In this document: positions 1-64,000 of the stretch, in pieces
Numbering within the stretch: position 1 is the stretch's first letter
Layout: the number at the start of each line of letters is the position of its first letter
Assembly (NCBI RefSeq): GCF_013087525.1
Contig: NZ_JABFCS010000001.1
Coordinates: 4,030,001-4,094,000 of the forward strand
DNA: 64,000 bases
DNA from: Ramlibacter montanisoli
GTDB lineage: Bacteria > Pseudomonadota > Gammaproteobacteria > Burkholderiales > Burkholderiaceae_C
Direction of reading: 5' to 3'
Program-made: the position numbers and the translations under genes
Notes under the pieces: model-generated
The model's input: the letters and a program-made list of their open reading frames with translations, nothing else
Databases searched by the model: none
What the model was told of the DNA's origin: nothing

Positions 1-2161
1 CGTTCAGCAGGCGGATGCGGGGGATGCGCACGGGAAAGGCGTCCTCCGCCTGCGGCGCCGCAGGGACGGCGGCGCTCACCGGCAGCGCGCCGGCCGCGGG
101 TGCGGGTGCGGGCGGCCGCACCAGCAGCCGCGCGGCGTTGAAGCTGCGGTCGTCCTCCAGGATCAGGATCGCCTTGGGCTCGTCGATGCGCAGCTCGGGG
201 ATCTCCAGCAGGTCCGGCGCGAGGCCGAGGCTGAATTTCTCCGCCGCGACGCTCTTCCAGCCGAGGAAGGGCTTGCCGTCCTTCTCGTTCAGCGCGAGTC
301 CCGCCAGCTCGAAGGCGCCGTCGTAGCGCACCGGCGCGCTCGCCTTGCCCTTGGCGGTGCCGACCTTCAGCCGCCCTTGCGTGGACACCGTGCCGCCCGC
401 GATGTTCAGGTGCACGTGCTGCGCCAGCAGCGGCTGCAGCGGCCGCAGCGCGAGCTGGCGAGCCTGCAGCGAGGCATCGACGGTTCCGGTGGCGGGCACG
501 ACCTTGCCGCGCACGGCGAGCTGGCCGCCTTCGGCCATCCGCAGGCCCGCCTGGAAGGCCACGGGCTGCTGCAGGTCGGAGCCCACGCCCTCGAGCGCGG
601 CGCCCACGTCCAGCAGGCGCATGCGGATGCCGGTGGGCTTGTCCTCGGCCTCGATGTTCCAGCGGGCGAATTCCACGCGCCTGGCGAGCACCCTCCAAGC
701 CGGCCCCGGCTCCGCCACGGGCGCAGGTGCCGGCGTGGCCGCGGTTCCCGCCTGCGGCAGCAAGGCGAGCAGGTCGAGCGAGCCGTCGGCAGCGCGCACC
801 AGCCGCAGCTGGCCCTCGTCGGCGACGATGCGGCCGATGTCGATGCGGCGGGCGGCGAGGTCCACGGCGCCTTCGCTGAAACCGAGGCGCGCCAGCTTGA
901 AGGGCGCGCGCTGCGCCTGCGTCAGGGCCACGCCTTCGAGCGCGAGTGCGGCGTTCGCCACTTTCAGCTGCAGCGCCTGCGGCGTCTGCGCCGCGTGCAG
1001 CTGGAACTGCAGGCCGGAGCGCTCGATCGCCAGCGAGACCGGCGGCTGCACGGTTTCGTCCACCGCGTTCAACGCGAACTGCGCCAGTTGCACTTCGGAG
1101 ATGGCCAGTGTCCACGGCGCGGGAGCTGCGGGCGCCGGCGCGGGCTGCGCTGCGCGCGCCGCCGTCGGCAAGGCCAGCTGTGCCAGGTCGAGTTCGCCCT
1201 TCGCGTCGCGCCGCAGGTCGAGCCGGCCGTCCTGCAGGCGCAGCGCCGCCACCGCCACGTCGCGCCGCACCAGGTCGGCCACCACGCCTTCGAGGCGCAG
1301 GCTGCCCAGCGCGGCGAACTGGCCGGCCGCGCCATCGCGCGCCAGTGCGAGCTTGTCCACGGCCAGCTTCGCGCCCTCGACCCTGGCTTCGAGCCGGCCG
1401 TCGAGATAGGAGACCCGGTAGGGCAGCGTGGCCGCCATCCGGCCCTCGGCCACCTGCAGCCGCGTGAAGGCCTTCAGGTAGGGTTGGTAGGACGACAGGT
1501 CCATGTTCTCCAGCGTGACCTGGCCGGTGGCGCGGATCGGGTTGAGCGAGGCCTCGCCCTGCCAGCGCAGCCGGCCGCCGGTGGACCATTGCGCCGTGAA
1601 GACGTGCTTGTCCCGGTCCTCGGGCAGGGTGCTCAGGCGCTCGATGTCGAAGGCGATGGGCGAGAGCACCGCGGCATGCCCGGCCTGCCGGTCGTCCATG
1701 TCGACGCGCCCCTGCGCCAGGGCCAGCCGCTCGACCACCAGGCGCGGCAGCCCGGCGTCCGGCGGGCCGGGCTCGCGCTGCAGGGTGGCCAGCAGGCGCG
1801 CGAAATTCAGCTGGCCATCCGGGGCGATCACCAGGTTCACCCGCGGTGCGCCTATGTGCACTTCCTCGAAGCTCCAGGCGCGGCGCACGATCGAACGCCA
1901 TTGCATGCGCAGGCGCAGCTCGCCGACGGACAGCAGCGGCGCGCCGTCGGTTTCCGCCAGCCGCAGGCCCTGCACGTGCAGGCGCAGCGTGAAGGGGTTG
2001 AAGCGCACCTCGTCCACCGCGGCCTGCCGCTGCAGTTCCGAAGCGGCCAGGCGGGGCAGCTGCGAGCGCAGCAGCCAGGGCAGGCCGAAGAAGCCGGCCA
2101 GCGCATACGCGAGGACGACGCCAGCCACGATCAGGGCGATCCGGCGCCAGTGCAGAGTCAT
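1..2161 (-). CDS. DUF748 (AsmA-like) protein, 3' end beyond window
   Basis: An uninterrupted minus-strand frame starts with ATG at 2161 and runs off the window edge after 720 codons. The protein opens with a membrane anchor (about residues 7-30, IALIVAGVVLAYALAG) and continues as a large repetitive periplasmic domain rich in short beta-type segments with A/L/G/D/E content, as in DUF748/AsmA-superfamily proteins. Such proteins are thought to act in envelope biogenesis or lipid transport between membranes. An Ala/Pro linker, the reverse complement of about 1110-1150, separates two domain halves. The plus-strand open frames opposite are GC-driven shadows. The family call comes from overall character and length, so the function is inferred only. 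Confidence 0.75.
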   Translation of the reverse strand, partial: MTLHWRRIALIVAGVVLAYALAGFFGLPWLLRSQLPRLAASELQRQAAVDEVRFNPFTLRLHVQGLRLAETDGAPLLSVGELRLRMQWRSIVRRAWSFEEVHIGAPRVNLVIAPDGQLNFARLLATLQREPGPPDAGLPRLVVERLALAQGRVDMDDRQAGHAAVLSPIAFDIERLSTLPEDRDKHVFTAQWSTGGRLRWQGEASLNPIRATGQVTLENMDLSSYQPYLKAFTRLQVAEGRMAATLPYRVSYLDGRLEARVEGAKLAVDKLALARDGAAGQFAALGSLRLEGVVADLVRRDVAVAALRLQDGRLDLRRDAKGELDLAQLALPTAARAAQPAPAPAAPAPWTLAISEVQLAQFALNAVDETVQPPVSLAIERSGLQFQLHAAQTPQALQLKVANAALALEGVALTQAQRAPFKLARLGFSEGAVDLAARRIDIGRIVADEGQLRLVRAADGSLDLLALLPQAGTAATPAPAPVAEPGPAWRVLARRVEFARWNIEAEDKPTGIRMRLLDVGAALEGVGSDLQQPVAFQAGLRMAEGGQLAVRGKVVPATGTVDASLQARQLALRPLQPLLAQHVHLNIAGGTVSTQGRLKVGTAKGKASAPVRYDGAFELAGLALNEKDGKPFLGWKSVAAEKFSLGLAPDLLEIPELRIDEPKAILILEDDRSFNAARLLVRPPAPAPAAGALPVSAAVPAAPQAEDAFPVRIPRIRLLN

Positions 2162-2352
2162 GCGTGCAGGATAGGCTTCGCCGGCTGTTGCGTACATGAG
2201 ATGTTTCAACGCGTGGAAGAACGGCGGCGCGCCCGCCCGGCGGTCCGCGGCAGCCGACACATCTCTTTACGACACATTGTGAAGGCGGTCGGCGGCGCGC
2301 ATGATGAGCCTGGCAGGCGCGCTTCGCGCCCTACAGGGACAGGAGGAGGAAG

Positions 2353-2945
2353 ATGCAGATCAGCGACTTGATCGCCCGCACCGGCGGGATCGATTCCATT
2401 GCCCGCGAACTGGGCATCCCGCAGGAGCAGGCCGCGTCCGGGGCCGAAGCCCTGCTGCCCGCCATCTCGGCGGTTTCCAGAAGACCGCGCAGGCGCAGGG
2501 CGGCGCCGGCGGCCTGGGTGACCTGCTCGGGCAACTGGGCGGCGGCGGCCTGCTGGAGCAGGTGCTGGCGCCGCAGCCCACCGACGTGAGCCAGGGCGAC
2601 GCCGTGCTCGGGGAGATCTTCGGCTCGCGCGACGTGAGCCGCACGGTGGCGCAGAGCGCATCGGCGCAGTCGGGGCTGGATCCGTCCCTGCTGAAGAAGA
2701 TGCTGCCCCTGCTCGCCATGGTGGTGGGCGGGCTGATGTCCAAGCAGGGTGGCGCGGCGACCCCGGCGCCGGCCGGCGGCGGCGGTCTCGGCGGCATCCT
2801 GGGCAGCGTGTTCGGAGGGGGCGGCCAGGCGCCGTCCGCTGGCGGGCTCGGTGGACTGGGTGGCCTCGGCAGCCTGCTCGACGCGAACGGCGACGGCAAC
2901 GCGCTGGACGACATCCTGCGCATGGCCGGCAAGGCCGTGCGCTAG
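2353..2945 (+). CDS. DUF937 (YidB-like) protein, frameshifted
   Basis: The start at 2353 follows a strong purine-rich ribosome site (AGGAGGAGGAAG). The N-terminus, MQISDLIARTGGIDSIAREL, is typical of DUF937 proteins. After about residue 39 the frame breaks near 2474: reading continues in another frame as LGGFQKTAQAQ, and restoring one C (ATCCTC in place of ATCTC) joins the two. The C-terminal half is glycine-rich (several GGLGG runs) and ends LDDILRMAGKAVR, like YidB. The molecular function of this family is not established. The break is most likely a sequence error. Confidence 0.75.
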
Positions 2946-2973
2946 CCCGGCGCGGAAGCGGCCGAGGAAAGCG

Positions 2974-2989
2974 GCCCGCTCACGCGGGC
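2974..2989 (+). terminator. GC hairpin between convergent genes
   Basis: GCCCGC-TCAC-GCGGGC forms a six-pair stem followed by TTCTTCC. It lies just after the DUF937 gene and overlaps the stop codon of the convergent ChaN gene. It could end transcription from the left. The T-tract is interrupted, so this is only a candidate. Confidence 0.3.
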
Positions 2990-3720
2990 TTCTTCCTGCC
3001 GTCCATTTCCTTCTTGAGCTCGGCGCAGTAGTCGCGCCCGGTGTCCTGCGCCGGCAGCACCACCGCCGTCGCGCGCAGGCGCTGCGGCAGGTGCACCGGC
3101 ACGCCCAGCTCCGGCAGCACGTGGCCGCGCCCGGCGATCAGCACCACCTGCTTGCCCGGCTGGCTGGCCCCTGAGATGGTCTGCGCCATCGCGAAGTCGC
3201 GCGCCACCTGCACGCGCACCATCGGCGTGACCTGGTGCTCCGGCAGCATGTCGCAATGGCCGGTGCGGATGTTCTGCTGGTGCCGCTGGATCGAGGACGC
3301 CGGCAGCAGCGCGTCCAGCGTGACGTCGCCCATGGCCTTGCGCATCTCGTCGCGCGGCAGGTTGGCCCCCATCACGGGCACGCCGGCCCGCACCGCGGCC
3401 ATGATGGCGGGCGCGTAGCGTTCCCACTGCCAGCCGCTGCCTGCGCGGTTCCAGTTCAGCGCCTTGCGCACTTCTTCCTCGCTGGCCGTGGGCGGCAGGC
3501 CCGCGGTGCTGTGGCCGCGTTCGGCCATCTCCAGCGTGACTGCCGTGAGCGTGCCGCGCTCGGCGAGCGTGTCCACCCACTTCTTCTGCATGCGAGGGTG
3601 GTCCTTCGCGTCGTGCTGTTCGCCGATCAGGACGGCGTCGACTCCGGAGACATCGGGCACGGGCGGCAGGGTGCTGCAACCGGCGAGCAGCAGGGCGGCG
3701 ACGGCGAAGTGAAAGCGCAT
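2980..3720 (-). CDS. ChaN family lipoprotein
   Basis: A 246-residue protein starting with ATG at 3720. It has a lipoprotein signal (MRFHFAVAALLLAGCSTLPP) with the lipobox Cys at residue 15. The body carries the ChaN/EreA-like pattern: an early IGEQHDAKDH motif, then LEMAERG, and a late LIAGRGHVLPELGVP segment containing the second conserved His. ChaN-type proteins are membrane-anchored and have been reported to bind heme or iron; here that role is inferred from family only. The frame is intact and the gene ends 35 bases from the convergent DUF937 gene. Confidence 0.8.
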   Translation of the reverse strand: MRFHFAVAALLLAGCSTLPPVPDVSGVDAVLIGEQHDAKDHPRMQKKWVDTLAERGTLTAVTLEMAERGHSTAGLPPTASEEEVRKALNWNRAGSGWQWERYAPAIMAAVRAGVPVMGANLPRDEMRKAMGDVTLDALLPASSIQRHQQNIRTGHCDMLPEHQVTPMVRVQVARDFAMAQTISGASQPGKQVVLIAGRGHVLPELGVPVHLPQRLRATAVVLPAQDTGRDYCAELKKEMDGRKKPA

Positions 3721-3779
3721 GCACCGATACTAAGCGCTCCGCGCCGGCGCCCGGGGACGCGCGCCGTCACGTATCTCCC

Positions 3780-4853
3780 ATGTCGCTTCGCTTCTTCCTG
3801 CGGGCTTCGGCCACGCTGTTGCTGGCCCTGGCCGCCGCCCTGCTGTGCGTGTGGCTGCGCACGCCGCTGCCCTGGATGATCGGTCCGCTGCTGGCCACGT
3901 CCATCGTTTCGGTGCTGGGCGCGCCCACGCGCAGCTGGCCGCCACTGCGCAACGCGGCGCAGTGGCTGATCGGCACCGCCCTGGGCCTGTACTTCACGCC
4001 GCAGGTCACTGGCCTGGTGGCCAGCCTGTGGTGGGCCATCCTGCTGGCGATCGCCTGGGCGCTGGGGCTGGGCTGGGGCTTCGGTCGCTTCCTCCATGCG
4101 CGGCATGCGCAGCGCATCGGCGGCAGCGAGCGCGCGCAGTGGGCGACGACCTATTTCGCGGGCGCGATCGGCGGCGCCTCGGAGATGACGCTGCTGGCCG
4201 AGCGCGAGCGGGGCCGCAGCGACCTGGTGGCGGCGGCGCACAGCGTGCGCCTGGTGATCGTCACGCTGGTGATCCCCTTCGCCTTCCAGTACTCCGGCCT
4301 GCACGGCCTCGATCCCTCGCTGCCCGGTGCGCGCACGGTGCAACCGGCAGGGCTGGCGCTGCTGCTGGCGGCGACGGCCGCCGGCGGCTGGCTGATGGTG
4401 CGCACCGGGCGCGCGAATCCCTGGTTCATGGGCGCGCTGATCGCCGCCATGGGCGTGACCATGGCCGGCCAGGAACTTTCCGCCATGCCGACGCCGCTGA
4501 CCAATGCGGCCCAGTTGCTGATCGGCGTGAGCCTGGGGGTGCGTTTCCAGCGCCAGTTCCTGCATGCGGCGCCGCGCTGGCTGCTGGACGTGGCCCTGGG
4601 AACGGTGGGCATGATCCTGCTGTGCGCCGGCTTCGCCTTCCTGCTGGCCTGGGGAACCCGGCTGCATCCGGCGACGCTCATCCTGGGGACTTCGCCGGGC
4701 GGTATTGCCGAGATGGCCATCACGGCCAAGGTGCTTCAGCTGGGGGTGCCGGTGGTGACCGCTTTCCAGGTCTGCCGGCTGGTGGCGGTGCTCGTCCTGG
4801 TGGAGCCGCTCTTTCGCTGGGTCGGGCCGGGCAAGGCCGGCCCGCCAGCCTGA
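3780..4853 (+). CDS. AbrB-type integral membrane protein
   Basis: A 357-residue, very hydrophobic protein with about ten predicted membrane segments arranged as two related halves. Each half has a glycine-rich signature: PWMIGPLLATSIVS with QWLIGTALGLYFTP in the first, and PWFMGALIAAMGVTMAG with QLLIGVSLGVRF in the second. This is the duplicated AbrB/PF05145 family. Many databases label it 'ammonia monooxygenase', which is a misnomer because it lacks Amo features. The role is unknown; regulation or transport has been proposed. The start at 3780 is the first ATG after the divergent ChaN start, leaving 59 bases for both promoters. Confidence 0.8.
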   Translation: MSLRFFLRASATLLLALAAALLCVWLRTPLPWMIGPLLATSIVSVLGAPTRSWPPLRNAAQWLIGTALGLYFTPQVTGLVASLWWAILLAIAWALGLGWGFGRFLHARHAQRIGGSERAQWATTYFAGAIGGASEMTLLAERERGRSDLVAAAHSVRLVIVTLVIPFAFQYSGLHGLDPSLPGARTVQPAGLALLLAATAAGGWLMVRTGRANPWFMGALIAAMGVTMAGQELSAMPTPLTNAAQLLIGVSLGVRFQRQFLHAAPRWLLDVALGTVGMILLCAGFAFLLAWGTRLHPATLILGTSPGGIAEMAITAKVLQLGVPVVTAFQVCRLVAVLVLVEPLFRWVGPGKAGPPA

Positions 4854-4860
4854 TGGCCGG

Positions 4861-5132
4861 TCAGTGGATGACCAGCGGGTTCTGGGCCAGCTCGGCGTAG
4901 CCGTCCAGCGTCGCTTCGACTTCTTCCTGGGTCGGGGTGTTCAGCTGCCAGGCGTTGATCTGGCGCTGGAAGGCGTCCGCCCACATGCCGTCGAGGTAGA
5001 CCTCCTTGTTCGACCGCTTGTCCACGATCTCGAACCCGTGCCGCACGATCTGGGGTGCGCCTCGCCCTCCGCAGGCTCGTTGGCCTGCAGGTGCACCACC
5101 ACGAAAGAATCGGAGTCATAAAGCATTTGCAT
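4861..5132 (-). CDS. DUF3567 small protein, frameshifted
   Basis: A protein of about 90 residues starting MQMLYDSDSFVVVHLQANEP at 5132, with a good ribosome site (AAAGGAA) upstream. The frame breaks near 5051: adding one C to a four-C run joins EGEAHP to QIVRHGFEIVDKRSNKEVYLDG, which continues to the stop at 4861. This conserved short protein is typical of Burkholderiales and has no assigned function. It is convergent with the AbrB-type gene, which ends only 7 bases away. The break fits the window-wide homopolymer-loss pattern. Confidence 0.8.
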
Positions 5133-5252
5133 GATCTATTCCTTTTGCCTCTAGCTGGCTGCGATGGGCTCCGAATCAAGTGTGGCACTCAAACGTGTGC
5201 ACCGCAGGCACCGGCCGGATTGGCCATGTCCCCAATCTAGGTGGGGGAGCGT

Positions 5253-6277
5253 TCAGGACCTGTCGGTTGAAGCCCAGCGCTGATCGACCGAGCCACCGTC
5301 CGGGTTTGTCAGACGCAGGCGCACGGGGGCGTAATCCTTGCCGGGAGCCAGCCAGAGCTCCACCTTCTGGTCGAACTCCTTGCGCGGCAGCCTTTCCAGC
5401 TTGAGGGCGCGCACGCGGCCGCCCGGGAGGTCGAGGTCCTCCTCGGAAACGACCCGGAAGATCCAGTCTTCCGCCTCGCGCGTGCTGGCGGTCGGGATCG
5501 CGATCTGGGTGCCCGGGCCGAAGCGCGCGGGTTCGCCGGCCGCCAGCATGGACAGCTGGACGACGACCGACAGGCGGTCCTGCATGCCGGGCGCGAGCGG
5601 CGCATCGGGCCGGTTGTTGCTGAAGGTCACCCTTCGGCGCGTGCGGTCGAAGTGCGTGGCCTGCTCCCCGCGCGACTTGTCCGAGAAGCGGCCGGGGGCC
5701 AGTCCTCCTCGGTGATCTCGCCCACGCTGTGCTGCACCCGATCGCGCACGCCCGGGGCGGACAGCGAGAGCTTCAGGTCGTATTGCTGGCCGTTGTGCCA
5801 CCAGTCCAGCCGCGCCTCGCCGCCCAGGCTGAAGCCGCGGGTGCGCACCGTGACCTCGTAGCGCATGACGGAAGGTTGCGGCACGCCGATGACCTTGGGC
5901 ACGAAGGGGGTGGCGGCGGTCGCCGGCGCCGCGTCGCTCGCGGCAAGGGCCGGTGGCGCGGCGGCCGCTGGCGATTCGGCGGGAACTGGGGCCGCGGCGG
6001 CTTGCGGCGTCTCGGCTTCCTTCTTCGGGGCGGGCGCCGGCGGCGCCTTGCGTGCCACGGCGGCCGGCGGCGGCTGCACGGGCGGCGCGGGGCTGGCCTC
6101 GGCTTGCGCGCGCGGCGGCGCGACGCTGATGGTGCGGGTGGTGAAGGTCTGCACCCAGCGATCGCGCGTCGGCGTCCAGGCGCGCCAGCCGCCCTGCAGC
6201 AGCGCCAGGTGGGCGGCGAGCACCAGCCCGGCGAGCGGCCACAGCCGCCGCCACAGGGGCGCCGGCGCCTTGTTCAT
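5253..6277 (-). CDS. DUF3108 periplasmic protein, frameshifted
   Basis: It starts with ATG at 6277, sharing four bases (ATGA) with the upstream IclR stop, so the two are probably co-translated. An N-terminal membrane or signal segment (about residues 9-28) is followed by a long Ala/Pro-rich linker and then a DUF3108-type beta domain, from SVMRYEVTVRTRGFSLGGEA to the end, LRLTNPDGGSVDQRWAST. The frame shifts near 5698: one more G in the GG before ACTGG joins GEITEEG to LAPGRFSDKSRG. DUF3108 proteins are predicted periplasmic proteins of unknown function. Confidence 0.8.
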
Positions 6278-7050
6278 CCGCGGTGGCCCAGGTCGGAGGA
6301 CAGCTGCGCGGCGGCCGCCCGCAGCGGCCTTTCCACCGCGCCGCCCCACTCGGCGTCGAAGGTGCCGGCCGGGCCCAGCGCCACCATGCCCAGCGCCATG
6401 TGGCCGTCGGAATCGAACACCGGCACGCAGAAGCCGACGATGCCGGGCAGCAGCGTGTCCACCACGCGCGAGGCGCCGCGCTGGCGCACCGCGTCGAGCA
6501 GGGCGCGCGCTTCCGTCAGGGTGCCGGGCAGGTCGGTGCGGCCCTGCTTCTGCCCGCGCGCGATCTCCTCCTTCAGCATCGGCGTGATCGCTTCCTTGGG
6601 CGCATGCGCCGCGAAGCACAGGCCGGTGGCGGAGGTGAGCAGAGGCATCACGTCGCCCAGCCGCAGGTTCACAGTGACGGCGGAAGGCGACTCTTCCCAG
6701 TGCACGATGGTGGGCCCGTGGTTGCCCCACACGGCCAGCGCGAGGGTGTGGCCGATCTCCTCCATCAGCAAGGCGATGCGTTCGCGCGCCAGCTTCACGG
6801 CGTCCAGCCGCGAGAGCGAGGCCAGCCCGAGCTTCAGTGCGGCGGGCCCGAGGTCGTAGCGCGTGCTGGCCGCGTCCTGCACCACCAGCTGCAGGCGCTG
6901 GAAGCTCACGAGGTAGCGGTGCGCCTTGGCGGCGCTCATGTTGGCGGCGCGCGCCAGGTCGCGCAGCATCAAGGGCCCGGCGGCATCGCCCAGCACCTGC
7001 AGCAGGCCGAATCCCACTTCCACCGACTGGATTCCGGCGCGTTCCTTCAT
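6274..7050 (-). CDS. IclR family transcriptional regulator
   Basis: 258 residues. The N-terminal winged helix-turn-helix (about 5-65) includes QSVEVGFGLLQVLGDA and MLRDLARAANMSAAKAHRYL. The C-terminal IclR effector domain contains SATGLCFAAHAP and ends with a conserved-type PVFDSDGHMALGMVALGPAG stretch. It is transcribed away from a fumarylacetoacetase-family gene, and the 99-base gap between them is the natural operator. The protein probably controls that hydrolase and itself. The effector is unknown, although IclR proteins commonly sense aromatic or small organic acids. The frame is intact. Confidence 0.9.
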   Translation of the reverse strand: MKERAGIQSVEVGFGLLQVLGDAAGPLMLRDLARAANMSAAKAHRYLVSFQRLQLVVQDAASTRYDLGPAALKLGLASLSRLDAVKLARERIALLMEEIGHTLALAVWGNHGPTIVHWEESPSAVTVNLRLGDVMPLLTSATGLCFAAHAPKEAITPMLKEEIARGQKQGRTDLPGTLTEARALLDAVRQRGASRVVDTLLPGIVGFCVPVFDSDGHMALGMVALGPAGTFDAEWGGAVERPLRAAAAQLSSDLGHRG

Positions 7051-7149
7051 GCGCCGGACCTTCCGATAGAATTACGATTAGGTAAATTCATTTCACGATG
7101 CGTAATGGTCCGCGCGGACTCTAGCGCATCCGGATTCCGGGGTCCATCG
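7051..7149. promoter_or_regulatory. Divergent IclR / FAH-hydrolase control region
   Basis: This 99-base gap separates the two divergent starts. Its centre, 7062-7107, is distinctly AT-rich against the GC-rich surroundings. It contains a separated inverted repeat, ATTACG at 7071-7076 and CGTAAT at 7101-7106. Position and composition suit an IclR-type operator with overlapping promoters. No convincing -35/-10 pair was recognised. Confidence 0.45.
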
Positions 7150-8160
7150 ATGAAATTGGCAACGTACAGGGACGGCTCGCGCGACGGGCAACTGGTGGTG
7201 GTGTCGCGCGACCTGCAGTCGGCGCATTATGCGACCGGCATCGCCGGCCGGCTGCAGCAGGTGCTGGACGACTGGAACTTCCTCGCCCCGCAATTGCAGG
7301 ACCTGTACGAGACGCTGAACAACGGCAAGGCGCGCCATGCCTTCCCCTTCGACCCGCGGCAGTGCATGGCGCCGCTGCCGCGCGCCTACCAGTGGGCCGA
7401 CGGCTCCGCCTACATCAACCACGTGGAGCTGGTGCGCGCGGCGCGCAATGCCGAAGTGCCGAAAAGCTTTTACGAGGACCCGCTGATGTACCAGGGCGGC
7501 AGCGACGACTTCCTGGGCCCGACCGAGGATGCGAAGTTCCTCAGCGAGGATTGGGGCATCGACTTCGAGGCGGAAGTGGCAGTGGTCACCGGCGACGTGC
7601 CCATGGGCGCGTCGCCCGACCAGGCCCTCGACGGCGTGCGGCTGGTCATGATCGCCAACGACTGGAGCCTGCGCAACCTGATCCCCAACGAGCTGGCCAA
7701 GGGCTTCGGCTTCTTCCAGAGCAAGCCGGCGACCGCCTTCGGCCCGGTGGCCGTGACGCCGGACGAACTGGGCGAGGCCTGGGACGGCGGGCGCATCCAC
7801 CTGGTGCTGCAAAGCAGCTGGAACGGCCGCAAGGTCGGCATGTGCGAGGCCGGCCCCGACATGACCTTCCACTTCGGCCAGCTGATCGCGCACATCTGCA
7901 AGACGCGCAACGTGCGCGCCGGCTCCATCGTCGGCTCCGGCACGGTCAGCAACAAGGGCGTGGAGGGCGCCGGCGGCAAGACCGAGTGGCCCAAGGGCTA
8001 CAGCTGCATCGCCGAGAAGCGCGCGATCGAGACCCTCCAGGACGGCAAGCCCTCCACCGAGTTCATGCGCTTCGGCGACACGATCCGCATCGAGATGAAG
8101 GGCAAGGACGGGCAGAGCGTGTTCGGGGTGATCGAGCAGAAGGTCGTCGGGCCCGCGTGA
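7150..8160 (+). CDS. Fumarylacetoacetate hydrolase family protein
   Basis: 336 residues from ATG at 7150. The C-terminal two thirds have FAH-fold signatures. Metal-site acidic residues lie in IDFEAEVAVVTGDVPMG and the D of MIANDWSLRNLIP, followed by KGFGFFQSKPATAFGPVAVTP and GSIVGSGTVSNKG. The family cleaves or decarboxylates 2-oxo-acid-type products of aromatic ring cleavage. The exact substrate cannot be read here; the N-terminal region (MKLATYRDGSRDGQLVVVS) matches the common bacterial subgroup. The divergent IclR regulator supports inducible catabolic use. Longer in-frame upstream codons run through the IclR gene and are not used. Confidence 0.88.
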   Translation: MKLATYRDGSRDGQLVVVSRDLQSAHYATGIAGRLQQVLDDWNFLAPQLQDLYETLNNGKARHAFPFDPRQCMAPLPRAYQWADGSAYINHVELVRAARNAEVPKSFYEDPLMYQGGSDDFLGPTEDAKFLSEDWGIDFEAEVAVVTGDVPMGASPDQALDGVRLVMIANDWSLRNLIPNELAKGFGFFQSKPATAFGPVAVTPDELGEAWDGGRIHLVLQSSWNGRKVGMCEAGPDMTFHFGQLIAHICKTRNVRAGSIVGSGTVSNKGVEGAGGKTEWPKGYSCIAEKRAIETLQDGKPSTEFMRFGDTIRIEMKGKDGQSVFGVIEQKVVGPA

Positions 8161-8321
8161 TGCGGGGCCGTCGGGCGCCGACCCTTGCTGCCGAGTTGGC
8201 CGTGGCCCGGCATCGGCCTTGCCCCGTGTGACTGATTGCAAGTCCCTTGCCAATCTGCTAAATATCACCTCGACGCGGAGCGCGCGCCCGCCGGCGCCCG
8301 ACTCCTGGCAGGAGGGATTCC

Positions 8322-9807
8322 ATGGAGCCATCCGGCTACCTCGGCAGGCTCGGTTCCGAAGGGAGCCCGGCCTTCCACGCAGGCTGGTGGCGCCGCAGCG
8401 CGGCGCGGCCGGATGCCGCAAGCGCTAGGCCGTTCGACCTTCTGCGCTGGTTCTCCATCGCCAGCCTGTTGGCGCTGCTTCCCTTGGCTGCCGCCACGGG
8501 AGCGCTGATTTCGCATTTCGTGGCCGAGCAGATGCTGCGCCGGGATGCACTGCTGACCGCGCAATTCCTGCAGAACAGCATCCTCGTGGAGTCGGCGGGG
8601 ATCGGCGGCTTCAGCGTGCTGCCCTATCTGGATGCCCGGGTCGCGCTCCCGGGCATGGAGGCCGACGCGGTGGCTCGTGCCCGCAGCGAGGTCTTCAAGC
8701 ACCTGGAGCTCATTCCGGACGCGCTGCTGACCAACGTGTACGCACGCGACCGCATGATCATCTGGTCCACCAGCAAGAATCTGGTCGGCACCTTTTCGAC
8801 CGACGACAGCGAACTGGACGAAGCCTTCGGCGGGCTCGTGGATGTGGCGCGGCATTTCTACAGCCACGAGATCTCCGTCCGGCATGACACGCAGTTCCGC
8901 ATGCCTCCCAAGGAGTTCTTCGTCGAGAACTACGTGCCGCTGCGGGACGGGCGCGGCCAGGTGGTGGCCGTGGTGGAGGTCTACAAGGAGCCCGGCGGGA
9001 CGATGGCCGCGATCCGCGCGGGGCAGGTCCTGGTATGGGCCACGACGATGGCGGGCGGCATCCTGGTGTACGTGGCCTTCTTCGCCATCGTCCGGCGGGG
9101 CAGCCGCCTGGTGCGACAGCAGCAGCGGCAGTTGGTCGACGCGGAGTCACAGCTGTTCGCCGGCGAGCTGGCGACCGCGCTCGCCCACAGCCTGCGCAAC
9201 CCGCTGTCCGGCATGCGCAACAGCGCGGAGCTGGCGCTGTGCAGCGAGGACATCCTGGTGCGCAAGAATGCCCAGGACATCATCACCCAGGTGGATTTCC
9301 TGTCGCAATGGATCCGCGAGCTGCTGCTGTACTCGCGGCCGCTCAGCGGTGAGACGGAACCGGTGGACCTGCAGGCTGTCCTGCACAGCGTGCTGGCCTC
9401 GTTCGGACCCACCTTCGAGCGCCTCGGCATCCGCGTCGTCTGGGAACGAGAGGACGTCCGCCGCGTCCTGGCGCGAGGCAATACCGCGCTGGCGCGGCAG
9501 GCGATCCACAGCGTCATCTCGAACGCCCTGGAGGCCATGGCTGCCGGCGGCGAGATGAGGATCGAGCTGCGCGAGACCGGTGACCGGTCCGGCGTGGACC
9601 TCACCATCAGCGACACGGGCGTGGGCATGTCGGCGCAGCAGCTGGCATCGGCCTTCCGGCCGTTCCACACGAGCAAGCCGAACGGCCTGGGTGTCGGTCT
9701 GCCCATGCTGCGGCGCGCCATGGAGCGATTCGGGGGTCGGTCACGCTGTCGAGCGTGGAGAACGCCGGCACGCGGGTGCGCCTGCATTTTCGAAGCCAGG
9801 AGACGAC

Positions 9808-9811
<4 letters not shown>
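8322..9811 (+). CDS. Membrane sensor histidine kinase, frameshifted near 3' end
   Basis: Two membrane segments (about residues 43-65 and 235-257) flank an extracytoplasmic sensor domain of roughly 170 residues that was not recognised as a named family. The dimerisation/phosphoacceptor box is [18 protein letters not shown] with His289. The catalytic domain has an N box ([13 protein letters not shown]), a G1 box (ISDTGVGMS) and a G2-like box (GLGVGLPML). The frame breaks at 9735-9739, where a five-G run should be six; restored, the protein ends [18 protein letters not shown] plus seven residues, and its TGA overlaps the regulator ATG. The signal is unknown; the copper-enzyme neighbours suggest a redox or metal cue. 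Confidence 0.85.
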
Positions 9812-11257
<1,446 letters not shown>

Positions 11258-11285
11258 GGCGGACGCCCGCGGGCCTCGATGCATC

Positions 11286-11312
11286 GGGGGCCGGGGGCGC
11301 CGGCAGGCCCCC
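11286..11312 (+). terminator. Strong GC hairpin after regulator gene
   Basis: GGGGGCC (11286-11292) and GGCCCCC (11306-11312) form a perfect seven-pair stem with a 13-base loop, 29 bases after the regulator stop. No T-tract follows, so a factor-independent terminator is not certain. It could also be an mRNA-stabilising or attenuating structure. The rest of the 238-base gap (11258-11495) holds no recognised gene. Confidence 0.35.
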
Positions 11313-11495
11313 ACGAACGGGGAATCACCCCCGAAGCTGGGGAAGCCGGCCCGCTGGCGCGGGCGGTCACCGGCCTGGCACGGGCCGCACTTGCCAGCGC
11401 CGGCAGCCCGTGCGCCCGCGCACGCGATCGGGGTACGGATCCTGCTCTTGTCCGGGCCGGCGCAGTTTCGCGCTGTTTCCGCACAGGAGATGCCC

Positions 11496-13317
11496 ATGCT
11501 TGCAAGGAGACACTTTCTCGGTTTCGCCGGAGGAACCGGTGCCGGGATGCTGTGGCCCGCGGCGCTGCTGCCCCGGGGGCCAGGGCGCAGTCGGCGCCGT
11601 TGCTGGACCCGATGAAGCAGCCGCGTTTCAGCAACCCACTGCCCAACCCGCTCGCGCCGGACCGTGTCTTCCGGCCCACCGGGATCGACCCCGCCACCGG
11701 GATGCCGCTGTTCGACATCCACGTCAAGCAGATCCGGCACGACGCCGGCCTGATCGACCCGGCCAGCGGAAAGCGGCTGCGCCACCGGGCCTGGGGCTAC
11801 GGGACGGCGCTGCAGCCCGCGATCTGCCCGGGCTACTCCTTCGACCTGCGCCAGGGACAGCCGGTGAAGGTCCGCTTCTCCAACGAGCTGTATGGCGTCA
11901 CGTATCCGCCTGCCGTGCCCGTGGACCAGACCATCCACTGGGCCGATCCCCTCAACGGCGGCAATCCCCCAACCGACCCTATACCGGGCCGGTGCCGCTG
12001 GTCGCGCATCAGCACGGCGGCGACACCCATTTCCTGAGCGACGGCCTGCCGGATGCCTGGGCGACCCCGGGCAACGACATCCGCGGCCGGCTGTTCACCC
12101 CGTCTACACCTTCGACAACCGTCAGGAAGCGGCGCAGCTCTGGTACCACGACCACACCGCCGGCCTGACCCGCCTGAACGTCTACATGGGCCTGGCGGGC
12201 AACTACTTCATCCGCGACGCCAACGAGGAAGCCCTGAGCCTGCCCAAGCCACCCTACGAGGTGGCGCTGCTGATCCAGGACCGCAGCTTCCTCGCCGACG
12301 GCGAGCTGTTTTACGCCCACCAGGACCCGGCCGCCCCCGGGCTGCCCAACCCGACCCACCTGCCGGAGAACTTCGGCGACGTGGTGCTCGTCAACGGGGT
12401 CGCCTGGCCGCTGCTGGAAGTGGAGCCGCGCAAGTACCGCTTCCGGGTGCTGAACGGCTCGGACTCGCGGGTGTACGACATGAGCCTGTCGAACCGCATG
12501 CCCTTCATCCAGATCGGCTCCGACCTCGGCTTGCTGAACGCGCCGGTGGAACTGCAGGTCCTGAGCCTCGCGCCCGGCGAGCGCGCGGACATCATCCTGG
12601 ATTTCGCCCGGATGGAGGGCCAGACCATCGTGATCGGCAACAGCGCGGCGGCCCCCTACCCGGACGGCGATCCGGTCGATGCCGCCACCGCGGGCCAGGT
12701 GATGGCCTTCCGCGTGAACCAGCCGCTGTCCCGCGTGCCGGACCGGCCGCTGCCGTCCAACCTGCGGCCCCTGTCCGGCCCGGTCCCTGCGATCACGCGT
12801 GCCATCCGCACGCGCAAGATCCTCCTGTTCGAGGGCACCGACGCCCGCGGCCGGCTGCAGACCATGGCCGGCATCGTCGACTCCAGCCGGCCGGCGCTGA
12901 ACGGCACGCTGGTGTTCACGGACCCGATCACCGAGAACCCGCAGCTGGGCGACACCGAGGTCTGGGAGTTCTACAACAGCAGCGCCGACGCGCACCCGAT
13001 CCACATGCACCTGGTCGACTTCCGCATCCTCGGCCGGCAGAAGTTCAAGGGCACCATCACGCCCAAGACCAACAGCGATGGCTCGGAAGGCGGCGTGCTG
13101 GACGAGGCGAGCATCAATCTGCTGGGCAAGGCGCGCCCGCCCTCCCGGGAGGAGGCCGGGAAGAAGGACACCGCCAAGATGTTCCCGGGCGAGGTGACCC
13201 GCGTGGCGGCCAGGTTCACGCGCCCGGGCGAGTACGTCTACCACTGCCACATCCTCTCGCACGAGGACCACCAGATGATGCGGCCCTACTTCGTGGGCCA
13301 GCTCCCCCGGGCGCTGA
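11496..13317 (+). CDS. Tat-exported multicopper oxidase, several frameshifts
   Basis: The start at 11496 is preferred over 11490 because AGGAG lies six bases before it. A twin-arginine signal ([15 protein letters not shown]) directs folded export. The copper motifs are all present across frames: [40 protein letters not shown] and [13 protein letters not shown], the last giving the type-1 Cys and a likely axial Met, as in CotA/laccase-like enzymes. Frames break near 11575 (G6 to G5), 11983 (C4 to C3) and 12099 (C5 to C4). The last frame stays open to 13532, overlapping the SCO gene. I place the end at the TGA at 13315-13317, which needs one more indel near 13304-13308, so the 3' end is uncertain. 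Confidence 0.8.
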
Positions 13318-13380
13318 GGCGCCGCAGCTCACGCGCACCGGAGGGCTCCATGCGAACCCCTTCCTTCCTTCGGAGGCATC

Positions 13381-14019
13381 ATGCCGATTCACTCGATCTG
13401 CGCGCAGGCGGCCGCGTGCTGGGCGGCCTGCTGCCTCGCGGCGGCGCCGCTCCCGGCGGGCGCCACCCAGCCGCCCCACCCCGGCCACGGCGGGCACACC
13501 CACGCTGGCGCCGAGCCCGCGCCGGCCGCTGAGCGCAAGCTCGCGCGGTACCGCCTGCCCGACCTGCACCTCGTGCGCTCGGACGGATCCAGGACCGCAT
13601 TCCCGCAGGCCCTCGACGACGGCCGCCCGGTGGCGCTGAACTTCATCTACACGTCGTGCACGGCCATCTGCCCGGTCCTGAGCCACAGCTTTGCGGAGTT
13701 CCAGCGGCGCCTGGGGCCGGACCGCGAGCGGGTGCACATGGTGTCCATCTCGATCGATCCGGAGCAGGACACGCCCCGGCGGCTCGCCGAGTACGCGGCG
13801 CACTTCGAGCCGGGCCCCCAGTGGGAGTTCTACACCGGCAGCGCGGAGGCCAGCGCGAGCCTGCAGAGGGCCTTCCAGGCCTGGTTCGGAGGCAAGATGC
13901 ACCACCGGCCGGTGACCTTCCTGCGGGCGGCGCCCGGCCAGCCCTGGGTGCGGCTGGAGGGCTTCATCACGCCGGACGAACTCCTGGTGGAATACCGCCG
14001 GCTGGTCGTACCGCGCTGA
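13381..14019 (+). CDS. SCO1/SenC family copper chaperone
   Basis: 212 residues with an N-terminal signal segment (about 1-27) and a His-rich stretch after cleavage (HPGHGGHTHAG). The thioredoxin-like domain carries the copper-binding CxxxC in IYTSCTAICPVLSHS, then VSISIDPEQDTP, and a late His (KMHHRPVTFLR) at the expected third-ligand region. SCO proteins deliver copper to, or keep reduced, the CuA site of oxidases. Here the immediate partner is probably the multicopper oxidase upstream. The frame is intact, and the next gene starts 15 bases downstream. Confidence 0.88.
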   Translation: MPIHSICAQAAACWAACCLAAAPLPAGATQPPHPGHGGHTHAGAEPAPAAERKLARYRLPDLHLVRSDGSRTAFPQALDDGRPVALNFIYTSCTAICPVLSHSFAEFQRRLGPDRERVHMVSISIDPEQDTPRRLAEYAAHFEPGPQWEFYTGSAEASASLQRAFQAWFGGKMHHRPVTFLRAAPGQPWVRLEGFITPDELLVEYRRLVVPR

Positions 14020-14034
14020 GAAGGAAGAGCCGGG

Positions 14035-15625
14035 ATGCGTGCGACCTGGCGCCGCGCCACCGTCGTTCTACTGTGCTGGTTCGCCGTGGCTGCGGCGCCT
14101 TCGGCCGGGGCCGACCTGGCCCTGGGCGAGACGCTCTACCTCCAGGGGCGGCGCAGCGACGGAACGCCGGTGGTGGCGCGGCGCAGGGGCGGCCCCGTGC
14201 TGGCCCCGGCGGAGGCGGCCTGCGTGAGTTGCCACCGGCGCAGCGCCCTCGGCGGCACCGAGGGGCGCAGCTACATGCCCGCGATCACGGCCGGGTCGCT
14301 GCTGCAGGCGATGGCGCCCGGCACGGGGCCCTCCGCCACCGGCGCCGGCCGACCGCCGTACACGGAAGCCTCGCTGCTGCGCGCGCTCACTGCCGGGATC
14401 GACCCGGCCGGGCGCACGCTGGATTACCTGATGCCCCGCTACGCGCTGCGGCCGGAGGAGGTCGGGCGCTGCTGCACTACCTGGGCGAGCAGGCCCGGCC
14501 GGGCGGCGCCTTGCCGGACAACGGCGCGATCCACGTGGCCACCGTCATCGCCCCGGGTGCGACGCAGCAGGGCAGGCGGGCGATGGTCGACGTGCTGCAG
14601 GCCTGCCTCGCCGAACCGGGCGCCGGCGCGCAGCCGAAGGGCGCCCGGCGCAAGCTCGCGGTGGAAATGAGCATGAGCGCGCAGCGGCCGTGGCGGCTGC
14701 ACGTCTGGGAACTTCACGGGCCGGAGGCGCAGTGGGATGCGCAGCTGGCCCGGCACGCCGAACGGCAACCGGTGTTCGCGCTGGTCGGCGGGCTCGGGGC
14801 GGCGGACTGGTCGCCGGTCCATGGCTTCTGCGAAAGAGCGAAGCTGCCCTGCCTGTTCCCGCACCTGGAAGCGCCGGTGGACCGGCCGGCGGACTTCTAT
14901 TCGCTCTACCTGAGCCGCGGCGTCCTGCTGGAGGCCGCCTTGGTCGCCGAGCACCTGGCCGGCGCGCCCGCGGGCGGGCGGGTGCTGCAGGTCCTGCGTG
15001 CCGCCGACCGCGCCGCGAGCAGGGCGGCGCAAGCGCTGCGGGCCGGCCTGCCGCCCACGGTCGGCCACTGGAGCGTCATGCTCGCGGACGAAGGCCAGGG
15101 GCCGATCGCCCTGCCGCACGACATGGCCGCAGGCGATGCGCTGGTGCTGTGGCTGCGACCGCAGGACCTGGGGCGCCTGGATGCGGGTGCCGCGCCGGCG
15201 GCGCAGGTCTACGTCTCGGCAACGCTGGCGGGCGGTGACGATCTGCCCTTGCCGGCCGCCTGGAAAGCAGGCGCCCTGGTGGCCTATCCTTCGAGCTGCC
15301 GCAGGCGCGCTCGGCGCGCATGCAGCAGTTGCGGGGCTGGCTGCGCGAGCAGGGCCTTGCTCCGGCGAACGAGCGCATCCAGGCGGACGCCCACCTGGCG
15401 TGCACGGCCCTGCGGACGGGCCTGCAGGACGCGCAGCCCCATCTCGGGCGGGAGTACCTGGTCGAGAAGCTGGAGTCGAATCTCGAGCGCTGGTCCGCGA
15501 CCGGCCTGTATCCGGGCCTGGCGCTCGGCGCGGGGCAGCGGTTCGCGTCCAAGGCCGGGTACCTGGTGCGGTTCGAACCGCGGTCGGGAGGACTTGCGCC
15601 CTCGGCGCAGCGCTCTGCGCCTTAG
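14035..15625 (+). CDS. Cytochrome c fused to periplasmic-binding-protein-like domain, frameshifted
   Basis: A signal peptide (about residues 1-25) is followed by a c-type heme domain with CVSCH (Cys63, Cys66, His67) and a likely Met ligand in DYLMPRYAL. From about residue 155 a long alpha/beta domain resembles type-1 periplasmic ligand-binding proteins (Peripla_BP_6, as in amino-acid ABC receptors): VATVIAPGATQQGRRA, PVFALVGGLGAADW, PCLFPHLEAP and DFYSLYLSRGV. It ends with GYLVRFEPRSGG. One G is missing near 14471 and one T near 15288. No permease or ATPase gene is adjacent, so a sensing or electron-transfer role is more likely than uptake. The function is unproven. Confidence 0.75.
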
Positions 15626-15663
15626 CCGGCGCCGGCTGCCGCGCCGGCCGCCATACTGCGGGG

Positions 15664-17392
15664 GTGCAGCCTCCAACCTCCAAACGCTGGCGCTGGTTGC
15701 CCGCCGAGGGCAGCTGGACTTACCACTTCCTGCTCGCCGCCACCGGCATGCTGGTGCTCGGCCCTCTGGCCGGAGTCACTGCGGCCTACATGAATTTCTC
15801 GCTCGGCTTCTTCGTCGGCGGCCAGGTGCTCGCGGGCCTGCTCGGCTCCGCGGTCACGGCCGGCTACGGCGTGCAGGGCAAGCACGGCGCGAACTACATC
15901 CAGACGGCGGCGGCTTCGGTCGCCAGCATGAGCGGCATGGGCGTGCTGGTGCAGGCCATGGTGTGGATGGGGCTGCCGCAGCCGCCCGCCTGGCGCTGGT
16001 CGCCTACTTCGTCTGCATCGGCATGTTCGGCGTCGGCGTCGGCATGCTGTACACGCCGGTGCTGGTGGACCGGCTGCGGCTCGCGTTTCCCTCCGGCCTG
16101 GCGGTCGCCAACATCCTGCGCGCGCTGACCGACACGGCGCTGCTGAAACGCTCGATCCGGCAGCTCGGTGGCGGCGCCGCGACCGGCCTGCTGACGGGCC
16201 TGGCGGCCTCGCGCGTCGCCGTCCTCGGCGCGGTCGAATTTTCCGCCTCCACCTTCGGCGCCGGCATGGTGGTGGGCGCGCGCATCGGCGTGCCCGCCGT
16301 CATCGGCGGCCTGATCGGCTGGGCGACGCAGCCCTTCTTCGTGTCCATCGGCTGGCTGGAACCCGGCGACCCGTTCCGCAAGATCACCTTCCTGCTGGCG
16401 CTGGGCACCATCATGGGCGCGGCGGCCGTGGACCTGGGGCTGATCTTCTGGCGCGCCTTGCCGGGCGCGCGCCGCGCCGCTTCGCGGAAGACGCACCGCC
16501 GGATGCGGACGACTGGCGCCGCGTGCACCGCGGGCGCCTCTGGCTGTGGGTGCTGGCCTGGGGCGCCGCGACGCTGGCCACCGGCCACCTGCTGCTGCGG
16601 CAGCCGCTGCTGTTCCTCGCGCTCGCCGTGGCGCTGGTGTTCCTGTTCGCGCTGGTCAACGGCATCTCGGTGGGCGTGAGCGACTCCAATCCGATCTCCT
16701 CGGCCTTCGTGGTGTCGGTGGTGGTGATGGCCATGATGGGGCTGGCCGATGCCGGTGTCGGCCTGATGGCCGGCGCGATCCTGCTGGTCTCCACCAGCGT
16801 GGCCTGCGACATGCAGCAGGACCGGTCCACCGGCTGGCGCCTGGGCACGCCGCGCGTGCTGCAGTTCCGCTACCAGGTGCTGGGCATCCTGGTGGGCGCG
16901 GTGCTCGCCGTGGTGTTCGCGCGCCTGTTCATGGCGGCCTATCCGGTGCTGCTGCTGGACCAGACGGCGATGAAGGCGGGGCAGCAGCCGGCCGAGTGGA
17001 GTTCGGCCATGACCTACAAGTTCGTGGGCGTGCTGCGCAGCCTCACCGACGACAAGCCGTACCAGCGCACGGCGATCGTCGTCGGCGTGGCGATCGGCTT
17101 CGCGATCGAGCTGGCGCGCAAGTGGCTCAAGCCGCGCCGCTTCATCGTCGATGCGATGCTGCTGCCCTCGCCCTATGCGCTGTCCTTCGGCGGCTTCGTC
17201 AACCTGCCGACCTCGCTGTGGCTGGGCGCCGGCGGCGTGGTGTCCAGCCTGGTCGAGGCGCGCACGCCCCAACGTGCCGACCTGCCCGAGGACATGAGCG
17301 GCACCTCGCTGTTCGGCGGCGGGCTGATCGCGGGCGACGCGCTGGCGGCGCTCGCGATCGGCATCACCGGGCTGCTCGCGGCCGTGCTCTGA
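15664..17392 (+). CDS. OPT family transporter, frameshifted twice
   Basis: A polytopic membrane protein of about 576 residues with a dozen or more hydrophobic segments. It has OPT (oligopeptide transporter/YSL) hallmarks: an early glycine/asparagine-rich region (GVTAAYMNFSLGFFVGGQVL), FASRVAVLG-like middle helices, and a closing part with PSPYALSFGGFVNLPTSLWLG and GTSLFGGGLIAGDALAAL. GTG at 15664 is the chosen start because no nearer ATG fits. One base is missing near 15985 and one near 16480. OPT proteins import peptides or metal chelates; the substrate here is unknown. It follows the cytochrome fusion gene by 38 bases and may belong to the same copper/redox unit. Confidence 0.75.
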
Positions 17393-17396
17393 GGGA

Positions 17397-18029
17397 TCAG
17401 CCCGGCAGCAGCACCTTGTCCACGACGTGGATCACGCCGTTGGACTGGTAGACGTCCGCGGTGGTCACGACCGACATGTTGCCCTTCGCGTCCACGATCA
17501 CGACGTCCTTGCCGCGCAGGGTGGCCGTGAGCGTGCCGCCGCTGGCCGTCTTGAGCATGGCCTTGCCGCCGCCCGCCTGGATCTGCTGCGCCAGCGCCGC
17601 CGCATCGACGCGCCCCGGCACCACGTGGTAGGTCAGCACCTGCGTGAGCGTGCCCTTGTTCTCCGGCTTGAGCAGCGTGTCGACCGTGCCGGCCGGCAGC
17701 ATGGAGAACGCGCTGTTGGTCGGCGCGAACACCGTGAACGGGCCGCTGCCCTTGAGCGTGTCGACCAGGCCGGCGGCCTTCACGGCGGCCACCAGCGTGG
17801 TGTGGTCGCGCGAGTTCACCGCGTTGTCGATGATGTCCCTGGTCGGGTACATGGCCGCGCCGCCCACCGTCTTGGTGGCGCCGGATGCGCCCATGATGGC
17901 GGCGTTGGTGCCCGCCACGGAAGCGTTCATGTCGATGGCCACGCCGCGGCCATAGCCTTCGGCGAGGGCGGCAGTGGTGGTGGCGGCAAGCAGCGATGCG
18001 GCGCAGGCCGCGATGAGATGACGGTGCAT
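17397..18029 (-). CDS. Secreted fasciclin (FAS1) domain protein
   Basis: 210 residues with a Sec signal (about 1-23, ending TTTAALA) and one FAS1 domain. The two FAS1 boxes are visible: H1 in GPFTVFAPTNSAFSMLPAG and H2/YH in LTYHVVPGRVDAAAL. The domain closes with SNGVIHVVDKVLLPG. FAS1 proteins mediate adhesion or surface interactions in the envelope. It is convergent with the OPT gene, only four bases apart, and followed by a 108-base gap before the trehalose operon's 3' end. The frame is intact. Confidence 0.92.
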   Translation of the reverse strand: MHRHLIAACAASLLAATTTAALAEGYGRGVAIDMNASVAGTNAAIMGASGATKTVGGAAMYPTRDIIDNAVNSRDHTTLVAAVKAAGLVDTLKGSGPFTVFAPTNSAFSMLPAGTVDTLLKPENKGTLTQVLTYHVVPGRVDAAALAQQIQAGGGKAMLKTASGGTLTATLRGKDVVIVDAKGNMSVVTTADVYQSNGVIHVVDKVLLPG

Positions 18030-18137
18030 GGAAGGAATCTCCTGTGGTCCAAGAAGCGGGGCCGGCAGGATGGCCGGCCCACTCCCCCAATACGCGGCGG
18101 ATGCGCCGCCGGATTCAGGAGAAAACGTGTCGCCGCG

Positions 18138-19541
18138 TTACAGGCGCAGCCAGGAGGTGCCCTTTTCCTCCGCCTTGGCCTCGGCCAATGCGGCCAGGAA
18201 GGTGTCGCACCACCAGTGCACGTCGTACTCGCGCACGGTGCGCATGAGGGCCTGGTGGCGGTGGCGCCGCTCCTCCACCGGCATCTGCAGCGCCAGCTGG
18301 ATGGCGGTGGCCGTGCCTTCGGTGTCGTAGGGATTCACCAGCAGCGCTTCCTTCAGCTGTTCGGCCGCGCCGGCGAAGCGCGAGAGCACCAGCACGCCCG
18401 GGTCTTCCGCTTCCTGCGCCGCAAGGAACTCCTTGGCGACCAGGTTCATGCCGTCGCGCAGCGGCGTGACCAGCGCGACCCGACTGGCGCGGTATAGGCC
18501 GGGCAGGCGCGCCCGCGCCACGGTGCGGTGGATGTAGCGCACCGGCATCCAGTCCAGGTCGCCGAAGTTGCCGTTGATGGAGCCGCACAGGCTTTCCAGC
18601 TCGTGCAGGATGTCCGTGTAGGCGCTGACGTTCTCGCGGCTGGGTGAGGCGATCTGGATCAGCGTCGCGCTGGAACGCAGGTCCGGGTTCTTGGTGAGGA
18701 ACTCGCGGAAGGCGCGCATGCGCTGCGGCAGGCCCTTCGAATAATCGAGCCGGTCCACGCCGACCAGCAGCTTGCGCCGCGAGTACTCGCGCTTCATGCG
18801 CTCGTACATCTCCAGCGCCTCCGGCCCGTGGGCCAGGCCGGTGAATTCCTCGACGTCGATTCCGATCGGGTAGGCGCCGGCGTGCACGGTGCGGCCGAAG
18901 GCGCGCCAGCGGTTGTCGTCCAGCGGCTGCGCGTGCGCCTCGCTTTCGACGTAGCGCGCGAAGTGTTCCAGGTCGGTGCGACTCTGGAAGCCGACCAGGT
19001 CATAGGCGAAGAGGGCGCGGATCAGCCAGTCGTGGCCGGGGATGGCAGCCAGGATCAGCGGCGGCGGCAGCGGGATGTGCAGGAAGAAGCCGATGCGCTG
19101 CTTGCAGCCCAGCGCGCGCAGTTCCGCGGCCAGCGGGATCAGGTGGTAGTCGTGCACCCAGATGATGTCGTCGGAGCGCAGGAAGGGCAGCAGCTTGCGC
19201 GCGAACAGCTGGTTCACGCGCCGGTAGCCGCTGATGTAGCCCGCGTCGAAGTCCGCGAGGTCGAGCCGGTAATGGAACACCGGCCACAGCACGCCGTTGG
19301 AGTAGCCCAGGTAGAACGCGTCGTGATCCGCCTGCGACAGGTCCACCATCACCAGCTTCACCGGGCCGGCCTGCTCGACGTGGACCTCGTCGATCTCGCT
19401 GTGGTCGACGATCTTGCCGCTCCATCCGAACCACACCCCGCCGGTGTTGTTCAAGACCTCGGCCAGCGCAACCGCGAGGCCGCCGGCCGCGGTCTTGCGC
19501 GGGTCCGCGATGCGGTTGGAGACGACGACCAGGCGGCTCAA
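18138..19541 (-). CDS. otsA: Trehalose-6-phosphate synthase
   Basis: 467 residues, a GT-B glycosyltransferase (family GT20) making trehalose-6-phosphate from a nucleotide-glucose and glucose-6-phosphate in the cytoplasm. Signatures include RLVVVSNRI at the N-terminus, GGVWFGWSG, the substrate loop [30 protein letters not shown] for the sugar nucleotide, and [18 protein letters not shown] near the C-terminus. It is the last gene of an otsB - GH15 - otsA operon, starting 10 bases after the GH15 stop. The product supports osmotic and desiccation tolerance. The frame is intact and of normal length. Confidence 0.96.
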
Positions 19542-19551
19542 GCAGGCTCCT

Positions 19552-21354
19552 TCAGATCACCGTGTCCCAGGGCGCGGACAGGCGGACGGCGGCGTTGATC
19601 GTACCGACCATCGAGTAGGTCTGAGGGAAGTTGCCCCACATTTCACCGGTAACCGGATGCGTATCCTCCGACAGCAGGCCCACGTGGTTGCGGCTCTTGA
19701 GCATCACCTCGAAGATCTCGCGCGCCTGCGCCTTGCGGCCGATGCGCGCCAGTGCGTCGATGCGCCAGAAGGTGCAGATGTTGAACGCGGTCTCGGGCTT
19801 GCCGAAGTCGTCGGCCGCCTCGTAGCGCCGCATGTAGGGACCGTCGCACAGCGACTTCTCCAGCGCATCGACGGTGGCGATGAAGCGCGCGTCGTTCGGG
19901 TCGATCATGTTGACTTCCGCCATCAGCAGCGCGCTGGCGTCGAGGTCGCGCCCGCCGAAGCTCTCCGCGAAGGCCTGGCGCTCCTCGCTCCAGGACTCCT
20001 TGAGGATGCGCGCGCGGATCTCGTCGGCGCGTTCACGCCAGTAGCGGATGCGATCCGGCAGGCCCAGTGCCGCCGCGATCTTGGCCAGCCGGTCGCAGGC
20101 CGCCCAGCTCATGAGGGCCGAGGAGGTGTGCACGCGCGCGCGGGTGCGCAGCTCCCACATGCCGGCGTCGGGCGTGTCGTAGATCTTGAAGGCCTGCTCG
20201 CCCACCGCTTCCATGTGCGCGAACTCCGCGCGGCCCGCGCGCTTGAGGAGGCGGTGGTCGTGAAAGGCCTGGGCCGCCCCCAGCAGGATGTTGCCGTACA
20301 CGTCGTGCTGGAAGTGCTCCTGCGCCTGGTTGCCCACGCGCACCGGCCCCATGCCGCGGTAGCCGGGCAGGTGGTCCAGGATGAACTCCGGCAGCTTCTC
20401 CTCCTGGCCGATGCCGTACAGAGGCTGGATGTGGCCGCCGCCGGAGCGGATCACCACGTTCATCAGCCAGCGCAGGTACTCCTCCATGGTCGCCACTTCG
20501 GAGATCGAATTGAGCGCGCGCACCACGAAGAAGGCGTCGCGCAGCCAGCAGTAGCGGTAGTCCCAGTTGCGGCCGCTGCCCGGCGCCTCCGGGATGCTGG
20601 TGGTCATGGCGGCGACGATCGCACCGGTGTCCTCGAACAGCGAGAGCTTCAGCGTGATGGCCGCGCGGATCACGGCCTCCTGCCACTCCAGCGGCAGCGA
20701 CAGCGCGCGCGTCCACTGCTTCCAGTAGGCCACCGTCTCCTGCTCGAACAGGCGCGCCGTCTCCTCGATGCCGCTGCTGAGGGTCTCGTCCGGGCCCATG
20801 ATGAAGTTCATCGGCCGGTCGACCACGAAGAAGGTTTCCGCCAGCACGTAGGAGATCGGCGCGTCGGTGTTGATGCGCACGGTGCTGTTGCCGGCCACGT
20901 AGCGGATGTGCGTGCTGCCCTGCGTGACGCTGGGCTTGGCGCGGCCCCAGTCGAAGCGCGGGCGCAGCAGCACGCGCATGCGCGGCGAGCCGGAGAGCAC
21001 CTTCACCCGCCGCACCATGGTCAGCGGCCGGAACGTGCGGCCGCGGCTCCAGAAGCGCGGCGCCAGGTCCGTGACCTCGATGCCCTGGCCCTTGCGGTCG
21101 TACATGCGCGTGCGCAGCACGGCGGTGTTGGGCTCGTAGAACTGCTCGCTGCGGTCGTAGTCCTCCAGCTCGAAGGCCCAGAGGCTGCCGTTCTCGCTGG
21201 GATCCAGGATCGCGTTGAAGACGGGGTCGCCGTCGAAGCGCGGCAGGCAGCACCAGACGATGCGGGCCTGGCGGTCGATCAACGCGCTGTAGGCGCAGTT
21301 GCCGATCATGCCGACCTGCAGGGTGGAGGGTGTGGGGTTCATCTTGTCGTTCAT
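19552..21354 (-). CDS. Glycoside hydrolase family 15 protein
   Basis: 600 residues from ATG at 21354, which shares ATGA with the otsB stop. An N-terminal beta-sandwich-like part (IGNCAYSALIDRQARIVWCC, RFDGDPVFNAILD) is followed by an (alpha/alpha)6 barrel. Catalytic-region motifs include GSGRNWDYRYCWLRDAFF, GHIQPLYGIGQEEKL and TFWRIDALARIGR. GH15 covers glucoamylases and the trehalases known in actinobacteria. Sitting between otsB and otsA, it may hydrolyse trehalose or a related alpha-glucan, but substrate specificity cannot be read from sequence. No signal peptide, so cytoplasmic. The frame is intact. Confidence 0.9.
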   Translation of the reverse strand: MNDKMNPTPSTLQVGMIGNCAYSALIDRQARIVWCCLPRFDGDPVFNAILDPSENGSLWAFELEDYDRSEQFYEPNTAVLRTRMYDRKGQGIEVTDLAPRFWSRGRTFRPLTMVRRVKVLSGSPRMRVLLRPRFDWGRAKPSVTQGSTHIRYVAGNSTVRINTDAPISYVLAETFFVVDRPMNFIMGPDETLSSGIEETARLFEQETVAYWKQWTRALSLPLEWQEAVIRAAITLKLSLFEDTGAIVAAMTTSIPEAPGSGRNWDYRYCWLRDAFFVVRALNSISEVATMEEYLRWLMNVVIRSGGGHIQPLYGIGQEEKLPEFILDHLPGYRGMGPVRVGNQAQEHFQHDVYGNILLGAAQAFHDHRLLKRAGRAEFAHMEAVGEQAFKIYDTPDAGMWELRTRARVHTSSALMSWAACDRLAKIAAALGLPDRIRYWRERADEIRARILKESWSEERQAFAESFGGRDLDASALLMAEVNMIDPNDARFIATVDALEKSLCDGPYMRRYEAADDFGKPETAFNICTFWRIDALARIGRKAQAREIFEVMLKSRNHVGLLSEDTHPVTGEMWGNFPQTYSMVGTINAAVRLSAPWDTVI

Positions 21355-22091
21355 CCGGTTTTCGTCAGGCGCGCGGCCAGGGCCGCTTCCAGTTCGAGCC
21401 GCAGGGCCGTGGGATCGGGGATGCGCTGCCAGGCCGCCGTCGCGCCCTCGCCCACCTTGATGCCGAGGCCGCCGAGGCGCTGCACCGTGGAGAAGCCGAC
21501 CTCGTCGGTGCAGTCGTCGCCGATGAACACCGGCGTGCGGCCGGCGAAGGGCGGCTCCGCCAGGAAGGATTCGATCGCGCGGCCCTTGCTCGAGCCACCG
21601 GGCTTGGCCTCGGCCACCATCTTCCCGCGCTGCAGGGTGAGACCCGGGGACGCGTCCACCGCTTCCTGCATGGCGCGCAGGCACAGCGCCTCGAGTTCGG
21701 GCCGCTGCCGGTAGTGCAGCGCCAGCGAGCCGCGCTTGTTCTCGACCAGCAGCCCGGTGTGCTCGGCGGCCAGCGCGCGGGCCGCCGCCTCGACCTGGTC
21801 GAGCGGGTGGGTGTCAAGCAGGTGGATCTGGCCGTCGGCGCCACGGCGCTCGGCGCCGTGCACGCCGGCCACGGCCATCTGCAGCGGGCTGAGGAAATCG
21901 TCGATCTGCACGATGGGCCGGCCGGAGATCACCGCGACCGCGCCCTGCAGGTAGTCATGGAGGTCTTCCAGCACCACGAGCAGCGGTTCGGGCACGTGCA
22001 CCGCGTGCGGCTGCGGTGCGATGTCCACCATGGTCCCGTCGAAATCCAGGAACAGGGCGCAGGAGGGATAGAGGATCTCCACGAGCGTCAT
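21351..22091 (-). CDS. otsB: Trehalose-6-phosphate phosphatase
   Basis: 246 residues, a HAD-superfamily phosphatase that completes trehalose synthesis. The nucleophile motif is LFLDFDGTMVDIAPQP (DxDxT). Motif II is VAVISGRPI, and the metal motif near the C-terminus is VFIGDDCTDEVGF. First gene of the operon; its TGA overlaps the GH15 start by four bases. Its promoter would lie in the 91-base gap 22092-22182, where I recognise no clear motif. The frame is intact. Confidence 0.95.
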   Translation of the reverse strand: MTLVEILYPSCALFLDFDGTMVDIAPQPHAVHVPEPLLVVLEDLHDYLQGAVAVISGRPIVQIDDFLSPLQMAVAGVHGAERRGADGQIHLLDTHPLDQVEAAARALAAEHTGLLVENKRGSLALHYRQRPELEALCLRAMQEAVDASPGLTLQRGKMVAEAKPGGSSKGRAIESFLAEPPFAGRTPVFIGDDCTDEVGFSTVQRLGGLGIKVGEGATAAWQRIPDPTALRLELEAALAARLTKTG

Positions 22092-22182
22092 GCGGCATCA
22101 CCGTAGCAAAGGTGGCCCCTCATCGCCAGACCGTCCGGACACCGGCCCGTGTAGGAGCCTGCCTACGGCTGGGCAAGGCGTT

Positions 22183-22596
22183 TCAGGTGGCGTACAGCCC
22201 ATCCAGCGAGCGGAAGCCCTTGACCTCGATCGGATTGCCGAAGGGATCGAAGAAGAACATGGTCCATTGTTCGCCCGGCTCACCGCGATAGCGCACCTGC
22301 GGCTGGAGCACGAATTCCGTGCCGGCCGCCTCCAGCCGCTGCGCCATGGCCTGCCAGGCCGGCAGCTCGAGCACGAGGCCGAAGTGCGGCATGGGCACCA
22401 GCTGGTCGCCGACGCGGCCGGTGCGGGTGGTCCTGAAGGGCTCGCCCAGGTGCAGCGAGAGCTGGTGGCCTTCGAAGTCGAAGTCCACCCAGGTGTCGGT
22501 GCTGCGGCCTTCGCGGCACCCCAGCACGCCGCCATAGAAACGGCGCGCGGCGTCCAGGTCGGTCACGTGGAAGGCAAGGTGGAACAGCGCGGGCAT
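22183..22596 (-). CDS. VOC (glyoxalase/dioxygenase-like) family protein
   Basis: 137 residues with paired beta-alpha-beta-beta-beta modules of the vicinal-oxygen-chelate fold. The first metal His is in LFHLAFHVTDLDAARRFYGG, another is in LSLHLGEPF, and the second module ends in FFFDPFGNPIEVKGF, with the usual conserved Glu. The substrate is unknown; relatives include lyases and ring-cleaving dioxygenases. An alternative ATG at 22608 would add four residues. It is divergent from the TraB/GumN gene, with 37 bases between starts. Confidence 0.88.
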   Translation of the reverse strand: MPALFHLAFHVTDLDAARRFYGGVLGCREGRSTDTWVDFDFEGHQLSLHLGEPFRTTRTGRVGDQLVPMPHFGLVLELPAWQAMAQRLEAAGTEFVLQPQVRYRGEPGEQWTMFFFDPFGNPIEVKGFRSLDGLYAT

Positions 22597-22633
22597 GCGG
22601 GCGAGCATAGCGCGTGGCGCACAATCCCGGGGC

Positions 22634-23602
22634 ATGCGGATCCATGCCTTCCTCGCGCGCTGCATCGTGGCGCTCTGCGCCCTGCACGGTGCGCTCGCCT
22701 TGGCGCGAGACAGCTGTCCTCCCGCGGCCCCGCAAGCGGGTTCGCTGAACGCCGCGCAACTGCAGGCGGATGTGCGCGACCGCGGCTTCCTGTGGCGCCT
22801 GGAAAGGGACGGCCGCAGCTCGTGGCTGTACGGAACCGTGCACGCCAGCCGCATGGAATGGATGATCCCGGGTCCGCGCATCCAGGCTGCGCTCGCCGGC
22901 AGCGAGGTGGTCGCGCTCGAACTGGATCCGGGCGACCCGGAACTGGCGCGCGTGTTCCAGGCCGCCGCCGACCCGCCGCGGCTGGAGCGCGTGGCGGGCC
23001 ACCTGCGCCCGCGCATGGAACGGCTCGCCAGGACCGCCTGCGTGCCCGGCGAGCAGCTTGCGCGCATGCCCGCCATGCTGCAGCTGGCCATGCTCAGCCT
23101 CGCCGACGCGCGGCGCCAGGGCTTCCATCCCGAATTCGCGGTCGATGCCGTGCTGTGGGGACTGGCGCAGCGCCACGGCAAGAAGATCGTCGCGCTGGAA
23201 ACCGCCGCGGCGCAGCTCGCCGCGCTCACGCCCGCGACCGAGGCCGACGAGCGCGCGATGGTGGAACAGGGCGTCGGGGACCTGGAGGCCGGTGAAGGCG
23301 GGCCGCTGGTGGTGCGCCTGTTGCAGGCCTGGGCGCAAGGCGACGAGGCCACGCTGGCCAGCTATCCGCAATGGTGCCGCTGCATGGACAGCCCGGCGGA
23401 GCAGCGCTTCCTGCAGCAGGTGAACGACGCGCGCAACGAGCAGATGGCCCGCCGGCTGGTCGCGCTGCATGCCGACGGCCAGCGCTTCTTCGCCGCCGTC
23501 GGCGCGCTGCACATGACGGGACCCAAGGCCTTGCAGCTCCTGCTGCGCGCCGAAGGCTTCGAAGTGCGGCGCATTCCCTTTCCTTCCTCGCCCCGACCAT
23601 GA
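22634..23602 (+). CDS. TraB/GumN family protein
   Basis: 322 residues with a signal peptide ([20 protein letters not shown]) and a TraB/GumN domain. The first motif is [20 protein letters not shown], followed by [13 protein letters not shown] final [18 protein letters not shown] motif carries the conserved His. Proteins of this family are related to EreA/ChaN folds and TIKI metalloproteases; their substrates in bacteria are mostly unknown. ATG at 22634 is chosen because it gives a clean signal peptide. The stop overlaps the next start by four bases. Confidence 0.85.
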
Positions 23603-24395
23603 TCGACTACGCCCGCTACCAGACGCTCCACATCACCCGCCGCGGCCCCGGCGACACGGTGCTCGACATCCAGATGCGGGCCGCCAACGGCAAGCTGCCG
23701 ACCGCGGGCCATGCCGGCCACCGCGAGCTGACCGAGATCTGGCGCGACGTGGGCGCCGACGACAGCGTGCGCTGCGCCGTGCTGCGCGGCGAAGGCATGG
23801 GCTTCTCCGGCGGCGGCGACCTCGCGCTGGTGCAGGACATGGCGAACGACTTCGACACCCGCAGCCGCGTGTGGAAGGAAGCGCGCGACCTGGTCTACAA
23901 CGTGATCAACTGCGACAAGCCGATCGTCAGCGCGCTGCACGGGCCGGCGGTGGGCGCGGGCCTGGTCGCGGGCCTGCTGGCCGACATCTCGGTGGCGGCA
24001 CGCGACGCCCGCATCGTCGACGGGCATACGCGGCTGGGCGTGGCGGCCGGCGACCACGCGGCCATCATCTGGCCGCTGCTGTGCGGCATGGCCAAGGCCA
24101 AGTACTACCTGCTGCTGTGCGAGCCGGTGAGCGGCGAGGAAGCGGAGCGCATCGGGCTGGTGTCGCTGGCGGTGGACGGCGCGCGCTGCTGCCCAAGGCC
24201 TACGAGATCGCGGACCGGCTGGCGCAGGGCAGCCAGAGCGCCATCCGCTGGACCAAGTACTCGCTGAACAACTGGCTGCGGCAGGCGGGGCCGGCCTTCG
24301 ACACCTCGCTGGCGCTGGAGTTCATGGGCTTCGGCGGCCCCGACGTGCGGGAAGGCATCGCTTCCCTGCGGGAAAGGCGCGCGCCGAAGTTCTGA
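23599..24395 (+). CDS. Enoyl-CoA hydratase/isomerase family protein, frameshifted
   Basis: A crotonase-fold protein of about 265 residues. The CoA/oxyanion-hole motifs are [20 protein letters not shown] and [20 protein letters not shown], and the latter is followed by [17 protein letters not shown] where the catalytic acids usually lie. One base is missing near 24180: the frame changes between VSLAVD and [16 protein letters not shown]. The protein ends [21 protein letters not shown]. Subfamily and substrate are not resolved. The ATG overlaps the TraB/GumN stop by four bases. Confidence 0.85.
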
Positions 24396-24424
24396 GCGGC
24401 GCCAGCCGGGATAATGCGGCCGTG

Positions 24425-24868
24425 ATGAAACCCGTCCTCCTTTCCCTGCTGGTCGCCTGTTCCACCGCCTGCGCGCAGCCTGCCGCCCCGGTGGCGGTGG
24501 AAGGCGCCTGGGCGCGTTCGGCGATCCCGCAGCAGGGATCGACCGGTGCCTACATGACGCTGGTCGCGCGGGAGCCGCTCACGCTGGTGGGGGCGGAGAC
24601 GCCCGCCGCCGGCATCGTCGAGATCCACGAGATGCGGATGGAAGGCGACGTGATGAAGATGCGGGCGGCCGACACGCTGCCGCTCGCGCCCGGCAAGCCG
24701 CTGGAGCTCAAGCCCGGCGGCTTCCACTTCATGCTGATGGACCTGCAGACCGTGTTCAAGGCCGGCAGCCAGATCCGCATGACCCTGAACTTCGTCGATG
24801 CCAAGGGCACCCCGAAGAAGGTTGCGGTCTCGGTGCCGGTGGCCGCCGCCGCGCCCGCCAGGCGCTGA
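24425..24868 (+). CDS. PCu(A)C periplasmic copper chaperone
   Basis: 147 residues with a short signal peptide ([17 protein letters not shown]). The copper site follows the family rule H-x10-M-x21-H-x-M exactly, at His68, Met79, His101 and Met103. PCu(A)C carries Cu(I) in the periplasm, delivering it to cytochrome oxidase CuA sites, often together with SCO proteins. ATG at 24425 is chosen over the in-frame GTG at 24422. The SCO gene lies about 10 kb away, so the two are not in one operon here. Confidence 0.92.
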
Positions 24869-24935
24869 CGGGCGTGTCGCTGCGCGCCGTCTGCTTGCGG
24901 TAAGCTGCGAACAGCACAACCGAGGAGCGCGGCCC

Positions 24936-25604
24936 ATGAGCGAAAACACGAACTACGGCTTCGCCAAGCTGGTTCCAGGCTTCGATTTCCTGCAGAACCT
25001 CGCCAAGGGCGCGGCGCAGACCATCCCGCAGATGCCGAACCTGTCCAACTGGATCGCTCCCACGCTGAACGTCGAGGAGCTGGACAAGCGCATCACCGAA
25101 CTGAAGGCCGTGCACTTCTGGCTGGACCAGAACAGCAAGGCCCTGGGCGCCACCATCCAGGCGCTGGAAGTGCAGAAGATGACGCTGGCCACGCTGCAGG
25201 GCATGAACTTCAACATGGGCGACGTCGCCAACGCGCTGAAGCTCAAGACGGCGGAAACCGTGGCCACCGGCGTGCAGAAGGTGAGCGATGCCGCCGACGC
25301 CGTGGCGGGCGCGGCCGACAGCATGCGCCGCAAGGCGTCGGGCAAGGCCAAGGCTGCGAAGGCCGATGCGAAGGGCGACGGCGCCGCGAAGTCCGGCCCC
25401 GTGGATCCCATGCAGTGGTGGGGCGCGCTCACGCAGCAGTTCCAGGAAATCGCCGCCAATGCCATGAAGGACGCGGCGCAGAAGACCGCGGTGGACACCG
25501 CCAGGAACATGGCAACGGGCGTCGCCAAGGAAGTCGTGAAGGCCGCGAAGAAATCCACGGCGCGCAAGTCCGCGCCGCGCAAGCGGAGCACCGGCAAGAC
25601 TTAA
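24936..25604 (+). CDS. phaM: PhaM-type polyhydroxyalkanoate granule protein
   Basis: 222 residues. The N-terminal helical part ([38 protein letters not shown]) has the PHA-synthase-binding character of PhaM. The C-terminus is strongly basic with repeated [12 protein letters not shown]-type motifs, as in Ralstonia PhaM, which bridges PHA granules to nucleoid DNA and activates PhaC. No membrane segment. The gene starts after a GAGGAG ribosome site. Identity rests on domain order and composition; fairly sure. Confidence 0.85.
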
Positions 25605-25614
25605 AGGAGCGGCC

Positions 25615-26865
25615 ATGCAGCTCTTCCCCTTCGGCCACGCCACGCATCCGCAGTGGCAGATGGCCGCCGGCCTCGTGCTGGCCCAGCTGCGCGCACAGAT
25701 GACGCTGCCCGGCTACGCGCCGGCCCCCACCCTGGGCCTGCTGTACATCACCGACCATTACGCCGCCGTGGCCCAGGAGATCCTGGACCACCTGGGCGCG
25801 GAACTGCCGCTCGTGACCGACTGGTCGGGGACCGTGGGGGTGGGCATCGCCTCCTCCAACGTCGAATACTTCGACGAGCCGGCGCTGGCGGTCATGCTGT
25901 GCGCCGTGCCTTCCGACCAGTACCGCGTGTTCTCCGGCGTCGCGCCGCTCGCTCCCACCTTCACGCCGCACACGGCGGCGCTGGTGCATGCCGACGCGAG
26001 CACGCCCGACGTCGCGGAGCTGATCGCGGAGCTGGCCGACCGCACCACCACCGGCTACCTGTTCGGCGGGCTGGCGTCCAGCCGCAGCGACGTCGTGCAG
26101 TTCGCCGTCGCCGGCAACGGCAACCTGCAGGGCCACGGCAAGGCAGGCGGCGTGTTCCGCGGCGGCCTGTCGGGCGTGGCCTTCGCGGAAGGCGTGCAGC
26201 TCGTGTCGCGCGTGACGCAGGGCTGCCAGCCGATCGCGCCGGCCCGCACGATCACCGGCGCCGACAACAACCTGGTGCTGGAACTCGATGGCGAGCCGGC
26301 GCTGGACGTCCTGCTGGAAGACCTGCAGGTGACGCTGGAGCAGCCGCAGGCCGCGATGGTGGCGCTGCGCGCGACGCTCGCCGGCCTGAGCCAGGCGTCC
26401 GAGGATGTGATGAACCGCGCCGGCCACTTCGGCACCGACGTGGTGGTGCGCCACATCATCGGCCTCGACCCGCGCCGGCGCGGCGTGGCCATCGCCGACA
26501 AGGTGGAAGAGGGCATGAAGCTCGCGTTCTGCCGGCGCAACATGGAAGCGGCGCGATCCGACCTGGTGCGCATCTGCTCGGAGATCCGCGAGGAACTGGA
26601 GCCCGAGGAACTGCCGCTGGCGGTGGCGAGCGCGCTCGCCGTCTCGGACGCGCTCGCGGCCCCGACACCGGCGCGCCGCATCGCCGGCGCCATCTACGTC
26701 AGCTGCGCCGGCCGCGGCGGCCCGCACTTCGGCGGCCCGAGCGCGGAGATGCAGATCGTGCGGCGCGCGCTCGGCGACGTGCCGCTGGTGGGCTTCTTCG
26801 CGGGCGGGGAGATCGCGCGCAGCCACCTGTATGGCTACACGGGCGTGTTGACCGTCTTTCGTTGA
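25615..26865 (+). CDS. FIST domain signal protein
   Basis: 416 residues with an N-terminal FIST_N region (to about 240; GLLYITDHYAAVAQEILDHL, TDWSGTVGVGIASSNVEYFD, GYLFGGLASSRSDVV) and a C-terminal FIST_C region (DVVVRHIIGLDPRRRG, CAGRGGPHFGGPSAEMQI, VGFFAGGEIARSHLYGYTGV). FIST is a predicted small-ligand sensory domain. Here it stands alone without kinase or cyclase output. Cytoplasmic. A clear AAGGAG site precedes ATG at 25615, ten bases after the phaM stop, so the two genes are probably co-transcribed. Confidence 0.88.
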   Translation: MQLFPFGHATHPQWQMAAGLVLAQLRAQMTLPGYAPAPTLGLLYITDHYAAVAQEILDHLGAELPLVTDWSGTVGVGIASSNVEYFDEPALAVMLCAVPSDQYRVFSGVAPLAPTFTPHTAALVHADASTPDVAELIAELADRTTTGYLFGGLASSRSDVVQFAVAGNGNLQGHGKAGGVFRGGLSGVAFAEGVQLVSRVTQGCQPIAPARTITGADNNLVLELDGEPALDVLLEDLQVTLEQPQAAMVALRATLAGLSQASEDVMNRAGHFGTDVVVRHIIGLDPRRRGVAIADKVEEGMKLAFCRRNMEAARSDLVRICSEIREELEPEELPLAVASALAVSDALAAPTPARRIAGAIYVSCAGRGGPHFGGPSAEMQIVRRALGDVPLVGFFAGGEIARSHLYGYTGVLTVFR

Positions 26866-26916
26866 AGCCGTGTGTCGGGGTTCGGGCGGCGCCGCTCACC
26901 GCCGACCTGCGAAAGT

Positions 26917-31236
<4,320 letters not shown>

Positions 31237-31244
31237 GAAGAAAA

Positions 31245-32198
31245 ATGACGCTCACCGAGCTCAAGTACATCGTCGCCGTGGCGCGCGAGAAGCATTTCGG
31301 GCGCGCGGCCGAAGCCTGCTTCGTGTCGCAGCCCACGCTCTCCGTCGCGATCAAGAAGCTGGAGGACGAGCTGGAGCTGAAGCTGTTCGAGCGCAGCGCC
31401 AACGAGGTGTCCGTCACGCCCCTTGGCGAGGAGATCGTGCGGCAGGCCCAGAGCGTGCTGGAACAGGCCGCCGCCATCAAGGAGATCGCCAAGCGCGGCA
31501 AGGACCCGCTCGCGGGCCCGCTGCGCCTGGGCGTGATCTACACCATCGGCCCCTACCTGCTGCCGGACCTGGTGCGGCAGGCGATCGCGCGCACGCCGCA
31601 GATGCCCCTGATGCTGCAGGAGAACTTCACGGTGCGGCTGCTGGAGATGCTGCGCACCGGCGAGATCGACTGCGCCATCATGGCCGAGCCCTTTCCCGAC
31701 ACCGGCCTGGCGATCGCACCGCTGTACGACGAGCCCTTCCTCGCGGCGGTGCCCAGCAACCATCCGCTGGCCGAACTCAAGACGATCACCGCGGAGGTGC
31801 TGAAGCAGGAGACCATGCTGCTCCTGGGCACCGGCCACTGCTTTCGCGACCACGTGCTGGAGGTCTGCCCCGAGTTCGCGCGCTTTTCCAGCGACGCCGA
31901 GGGCATCCGCAAGAGCTTCGAGGGTTCCTCGCTGGAAACCATCAAGCACATGGTGGCCGCCGGCATGGGCGTGACGCTGGTGCCGCGCCTGTCGGTGCCC
32001 AAGGAGGCCTTCGCCTCGCGGCCCAAGCGGCGCAGCGACGACCAGGCCTTCGTGAAATACATTCCCTTCGATGGCGACCCGCCGAGCCGGCGGGTGGTGC
32101 TGGCCTGGCGGCGCAGCTTCACCCGCTACGAGGCGATCGCCGCGCTGCGCAATGCGATCTACGCGTGCGAACTGCCCGGCGTGAAGCGCCTATCCTGA
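31245..32198 (+). CDS. oxyR: Hydrogen peroxide-sensing LysR regulator OxyR
   Basis: 317 residues. The N-terminal LysR helix-turn-helix includes LKYIVAVAREKHFGRAAEAC and SQPTLSVAIKKLEDEL. The redox centre is intact: Cys199 and Cys208 in GTGHCFRDHVLEVC, the same numbering as the E. coli sensor pair that forms a disulfide with peroxide. The C-terminus has MVAAGMGVTLVPRLSV. It lies eight bases after recG and seven before a DyP peroxidase gene, so it probably controls that peroxidase in the same transcript. Confidence 0.95.
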   Translation: MTLTELKYIVAVAREKHFGRAAEACFVSQPTLSVAIKKLEDELELKLFERSANEVSVTPLGEEIVRQAQSVLEQAAAIKEIAKRGKDPLAGPLRLGVIYTIGPYLLPDLVRQAIARTPQMPLMLQENFTVRLLEMLRTGEIDCAIMAEPFPDTGLAIAPLYDEPFLAAVPSNHPLAELKTITAEVLKQETMLLLGTGHCFRDHVLEVCPEFARFSSDAEGIRKSFEGSSLETIKHMVAAGMGVTLVPRLSVPKEAFASRPKRRSDDQAFVKYIPFDGDPPSRRVVLAWRRSFTRYEAIAALRNAIYACELPGVKRLS

Positions 32199-32205
32199 CT
32201 CCCCC

Positions 32206-33138
32206 ATGAGACCAGCCAAGACAGAGAACGCCGACAAGCCGTACCAGCCCGGCATCTTCGATGCGCCACCCCCGGTGGCGCGCTACGTCCTGTTCAACCT
32301 CGCCGACGGCGTGGATGTCCAGGCGATCCGCGACGCGTTCAACCGCGTCTCCCCCTCGTCAACGGCAGCGACGTCGTGGTCGGCATCGGCCCTTCGCTGG
32401 TGAAGAAGCTGGGCGCCGAGGTCCCGGGCCTGCACGAGTTTCCCGACTTCTCCGGTGCGCCGGTCAAGGTGCCGGCGACCCCCGGCACGCTCTGGTGCTG
32501 GCTGCGCGGCTCGGACCTCGGCGACCTGCTGCACGTCACGCGCAAGGTGCAGAAGGCGCTGGCGCCGGCGTTCGCGATGCGCCACGTGCTCGATGCCTTC
32601 AGCCATGCGGTGGGCGAAAGCGGCCACGGGCACGACCTCACCGGCTTCGAGGACGGCACCGAGAACCCCACGGGCGACAAGGCGGAGGAAGCCGCCTTCG
32701 CGCACGGCATGGGCCAGGGCCTCGACGGCTCCAGCTTCGTCGCCGTGCAGCAGTGGGTGCACGACCTGGACGCCTTCGAGAAGCTGGGCGACGAGGAGCG
32801 CGACCACCACTTCGGCCGGCGGCTGGAGGACAACGAGGAGATCGAGGACGCGCCCGAGACGGCGCACGTGAAGCGCACCGCGCAGGAAAGCTTCGATCCC
32901 GAGGCCTTCGTGCTGCGCCGTTCCATGCCCTGGATGCTGGGCATGCAGGCGGGCCTGATGTTCGTGGCCTTCGGCCAGCTCGCACCGGGCCTTCGAGCAG
33001 CAGATGCGCCGCATGGCCGGCCTGGACGACGGCATCGTCGATGCGATGTTCAGCATCTCCAAGCCGGTCAACGGGGCCTACTTCTGGTGCCCGCCCATGA
33101 AGGAGGGCCGCCTGGACCTGCGGCGGCTCGGCTGCTGA
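32206..33138 (+). CDS. DyP-type (YfeX-like) heme peroxidase, frameshifted twice
   Basis: About 311 residues. The signature [20 protein letters not shown] contains the distal Asp/GxxDG motif. The proximal region holds [17 protein letters not shown] and the likely heme His in the acidic stretch before [16 protein letters not shown]. The frame breaks at about 32355 (C6 to C5 between NRVSP and [10 protein letters not shown]) and about 32990 (before [15 protein letters not shown]). No export signal, so cytoplasmic. DyP enzymes reduce peroxide or act on porphyrins and dyes. Its stop and the ubiA start share one base (TGATG). Confidence 0.88.
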
Positions 33139-33998
33139 TGACGCGGGAGAAGTTCCGCCTCTACCTCGACCTGATCCGCTGGGACCGCCCCGCGGGCTGG
33201 CTGCTGCTGCTCTGGCCCTCGTTGTATGCGCTGTGGGTTGCGGCCGGCGGCTTCCCGGGCTGGCACCTGGTCGTGGTGTTCACGCTGGGAACGATCCTGA
33301 TGCGCAGCGCCGGCTGCTGCGTGAACGACGTGGCCGATCGCGAATTCGACAAGCACGTGAAGCGCACCGCCGGCCGGCCCGTCACCACCGGTGCCGTGTC
33401 GGTGCGCGAGGCGCTGGCGCTCGGCGCCGCACTGGCGCTTCTGGCATTCGGCCTGGTGCTGACCACCAACGCGGTGGCGATCGCCTGGTCCTTCGCCGCG
33501 CTGGCGATCGCCATTGCCTACCCCTATGCCAAGCGCTTCGTGTCGATGCCGCAGGCGGTGCTGGGCGTGGCCTTCAGCTTCGGCATCCCGATGGCCTTCG
33601 CGGCCGCGCAGGGCCGCGTGCCGTTGCTCGCGTGGGTGCTGCTCCTGGGCAACCTGTTCTGGGTGCTGGCCTACGACACCGAATATGCGATGGTCGATCG
33701 TGACGACGACCTGCGCATCGGCATCAAGACCTCGGCGATCACGCTCGGGCGTGCCGACGTGGCCGTCGTCATGTCCTGCTACGGCGCCGCCATCTCGGTG
33801 TGGGCACTGGCGCTGGTGGGCCGCATCCCCTTGCCGGTGGTGGTGCTCACGGCAGCGGCCGCCGCGGCACAGGCGCTCTGGCACTACACGCTGATCCGCG
33901 ACCGTTCGCGGGAGGGCTGCTTCAAGGCATTCCGCCTGAACCACTGGCTGGGCTTCACCCTGTTCGCCGGCACGGTGGCCGGCTACGCGCTGCGCTAG
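33138..33998 (+). CDS. ubiA: 4-hydroxybenzoate polyprenyltransferase
   Basis: 286 residues, integral membrane, about eight to nine helices. It attaches the polyprenyl chain to 4-hydroxybenzoate in ubiquinone synthesis. Both Asp-rich motifs are visible: [19 protein letters not shown] for the first, and [19 protein letters not shown] for the second. The start overlaps the DyP stop by one base, so it is translationally coupled. The frame is intact. Confidence 0.96.
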
Positions 33999-34009
33999 GA
34001 GTCAGGCCT

Positions 34010-34837
34010 CTAGCCCCCGGCCGGCACCTCGGTCTTGACCACGCGGATCTGCTGCCGCGCCGGGTCGCTCTCGTGCAGGGCCACCAGGTTCAGGCCGGCG
34101 CCTTCCGTGATCACGTGGTAGCCCGCGGCATCCAGCAGCGAGACGAGCTCGTCCAGGTTGGACTTGATCATCTCGGCCATCACGATCGGGCGGCAACGTT
34201 GGAGCGTGGCGCGCGCGCCGCGCAGCACGTCGGCTTCCATGCCTTCCACGTCGATCTTGATGAAGTCCAGCCGCTCGAGTTCCAGCGCATCGATGCTCGT
34301 CATCGGCGTGCGCACGCAGTCCTGCAGGTCGTACGACACTTCCTGGCCGATGAACTCCGTCTGCGGACGGGGCCGCAGCTCCAGGCTGCCGAAGCTGCCG
34401 GGGGACAGGTAGTCCGGCTGCGGGATGTCGATGTGGCCGACCTGTTCGCCCAGCGCCATCCAGCGCGCCGAAGCGTTCCAGCAGTTGTTCAGGGCGATGT
34501 TGCCGGCCAGCGCGTAGTACACGTACTCCTGCGCCTCGAAGGAAAGCACGCGGCCCCAGCCGTGCATGTGGCGGGACCACTCCAGGGTGTGCACGCCGAT
34601 GTTGGCCCCGCCGTCGATGGCGACCACGCCGGGGCCGAAGTTGTTGCGGCGCTGCGTGAGCATCATCAGCGCGAGGTTGACCTCTTCGGGGTCGAAGGCG
34701 CTGCGTGTCAGCAGCTGGAAGCCGACGCCGAACTTGTCGCCGCTGTCGTATTCGGCCTGATCGTTGCGGTTCACGATCATGCTGCCGTGGTTGGTGGAAG
34801 CGAGGACGTAGGCGATGGGGCGCAGCGGCGAACTCAT
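34010..34837 (-). CDS. FkbM family methyltransferase
   Basis: 275 residues. The SAM-binding motif is VVAIDGGANIGVHTLEWSR and the FkbM post-motif is LDFIKIDVEGMEADVLRGA. The family O-methylates sugars or polyketides; the substrate here is unknown. Unlike many glycan-cluster FkbM genes it sits alone between ubiA (convergent) and proC (upstream, same strand, 15 bases between). The frame is intact. Confidence 0.88.
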   Translation of the reverse strand: MSSPLRPIAYVLASTNHGSMIVNRNDQAEYDSGDKFGVGFQLLTRSAFDPEEVNLALMMLTQRRNNFGPGVVAIDGGANIGVHTLEWSRHMHGWGRVLSFEAQEYVYYALAGNIALNNCWNASARWMALGEQVGHIDIPQPDYLSPGSFGSLELRPRPQTEFIGQEVSYDLQDCVRTPMTSIDALELERLDFIKIDVEGMEADVLRGARATLQRCRPIVMAEMIKSNLDELVSLLDAAGYHVITEGAGLNLVALHESDPARQQIRVVKTEVPAGG

Positions 34838-34852
34838 CGGCCTATCCTAACT

Positions 34853-35674
34853 TCAGCGGCCGAACTCGTCACCCAGCTCGGCGGCCCGCTTGCAGGCCGC
34901 GTGCAGCGCCTTCACGAACGACTGTTGCACGCCGTCACCTTCCAGCGAGGTGAGCGCGGCGTAGGTCGTGCCGCCCTTGGAGGTGACGCGTTCGCGCAGC
35001 ACCTGCAGCGGCTCGGCCGAGGCCCGCGCCAGCTCGGAGGCGCCGGCGAAGGTGGCCACGGCCAGGCGGCGCGCCTGCTCGGCGCCCAGGCCCATCTCGG
35101 TGCCGGCCTGCGTCATGGCTTCCAGGAAGTAGAAGACGTAGGCCGGGCCGGAGCCGGACAGCGCCGTGACCGCGTCGAGGTGGCTTTCCTGCTCCACCCA
35201 CAGGTGCTCGCCGGTGGTGGCGATCACCTGTTCCACGCGCTCCTTGTCGGCGGCGACCACGCCGGCGCGCGCGTACAGCGCGGTCATGCCCTTGCCCACG
35301 AGCGCGGGCGTGTTCGGCATGGAGCGCACGATGCGCTCGGTGCCCAGCCAGGCGGCGATGCTGTCCGAGCGGATGCCGGCTGCGACGCTCAGGTGCAGCG
35401 CCTGCCGGACGTGCGCCCTGGCCTGCGCGGCGGCCTCCTTGAAGGTCTGCGGCTTCACCGCCCACACCACCAGGCCGGCCGAGGCCAGCGCGGGCCCGGC
35501 GTGCTCCTGGGCGTCGACGCCGAACTGCTGCTTCAGGCGCGCGCGCGCCTCGGCGAAGGGCTCGACCACGGCGACGTTCGCCGGCGCGAGCCCCTGCTGG
35601 ATCAGCCCGCCGATGATGGCGCTGGCCATGTTGCCGCCGCCGATGAAGGCGATGCGGGAGGTGCTGTCGTTCAT
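34853..35674 (-). CDS. proC: Pyrroline-5-carboxylate reductase
   Basis: 273 residues. Last step of proline synthesis, NAD(P)H-dependent. The Rossmann motif is IAFIGGGNMASAIIGG, the middle has VRSMPNTPALVGKGMTALYA, and the catalytic helix region is DAVTALSGSGPAYVFYFLEA, then VTSKGGTTYAALTSLE. ATG at 35674 shares four bases with the stop of the upstream phytase-like gene. The frame is intact. Confidence 0.96.
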   Translation of the reverse strand: MNDSTSRIAFIGGGNMASAIIGGLIQQGLAPANVAVVEPFAEARARLKQQFGVDAQEHAGPALASAGLVVWAVKPQTFKEAAAQARAHVRQALHLSVAAGIRSDSIAAWLGTERIVRSMPNTPALVGKGMTALYARAGVVAADKERVEQVIATTGEHLWVEQESHLDAVTALSGSGPAYVFYFLEAMTQAGTEMGLGAEQARRLAVATFAGASELARASAEPLQVLRERVTSKGGTTYAALTSLEGDGVQQSFVKALHAACKRAAELGDEFGR

Positions 35675-36826
35675 GCGGTTTCCTCGTAGGCGAAGGCGGC
35701 GAACTGGGTGACCTGCCGCCCGCTGAAGTTGTCGTCGCTGGCCACCACCAGGCAGCGGCGGCCGCCGGGCAGGGCCGGCCCCCAGCACATGGCCTCGGTG
35801 TTGTCCAGGCGCGAGAGGCCGAGCTGCGCGAAGTCGGCCACCAGCCGCTTTGCCGCGGGCCGGTACTCGCCGGTGCGCAGGGCAGGCAGGGCCAGCGTGT
35901 CGCTGCCCTCGCGCGTGTCGATCTCGTACAGGCGCAGCGAATTGCCCACGCCCAGGCTGAAGGCGCGCTCCAGCACGAGCATGCGCGTGGCGTCGATCAT
36001 CAGGACTTCGGCCACGCCGTTGTCGGTGAAGCCGCCGGGGATGGCGGGCGGCTGCGGCACCGCGTCCGGCAGGTAGGCGATCTGCCGCAGTGCGCGGCCG
36101 CCGGCCACGTCGAAGGCGGTGAAGCGGCAGGGGCCGCCCGGGCGGCCGACGCCAGGCACCGGCCCGTCCTGTTCCAGCGCCGCCTCCATGGCGACCCAGG
36201 CCGTGCGCGCGTCGGGCGCGAGGGCCAGGCCCTCGAAGGTGTTGTTGTCGCGTGGGCCGCTGCCCGGGCGCGAAGCGAAGTGCAGGTGCTGGGGCACGAC
36301 GAAATCACGGACGTGCGATCCGTCGAGCCGCGCCTCGCGCAGTCCCGGGGCTGGTTGACGCGGTAATCGCCCTCGCTGGCCCACAGCAGGCCGCGGCCAC
36401 CCGGCAGCAAGCGAACCGCCTCGGGATCCACCACCTCGCCGCGCGTGGAGCGGCGCGGATAGGGCTGGCCGTCGGCCTGGCGCAGCGTGACGACGTCGAG
36501 CACCTGCACCCGCAGGGCGTCGGCCCGCACCGCGACGTCCAGCGTGTAGAAGCGCGCCGGCTGCAGTTCCGAGCGGTCGTCGCTCAGCGCCACCCAGAGG
36601 CCGCTGGCCGGGTCGTGGTCGACGCCGGACAGCCCGCCGACCGTGGTGCCGCGGAAGTCCATGTGGTGCGGCAGGATGGTTTCGCCCAGCAGGCGCAGCC
36701 GCGAGGACCGCCGCCGGCCGGGACGATGGCGCGCGGCGCGCAGCCGGTGACGGCCGCGGCGCACAAGGCGGCCGCGCCACGCAGCAGGCGGCGGCGGGAA
36801 GGGGAGGCGACGGGCGGAAACACCAT
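35671..36826 (-). CDS. Exported esterase-like phytase family protein, frameshifted twice
   Basis: It starts at 36826 with a twin-arginine-like lipoprotein signal (PSRRRLLRGAAALCAAAVTG followed by Cys). The mature beta-propeller part has RGTTVGGLSGVDHDPASGLW, VDPEAVRLLPGGRGLLWASE, DNNTFEGLALAPDARTAWVA and DNTEAMCWGPALPGGRRCLV, matching the PF13449 'phytase-like' family. Frames break near 36705 and 36355 (C5 to C4, NQPP-GLREARLDG). Substrate unknown; likely a periplasmic phosphodiesterase or esterase. It ends overlapping proC and is divergent from glpK by 40 bases. Confidence 0.8.
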
Positions 36827-36866
36827 GGGAGCGGCAGTTTAGTGCCATGCGTTACGCTGCGCCCCC

Positions 36867-38369
<1,503 letters not shown>

Positions 38370-38380
38370 ACGACGTTGCC

Positions 38381-39965
38381 ATGACCCGCGCCGTGCCGGC
38401 ACGGCGCGAGGACCTGTTGGCGCGCCTGGCGCAGGGCGGCACCTGGGACCTGGCCGTGGTCGGCGGCGGCGCCACCGGCCTGGGCGTTGCGCTCGACGCC
38501 GCAGCGCGTGGCCTGCGCGTGGTGCTGCTGGAGGCGCACGACTTCGCCAAGGGCACTTCCTCGCGGGCCACCAAGCTGGTCCACGGCGGCGTGCGTTACC
38601 TGGCGCAGGGGAACATCGCCCTGGTGCGCGAGGCCCTGCAGGAACGCACGACGCTGCTGAAGAACGCGCCGCACCTGGCGCAGCCGCTGCCCTTCGTGAT
38701 GCCCTCGTACAAGCTGTGGGAGACGCCCTTCTACGGCATCGGCCTGAAGATGTACGACGCGCTGGCGGGCTCCGCGGGCCTGGGCCCCACCGAATTCCTC
38801 AGCCGCCGGCAGACGCTGGCCTGCCTTCCGACCGCCCGGCCCGACGGCCTGAAGGGCGGCGTCAAGTACTGGGACGGCCAGTTCGACGACGCACGGCTGG
38901 CGCTGGCTCGCGCGCACGGCCGCCAGCCGCGGTGCACTGGTGGTGAACTACTGCCGGGTCACGGCGCTCCAGCACCGGGACGGCAAGCTCACCGGCCTGA
39001 CCTGCCGCGACGCCGAGACCCAGCGCGAATTCACGGTGCGCGCGACCTGCGTGGTGAACGCCACCGGCGTCTGGGTGGACGAACTGCGGCGCCTGGACGC
39101 CGAGGCCACCGGCCGCCAGGTCAGGCCGATGGTGGCGCCCAGCCAGGGCGTGCATGCGGTGGTGGACCGCGAGTTCCTCCCCGGCAACCACGCCCTGATG
39201 GTGCCCAAGACCGCGGACGGGCGCGTCCTGTTCGGCGTACCGTGGATGGGCAAGCTCATCCTGGGCACGACCGACACGCCTCGCGGCGACCTGCCCAAGG
39301 AGCCGCGTCCGTTCCGCGAGGAGCTGGACTTCATCCTGAGCGAGGCCGGCCGCTACCTGGTCCGGGCCCCGCGCCAGGAGGACATCCGCAGCCTGTGGGT
39401 CGGCCTGCGGCCGCTGGTCAAGCCGGTCGGCGACGACGGCGAGCCGACCAAGGCGCTGAGCCGCGAACACACGGTGCTGGTGAGCCGCAGCGGCCTGGTC
39501 ACGGTCACTGGAGGCAAATGGACGACCTACCGCGCGATGGCCGAGGACGTGCTGGAAAAATGCTTCGATGCCGGGCTCCTGGCGAGGAGTCCGGCGGGAG
39601 TGACCGCTGACTTGCGATTGGTCGGGGCGCCTGCGCCCGGGGCCGTGGCCACGTCGATCAGCGCGGCTCCCGGCCTGCATCTGTATGGCACCGAAGCCGG
39701 CGAGGCGGACGCCCTCCAGGGCAGCCAACGCCACCTGGGCGGCGGCCTGACGGCGGCGATGGTGCGCTTTGCCGCCCGCTATGAATATGCGCGGACGGTG
39801 GAAGACGTGCTGGCCCGCCGCATGCGCCTGCTGTTCCTGGACGCCCGGCTGGCGGCCTCGCTGGCCGCCGAAGTCGGCGATCTGCTGCGCCAGGAAACCG
39901 GGGCGGATCCCCAGGCCGAAGCCTTCCGCGAACTGGCCGCGAGCTACCTTCGCATGCCAGTTTGA
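38381..39965 (+). CDS. glpD: Aerobic glycerol-3-phosphate dehydrogenase, frameshifted
   Basis: About 528 residues. FAD-dependent, membrane-associated; it passes electrons from glycerol-3-phosphate to ubiquinone. The FAD motif is LAVVGGGATGLGVALDAAAR, then GTSSRATKLVHGGVRYLAQG, GVWVDELRRLDAEATGRQVR, LGTTDTPRGDLPKEP and TVTGGKWTTYRAMAEDVL. The frame shifts by a net +1 near 38905, between FDDARLAL and ARTAASRGALVVNY. ATG at 38381 is preferred; TTG at 38366, overlapping glpK, is an alternative in-frame start. Confidence 0.94.
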
Positions 39966-39987
39966 CCAGGAACAATGTAGGAGGCGT

Positions 39988-40015
39988 TTGACAACGCCTG
40001 CACATCTGCCATAAT
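39988..40015 (+). promoter_or_regulatory. Sigma-70 promoter of the rplN operon
   Basis: TTGACA at 39988-39993 and CATAAT at 40010-40015 are separated by 16 bases. The -35 box is a perfect match and the -10 box matches five of six. It is followed by a GC-rich start region and lies 155 bases before rplN, downstream of glpD. This is the best promoter seen in the window and fits a strongly expressed ribosomal operon. Confidence 0.8.
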
Positions 40016-40169
40016 CGCGGGCTCGCCTTTTTCGAGGTGAGCTTCTACCCATACGAAGTTCCGGCCAGCGCGCAAGTCGCGACCGGGGCGACGGCGGGAC
40101 CAAGACTGCCCCGATGTCCTGATGGATTGTCCTTCAGGGTGCGTTCGGGACAAGTTGGGAACAATTGAA
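40016..40169 (+). other. rplN operon 5' leader
   Basis: About 150 bases lie between the promoter and rplN, with no open frame of note. Two possible stem-loops are visible: CGGGGC pairing with GCCCCG across an 18-base loop (about 40083-40112), and CCTGA pairing with TCAGG around TGGATTGTCCT (about 40119-40139). The leader may carry regulatory structure. The SD-like GGGAAC before the rplN ATG is weak. Confidence 0.45.
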
Positions 40170-40537
40170 ATGATCCAGACTGAATCTCGGCTCGAAGTCG
40201 CCGACAACACCGGCGCGAAGTCCGTCCTGTGCATCAAGGTGCTCGGGGCTCCAAGCGCCGCTACGCCAGCGTCGGCGACGTCATCAAGGTGAGCATCAAG
40301 GAAGCCGCTCCGCGGGGTCGCGTCAAGAAAGGCGAGATCTACAGCGCAGTGGTGGTCCGCACCGCCAAGGGCATCCGCCGCGGCGACGGCTCCCTCATCA
40401 AGTTCGACGGCAATGCCGCCGTGCTGCTCAACAACAAGCTGGAGCCCATCGGCACCCGCATCTTCGGCCCGGTCACGCGTGAACTGCGTACCGAGAAGTT
40501 CATGAAGATCGTGTCGCTGGCCCCGGAAGTCCTGTAA
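40170..40537 (+). CDS. rplN: 50S ribosomal protein L14, frameshifted
   Basis: It starts [20 protein letters not shown] at 40170. One G is missing from the G4 run at about 40245: five Gs restore [19 protein letters not shown], after which the frame runs normally to [14 protein letters not shown] and TAA. Restored length is 122 residues, the family norm. L14 sits at the subunit interface and is essential, so the shift must be an artefact. First gene of the operon. Confidence 0.96.
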
Positions 40538-40550
40538 GGAAGACCCCGCC

Positions 40551-40865
40551 ATGAACAAGATCCGCAAGGGTGACGAAGTCATCGTCCTGGCCGGCAAGGA
40601 CAAGGGCAAGCGCGGCCGCGTGGCCCTGCGCAAGGACGACCAGTACCTGGTCGTCGAGGGCCTCAACCTGGTGAAGAAGCACACCAAGCCCAATCCCATG
40701 AAGGGCACCACCGGCGGCATCGTGGAGAAGGCCATGCCGATCCACCAGTCCAACGTGGCGATCTTCAATTCCGCCACCGGCAAGGCTGACCGCGTGGGCA
40801 TCAAGGTCGACGGCGACTCGCGCAAGCGCGTGTTCAAGTCCTCCGGCGAAGAAATCAAGGTCTGA
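40551..40865 (+). CDS. rplX: 50S ribosomal protein L24
   Basis: 104 residues with an N-terminal KOW motif ([19 protein letters not shown]). L24 initiates large-subunit assembly by binding the 5' end of 23S rRNA. It starts 13 bases after rplN with an AAGGAAG ribosome site. The frame is intact. Confidence 0.97.
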
Positions 40866-40867
40866 CC

Positions 40868-41407
40868 ATGTCCCGTCTGCAACAACACTACCGCGAGAAG
40901 GTCGCTCCCGAGCTGGCCGCGAAGTTCGGCTACAAGTCGCCGATGCAAGTGCCGCGCATCACCAAGATCACGCTGAACATGGGCGTGAGCGAGGCCGTGG
41001 CGGACAAGAAGGTCATGGACAACGCCGTGGGCGACCTGACCAAGATCGCCGGCCAGAAGCCCGTGGTGACCAAGGCCAAGAAGGCCATCGCCGGCTTCAA
41101 GATCCGCGAACAGCAGGCCATCGGCACGATGGTCACGCTGCGCGGCGCCCGCATGTACGAATTCCTCGACCGCTTCGTGACGGTTGCCCTGCCCCGCGTG
41201 CGCGACTTCCGCGGCGTGTCGGCCCGTGCCTTCGACGGCCGCGGCAACTACAACATCGGCGTCAAGGAACAGATCATCTTCCCGGAAATCGAGTACGACA
41301 AGGTCGACGCGATCCGCGGGCTGAACATCTCCATCACCACCACGGCCAAGACCGACGAAGAGTGCAAGGCACTGCTCGCGGGCTTCCGTTTCCCGTTCAA
41401 GAACTGA
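40868..41407 (+). CDS. rplE: 50S ribosomal protein L5
   Basis: 179 residues; binds 5S rRNA and the central protuberance. Typical segments are [37 protein letters not shown] and [17 protein letters not shown]. It starts two bases after the rplX stop, so it is probably translationally coupled. The frame is intact. Confidence 0.97.
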
Positions 41408-41416
41408 AGGTACAAC

Positions 41417-41722
41417 GTGGCTAAAACTGCTTTGATCCAACGCGAACTGAAGCGCGAAAAGCTGGTCGCCCAGTACGCGAAGAAGTTCGAGGAACTGAAG
41501 GCCGTCATCAACGACGCGAAGAAGAGCGACGACGAGCGCATGGCCGCGCGCCTGGCGCTGCAGAAGCTGCCGCGCAACGCGAACCCCACGCGCCAGCGCA
41601 ACCGCTGCGAAATGACCGGCCGTCCGCGCGGGACCTTCCGCCAGTTCGGCCTGGCCCGCGCCAAGATCCGTGAGCTCGCCTTCAGCGGCGACATCCCCGG
41701 CATCACCAAGGCCAGCTGGTAA
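41417..41722 (+). CDS. rpsN: 30S ribosomal protein S14
   Basis: 101 residues from a GTG start at 41417 (reading [16 protein letters not shown]). This is the long, zinc-free form: the C-terminal [20 protein letters not shown] lacks the CxxC pairs of the short form. S14 helps assemble the 30S head. The frame is intact. Confidence 0.97.
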
Positions 41723-41743
41723 GCCAGGGCAGGAGATTCAGAT

Positions 41744-42139
41744 ATGAGCATGAGTGATCCCATCTCCGACCTGCTGACGCGTATCCGTAACGCGCAGATG
41801 GTCTCCAAGGCGACCGTGAGCGTGCCCTCTTCCAAGGTGAAGGTGGCCATCGCCCAGGTGCTGAAGGACGAGGGTTACATCGACGGCTTCCAGGTGAAGA
41901 GCGAGAACGGCAAGTCCGAGCTCGAGATCGCCCTGAAGTACTACGCCGGCCGTCCGGTGATCGAGCGTATCGAGCGCGTGAGCCGCCCCGGCCTGCGCGT
42001 CTACAAGGGCAGCGCCGCCATTCCCCAGGTCATGAACGGCCTCGGCGTGGCGATCGTGACCACGCCCAAGGGCGTGATGACGGACCGCAAGGCGCGCGCT
42101 ACCGGTGTCGGTGGCGAAGTGCTGTGCTACGTCGCCTAA
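41744..42139 (+). CDS. rpsH: 30S ribosomal protein S8
   Basis: 131 residues starting [20 protein letters not shown]. It binds 16S rRNA helix 21 and in E. coli also represses the spc operon by binding mRNA near rplE. The C-terminal signature is [20 protein letters not shown]. The ribosome site is AGGAG. The frame is intact. Confidence 0.97.
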
Positions 42140-42154
42140 GGGAAGGATAGGAAC

Positions 42155-42688
42155 ATGTCCCGAGTCGGAAAAATGCCGGTCGCCGTCCCCCAGGGCGTCG
42201 ACGTGGCCGTCAAGGATGACCAGATCAGCGTCAAGGGCAAGGGCGGCCAGCTGTCGCTCGCGCAGAACGCGCTGGTCAAGGTGAGCAACGAAGGCGGCAA
42301 GCTGACCTTCGTCGCCGCGAATGATTCGCGCGAAGCCAACGCCATGAGCGGCACCATGCGCCAGCTGGTGAACAACATGGTGCAGGGCGTGACCGCCGGC
42401 TTCGAGAAGAAGCTGTCGCTGGTCGGCGTGGGCTACAAGGCCGCCGCCCAAGGCAACAAGCTGAACCTCACGGTGGGCTACTCGCACCCCGTGAACATCG
42501 AAATGCCCGCGGGCATCACGGTGGCCACCCCGACCCCGACGGAAATCGTGGTCAAGGGCGCCGACCGCCAGCGCGTGGGCCAACTGGCCGCCGAGATCCG
42601 AGCCGTTCGTCCGCCCGAGCCCTACAAGGGCAAGGGCATCCGCTACGCGGACGAAAAGATCGTGATCAAAGAGACCAAGAAGAAGTAA
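42155..42688 (+). CDS. rplF: 50S ribosomal protein L6
   Basis: 177 residues, a duplicated-domain protein near the GTPase centre. Starts [20 protein letters not shown]; the signature near the C-terminus is [20 protein letters not shown]. It follows rpsH by 15 bases with a GGAAGGA site. The frame is intact. Confidence 0.97.
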
Positions 42689-42699
42689 GGAGCATGACG

Positions 42700-43065
42700 A
42701 TGTTGACCAAGAAGGAACAGCGTCTGCGCCGTGCGCGCCAGACCCGCATCCGCATCGCCACGCAGGGCGTCGCCCGCCTGACGGTGAACCGCACCAACCT
42801 GCACATCTACGCGAGCCTGATCTCCGACGACGGCTCCAAGGTGCTGGCCACTGCGTCCACCGTCGAAGCCGACATCCGCAAGGAACTCGGCGGCTCCGGC
42901 AAGGGTGCCACCGTCGCCGCCGCCCAGTCTGTGGGCAAGCGCATCGCCGAGAAGGCGAAGGCCGCCGGCGTCGAGAAGGTCGCCTTCGACCGCGCCGGTT
43001 TCGCCTACCACGGCCGCGTCAAGGCGCTGGCCGAAGCGGCCCGCGAAGCCGGCCTGCAGTTCTAA
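42700..43065 (+). CDS. rplR: 50S ribosomal protein L18
   Basis: 121 residues from ATG at 42700 ([20 protein letters not shown]). The earlier ATG at 42694 is too close to the GGAG site (one base) while 42700 is well spaced (seven bases), so 42700 is chosen. L18 binds 5S rRNA with L5. The C-terminus ([20 protein letters not shown]) is typical. The frame is intact. Confidence 0.96.
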
Positions 43066-43083
43066 CGGACACGGAAACTCGAT

Positions 43084-43605
43084 ATGGCAAAGATCCAAGC
43101 GAAGACGCAGGGTGACGGTCCGGAAGACGGCCTGCGCGAGAAGATGATCGCGGTGAACCGCGTCACCAAGGTGGTGAAGGGCGGCCGGATCCTCGGTTTC
43201 GCCGCACTGACCGTGGTCGGCGACGGCAACGGCAAGGTCGGCATGGGCAAGGGCAAGTCCAAGGAAGTGCCGCTGGCCGTGCAGAAGGCGATGGAAGAAG
43301 CGCGCCGCAACATGACCAGCGTGACGCTCAAGAACGGCACCATCCACCACAGCGTGTTCGGCCACCACGGTGCCGCCCGCGTGATGATGGCTCCCGCTCC
43401 CAAGGGTACCGGCATCATCGCCGGCGGCCCGATGCGCGCCGTGTTCGAAGTGATGGGCATCACCGACATCGTGGCCAAGAGCCACGGTTCGACGAACCCG
43501 TACAACATGGTCCGCGCCACGTTCGACGCGCTGAAGAACGCCACGACCCCCGGTCAGGTGGCGGCCAAGCGCGGCAAGTCGGTCGAAGACATCTTCGCCG
43601 CCTAA
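43084..43605 (+). CDS. rpsE: 30S ribosomal protein S5
   Basis: 173 residues with the double-stranded-RNA-binding-like N-terminal domain ([20 protein letters not shown]) and the S5 signature [21 protein letters not shown]5 is a mRNA-path and decoding-fidelity protein, the classic site of spectinomycin-resistance changes. The frame is intact. Confidence 0.97.
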
Positions 43606-43616
43606 GGAGTACGCAA

Positions 43617-43805
43617 ATGGCGAACGAACAACAGAAGACGGTGAAGGTGCAGCTGGTGCGCAGCCCCATCGGCACCAAGCAGTCCCACCGCGACACCGTG
43701 CGCGGCCTGGGCCTGCGCAGGCTGAACTCGGTCAGCGAACTGCAGGACACCCCTGCGGTGCGCGGCATGATCAACAAGGTCGACTACCTGGTGAAGGTGC
43801 TCTGA
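43617..43805 (+). CDS. rpmD: 50S ribosomal protein L30
   Basis: 62 residues: [20 protein letters not shown] and [20 protein letters not shown] are characteristic. The ribosome site AAGGAG lies ten bases upstream. Its TGA is separated from the next ATG by a single base. The frame is intact. Confidence 0.96.
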
Positions 43806-43806
43806 C

Positions 43807-44238
43807 ATGGAACTGAATACCATCAAGCCCGCCGAAGGCTCGAAGAAGGCGCGTCGCCGCGTCGGCCGCGGCATCGGCTCCGGCCTGGGCAAGACCGCCG
43901 GCCGCGGCCACAAGGGCCAGAAGTCCCGCGCGGGCGGCTACCACAAGGTCGGCTTCGAAGGCGGCCAGATGCCGCTGCAGCGCCGCCTGCCCAAGCGCGG
44001 TTTCAAGTCGCAGAACCTGAAGTTCAACGGCGAAGTGACGCTGGCGGACCTGGAGATCCTCGGCCTGGCCGAAGTGGACCTGCTGGCGCTCAAGACCGCC
44101 AAGCTGGTCGCGCAGATCGTCCAGAACGTCAAGGTCATCAAGACCGGTGAACTCAAGCGCGCCGTCAAGCTGACGGGCATCGGCGCAACCGCGGGTGCCA
44201 AGGCTGCCATCGAGGCAGCCGGCGGCTCCCTGGCGTAA
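43807..44238 (+). CDS. rplO: 50S ribosomal protein L15
   Basis: 143 residues. Starts [20 protein letters not shown], with the glycine/arginine-rich [20 protein letters not shown] segment that penetrates 23S rRNA, then the C-terminal domain ending [13 protein letters not shown]. The frame is intact. Confidence 0.97.
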
Positions 44239-44254
44239 GCGTTGAAAGGCGTAC

Positions 44255-45575
44255 GTGGCAACTAGCGCAGCCCAGATCGCGAAGACCGGCAAGTTCGGCG
44301 ACCTGCGTCGCCGGCTGGTGTTCCTGCTGCTCGCCCTGGTGGTCTACCGCGTCGGGGCGCACATCCCCGTGCCCGGCATCAACCCGGACCAGCTCGCGCA
44401 GCTGTTCAAGGGCCAGCAGGGCGGCATCCTGAGCCTGTTCAACATGTTCTCGGGTGGCGCGCTGAGCCGGTTCACGGTGTTCGCGCTGGGGATCATGCCG
44501 TACATCTCGGCTTCCATCATCATGCAAGCTGCTCACCTACGTGGTCCCCACGTTCGAGCAGCTGAAGAAGGAAGGCGAGGCCGGCCGGCGCAAGATCACC
44601 CAGTACACCCGCTACGGGACGCTGGGCCTGGCGCTGTTCCAGTCGCTGGGCATCGCGATGGCGCTGGAAGGCTCCGCCGGCCTGGTGATGAACCCCGGTT
44701 TCGGCTTCCGCCTGAACGCCGTGGTCAGCCTGACGGCCGGCACGATGTTCCTGATGTGGCTGGGCGAGCAGATCACCGAGCGTGGCCTGGGCAACGGGAT
44801 CTCGATCCTGATCTTCGCGGGCATCGCCGCGGGGCTGCCTTCGGCGATCGGCGGGCTGCTGGAACTGGTGCGCACCGGCGCGATGGGACCGCTCGTGGCG
44901 ATCTTCATCGTGCTGACCGTGGCCCTGGTGACCTACTTCGTGGTGTTCGTGGAACGCGGCCAGCGCAAGATCCTGGTCAACTACGCGCGCCGCCAGGTGG
45001 GCAACAAGGTCTACGGCGGCCAGTCCTCGCACCTGCCGCTGAAGCTGAACATGGCCGGCGTGATCCCGCCGATCTTCGCGTCGTCGATCATCCTGCTGCC
45101 GGCGACGGTGGTGAGCTGGTTCTCGACCGGAGACAGCATGCGCTGGCTCAAGGACATCGCGGCGACGCTGAGTCCCGGACAACCGATCTACGTGATGCTG
45201 TATGCCGCGGCGATCGTGTTCTTCTGCTTCTTCTACACGGCCCTGGTGTTCAACAGCCGGGAGACCGCGGACAACCTGAAGAAGAGCGGCGCCTTCGTTC
45301 CGGGCATCCGGCCGGGCGAGCAGACGGCGAAGTACATCGACAAGATCCTGGCGCGTCTGACGCTGGCGGGTGCGATCTACATCACCTTCGTCTGCCTGCT
45401 GCCGGAGTTCCTGATCCTGAAGTACAACGTGCCGTTCTATTTCGGCGGGACCTCGCTGCTGATCATCGTGGTGGTCACGATGGACTTCATGGCGCAGGTG
45501 CAGAACTATCTGATGAGCCAGCAGTACGAGAGCCTGCTGAAGAAAGCGAACTTCAAGACTTCACTCGGTGGCTGA
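44255..45575 (+). CDS. secY: Protein translocase subunit SecY, frameshifted
   Basis: About 440 residues, ten membrane helices, the core of the Sec channel. GTG start at 44255. The frame breaks at 44526-44527: an extra A turns CAGCTG into CAAGCTG, and removing it joins ISASIIMQ to [20 protein letters not shown]. Later signatures ([59 protein letters not shown]) are intact. SecY is essential, so the insertion is almost surely an error. Confidence 0.96.
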
Positions 45576-45581
45576 TGCCGC

Positions 45582-45799
45582 ATGTCGAAAGACGATGTCA
45601 TCCAGATGCAGGGGAGGTGGTCGAAAACCTCCCGAATGCAACCTTCCGGGTGAAGTTGGAAAACGGGCACATGGTGCTCGGACATATTTCGGGAAAGATG
45701 CGGATGCACTACATCCGCATCCTGCCGGGTGACAGGGTCACCGTGGAATTGACGCCCTACGACTTGTCGCGGGCACGGATCGTGTTCCGCAGCAAGTGA
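45582..45799 (+). CDS. infA: Translation initiation factor IF-1, frameshifted
   Basis: It starts [11 protein letters not shown] at 45582. The G4 run at 45611-45614 should be five, which joins [20 protein letters not shown] to [20 protein letters not shown] and ends ARIVFRSK at 45799, giving 72 residues. The S1-type OB fold binds the ribosomal A site during initiation. Its place between secY and rpmJ is usual for Burkholderiales. Without correction the tail appears fused to a secY-frame extension. Confidence 0.95.
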
Positions 45800-45829
45800 G
45801 CGGATTGGAAAAGGTTTAGGAGAGAACAA

Positions 45830-45943
45830 ATGAGAGTTTCGGCTTCCGTCAAGAAGATCTGCCGCAACTGCAAGATCATCCGCCGCAAGGGCGTGGTCCG
45901 CGTGATCTGCACCGATCCGCGTCACAAGCAGCGCCAGGGCTGA
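45830..45943 (+). CDS. rpmJ: 50S ribosomal protein L36
   Basis: 37 residues: [20 protein letters not shown] then [17 protein letters not shown]. This is the zinc-type L36 with CxxC, a third Cys and His in ICTDPRH. The ribosome site AGGAGAG lies upstream of ATG at 45830. Confidence 0.97.
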
Positions 45944-45965
45944 GAACAGGTTTAGAGGAAAAGAC

Positions 45966-46331
45966 ATGGCACGTATCGCCGGCATCAACATTCCGCCGCA
46001 CCAGCACGCCGAAATCGGCCTGACCGCGATCTTCGGCATTGGCCGCACGCGCGCTCGCCAGATCTGCGAAGCGACCGGCATCCCCTATTCCAAGAAGGTG
46101 AAGGACCTGACCGACGCCGACCTGGAGAAGATCCGCGACCAGATCGCCCAGTTCACGATCGAGGGCGACCTGCGCCGCGAGACGACGATGAACATCAAGC
46201 GTCTGATGGACATCGGCTGCTACCGCGGCTTCCGTCACCGCCGCGGCCTGCCCATGCGCGGCCAGCGCACGCGCACCAACGCCCGCACCCGCAAGGGTCC
46301 GCGCAAGGCGGCGCAGGCGCTCAAGAAATAA
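45966..46331 (+). CDS. rpsM: 30S ribosomal protein S13
   Basis: 121 residues, [20 protein letters not shown] at the N-terminus and the basic tail [21 protein letters not shown]13 sits in the 30S head and contacts the 50S subunit and P-site tRNA. In E. coli this gene heads the alpha operon; here it continues directly from rpmJ. The frame is intact. Confidence 0.97.
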
Positions 46332-46351
46332 ATCGTCGAAAGAGATAAGAC

Positions 46352-46756
46352 ATGGCCAAGGCTCCTGCCAACAACGCCGCGCAGCGTGTGCGCAAGAAGG
46401 TCCGCAAGAACGTGAACGACGGCGTCGCCCACGTGCACGCGTCCTTCAACAACACGATCATCACGATCACCGACCGCCAGGGCAATGCCCTGTCGTGGGC
46501 GTCTTCGGGCGGCCAGGGCTTCAAGGGCTCGCGCAAGTCCACCCCCTTCGCCGCCCAGGTGGCGTCGGAAGTGGCCGGCCGCGCCGCCATGGAGCAGGGC
46601 ATCAAGACCCTGGACGTCGAGATCCGCGGCCCCGGCCCGGGCCGCGAGTCGTCCGTGCGTGCGCTGGCCGCGCTGGGCATCCGGATCAACTCGATCTCGG
46701 ACGTCACGCCGGTGCCGCACAACGGCTGCCGTCCGCAGAAGCGTCGTCGTATCTAA
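46352..46756 (+). CDS. rpsK: 30S ribosomal protein S11
   Basis: 134 residues with [40 protein letters not shown] and the C-terminal signature [21 protein letters not shown]11 lies on the 30S platform near the mRNA exit. The frame is intact. The next gene is separated by an unusually long 92-base gap. Confidence 0.97.
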
Positions 46757-46848
46757 GCTTTAGCTCACGCTAAGCCCACCGCCGGCGGCGCACGCGCTGC
46801 CGGCTCCCGCGGCAACTGGCCGCGGTAGTCATTTGAAGGAAAGTAAAA
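46757..46848 (+). promoter_or_regulatory. Three-hairpin leader upstream of rpsD
   Basis: Three stem-loops fill this gap. (1) GCTTTAGC / GCTAAGC, 46757-46775, one bulged T, TCAC loop. (2) GCCGGCGGCG / CGCTGCCGGC, 46781-46804, ten pairs including one G-U, CACG loop. (3) CCGCGGC / GCCGCGG, 46807-46825, seven pairs, AACTG loop. The rpsD ribosome site (GAAGGAAAG) follows within 20 bases. No T-tract follows any stem. S4, the rpsD product, is the known translational repressor of the alpha operon in other bacteria, so this could be its target or an RNA-processing site. Confidence 0.55.
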
Positions 46849-47472
46849 GTGGCACGTTACCTCGGCCCCAAGGCCAAACTCTCCCGCCGTGAAGGCACCG
46901 ACCTGTTCCTGAAGAGCGCCCGCCGCGCCATCAGCGACAAGGCCAAGTTCGACTCAAGCCCGGCCAGCACGGCCGCACTTCCGGCCAGCGCACGTCCGAC
47001 TTCGGCCTGCAAGCTGCGCGAGAAGCAGAAGGTCAAGCGGATGTACGGCATCCTGGAAAAGCAGTTCCGCCGCTACTTCGAGGAAGCCTCCCGCCGCAAG
47101 GGCAACTCCGGCGCGAACCTGCTGTTCCTGCTCGAGTCCCGCCTGGACAACGTCGTCTACCGCATGGGCTTCGGCTCCACCCGCGCCGAAGCGCGCCAGC
47201 TGGTGAGCCACAAGGCGATCACGGTGAACGGCCAGGCGATCAACATCCCGTCGTACCAGGTCAAGGCCGGCGACGTGGTCGCGGTGCGCGACAAGTCCAA
47301 GAAGCAGAACCGCGTGGTCGAGGCGCTGCAACTGGCCACCCAGGTCGGCATCCCGGCCTGGATCGAAGTGAACGTGGACAAGGCCGAAGGCACCTTCAAG
47401 AAGGTCCCGGACCGCGACGAGTTCGGTGCCGACATCAACGAATCGCTGATCGTCGAACTGTATTCCCGCTAA
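46849..47472 (+). CDS. rpsD: 30S ribosomal protein S4, with internal compensated frameshift
   Basis: 207 residues from GTG at 46849. Primary 16S rRNA binder. The S4/RNA-binding domain is normal ([40 protein letters not shown]). Between a lost C at about 46955 and an added A at about 47012, residues 37-55 read as scrambled sequence ([19 protein letters not shown]). The shifted frame restores the expected [19 protein letters not shown]. The overall frame stays open, so automated annotation could accept a wrong protein. Almost certainly two sequence errors. Confidence 0.95.
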
Positions 47473-47494
47473 GCCGTTTCGAGTTTTTCTAGTT

Positions 47495-47521
47495 CCCAAC
47501 CGCCGGGCACGGCGGTTTGGG
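47495..47521 (+). promoter_or_regulatory. Hairpin in rpsD-rpoA gap
   Basis: CCCAACCGCC (47495-47504) pairs with GGCGGTTTGGG (47511-47521), ten pairs with one bulged T and a GGGCAC loop. It sits in the 104-base gap before rpoA. No T-tract follows, so it is a possible attenuator, processing site or mRNA stabiliser rather than a full terminator. Confidence 0.4.
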
Positions 47522-47576
47522 CGCTTCACCAGCCTTACCGGTGTAACGAGCCGGGGGTATTGAGAGGAAGTCCTGC

Positions 47577-48566
47577 ATGCAAACCAACCTGCTGAAACCC
47601 AAATCCATCAACGTGGAACAGCTTGGCACCAACCGCGCCAAGGTGACCCTGGAGCCGTTCGAGCGTGGCTACGGCCATACGCTGGGCAACGCGCTGCGCC
47701 GGGTGCTGCTCTCGTCGATGGTCGGGTACTCGGCGACCGAGGTGACCATCGCCGGCGTCCTGCACGAGTACTCGTCGATCGACGGCGTGCAGGAAGACGT
47801 CGTGGGCATCCTGCTGAACCTCAAGGGCGTGGTGTTCAAGCTCCACAACCGCGACGAGGTGACCCTGTCGCTGCGCAAGGACGGCGAAGGCATCGTGACG
47901 GCCGCCGACATCCAGACCCCGCATGACGTCGAGATCATCAATCCCGACCACGTGATCGCCACGCTGTCGCAAGGCGGCAAGATCGACATGCAGATCAAGG
48001 TGGAGAAGGGCCGCGGCTACGTGCCGGGCACGATGCGCCGCTACGGCGACGAGCCGACCAAGTCGATCGGCCGCATCGTCCTCGACGCCTCGTTCTCGCC
48101 GGTCCGCCGCGTGAGCTACACCGTGGAAAGCGCGCGTGTGGAACAGCGTACCGACCTGGACAAGCTGGTGATGGAGATCGAGACCAACGGTGCGATCACC
48201 GCCGAAGACGCCGTGCGTGCCTCCGCCAAGATCCTGGTGGAACAGCTCGCCGTGTTCGCGCAGCTGGAAGGCTCGGAACTGGCCGCGTTCGACGCGCCGG
48301 TGCAGCGCAGTTCGCAGCAGTTCGACCCGATCCTGCTGCGCCCGGTCGACGAACTCGAACTGACGGTGCGTTCCGCGAACTGCCTGAAGGCCGAGAACAT
48401 CTATTACATCGGTGACCTGATCCAGCGCACCGAGAACGAGCTGCTGAAGACCCCGAACCTGGGGCGCAAGTCGCTCAACGAAATCAAGGAAGTGCTCGCC
48501 TCGCGCGGCCTGACCCTTGGCATGAAACTGGAATCCTGGCCGCCTGCCGGCCTCGACAAGCGTTAA
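47577..48566 (+). CDS. rpoA: RNA polymerase alpha subunit
   Basis: 329 residues. The N-terminal dimerisation domain ([38 protein letters not shown]) is joined by an acidic linker to the C-terminal UP-element/activator-binding domain ([40 protein letters not shown]). Ribosome site GAGAGGAAG. Normal length, intact frame. Confidence 0.98.
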
Positions 48567-48629
48567 TCAACCAATGGTGAACTGGCAGTACCTGACACGG
48601 CTGCCTTTAGATAAGGAAAGGAACACACC

Positions 48630-49031
48630 ATGCGTCACGGACACGGTCTCCGCAAACTGAATCGCACGAGCGAGCACCGCCTGGCGATGCTGCGCAACAT
48701 GATGAATTCGCTGATCGAGCACGAGGTCATCAAGACCACGGTGCCGAAGGCGAAGGAACTGCGACGCGTCATCGAGCCGATGCTCACGCTGGGCAAGGAG
48801 CCGACGCTGTCGAACAAGCGTCTGGCCTTCGACCGCCTGCGCAATCGCGACAACGTCGCCAAGCTGTTCTCCGAACTCGGCCCGCGCTACAAGGCGCGCC
48901 CGGGCGGCTACACCCGCATCCTGAAGATGGGCTTCCGCGTCGGCGACAACGCGCCGATGGCGCTGGTCGAACTGGTGGACCGTCCCGAGCCCACCGAAGC
49001 TGCCGGCACCGAGCAGCAGGCGGCCGAATAA
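48630..49031 (+). CDS. rplQ: 50S ribosomal protein L17
   Basis: 133 residues: [20 protein letters not shown] and [20 protein letters not shown] are diagnostic. Last protein gene of the operon. The C-terminal tail ([14 protein letters not shown]) is acidic. The frame is intact. Confidence 0.97.
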
Positions 49032-49033
49032 GT

Positions 49034-49039
49034 TATAAT
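49034..49039 (+). promoter_or_regulatory. Candidate -10 box for tRNA-fMet
   Basis: A perfect TATAAT directly follows the rplQ stop and lies 11 bases before the tRNA 5' end. No convincing -35 box is seen at the proper distance (GAGCAG, inside rplQ). It may let the tRNA be transcribed independently of the ribosomal operon. Confidence 0.45.
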
Positions 49040-49050
49040 TTCCCTTCTGA

Positions 49051-49127
<77 letters not shown>

Positions 49128-49131
49128 ATTC

Positions 49132-49157
49132 AAAAGCCTTCTTCGGAAGGCTTTTTT
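49132..49157 (+). terminator. Rho-independent terminator
   Basis: AAGCCTTC-TTCG-GAAGGCTT forms an eight-pair stem capped by a stable TTCG tetraloop, extended by A-T pairs and followed by a run of Ts. It ends the ribosomal operon and tRNA transcript five bases after the tRNA. Confidence 0.93.
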
Positions 49158-49235
49158 GTTGCCCGCGTCATCGCGCAGCAAGCCTCGGCCGCTAAGTTCC
49201 GTGCGCGGGGCGCGGTGCCCCGGCGAAGGGGCACC

Positions 49236-50057
49236 ATGCAAGTCGTCCACACCATCGCAGCGCTGCGCGAGCGGCTTGCGGGCTCTCGCGCCCCGGCCTT
49301 CGTCGCCACCATGGGCAACCTCCACGACGGCCACATCGCGCTGGTGCACAAGGCCAAGCTCCTGGGCGACGTGACGGTGGCCAGCGTGTTCGTCAACCGC
49401 CTGCAGTTCCTGCCGCACGAGGACTTCGACAGCTACCCGCGCACGCTGGAGGCCGACGCCGCCAAGCTCGCCGATGCCGGCTGCGACCTGCTGTTCGCCC
49501 CGAACGAGCGCGAGCTCTATCCGCAGCCCCAGGCCTTCAAGGTCGTGCCCGATCCTGCGCTGGCCGACCTGCTCGAAGGAGAGTTCCGCCCGGGCTTCTT
49601 CACCGGCGTGTCCACCGTGGTGATGAAGCTGTTCCAGTGCGTGCAGCCGCGCGTGGCGCTGTTCGGCAAGAAGGACTACCAGCAGCTGATGGTGATCCGG
49701 CGCATGGTGCAGCAGTTCGCCATGCCGATCGAGATCGTGGCGCACGAGACCCTGCGCGCGGAAGACGGCCTGGCGCTGTCGTCGCGCAACGCCTACCTGT
49801 CGCCGGAACAACGCCAGGAGGCGGTCCAGCTGTCGCGCGCGCTGGCGCGGATGGCGCAGCAGCTTCGCGGCGGCGCCGCAGTCGCGGCGGTCGAGGCGGA
49901 AGCGATGGCCACGCTGGCGCAGCGTGGCTGGCAGCCCGATTACATGACGGTGCGCAGCCGCAACGACCTGCAGCCGCCGGGCGCAGGTGAACCGGTCGTC
50001 TTGCTGGGCGCCGCGCGCCTTGGCAGCACCCGGCTGATCGATAACCTCGAAGCCTGA
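49236..50057 (+). CDS. panC: Pantothenate synthetase
   Basis: 273 residues. It joins pantoate and beta-alanine using ATP. Motifs: [20 protein letters not shown] (HxGH-like), [59 protein letters not shown] and [21 protein letters not shown] at 49236 gives the standard [14 protein letters not shown]; earlier in-frame codons run back through the terminator. The frame is intact. Confidence 0.96.
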
Positions 50058-50107
50058 AGTGGGATCGCGATCCTGAGTATGCTGCGGCTCCCCGAACAGG
50101 AGCCCGC

Positions 50108-50818
50108 ATGGCCGATCTCAGCGCCTTTCCCATCACGAAGAAGTGGCCGGCGCGCCACCCCGACCGCATCCAGCTCTACTCGCTGCCCACGCCCAATGGC
50201 GTGAAGATCTCGATCGCGCTGGAAGAACTCGGCCTGCCCTACGAGCCGCATCGCGTCGCCTTCGACAGCAACGACCAGACCTCGCCCGAGTTCCTGTCCC
50301 TCAACCCCAACAACAAGATCCCGGCCATCATCGATCCGCAAGGGCCGGGCGGAAAGCCGCTCGCGCTGTTCGAGTCGGGCGCGATCCTGGTGTACCTGGC
50401 GGAGAAGTCCGGCAAGCTGATCCCGCAGGACGCGGCCGGGCGCTACCACGCGCTGCAGTGGGTGATGTTCCAGATGGGTGGCATCGGCCCCATGTTCGGC
50501 CAGCTCGGCTTCTTCCACAAGTTCGCCGGCAAGGACTGGGAGGACAAGCGCCCCCGCGACCGCTACGCGAGCGAGGCGAAGCGCCTGCTCGGCGTCCTCG
50601 ACAAGCACCTGCAGGGCAAGCAATGGGTGCTGGGCGATGCCTACAGCATCGCCGACATCGCGATCTTCCCCTGGGTGCGCAACCTCGTGGGCTTCTATGG
50701 CGCGGCGGACCTGGTCGGCTTCGCCGAGTTCAAGCAGGTGCAGCGCGTGCTCGACGCCTTCGTGCAGCGGCCGGCGGTGATCCGAGGCCTCGACATCCCG
50801 CCCAAGCCCGCGGGCTAG
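50108..50818 (+). CDS. Glutathione S-transferase family protein (YghU/YfcG-like)
   Basis: 236 residues. The N-terminal thioredoxin fold includes IQLYSLPTPNGVKISIALEE and NPNNKIPAIIDPQGPGGKPL, then FESGAILVYLAEKSGKLIP. The C-terminal helical domain has GDAYSIADIAIFPWVRNLVG. The TPNG(V/R)K pattern is that of Nu-class enzymes with glutathione disulfide-reductase activity. Substrate unknown. Ribosome site CAGGAG. The frame is intact; it is convergent with the hemerythrin gene. Confidence 0.9.
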   Translation: MADLSAFPITKKWPARHPDRIQLYSLPTPNGVKISIALEELGLPYEPHRVAFDSNDQTSPEFLSLNPNNKIPAIIDPQGPGGKPLALFESGAILVYLAEKSGKLIPQDAAGRYHALQWVMFQMGGIGPMFGQLGFFHKFAGKDWEDKRPRDRYASEAKRLLGVLDKHLQGKQWVLGDAYSIADIAIFPWVRNLVGFYGAADLVGFAEFKQVQRVLDAFVQRPAVIRGLDIPPKPAG

Positions 50819-50820
50819 CC

Positions 50821-51306
50821 TCAGGCCGTCGCCGCGTAGTCGAGCGCGAGCTCGCCGTCGGTGACGGGATCCAGAACGTCTTCGAGCGTCGGCAGCAGCG
50901 CCATGGTTTCCTTCTGGATGTGGGAGACCTGGCGCTCCACGAGCTCCAGCGTGATGAGGCGCAGCCGGTCCCAGCACTCTCGTCGATCGATGCTGCCGGC
51001 GGCCGCCTCGCGCGCGAGCGGGACCAGTTCCGCGGCCGCTTCGCGGATCGCCTCGTGTTCCTCCTGCAGCAAGCTGGCCATCGCGCCGTCGCCCGCATCC
51101 GCGATGCGCGGGAACAGCTGCTCCTCCTCGAAGCGGAAGTGCCGGCCGATGTCGTGCTCCATGGCGTGTGCGAACTCCAGCAGCAGGCGCGTGATCTGAG
51201 GCGTCACGGCAGGCGCGCGGCCGATCGCCTGTTCCATGCGCGAGAGCAGATCGAGATTGGCGCGGTGCTCCTCGTCCAGCATCCGGCCGACCTGGGTGGT
51301 GGTCAT
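50821..51306 (-). CDS. Hemerythrin HHE domain protein
   Basis: 161 residues, a four-helix bundle with a diiron site. His/Glu ligands are visible in MLDEEHRANLDLL, AMEHDIGRHFRFEEEQLFP, LLQEEHEAIREAA and ERQVSHIQKETMALLP. Such proteins bind O2 or protect against NO and help repair iron-sulfur clusters. A clear AAGGAG site precedes ATG at 51306. It follows the membrane-protein gene by 67 bases, a gap containing a repeated CCGGTA element, so it may have its own promoter. Confidence 0.88.
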   Translation of the reverse strand: MTTTQVGRMLDEEHRANLDLLSRMEQAIGRAPAVTPQITRLLLEFAHAMEHDIGRHFRFEEEQLFPRIADAGDGAMASLLQEEHEAIREAAAELVPLAREAAAGSIDRRECWDRLRLITLELVERQVSHIQKETMALLPTLEDVLDPVTDGELALDYAATA

Positions 51307-51325
51307 GGGCAGCTCCTTGCAGTGA

Positions 51326-51350
51326 ATACCGGTATCAAACTACCGGAATT
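51326..51350. promoter_or_regulatory. Repeated TACCGG element before hemerythrin gene
   Basis: TACCGG occurs at 51327-51332 and again at 51341-51346, 14 bases apart. The first lies inside the perfect palindrome ATACCGGTAT (51326-51335). It sits 20-45 bases upstream of the hemerythrin start on the minus strand, a plausible operator site. The binding regulator is unknown. Confidence 0.4.
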
Positions 51351-51373
51351 GGCGGCCGGGACATTGCGCCAGC

Positions 51374-52645
51374 TCAAGGTGCGGCGCGGCGCAGCCGCCT
51401 GAGGAGCTGCAGGCAGAAGCCGGCGAACGCGAGGGCCCCCGCCAGGCCCGCCAGTGCGGCGAGCCGGACGAGGACGGCGCTGTCCACGGCGAGGGCGATC
51501 GCGAGCAGGGCGAAGGCCGCCAGATGGCACGCGAAGTGGGCGCGCAGGCAGCCCTCGTGCGTCAGCGAGGAGGCGGTGGGGCCGCGGCGCCGCCCGGCGG
51601 CCGCGTGCAGGGCCGCAAGGAAAGGCAGGATCCTTTGCAGGATCCCCATCACGAACCCCAGCAGCCATGCCAGCAAGGCAAGGCCGATCCATGCGCGCAG
51701 GCGCGGCACGTCCGCGCCGGCCCACGCGAGGCCCCCCAGCACGAGAGCCAGGACCAGTGCCGCCCACGCCAGCTTGACCAGCACGAAGGAGCGCCCGAGC
51801 TCCTTGCGCATGCCCGATGCCAGCGTGCGGCGCATCGACTGCAGGTGCAGCAGCACGCCGACGACCGCACAGGTCCAGGCAAGCGCGCGCAGCCAGCTGG
51901 CGTCTGCTGCCAGCAGCGAACCCGCAGCCATACAAAGCGCCGCCACCAGCAGCGCGCACGAGCCGAGCTGCACCGCATCGCGCGGCGGACGCGCGAGCGC
52001 GAACATGGGCACCAGGATGTAGGACAGCCCGAGCGCCAGCATGCCCATGAAACCGAAGGGTGCGAACAGCAAGTGCATCGGGAGCAGCAGCTGGCGACTC
52101 GGGGAGGGCCAGCCCAGCCAGCCAGCCACCAGCAGCAGGGCGCTCGCCAGCAGGATCCACAGCGAAGCCAGTGCGACCCAGGCATGCGCGGCCACGCCCG
52201 GCATGCCGCGCGCGCCGGCGAGATGCCTGGCGACCAGCCCGCCCCACGCCAGCAGCGCGAAGCCCACGGCCAGTGCGCCCGCCGCCAGCAAGGCCGGCTG
52301 CGCCCCGCCCATGCCCAGTGCCACCGCCGCCACGCCGGGGACGTACAGCCACCAGATCGCCTTGAGCGCGCGCTCGCCCACCGGCGACTGGCGCGTCGCG
52401 ACCGGCAGCAACTGTGCCGCGGCGCCCAGCGCCGTCATGCCGAACACCCCCAGGGTGAAGAGGTGCAGCGCCGCCAGCGGCCAGCCCAGCCCACCGCCGA
52501 ACGACAAGGCGTCGCCGGCGCAGGCCGCGAGCGCCAGCCACGCGAGCACGTGGTACACGGCGGCCGCCAGCGAAAAGCGCAAGGGGATCCCGAGCGGCAG
52601 CAGCCTTCCGCCTGCGCCGCCGAGGAAGGTCGCCGCGACGCTCAT
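51374..52645 (-). CDS. Polytopic membrane protein, heme-copper-oxidase/NnrS-like
   Basis: 423 residues with about 12 membrane helices. Several helices carry His next to glycine-rich patterns: ALHLFTLGVFGMTALGAAAQ followed by LLPVATRQ, and LLPMHLLFAPFGFMGMLALG. The LHxxxLG...GAxxQLLPV pattern resembles subunit-I-like helices of heme-copper oxidases and NnrS-type NO-response proteins. I cannot assign a precise family or function. ATG at 52645 overlaps the DUF2249 stop by four bases. The DUF2249 and hemerythrin neighbours point to NO or low-oxygen metabolism. The frame is intact. Confidence 0.65.
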   Translation of the reverse strand: MSVAATFLGGAGGRLLPLGIPLRFSLAAAVYHVLAWLALAACAGDALSFGGGLGWPLAALHLFTLGVFGMTALGAAAQLLPVATRQSPVGERALKAIWWLYVPGVAAVALGMGGAQPALLAAGALAVGFALLAWGGLVARHLAGARGMPGVAAHAWVALASLWILLASALLLVAGWLGWPSPSRQLLLPMHLLFAPFGFMGMLALGLSYILVPMFALARPPRDAVQLGSCALLVAALCMAAGSLLAADASWLRALAWTCAVVGVLLHLQSMRRTLASGMRKELGRSFVLVKLAWAALVLALVLGGLAWAGADVPRLRAWIGLALLAWLLGFVMGILQRILPFLAALHAAAGRRRGPTASSLTHEGCLRAHFACHLAAFALLAIALAVDSAVLVRLAALAGLAGALAFAGFCLQLLRRLRRAAP

Positions 52646-52898
52646 GGCAGCTCGCGCAGCAGCAGCCGGACCTCTCCCGCGGGCGCGGCGATGCGCTCCG
52701 CGCCCCAGCCGATCTCGGCCAGTTCCGCATACAGCAGCAGCGGGTCGCGGTCATGGTGCACCACGAGAGACTGCCCCTCCTCCAGCGTGTGGATGCGCTG
52801 CAGGATGGCCACCAGCGGCTGGGGGGCGGCAGTCCACGCACGTCGATGTGCGCGACGTCCTGCTCCAGCCATTCGTGGGCGATCGGGTCGTCGTTCAT
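52642..52898 (-). CDS. DUF2249 domain protein, frameshifted
   Basis: About 85 residues. It starts MNDDPIAHEWLEQDVAHIDV at 52898. The G6 run at 52821-52826 should be seven, which joins RGLPPP to QPLVAILQRIHTLEEGQSLV; the protein ends EVRLLLRELP. The DVRGLPPPQPL...GQSLVVHHDRDPLLLYAEL pattern is DUF2249, a TusA-like fold often found beside hemerythrin, NnrS and nitrite-reductase genes. Four-base overlaps link it to both neighbours. Function unknown. Confidence 0.82.
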
Positions 52899-53570
52899 GA
52901 GGGTGCCAGTTCCGCGCGCGTGCGTGCGGATGCGGACGCGCTCGAGGCGTCGTCTGCCCCGAGCACGGCCGTCCCCCGCGCCGCAGCACGCGCAGCATGC
53001 CGAGCGCGCCCGCCACGCGAACGCAGCCAAGCGGGGCTTTCGGCCCGAAGGCCGCGCCGGCGAGCGCAAAGCCATGCGCGCGAGCAGGCGTGCACCGCCG
53101 TCGTCGCCCCGTGCTTCCGTCCAGCAGGCAGGCGCTTCGGGCGGCAGCAGCACGGGAGCGGCGGGGCGCGAAAGCCGGAGGTACGTGCGCCACTCCGCCA
53201 GCGTCATCACGCTGTCACGCCAGCCTTCGGCATAGCCTTCCCGCGTGGCATCGAGCACGAAGCGCACGGGAGGATGCGCATGCCTGGCCTGCAGATCCCG
53301 CGTCGCGTGCAGCGGCATCGGCACCGCACCGGCCCAGATCGCACCGAGGAAGGCCACCGCGTGTTCCAGGTCCCGCACCGGCCGCATCATCACGACCTCG
53401 CCCGGAAGCACTTCGCAGTCCAGCCAGGCGGCGCCCGCCAGCGTCACCGCCGCACGCAGTTCCTCGTAGCCGATGTGCTGCTCGCCGCAGGCGAGCGCCG
53501 TGCGTCCGGGCATGTCGGCCGCAAGCAACTGCGCGGCCGCGTTGATGAGATGGGAGGTGGCGGCAGCCAT
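52895..53570 (-). CDS. Short adenylation-domain-like protein, frameshifted
   Basis: The N-terminal half resembles the start of benzoate-CoA-ligase-type AMP-binding enzymes: GRTALACGEQHIGYEELRAA, VMMRPVRDLEHAVAFLGAIW and AGAVPMPLH. It then turns Arg/Ala-rich. No ATP-loop (SSGTTG-like) or C-terminal Lys motif follows, so it cannot be a complete ligase. Two frame changes (about 53060 and 52970) give LAGAAFGPKAPLGCVRVAGA, then an end at 52895 (SARTRAELAPS) overlapping DUF2249 by four bases, matching the operon style. It lies seven bases after hcrB. The end and identity are uncertain. Confidence 0.5.
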
Positions 53571-53577
53571 GACCTTG

Positions 53578-54555
53578 TCAGCCCGCCAGCTGGCGCAGCA
53601 GGCGGGCGAGCAGCGCGCCGGCCGCGTCGCGGCGGTACTGCGCCGAGGTGACCGTGCTGCGCATCGGCGCGAGCTGCCGCTGCACCAGCTGCTGCACCTT
53701 CTTCCATGCGGCCTCGTCCGCCGGCGCGCCCTGCAGTTCCGCGCCGGCATCGACCAGCACCGGCAAGGAGTTGGTCCCGGAAATGCCGATGCGCAGGCTC
53801 ACGAGGTGTCCGCGCTCGACTTGCATCGCGACGGCCACCGCCGCCAGCGGGAAGTCGACTCCGCCGCGGGTCCGCGCCTTCGCATAGCCGATGCGCAGCT
53901 GCGCGGGCAGTGGCGGGACGCGCACCTGCGCCAGCAGTTCGCCCGGCCGCAGCACCAGGTGCGCGGCCCCGTCGTCCAGGTACATCTCCTGCAGGCCGAG
54001 CGAGCGCTGGCCATCGGCGCCGCACAGCTGGACGCGCGCGCCAGCGGCCAGCAACACCGGCGCCAGGTCGCTGCAGAAGGCCGCATGGCAGCGATCGCCT
54101 TGCGGCGCGACATGGCAGGTGCTGCCGCGATGCTTCAGGCAGTAGCCGTTGGCGCAACGCCACCAGTCGCTCTGGTTGTAGAACACGCAGCGCGTGTCCT
54201 GGCAGAGATTGCCGCCCACGGTCGCGGCGCTGCGGTGGCCGCTGGCAGCGACCGCGCGTGCGGCCTCGGCAAGGGCCGGCAATGCCCGCGCAAGGTCTGC
54301 ATCCTCGGCCAGCGCCTGCACGGTGGTCGCGGCGCCGATCACCATAGTGCCATCGGGCTCGCGCACCAATCCCGAGATCTCGGGCACCCCGTTGAGGTCC
54401 ACCAGGGTGGCCGGCGCGCCGATGCCGCGGCGCAGGTTGGGCAGCAGATCGGTGCCGCCACCGAGCGCGCACGCTCCGGGTTCGGCCAGCATCAGGGCCG
54501 CCGAGCGCAGGTCGGTCGGGCGCTCCAGCGTGAAGGAGGGCAGGCCACGCGTCAT
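53578..54555 (-). CDS. hcrB: 4-hydroxybenzoyl-CoA reductase beta subunit (FAD, 4Fe-4S)
   Basis: 325 residues of the CoxM-like FAD domain (LGGGTDLLPNLRRGIGAPAT, SAATVGGNLCQD). It carries the extra cysteine loop specific to 4-hydroxybenzoyl-CoA reductase: Cys123, Cys139, Cys147 and Cys156 have the 16-8-9 spacing of the 4Fe-4S ligands known in Thauera HcrB (recalled as 122, 138, 146, 155). Ordinary xanthine-dehydrogenase FAD subunits lack this loop. The start overlaps the hcrA stop by four bases. The frame is intact. Confidence 0.88.
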   Translation of the reverse strand: MTRGLPSFTLERPTDLRSAALMLAEPGACALGGGTDLLPNLRRGIGAPATLVDLNGVPEISGLVREPDGTMVIGAATTVQALAEDADLARALPALAEAARAVAASGHRSAATVGGNLCQDTRCVFYNQSDWWRCANGYCLKHRGSTCHVAPQGDRCHAAFCSDLAPVLLAAGARVQLCGADGQRSLGLQEMYLDDGAAHLVLRPGELLAQVRVPPLPAQLRIGYAKARTRGGVDFPLAAVAVAMQVERGHLVSLRIGISGTNSLPVLVDAGAELQGAPADEAAWKKVQQLVQRQLAPMRSTVTSAQYRRDAAGALLARLLRQLAG

Positions 54556-56911
54556 GCGGCCTCCTCGGCGGGACGGCGCAAGGCCTCGAGGCGACGCGCG
54601 CGGCGCCGGGCGCGCAAGGCCTCCAGCACGCGCTCGGGCGAGAGCGGGAGGGCGTCGAGCCGCAAGCCGAGCGCATCGGCGATCGCGTTGGCCACCGCGG
54701 GCGGGCAGCCGTGCAGCGCACCCTCGCTGCCCTCCTTGGCACCGAAGGGGCCCAGCGGGTCCATGCTCTCGATCAGCGTCACCTCGATGTCGGGCGACTC
54801 CGCCATCGTCGGGATCCGGTAGTCCAGCAGGTTGGCGCGCAGCGGCAGGCCCTCGTGGTACTGCGTCTCCTCGGACAGCGCCTGGCCCATGCCCATCCAC
54901 ACGGCGCCCTGGATCTGCCCTTCGAGGGCCAGCGGATTGATGGCGCGCCCGCAGTCCTGCGCCACCCAGACCTTCTGCACCCGAACCAGGCCGGTGTCCT
55001 CGTCCACGTGCACCTGCGCGACCTGCGCGGCGTAGCTGAAGCCCGCCGTCGAACCCACGGCGGCACCGCGGAACTTGCCGCCTTGCGTTTCGGACGGGGT
55101 GGACCAGCTGCCCTTGACGGTCAGCGTTCCGGTGTCCACCAGCGCCGCCTGCACGCATTGCGCGAATTCCAGGCGCTCGCCGGTTCCGGTGCGCACGCAG
55201 CACTCGCCGAGCCACTCCAGCTCCGACGGCTCCGCCTTCAGTCGCGTGGCCGCCGCCTCGAGCAGCACGCGCCTGAGTGCTTCGGCCGCGCGCAGCGCCG
55301 CGTTGCCGACCATGAAGGACACGCGTGATGAATAGGAGCCGTTGTCCTTGGGCGTGAGCGCGCTGTCGGCGGACACGACGCGGATGCGCGCCATCGGCAG
55401 CAGCAACACCTCCGCAACGACCTGGGAGAGCAGCGTCGTCGATCCCTGGCCGATGTCGGAGGCCCCCGTGAACAGGGTGATGCTACCGTCAAAATCGAGC
55501 TTGAGTGTGACCACCGCATGCGGCTCGCCAGTCCAGTGCACCGGCTTGGCGGAACCGCTGACGTAATGCGAGCAGGCCATGCCCAGGCCCACGCCGGGCG
55601 GCAACTGGCCGCGCCGCTGCCGCCAGCCCGACGCGCTTTCGACGGCGTCCAGGCACTGCGGCAGTCCGTACGAATTCACCTGCAGGTCGTTGAGCGTGCG
55701 GTGCGGCGCCTCCAGCAGGTTGGCGCGGCGCAGGGCGAAGGCATCCAGGCCCAGCGCTGCCGCCGCTTCGTCCAGCAGCGACTCGATGCCGAAACGCACG
55801 TTCACCGCGCCGTGCCCGCGCATCGCGCCGCAGGGCGGCAGGTTGGTGTACACGCGGGCGCCGCGGTAGCGGACCGCGCCGACCTTGTAGAGCGCGTGCA
55901 GCAGTGCGCCGGCATAGAGGATGGTGACCAGACCGTAGCCGCCATAGGCGCCACCGCGCTGCACCACGTCGGCCTGCAGCGCCGTGATCTCGCCGTTGGC
56001 GCGCAATCCGATCTTCAGCTCGATCTCGCTGTGCGGACGTCCGCGGTGCGTGAAGAAGACTTCCTCGCGCGTGAGTTCCAGCTTGACCGTCCCCCGCAGG
56101 CGCGGGCCAGCGCCGCCGTCACCATCTCGAAGTTCAGCGGCTCCACGCGGTGCCCGAAGCCGCCCCCGACGAAGGGCTTGACGACGCGAACCTGCGAAGG
56201 ATCCAGGCCCAGCGTCTGCGCCAGCGTCAGGTGCAGGTAGTAGGGGACCTGCGTCACCGAATGCACCGTCAGCCGCTGCGCCTCCGGCTCCCATTGCGCG
56301 ATGGTGGTGTTCAGTTCGAGCTGGCCGTGCGCGATCTCGGCGCATTCGAAGCGGCGCGCCAACACCAGGTCGGCCGCGGCGAATCCGGCCTCGACGTCGC
56401 CGAACTCCTGCTCCACCCGCCGCTCGAGATTGCCCGGACGGTCCTCGTGCAGCGCCACCGCACCCTCCGCGCGCGCCGCGGCGGCGCTGAAGTAGGCGGG
56501 CAGTTCCTCCAGTTCGACGCGCACGGCGGCCAGCGCCGCCATCGCCGTCGCCTGGTCGTCCGCCGCCACCGCGAACAAGGGTTCGCCGCGGTAGCGCACC
56601 TTGCCGCGCGCCAGCGGCCATTCGTTCTGCGAGATCGGGATCACGCCGTAGGCCGCGTGGAAGTCCTCGCCGGTGATCACCGCATGCACGCCGGGCAGGG
56701 CGAGCGCGGCACTCTTGTCGATGCAGCGGATGCGCGCGTGAGCAACCGTGCTGCGGCCGATCGCACCCACCAGCGCGGGCCCGGGCTGCAGGTCCGCGGT
56801 GTAGCGCGCGCGACCCGTGACCTTCTCGACGCCGTCCACCAGCGGCGTGCGCACGCCGATCGAGTGCGTCGGCGGCGCCGGTTCCTGGACGAGGGGTGCG
56901 TGCTTGCTCAT
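54552..56911 (-). CDS. hcrA: 4-hydroxybenzoyl-CoA reductase alpha subunit (Mo), frameshifted
   Basis: About 786 residues of the xanthine-oxidase-type molybdenum subunit. It contains VDGVEKVTGRARYTADLQPG, VKPFVGGGFGHRVEPLNFEM, YTNLPPCGAMRGHGAVNVRF, TGASDIGQGSTTLLSQVVAE and the catalytic-Glu loop PFGAKEGSEGALHGCPPAVA. One base is missing near 56100, where ATAALAR must join RLRGTVKLELTREEVFFTHR. The enzyme reductively removes the para-hydroxyl, giving benzoyl-CoA. Start and stop overlap hcrC and hcrB by four bases each. Confidence 0.87.
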
Positions 56912-57378
56912 GGCGCCTTTTCCGCGACGGCCCGCACCGACTCCACCACCTTGACGTAGCCGGTGCAGCGACAGAGATTGCCCGCCATCGCCTCGCGGAT
57001 CTGTTCGTCGCTCGGGTGCGGCACGCGCCGCAGCAGCGCCTCCGCCGCCATCACCATGCCGGGCGTGCAGAAGCCGCATTGCGTGCCGAGGTGCTCGTGG
57101 AAGGACTTCTGCAGCGCGCTCATGCCGCCGGCCTGCGACTGGCTCTCGATCGTCTCGATGGCGGCGCCGTCCACGGTGGCCGCGAGCGTGATGCAGGCCA
57201 GCCGCGGCTTGCCGTCGATGATCACGGTGCAGGCACCGCACTCGCCGCCGTCGCAGCCCTGCTTGGTGCCGGTAAGGGCGAGCGAGTCGCGCAGCACGTC
57301 GACCAGCAGCGCGTTGTCGGGAACGGCGACGGTGCGCCGGCGGCCGTTGACCTTCAGGCGGAGCAGGCGTTCGGTCAC
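56908..57378 (-). CDS. hcrC: 4-hydroxybenzoyl-CoA reductase gamma subunit (2Fe-2S)
   Basis: 156 residues from a GTG start at 57378. Two 2Fe-2S motifs: the plant-type GCDGGECGACTVIIDGKPRL plus AC, and the helical CGFCTPGMVMAAEALL with NLCRCTGYVKVVESV. It feeds electrons to the reductase. It starts two bases after the ligase stop and overlaps hcrA. A generic xanthine-dehydrogenase small subunit would look similar; hcrB makes the specific call. Confidence 0.86.
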   Translation of the reverse strand: MTERLLRLKVNGRRRTVAVPDNALLVDVLRDSLALTGTKQGCDGGECGACTVIIDGKPRLACITLAATVDGAAIETIESQSQAGGMSALQKSFHEHLGTQCGFCTPGMVMAAEALLRRVPHPSDEQIREAMAGNLCRCTGYVKVVESVRAVAEKAP

Positions 57379-57379
57379 G

Positions 57380-58714
57380 TCACTGCTCCTTCCTGCGCAG
57401 GTCGCGCACGCGCACGGCCTTGCCCTGGGAACGCGCGATGGTCCCAGGCACCAGCACCGTCACGCTGGTGCTGATGCCCACGTGCACCTTGATGTGGTGC
57501 ACCAGCTCGCGCGCCAGCCCGTCGAAGTGGTCCGAGGGCACGCCGGGCTGGGCCTCGATCTCGATGTCCACTTCGTCCAGCACGCCGCGCCGCTGCACCA
57601 CCAGCTGGTAGTGCGGCGCCAGGTGCGGGCGGCCGACCATCACCGCCTCGAGCTGCGAGGGATAGACGTTGACGCCGCGGATGATCAGCATGTCGTCGTT
57701 GCGCCCCGTGATGCGCAGGATGCGGCCGTGCGTGCGTCCGCACTCGCAGCGTTCGGTGCTGAAGCGCGTGATGTCGCGGGTGCGGTAGCGCAGCATGGGC
57801 AGCGCCTGCTTGGTCAGCGTGGTGATCACCAGCTCACCGGCCTGGCCCTCCGGCGCCGGCTTGCCCGTTTCCGGATCGATGATCTCGAACAGGAAGTGGT
57901 CCTCCCAGCCGTGCAGGCCCTGCTGCAGGTGGCATTCGCAGGCGACGCCGGGACCCATGATCTCGGACAGGCCGTACACGTCCACCGCCTTGAGGCCGAG
58001 CCGCTCCTGGATCTCCGCGCGCATCGCGGCGCTCCAGGGCTCGGCGCCGAACAGGCCCACGCGCAGCTTGCTCTGGCGCAGGTCCACGCCCTGCTGCTCG
58101 GCCGACTCCGCGATGGCGAGCGCATAGGACGGCGTGGCGCACAGCACGGTCGCGCCGAAGTCCTGGATCAATCCGACCTGGCGCTCGGTGCCGCCGCCGG
58201 ACACCGGCACCACGACGGCACCCAGGCGCTCGGCCCCGTAGTGCGCACCCAGCCCGCCGGTGAACAGGCCGTAGCCGTAGGCGTTGTGGACGATGTCGCC
58301 GGGGCGCACGCCGGCGCCGTACATGGACCGGGCCATCAGGTCCGACCAGTTCTCCAGGTCCTGCCGCGTGTAACCGACGACGGTGGACTTGCCGGTGGTG
58401 CCCGAGCTGGCGTGCAATCGCGCGAGCTGCTCCACCGGCCGCGCGAACAGGCCGTAGGGATAGTGGTCCCGCAGATCCGTCTTCTGGCTGAAGGGCAGCG
58501 CGGCCACGTCGTCCAGCGTGCGCACGTCGGCTGGCCGCAGCCCGGCGGCCCGCATGCGATTGCGCACGGGCGGCACGTTGGCATACAGGTTTTCCAGCAT
58601 CTCGCGCAGGCGGCGCAGCTGCAGCGCTGCGAGCTGCTCGCGCGGCATGGTCTCCAGCTCGGGATGCAGGAAGGCCTGCGTGCGCGTGGTGTCGGAGCGG
58701 GTCGTTCCATCCAT
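57380..58714 (-). CDS. paaK: Phenylacetate-CoA ligase
   Basis: 444 residues. AMP-forming ligase of the PaaK subfamily: LPFSQKTDLRDHYPYGLFAR, ATP loop LHASSGTTGKSTVVGYTRQD, VYGLSEIMGPGVACECHLQQ, ITTLTKQALPMLRYRTRDIT and TGRNDDMLIIRGVNVYPSQL. It activates phenylacetate, and possibly 4-hydroxyphenylacetate, to the CoA thioester, which the adjacent Pad-like complex would oxidise. It lies nine bases after padD. The frame is intact. Confidence 0.93.
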   Translation of the reverse strand: MDGTTRSDTTRTQAFLHPELETMPREQLAALQLRRLREMLENLYANVPPVRNRMRAAGLRPADVRTLDDVAALPFSQKTDLRDHYPYGLFARPVEQLARLHASSGTTGKSTVVGYTRQDLENWSDLMARSMYGAGVRPGDIVHNAYGYGLFTGGLGAHYGAERLGAVVVPVSGGGTERQVGLIQDFGATVLCATPSYALAIAESAEQQGVDLRQSKLRVGLFGAEPWSAAMRAEIQERLGLKAVDVYGLSEIMGPGVACECHLQQGLHGWEDHFLFEIIDPETGKPAPEGQAGELVITTLTKQALPMLRYRTRDITRFSTERCECGRTHGRILRITGRNDDMLIIRGVNVYPSQLEAVMVGRPHLAPHYQLVVQRRGVLDEVDIEIEAQPGVPSDHFDGLARELVHHIKVHVGISTSVTVLVPGTIARSQGKAVRVRDLRRKEQ

Positions 58715-58723
58715 GGTCGGTCC

Positions 58724-59578
58724 TCAGGCTGCGGTGCGGGGCACGCCGCGCACCGGCATGCGCGGCAGCACGATGCCGTGGTGGAATCCGGCACGCGTGA
58801 TCAGGTCGAACTTGAAGCGGCCGCCGGTGATGGCGGCGAGGGCGCCGGCTGTTGCGAGCAGCACGGCGCTCGCGAACGGCGGCAACGCGGTGCTCGCCGC
58901 CACCAGCGCGAGCACGCTGGGCACCAGCGCCCCGAGCCACTGGAGAAAGCGCCCCGCCGGCTCCAGTGCGCGCAGCGCCAGCGCGGCACCGTCCGTGCGC
59001 TGCAGCCGCTCGCGCCAGACTCGCCACAGCAGCCAGCGCACGATCAGCAGGATCGCCAGCACGACGGCCAGTGCCGGCGATGGCTGCGTCCACGCGCCCA
59101 CCAGCCAGAACAGGCCGAGGCCCTCGGTGATGCCCGTGGCCATCAGCAGCGGCCGCGTCCAGGGCTCGCGCCAGGCCGGGATCGCCATCGCGCTGCCGAG
59201 GATGCGGACCTGGCAATAGAGGAAGGCCGCGGCCGCGACGACCGCAGGCGCGATCGCCCAGTGCACGCGGAGCAGCACCGCGAAACCCAGCGGGAACAGC
59301 AGGAGCGCGGCCAGTGCCTCGCGCGACATCCATGATCCCTTCAGGTGCAGCAGCACGTTGGCCGCGCGCAGCGGCCGGCCCAGTTCCAGCCACACGGCGA
59401 ACAGGCCGAGCGCGACCAGCGCCAGCCCCAGCGCGAGCAGGCCGCGCGCTTCCGGCCGGTCCAGCGCGCAGAGCAGGGTGACGATCACCAGTCCCGCACC
59501 GGCCCCACCGCAGACGAAATTCGCCGCCGCGCGCCAGTCCCAGTGCGGCTGGATCCGTTGGAGGTGGCGGCTTTTCAT
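58724..59578 (-). CDS. padD: PadD-like membrane anchor (DmsC/NrfD type)
   Basis: 284 residues with about eight membrane helices, starting MKSRHLQRIQPHWDWRAAAN then FVCGGAGAGLVIVTLLCALD. The pattern is that of DmsC/NrfD quinone-interacting subunits. Internal features include WLELGRPLRAANVLLHLKGS and a WMSREAL motif, typical of NrfD-like anchors. It would anchor PadBC and pass electrons to quinone. The start overlaps the padC stop by four bases. The frame is intact. Confidence 0.78.
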   Translation of the reverse strand: MKSRHLQRIQPHWDWRAAANFVCGGAGAGLVIVTLLCALDRPEARGLLALGLALVALGLFAVWLELGRPLRAANVLLHLKGSWMSREALAALLLFPLGFAVLLRVHWAIAPAVVAAAAFLYCQVRILGSAMAIPAWREPWTRPLLMATGITEGLGLFWLVGAWTQPSPALAVVLAILLIVRWLLWRVWRERLQRTDGAALALRALEPAGRFLQWLGALVPSVLALVAASTALPPFASAVLLATAGALAAITGGRFKFDLITRAGFHHGIVLPRMPVRGVPRTAA

Positions 59579-60228
59579 GGCCTCTTGCGATCCCACAGGT
59601 AGTAGAAGCCGGGGCCGGTGCCCAGCTCCTCGTTCAGGCGGAAGTGCTCGTTGCGCGCCAGCAGCTGCGACACGTTGCTGCCCGGATCCTCGATGTCGCC
59701 GAAGGCCAGCGCCTCGGCGATGCAGGCGTTGACGCAGGCCGGCGTCGCTTCCGGGTCGCGCCCCGGCAGCAGCCCCTTCTCGAGGCCCTGGTCGATGCGG
59801 TCCACGCAGAAGGTGCACTTGGTGGCCACCGAGCGCTGCGATGCGTCATCGCGCCGTTCCTCGTTCGCCGTCGGCGTCTTGCCGTAGGCGAACACGCCGG
59901 CGGGCGACTTGGAACGCGCCTGGTAGGGGCAGGCCATGGTGCAGTAGGCGCAGCCGATGCACAGGTCGTAATCGATGGTGACGATGCCGTCGGCGCGCTT
60001 GCGCGTCGCGGTGGTCGGGCACACCGGCAGGCAGGCGGGCTCGTCGCAATGCTGGCAGCCGATCGGGATGAAGGCGCGCTGCACGTCGGGGAACTCGCCG
60101 GTTTCCACGTCGAGCACGCGGCGCCACTGCACGCCAGGGGGCGTGGCGTTGGCGTGCTTGCAGGCCGCCGTGCAGGTCTGGCAGCCGACGCAGCGGCGCA
60201 GGTCCGCGATCATCGCCCAGCGTGTCAT
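59575..60228 (-). CDS. padC: PadC-like four-cluster ferredoxin subunit
   Basis: 217 residues with four 4Fe-4S motifs in DMSO-reductase beta-subunit order: CVGCQTCTAACKH, CQHCDEPACLPVCP, CIGCAYCTMACP, and CTFCVDR with a later CVNACIAEAL. The N-terminus is MTRWAMIADLRRCVGCQTCT, with no export signal. It carries electrons between the molybdenum subunit and the membrane anchor. The overlap with padB and padD shows tight coupling. The frame is intact. Confidence 0.87.
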   Translation of the reverse strand: MTRWAMIADLRRCVGCQTCTAACKHANATPPGVQWRRVLDVETGEFPDVQRAFIPIGCQHCDEPACLPVCPTTATRKRADGIVTIDYDLCIGCAYCTMACPYQARSKSPAGVFAYGKTPTANEERRDDASQRSVATKCTFCVDRIDQGLEKGLLPGRDPEATPACVNACIAEALAFGDIEDPGSNVSQLLARNEHFRLNEELGTGPGFYYLWDRKRP

Positions 60229-62953
60229 GCCGCCTCCTTCGCCTTGCGCACGCGCACGCGCACCAGGTCCGCGCCCGATCCGGTCGCGTCGGTGAGGTCC
60301 AGCGACATGCCCGCCAGCGCGTTCAGGCTGGGCACGCCGAAATCCTTGGCCAGCGGTGTCGCCCAATGACCGAACTGGCCGATCGCAAGGACGGTGTCGG
60401 GCCGCACACCCTGGCGCAGCACGGCACGCCCGCTCACCTTGCGCTTCGGCGTCGCGATCTCGATAGCGTCGCCGTCGGCGATGCCGAGGTCGCGCGCGCT
60501 CGCCGCGTTGATGATCAGCCCGCGGTGGCCGGCGATGTTGTCGGCCACCTCGTGGATCATCTGCAGGCCTACATTGCCGCCCCAGGCGTACTGCATGCTG
60601 CGCGCGGTCAGCAGCCAGAAGGGGTAGTCGTCGGGCGCGGAGCCGCTCTTGCGCACCGCGTCGGACCAGGGCTGGCTGAAGTCCTTGCACGCCGGCAACG
60701 CCTGGTACTCGTGCAGCTGCTGGTCCCACCAGTCCATGCCGTTCTCGTGCAGGCGCCGCCCGAGCTCCACGCCGACGCGCGCCAGCCGCTCCTGGTAGGG
60801 CAGCTCGAAGCGCAGGCCGCGCTCCACCATCGTCGGATACAGGTACCAGTCGCTGCGCGGGAATGGACGCGTGGCCAGGCCGTGTTCCTTCCACCAGTCC
60901 AGGCCGTGGATCTCGGCCCCGTCGGTGAGCTCGGCGCTCGCGGCGCGGCACACGGCGTCCCAGATCGCGTCGCGATCGGGATCGCGCGCGGGGTCGAGCG
61001 AGAAGTCGCCGGCGGCGCACTTGAGGGGCACGCCGGCCGCGCCCTTGTTGATCGCGGCGACGTAGCCGGGCGTCAGGCCGGTGCGGCGCGCGAGCTCGCT
61101 CGCGATCTCGGTGAAGTCGCGCGTCTCGCCGCGCGCGGCCACCGCCGGCTGGCGCAAGGCATAGCCTTCGTGGTCCCAGAACTGCTCGACGTACTTGGTG
61201 CCGCCGATGCGGATCAGCTGCAGGCTTTCCAGGTCGGTCGCGTCCGGCAGCAGCACGTCCGCGAAGTGGTTGGTCTCGTCGCGCGTGTAGGCGAAGGCCA
61301 CCACGAAGGGGAAGCGCGCCATCTTGTCGGCGATCGCCGCGGTGTCCCAGAAGGAGATCGCCGGGTTGGTGCGGTAGACGAACCACACGTCCGGAAAGGT
61401 CACGCGCGGCAGCCCCTTGGGCGTCGCGTCGAGGAACATCCAGGAGAAGTGGGTCGGGCCTAGCGCCTGGCTCCAGGGGCCATCGCCCGCCAGCGGCACC
61501 ATGCTGCGGTAGGCGTTGCGGATGTTCGGCTTGGCCGACCAGTGCTCCTTGTCGGTCGGGTTCAACGGGTAGTTCATGAACCCGTCCGGTCCCGGCCGCG
61601 CGCTTTCCAGCCGCTGCGCCATCGGCCGCACGATCCGCACCGTGGTGCCCACCGTGCCGCCCGGCACTTCGAGCGCGCCGACCAGCGTGGCCAGCACCGT
61701 GCGGGCCCAGCAGGATTCGAAGCCGCCCCAGCCGTTGTTGACCGTCTTGCCCAGGCTCACGGCGACCGGGCGGTAGGGCAACTGCTTGCCGTCGATCTCG
61801 ATCGTCTGCCCGACGCAGGCGTGCTGCAGGTATTCGTTGGCGACCTGGCGGATGGTCGCCGCGCTGACGTCGCAGACCTTCGCCGCCCATTCGGGCGTGT
61901 ACTCGCGCATGTGCTCCACCATGCGGGTGAAGGCGGTCTGCCCGCGCAGCAGGCCCTCGGCGAGCACTTCGCCGTCGGCACCGACCTCGATCGCATCGAC
62001 CTCGTGGCTGCCTTCCAGTGCTTCGGTGATGCCGGGCGTGTCGTGGCAGTGCGCTGCGTTGGACGCGCCGTCCCACACCAGCGGCTTGCGCGAGGAGCGG
62101 TCGCGCAGGAAGTAGCCGTTGGGCCCGACCAGGTAGGGCGAGCCGGTGCGGCGCGCCAGGAACTCGACGTCCAGCGAGGAACGGGGCGCCTCGTGCAGCA
62201 TCACGTGGATCAGCCCGAACAGGAAGGCGGCATCGGTCTTGGGCTTGAGCGGAACCCACTGCGCCGAGCAGGCACCGGTGACCGACAGGTGCGGCTCCAC
62301 CTGCACCCGCTTCATGCCGCGGGCCCGCGCGCGCGAGTGCCGCCAGATGCCCACCACGCCGCCCGAGGCCTCGATGTTGGAGCCGCAGGAGATCAGGTAA
62401 TTGCACAGGGGCGTGTCGGCCGCGACGATGAAGGCGCGGTGCCAGAACTCGCCGTAAAGATGCTCTGAGTGGTAGCACTTGACGCCTGGCCGGAGCCGAA
62501 GCCCATGTCCACCGGCCCCCAGGCCGCGAGGAAGGCGGGGAAGGTCCCCATGTACGACTGCGGCGTGCCGCCGCCGCCGAAGCTGGCGGCCACGCGCGGG
62601 TAGCCGGATTCATCCGCGAGACCTTCCGCCCGCACCCGCGCCAGCTTCTCCGTGATGAGCGTCATCGCCTCGTCCCACGAGATCGGCACGAAGCCCGGAT
62701 CCTCGTCGCGCCCCTTCTTCGGGTTGGTGCGCTTCATGGGCGTGAGCACGCGGTTCGGGTTGTAGGTCTTCTGGATCAGCCCGAAGGCCTTCACGCATAC
62801 CTTGCCGCCGCCGGGGTGGATGCCGGCCGCGCAGAAATTGGGCTCGACTTCGGTCGCCACGCCGCCTTCCACCTTGACGGTGAGCAGGTCCGGCCCGGCC
62901 ACGCACTGGTAGCAGAGCGTGGGCACGCGCCGGGTGGCGGCGGCGGCAGTCAT
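60225..62953 (-). CDS. padB: PadB-like molybdopterin oxidoreductase, frameshifted
   Basis: About 909 residues of the DMSO-reductase superfamily. N-terminal cluster region: CYQC (Cys14, 17), further Cys at 41 and 53, then TPMKRTNPKKGRDEDPGFVP and ISWDEAMTLI. One G is missing near 62488, between MGFGSGQG and VKCYHSEHLYGEFWHR. The C-terminal part ends in a molybdopterin-dinucleotide-binding domain (NAASARDLGIADGDAIEIAT). No Tat signal, as in cytoplasm-facing phenylacetyl-CoA:acceptor oxidoreductase, which oxidises phenylacetyl-CoA to phenylglyoxylate. The padB call leans on the adjacent ligase and padCD order. Confidence 0.78.
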
Positions 62954-63357
62954 GCCATGCCCGCCTTCGCCGCCTTGGCGGCCAGCCGCTGCTCGGTCGT
63001 CGCCACGTCGACGATGAAGCGCTGGTGCGTCGCGCGGCAGATCGGGTCCACGCTGTCCTTGCCCTGCACCGAGAAGGTCACGGCGCGGCCCTTCAGCGCG
63101 ACCAGCTCCACCTCCAGTTCCACCGGCATGCCCTGCAGCGTGGCGGCGAGGTGGTCGAGTTCGATGCGCGTGCCCACGGAGTCCTCGCCGGGGTCCAGGT
63201 GCTGCAGCAGCAGCTCGCGGCAGGCGACTTCCACGTCGCGCACCAGCATGGGCGTGGCATACACGCGCGCCTTCTCGCCCATGAAGCCGATGGTGCGGTC
63301 GCGGGTGACTTCGAAGCGCGCCGTGTGGCGCAGGCCGGGTTGCAGGGTCGTCTTCAT
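62950..63357 (-). CDS. FlK-type acyl-CoA thioesterase
   Basis: 135 residues, a hot-dog fold. Catalytic spacing matches fluoroacetyl-CoA thioesterase FlK: Thr35, Glu43 and His69, eight and 26 residues apart, in ARVYATPMLVRDVEVACREL and GTRIELDHLAATLQGMPVEL. It may hydrolyse dead-end aromatic CoA esters or recycle CoA in the pathway. Start and stop overlap livF and padB by four bases each. The frame is intact. Confidence 0.82.
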   Translation of the reverse strand: MKTTLQPGLRHTARFEVTRDRTIGFMGEKARVYATPMLVRDVEVACRELLLQHLDPGEDSVGTRIELDHLAATLQGMPVELEVELVALKGRAVTFSVQGKDSVDPICRATHQRFIVDVATTEQRLAAKAAKAGMA

Positions 63358-64000
63358 GCGGGAGTTCCTTCAGCACAGGTTCCGAGATAGGCGCGCTGCA
63401 CCTGGGGGTTGCGCAGCAGGTCCCGCGCGCCGCCCCCGAGCACGATGCGCCCGGTTTCCATCACGTAGCCGCGGTCGGCGATGCCCAGCGCCGCGCGCGC
63501 GTTCTGGTCCACCAGCAGGATCGTGGTGCCCAGCCGGCGCAGCGCGGCGATGCGCGCGAAGATCTCGGCCACCAGCCGCGGCGCCAGTCCCATGCTGGGC
63601 TCGTCCAGCAGCAGCAGGCGCGGCCGCGCCATCAGCGCGCGGCCGATTGCCAGCATCTGCTGCTGCCCGCCGGACAGGTTGCCGGCCGCCTCGCGGCGCT
63701 TCTCCGCGAGCACGGGGAACAGTTCCAGCACGGGGTCCAGGTGCGTGTCGCTGCCGCGGGCGAATGCGCCCAGCCGCAGGTTGTCCTCCACGCTCATGGG
63801 GCCGAACACCTGCCGGCCTTCCGGCACCTGCACGATGCCCAGCTGCGCGCGCGCGCGCGCCGGCAGCCGCGCCAGGTCCTGGCCCTCGAAGCGGATGCTG
63901 CCGCCGCTGGCGGGCTGCACGCCGGAGATGGTTCGCAGCAAGGTGGTCTTGCCGGCACCGTTGGCGCCGACCAGCGCCACCAGTTCGCCGGAGCGCACGT
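63354..64000 (-). CDS. livF: Branched-chain/aromatic-acid ABC transporter ATPase LivF-type, 5' end beyond window
   Basis: At least 215 residues; the start lies past the window edge. Visible motifs: Walker A LVALVGANGAGKTTLLR, LGIVQVPEGRQVFGPMSVED (Q-loop region), signature NLSGGQQQMLAIGRALM, Walker B PRLLLLDEPSMGLAPRL, and LLVDQNARAALGIADRGYVM (H-loop replaced by Q, as in LivF). It powers uptake by a LivFGHMJ-type importer, here probably for the aromatic acid substrate. It overlaps the thioesterase start by four bases. Confidence 0.9.
   Translation of the reverse strand, partial: VRSGELVALVGANGAGKTTLLRTISGVQPASGGSIRFEGQDLARLPARARAQLGIVQVPEGRQVFGPMSVEDNLRLGAFARGSDTHLDPVLELFPVLAEKRREAAGNLSGGQQQMLAIGRALMARPRLLLLDEPSMGLAPRLVAEIFARIAALRRLGTTILLVDQNARAALGIADRGYVMETGRIVLGGGARDLLRNPQVQRAYLGTCAEGTPA

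Follow-up and report, generated by a model that had tools for sequence, protein, structure and literature searches.

The window analysed here, a stretch of 64,000 nucleotides from Ramlibacter montanisoli (contig NZ_JABFCS010000001.1, positions 4,030,001 to 4,094,000), carries three tightly spaced plus-strand genes in the order CotA-type multicopper oxidase (MCO), SCO1/SenC copper chaperone (SCO) and a fusion of a cytochrome c domain to a receptor fold. The oxidase gene (approximately 11490 to 13320, limits estimated; Cu-oxidase_2, E 7.6e-22) extends over several frames; by eye, a Tat-like signal is seen at about 11500, and all four copper-binding motifs are readable across the frames. The SCO gene (13381 to 14019; Pfam SCO1-SenC, E 1.2e-19) ends 15 bases upstream of the fusion gene. 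Just 5′ of the oxidase, positions 8322 to 11257 encode, again over several frames, a histidine kinase followed by a regulator with receiver, sigma-54 and HTH_8 domains.

Directly 3′ of the fusion gene lies a gene of the OPT oligopeptide transporter family (PF03169; 15650 to 17392, start estimated), which is likewise in pieces. We excluded it from the cluster because R. alkalitolerans has another gene there, on the opposite strand, as judged from ORF translations. Between 11490 and 17392 the oxidase, fusion and OPT genes are each spread over several frames, and half-matches elsewhere in the genome suggest that the assembly contains many erroneous indels. Further downstream, the minus strand encodes a fasciclin-domain protein (17397 to 18029) and, from 18138 to 22091, a putative trehalose-phosphate synthase, a GH15-type glucoamylase-like protein and a trehalose-phosphatase, judged from the look of their translations.

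Reading frames and intactness of the fusion gene

An initial annotation of this DNA had proposed that a single exported protein combines a heme c domain, with CxxCH at residues 63–67, and a Peripla_BP_6-like receptor fold; it had also suspected a frame problem and placed the stop at 15625. To follow the gene through its frames, we searched the R. montanisoli genome with a family profile of 518 positions built from 79 relatives. This returned three co-linear pieces, at 14116–14463, 14469–15299 and 15287–15589, which cover profile positions 4–125, 128–409 and 406–506 (E 1.8e-29, 1.9e-82 and 1.6e-31 respectively) and therefore represent one gene running through three frames. The first piece (14035 to 14463, plus strand) comprises a signal-peptide-like N-terminus, recognised by eye as an export signal, and the cytochrome c domain; in the frame from 14035 the CxxCH motif does occupy residues 63–67 (codons 14221–14235), and further on the sequence YLMPRY includes the likely distal methionine (codon 14431–14433). 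The second piece (14469 to 15299, plus strand, other frame) encodes the bulk of the predicted type 1 periplasmic-binding domain, including an invariant cysteine pair, and the third (15287 to 15625, plus strand, third frame) encodes the end of this domain and the stop codon. The suspected frame problem thus corresponds to two frame changes, near 14465 and near 15290, and the third frame stops at 15625 as had been stated. Searched against Pfam and NCBIfam at E values up to 1, the window pieces gave no match to a cytochrome or receptor family.

The fusion is intact and in a single frame in 79 of the 80 related loci, the exception being L033. We therefore rejected a chance heme motif, and the single open frame of the relatives likewise disfavours programmed frameshifting as the cause of the breaks. 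Since the neighbouring MCO and other genes of the assembly are also split (adjacent half-matches appeared in the Peripla_BP_6 and BPD_transp_2 searches, and the oxidase lies in several frames), we suggest that the breaks in the window gene are assembly indels. The alternative, that the window copy is a decaying pseudogene, appears improbable. It would be in keeping with the two frame changes, with the long end branch of the window copy in the tree of the middle piece (0.89) and with the alteration of three invariant positions of the 79-row alignment (67, 80 and 92, all in the cytochrome part); against it stand the split neighbours, which suggest assembly indels, and the retention of 42 of the 45 invariant positions. 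The window copy deviates at 22 of the 127 positions conserved in at least 72 rows of the family alignment, and is identical to the R. alkalitolerans ortholog at 295 of 520 aligned positions.

Domain architecture and conserved residues

The fusion of cytochrome c to a receptor fold is real. Pfam Cytochrom_C was detected in 74 of the 79 family members, with one heme motif, which is present as CxxCH in the window, and Peripla_BP_6 in 16 of the 79 at E ≤ 0.01. A sequence search of the PDB matched only two dehydrogenase cytochrome subunits, over the heme part, and NCBIfam searches gave nothing useful for the fusion. To examine the remainder of the protein, we used an AlphaFold2 model of the intact R. 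alkalitolerans ortholog, obtained with the 79-row alignment (mean pLDDT 88.2, pTM 0.87). The best PDB matches of this model in Foldseek were receptors for branched-chain amino acids, fatty acids and aromatic acids (3hut, E 6.3e-13), and VIA-align superimposed model residues 171–536 on 3h5l with a Z score of 27.6 and an rmsd of 3.8 over 339 aligned residues; class C receptor domains scored just below matches of this type. As modelled, the C-terminal part adopts the type 1 periplasmic-binding fold of the Peripla_BP_6/ANF receptors. The receptor assignment of the initial annotation was thus borne out both by the Pfam profile in a subset of the relatives and by the fold matches (Z about 27), and its proposal of heme domain and receptor fold in one exported protein agrees with the profile pieces, the ortholog model and the single-frame loci.

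Invariant in all 79 rows are the heme motif, Met142 together with Pro143, Cys273, Cys280 and several tryptophans. As the heme motif and the region around W227–W232 formed part of the search patterns, the invariance of both is partly by construction; Met142, Cys273 and Cys280 lay outside the patterns. Met142 is likely to be the distal heme ligand. The loops that putatively ring the cleft, picked from predicted secondary structure rather than from coordinates, had a mean conservation of 0.80 (98 positions) vs 0.66 in the rest of the domain (261 positions), a pattern which would support a used site but points to no particular ligand.

Distribution and gene neighbourhood

One scan matched 140 relatives, 80 of which were kept as loci for the counts given here. 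According to the record titles, 47 of the 80 are from Burkholderiales; the others include Thiobacillus, Gallionellaceae, a Methylococcaceae bin and three Myxococcota bins. The gene is patchy among near relatives: counting R. montanisoli itself, it was present in three of 61 close relatives and in three of the 37 genomes searched within the genus. At the level of the order, 15 of 399 genomes (own genome included) matched at E ≤ 1e-20, five of them over no more than the first 187 profile positions, which are mainly cytochrome, and a search of the phylum at E ≤ 1e-40 found 3 of 398 genomes, namely R. montanisoli and two already in the order search. A tree of the middle piece places the window copy with Ramlibacter (100/94). 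A larger set of 10 rows (100/99) consists of this group, three Thiobacillus-type rows and the loci L074, L080 and L093, which have MofA-like and FKBP-isomerase (MofB) homologs near the fusion; the inner branch between Thiobacillus and the window's group has weak support (87/26).

The order MCO–SCO–fusion is common to R. alkalitolerans, R. monticola and one betaproteobacterial bin (L018–L020). The window oxidase is 77% identical to the R. alkalitolerans enzyme over 404 residues; the latter has all four copper motifs, and its best solved relatives are CotA laccases (E about 1e-100). Most other loci share a different core, which comprises a giant and a small protein, a pair of LolA-like proteins, the fusion and, in many cases, SCO; seed matches among the 80 loci numbered 70 for the giant, 69 for the small protein, 66 for each LolA-like seed and 58 for SCO. 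The MCO seed matched in 17 of 80 loci and a giant homolog alone was present in 60, so that one or the other accompanies the fusion in 77 loci and neither in three; since the flanks extended no further than 10 kb and the giant gene alone takes up about 8 kb, MCO genes beyond the giant would have been missed. The giant itself, a protein of 2723 amino acids with cadherin/Ig-like domains in Paraburkholderia and Cupriavidus metallidurans (L015, 18508–26679; L098), had no Pfam MCO domain and no PDB sequence match at E up to 0.1. In three named plasmids, two from Paraburkholderia and one from C. metallidurans, it lies 3′ of two multicopper oxidase genes. The Paraburkholderia locus L015 also contains a type II secretion-like gene set (1–9331) a few genes from the fusion; that this set exports the giant or the oxidases is a guess.

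SCO lies on the same strand and within 600 bases of the fusion in 37 of the 80 loci. It was not found in 22 loci, some of which end at a contig edge, and the seeds behind all SCO counts came from Ramlibacter. In the larger clusters the fusion gene is 3′ of the two LolA-like proteins (Pfam LolA_like, below cut-off), and in C. metallidurans it is followed by SCO and a PPIase, which places the fusion among possible assembly factors. These neighbours raise the possibility that the fusion helps in copper loading, i.e. that its heme gives or takes electrons so that SCO can hold copper and hand it to the MCO, with the receptor fold holding the apo-enzyme or a copper complex; the protein would then serve maturation rather than catalysis. 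The invariant Cys273 and Cys280 would fit such a role, and SCO together with the possible assembly factors makes it nearly as good an explanation as the electron relay discussed below. However, SCO is distant or not found in many loci, and no extra metal-binding cluster was seen among the conserved residues examined. On balance, we regard a copper-loading helper as possible, if rather unlikely.

Fold similarity alone would allow an ordinary ABC-transporter binding protein with an incidental heme domain. Candidate permease seeds were taken from six loci matching BPD_transp_2, as their most hydrophobic long frames (two of equal length are probably one protein); with these we found a permease homolog beside the fusion in only one locus (L059) and in none of the other 79. 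The nearest BPD_transp_2 match in the R. montanisoli genome is ∼49 kb away from the fusion. As permease homologs were so scarce, we consider a transporter receptor very improbable.

Relatives of LuxR-family response regulators were present in 40 of the 80 loci, in 26 of them within 3 kb of the fusion. These are raw counts for a common type of regulator and lend weak support to a sensory or regulated role. When parts of the window's two-component system served as seeds, L018–L020 gave no match. A ligand-gated redox sensor or carrier, as the initial annotation had proposed, in which a ligand in the cleft alters the reactivity of the heme and the resulting state is read by a partner or by a two-component system, would account for these regulators, for the histidine kinase and sigma-54-type regulator just 5′ of the window MCO, for the better conserved putative cleft-side loops and for a fold closest to amino-acid and aromatic-acid receptors. 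Yet LuxR-type regulators form a very common family, parts of the window's own system are not matched in the nearest loci, and Pfam's Peripla_BP_6 profile detects the receptor part in just 16 of 79 members. The surrounding genes, of which the initial annotation made no use, point instead to systems of multicopper oxidase and SCO copper chaperone. We judge the sensor to be unlikely.

Proposed role and relation to known systems

He et al. (2017; PMC5566968) described mofA-mofB-mofC in Leptothrix discophora and a MofC-like architecture composed of a cytochrome c domain and a periplasmic binding domain. They listed mof-type clusters in Gallionellaceae sp., L. cholodnii and Ferriphaselus sp., with strain R-1 named for its mofA-, mofB- and mofC-like cluster, as well as a distant MofC homolog, GSU1397, adjoining SCO in Geobacter sulfurreducens. 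In Rubrivivax sp. A210, mofC and a metallochaperone have likewise been reported in a putative mof operon (PMC8218464); a passage search of PMC13386937 found no mention of mofC. In the Ferriphaselus sp. R-1 locus we found SCO, a 1770-amino-acid MCO with fn3 domains and an FKBP isomerase side by side 5′ of a homolog of the fusion. The R. alkalitolerans fusion and this protein, which occupies the position of mofC, share 37% identity (214 of 584 columns, residues 21–538). The FKBP isomerase (MofB) seed matched in 9 of 80 loci and was not found in the nearest loci, L018, L019 and L020. A CotA-type MCO in place of MofA, and no MofB match in these loci, make the term 'mof operon' less apt, but not 'MofC-like', because He et al. 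(PMC5566968) also called 'mofC-like' a gene of Sideroxydans lithotrophicus which accompanies three tandem oxidase genes and a copper chaperone where MofA homologs are absent. There is little doubt that the window protein is MofC-like.

Taken as a whole, the data are best explained by a MofC-like protein that assists an exported multicopper oxidase in the periplasm, a reading that we hold to be probable. The protein would be exported by Sec and then receive its heme, and would work in the periplasm together with the MCO and SCO. Its heme may relay single electrons between the MCO, or the copper-loading chemistry of the MCO, and the periplasmic cytochrome pool, while the receptor fold would dock the partner or recognise a ligand and in this way bring heme and partner together, instead of serving an ABC transporter. 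Preference for an electron relay over a purely maturational or sensory mechanism is tentative, at somewhat less than even odds. Consistent with the accessory reading as a whole are the identity to the Ferriphaselus protein, the position of the window in one well-supported set with the MofA/MofB-bearing loci, the MCO or giant homolog in 77 and SCO in 58 of the 80 loci against a permease in one, the invariant Met142 and the better conserved putative cleft loops.

Several observations speak against this explanation. Laccase-type MCOs hand electrons to O2 themselves and need no cytochrome, which argues against a relay in its simple form. SCO was not found in 22 loci (some truncated by contig ends), the giant neighbour lacks a recognisable MCO domain or PDB match, and within the 10-row set the branch to Thiobacillus is weak. 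The response-regulator genes near many copies would also fit a sensory role, and the gene is present in only three of the 37 genomes searched in its own genus. Moreover, He et al. (PMC5566968) noted that the functions of MofC-like proteins are yet to be elucidated.

A more speculative version, to which we give a low probability, is a receptor-gated cytochrome: closure of the receptor fold on a ligand (a metal chelate, a phenolic compound or a partner peptide) would switch electron exchange between heme and MCO, and might be reported to a nearby two-component system. If this were true, a receptor fold of the transporter type would have come to work as a redox gate in the oxidation of metals or phenols outside the cell, present in Ramlibacter in the compact CotA-type MCO–SCO–MofC form. 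Irrespective of mechanism, MofC-like proteins adjoin enzymes that have been proposed to oxidize manganese and iron in bacteria, and the fusion, with 140 relatives matched in a single scan, represents a coherent family in which a cysteine pair and a heme-side methionine are invariant in the 79 aligned rows and the putative cleft loops are better conserved. The three-gene CotA-type version is short enough for expression and testing in a laboratory host.

Compared with known systems, the fusion resembles type 1 solute-binding proteins of branched-chain and aromatic-acid ABC transporters (3hut, 3h5l, 4f8j) in the fold of residues 169–538. It differs from them in sequence (7–16% identity in the rows shown), in the added heme c and in the absence of permease genes beside 79 of the 80 loci. 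The closest solved relative of the R. alkalitolerans neighbour oxidase is the Bacillus CotA laccase, and CotA of B. pumilus WH4 is reported to oxidize Mn(II) (PMC3618234). In contrast to Bacillus CotA, the oxidase here is proteobacterial, has a Tat-like signal (by eye) and is paired with SCO and a MofC-like protein; Mn activity is only a candidate property. With the MofC-like proteins of L. discophora, Gallionellaceae and Ferriphaselus R-1 the fusion has in common a cytochrome c and a periplasmic binding domain, an adjoining MCO and often SCO, sequence homology having been measured to the Ferriphaselus R-1 protein and L. discophora MofC having been compared by description. The architecture and gene company of the fusion are therefore already in print. 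In the literature searched we found no description of a short CotA-type oxidase followed by SCO and MofC in Ramlibacter. The MCO of the mof operon is the giant MofA and that of Ramlibacter is of the short CotA type; the Ramlibacter neighbourhood is a minor variant of the known arrangement.
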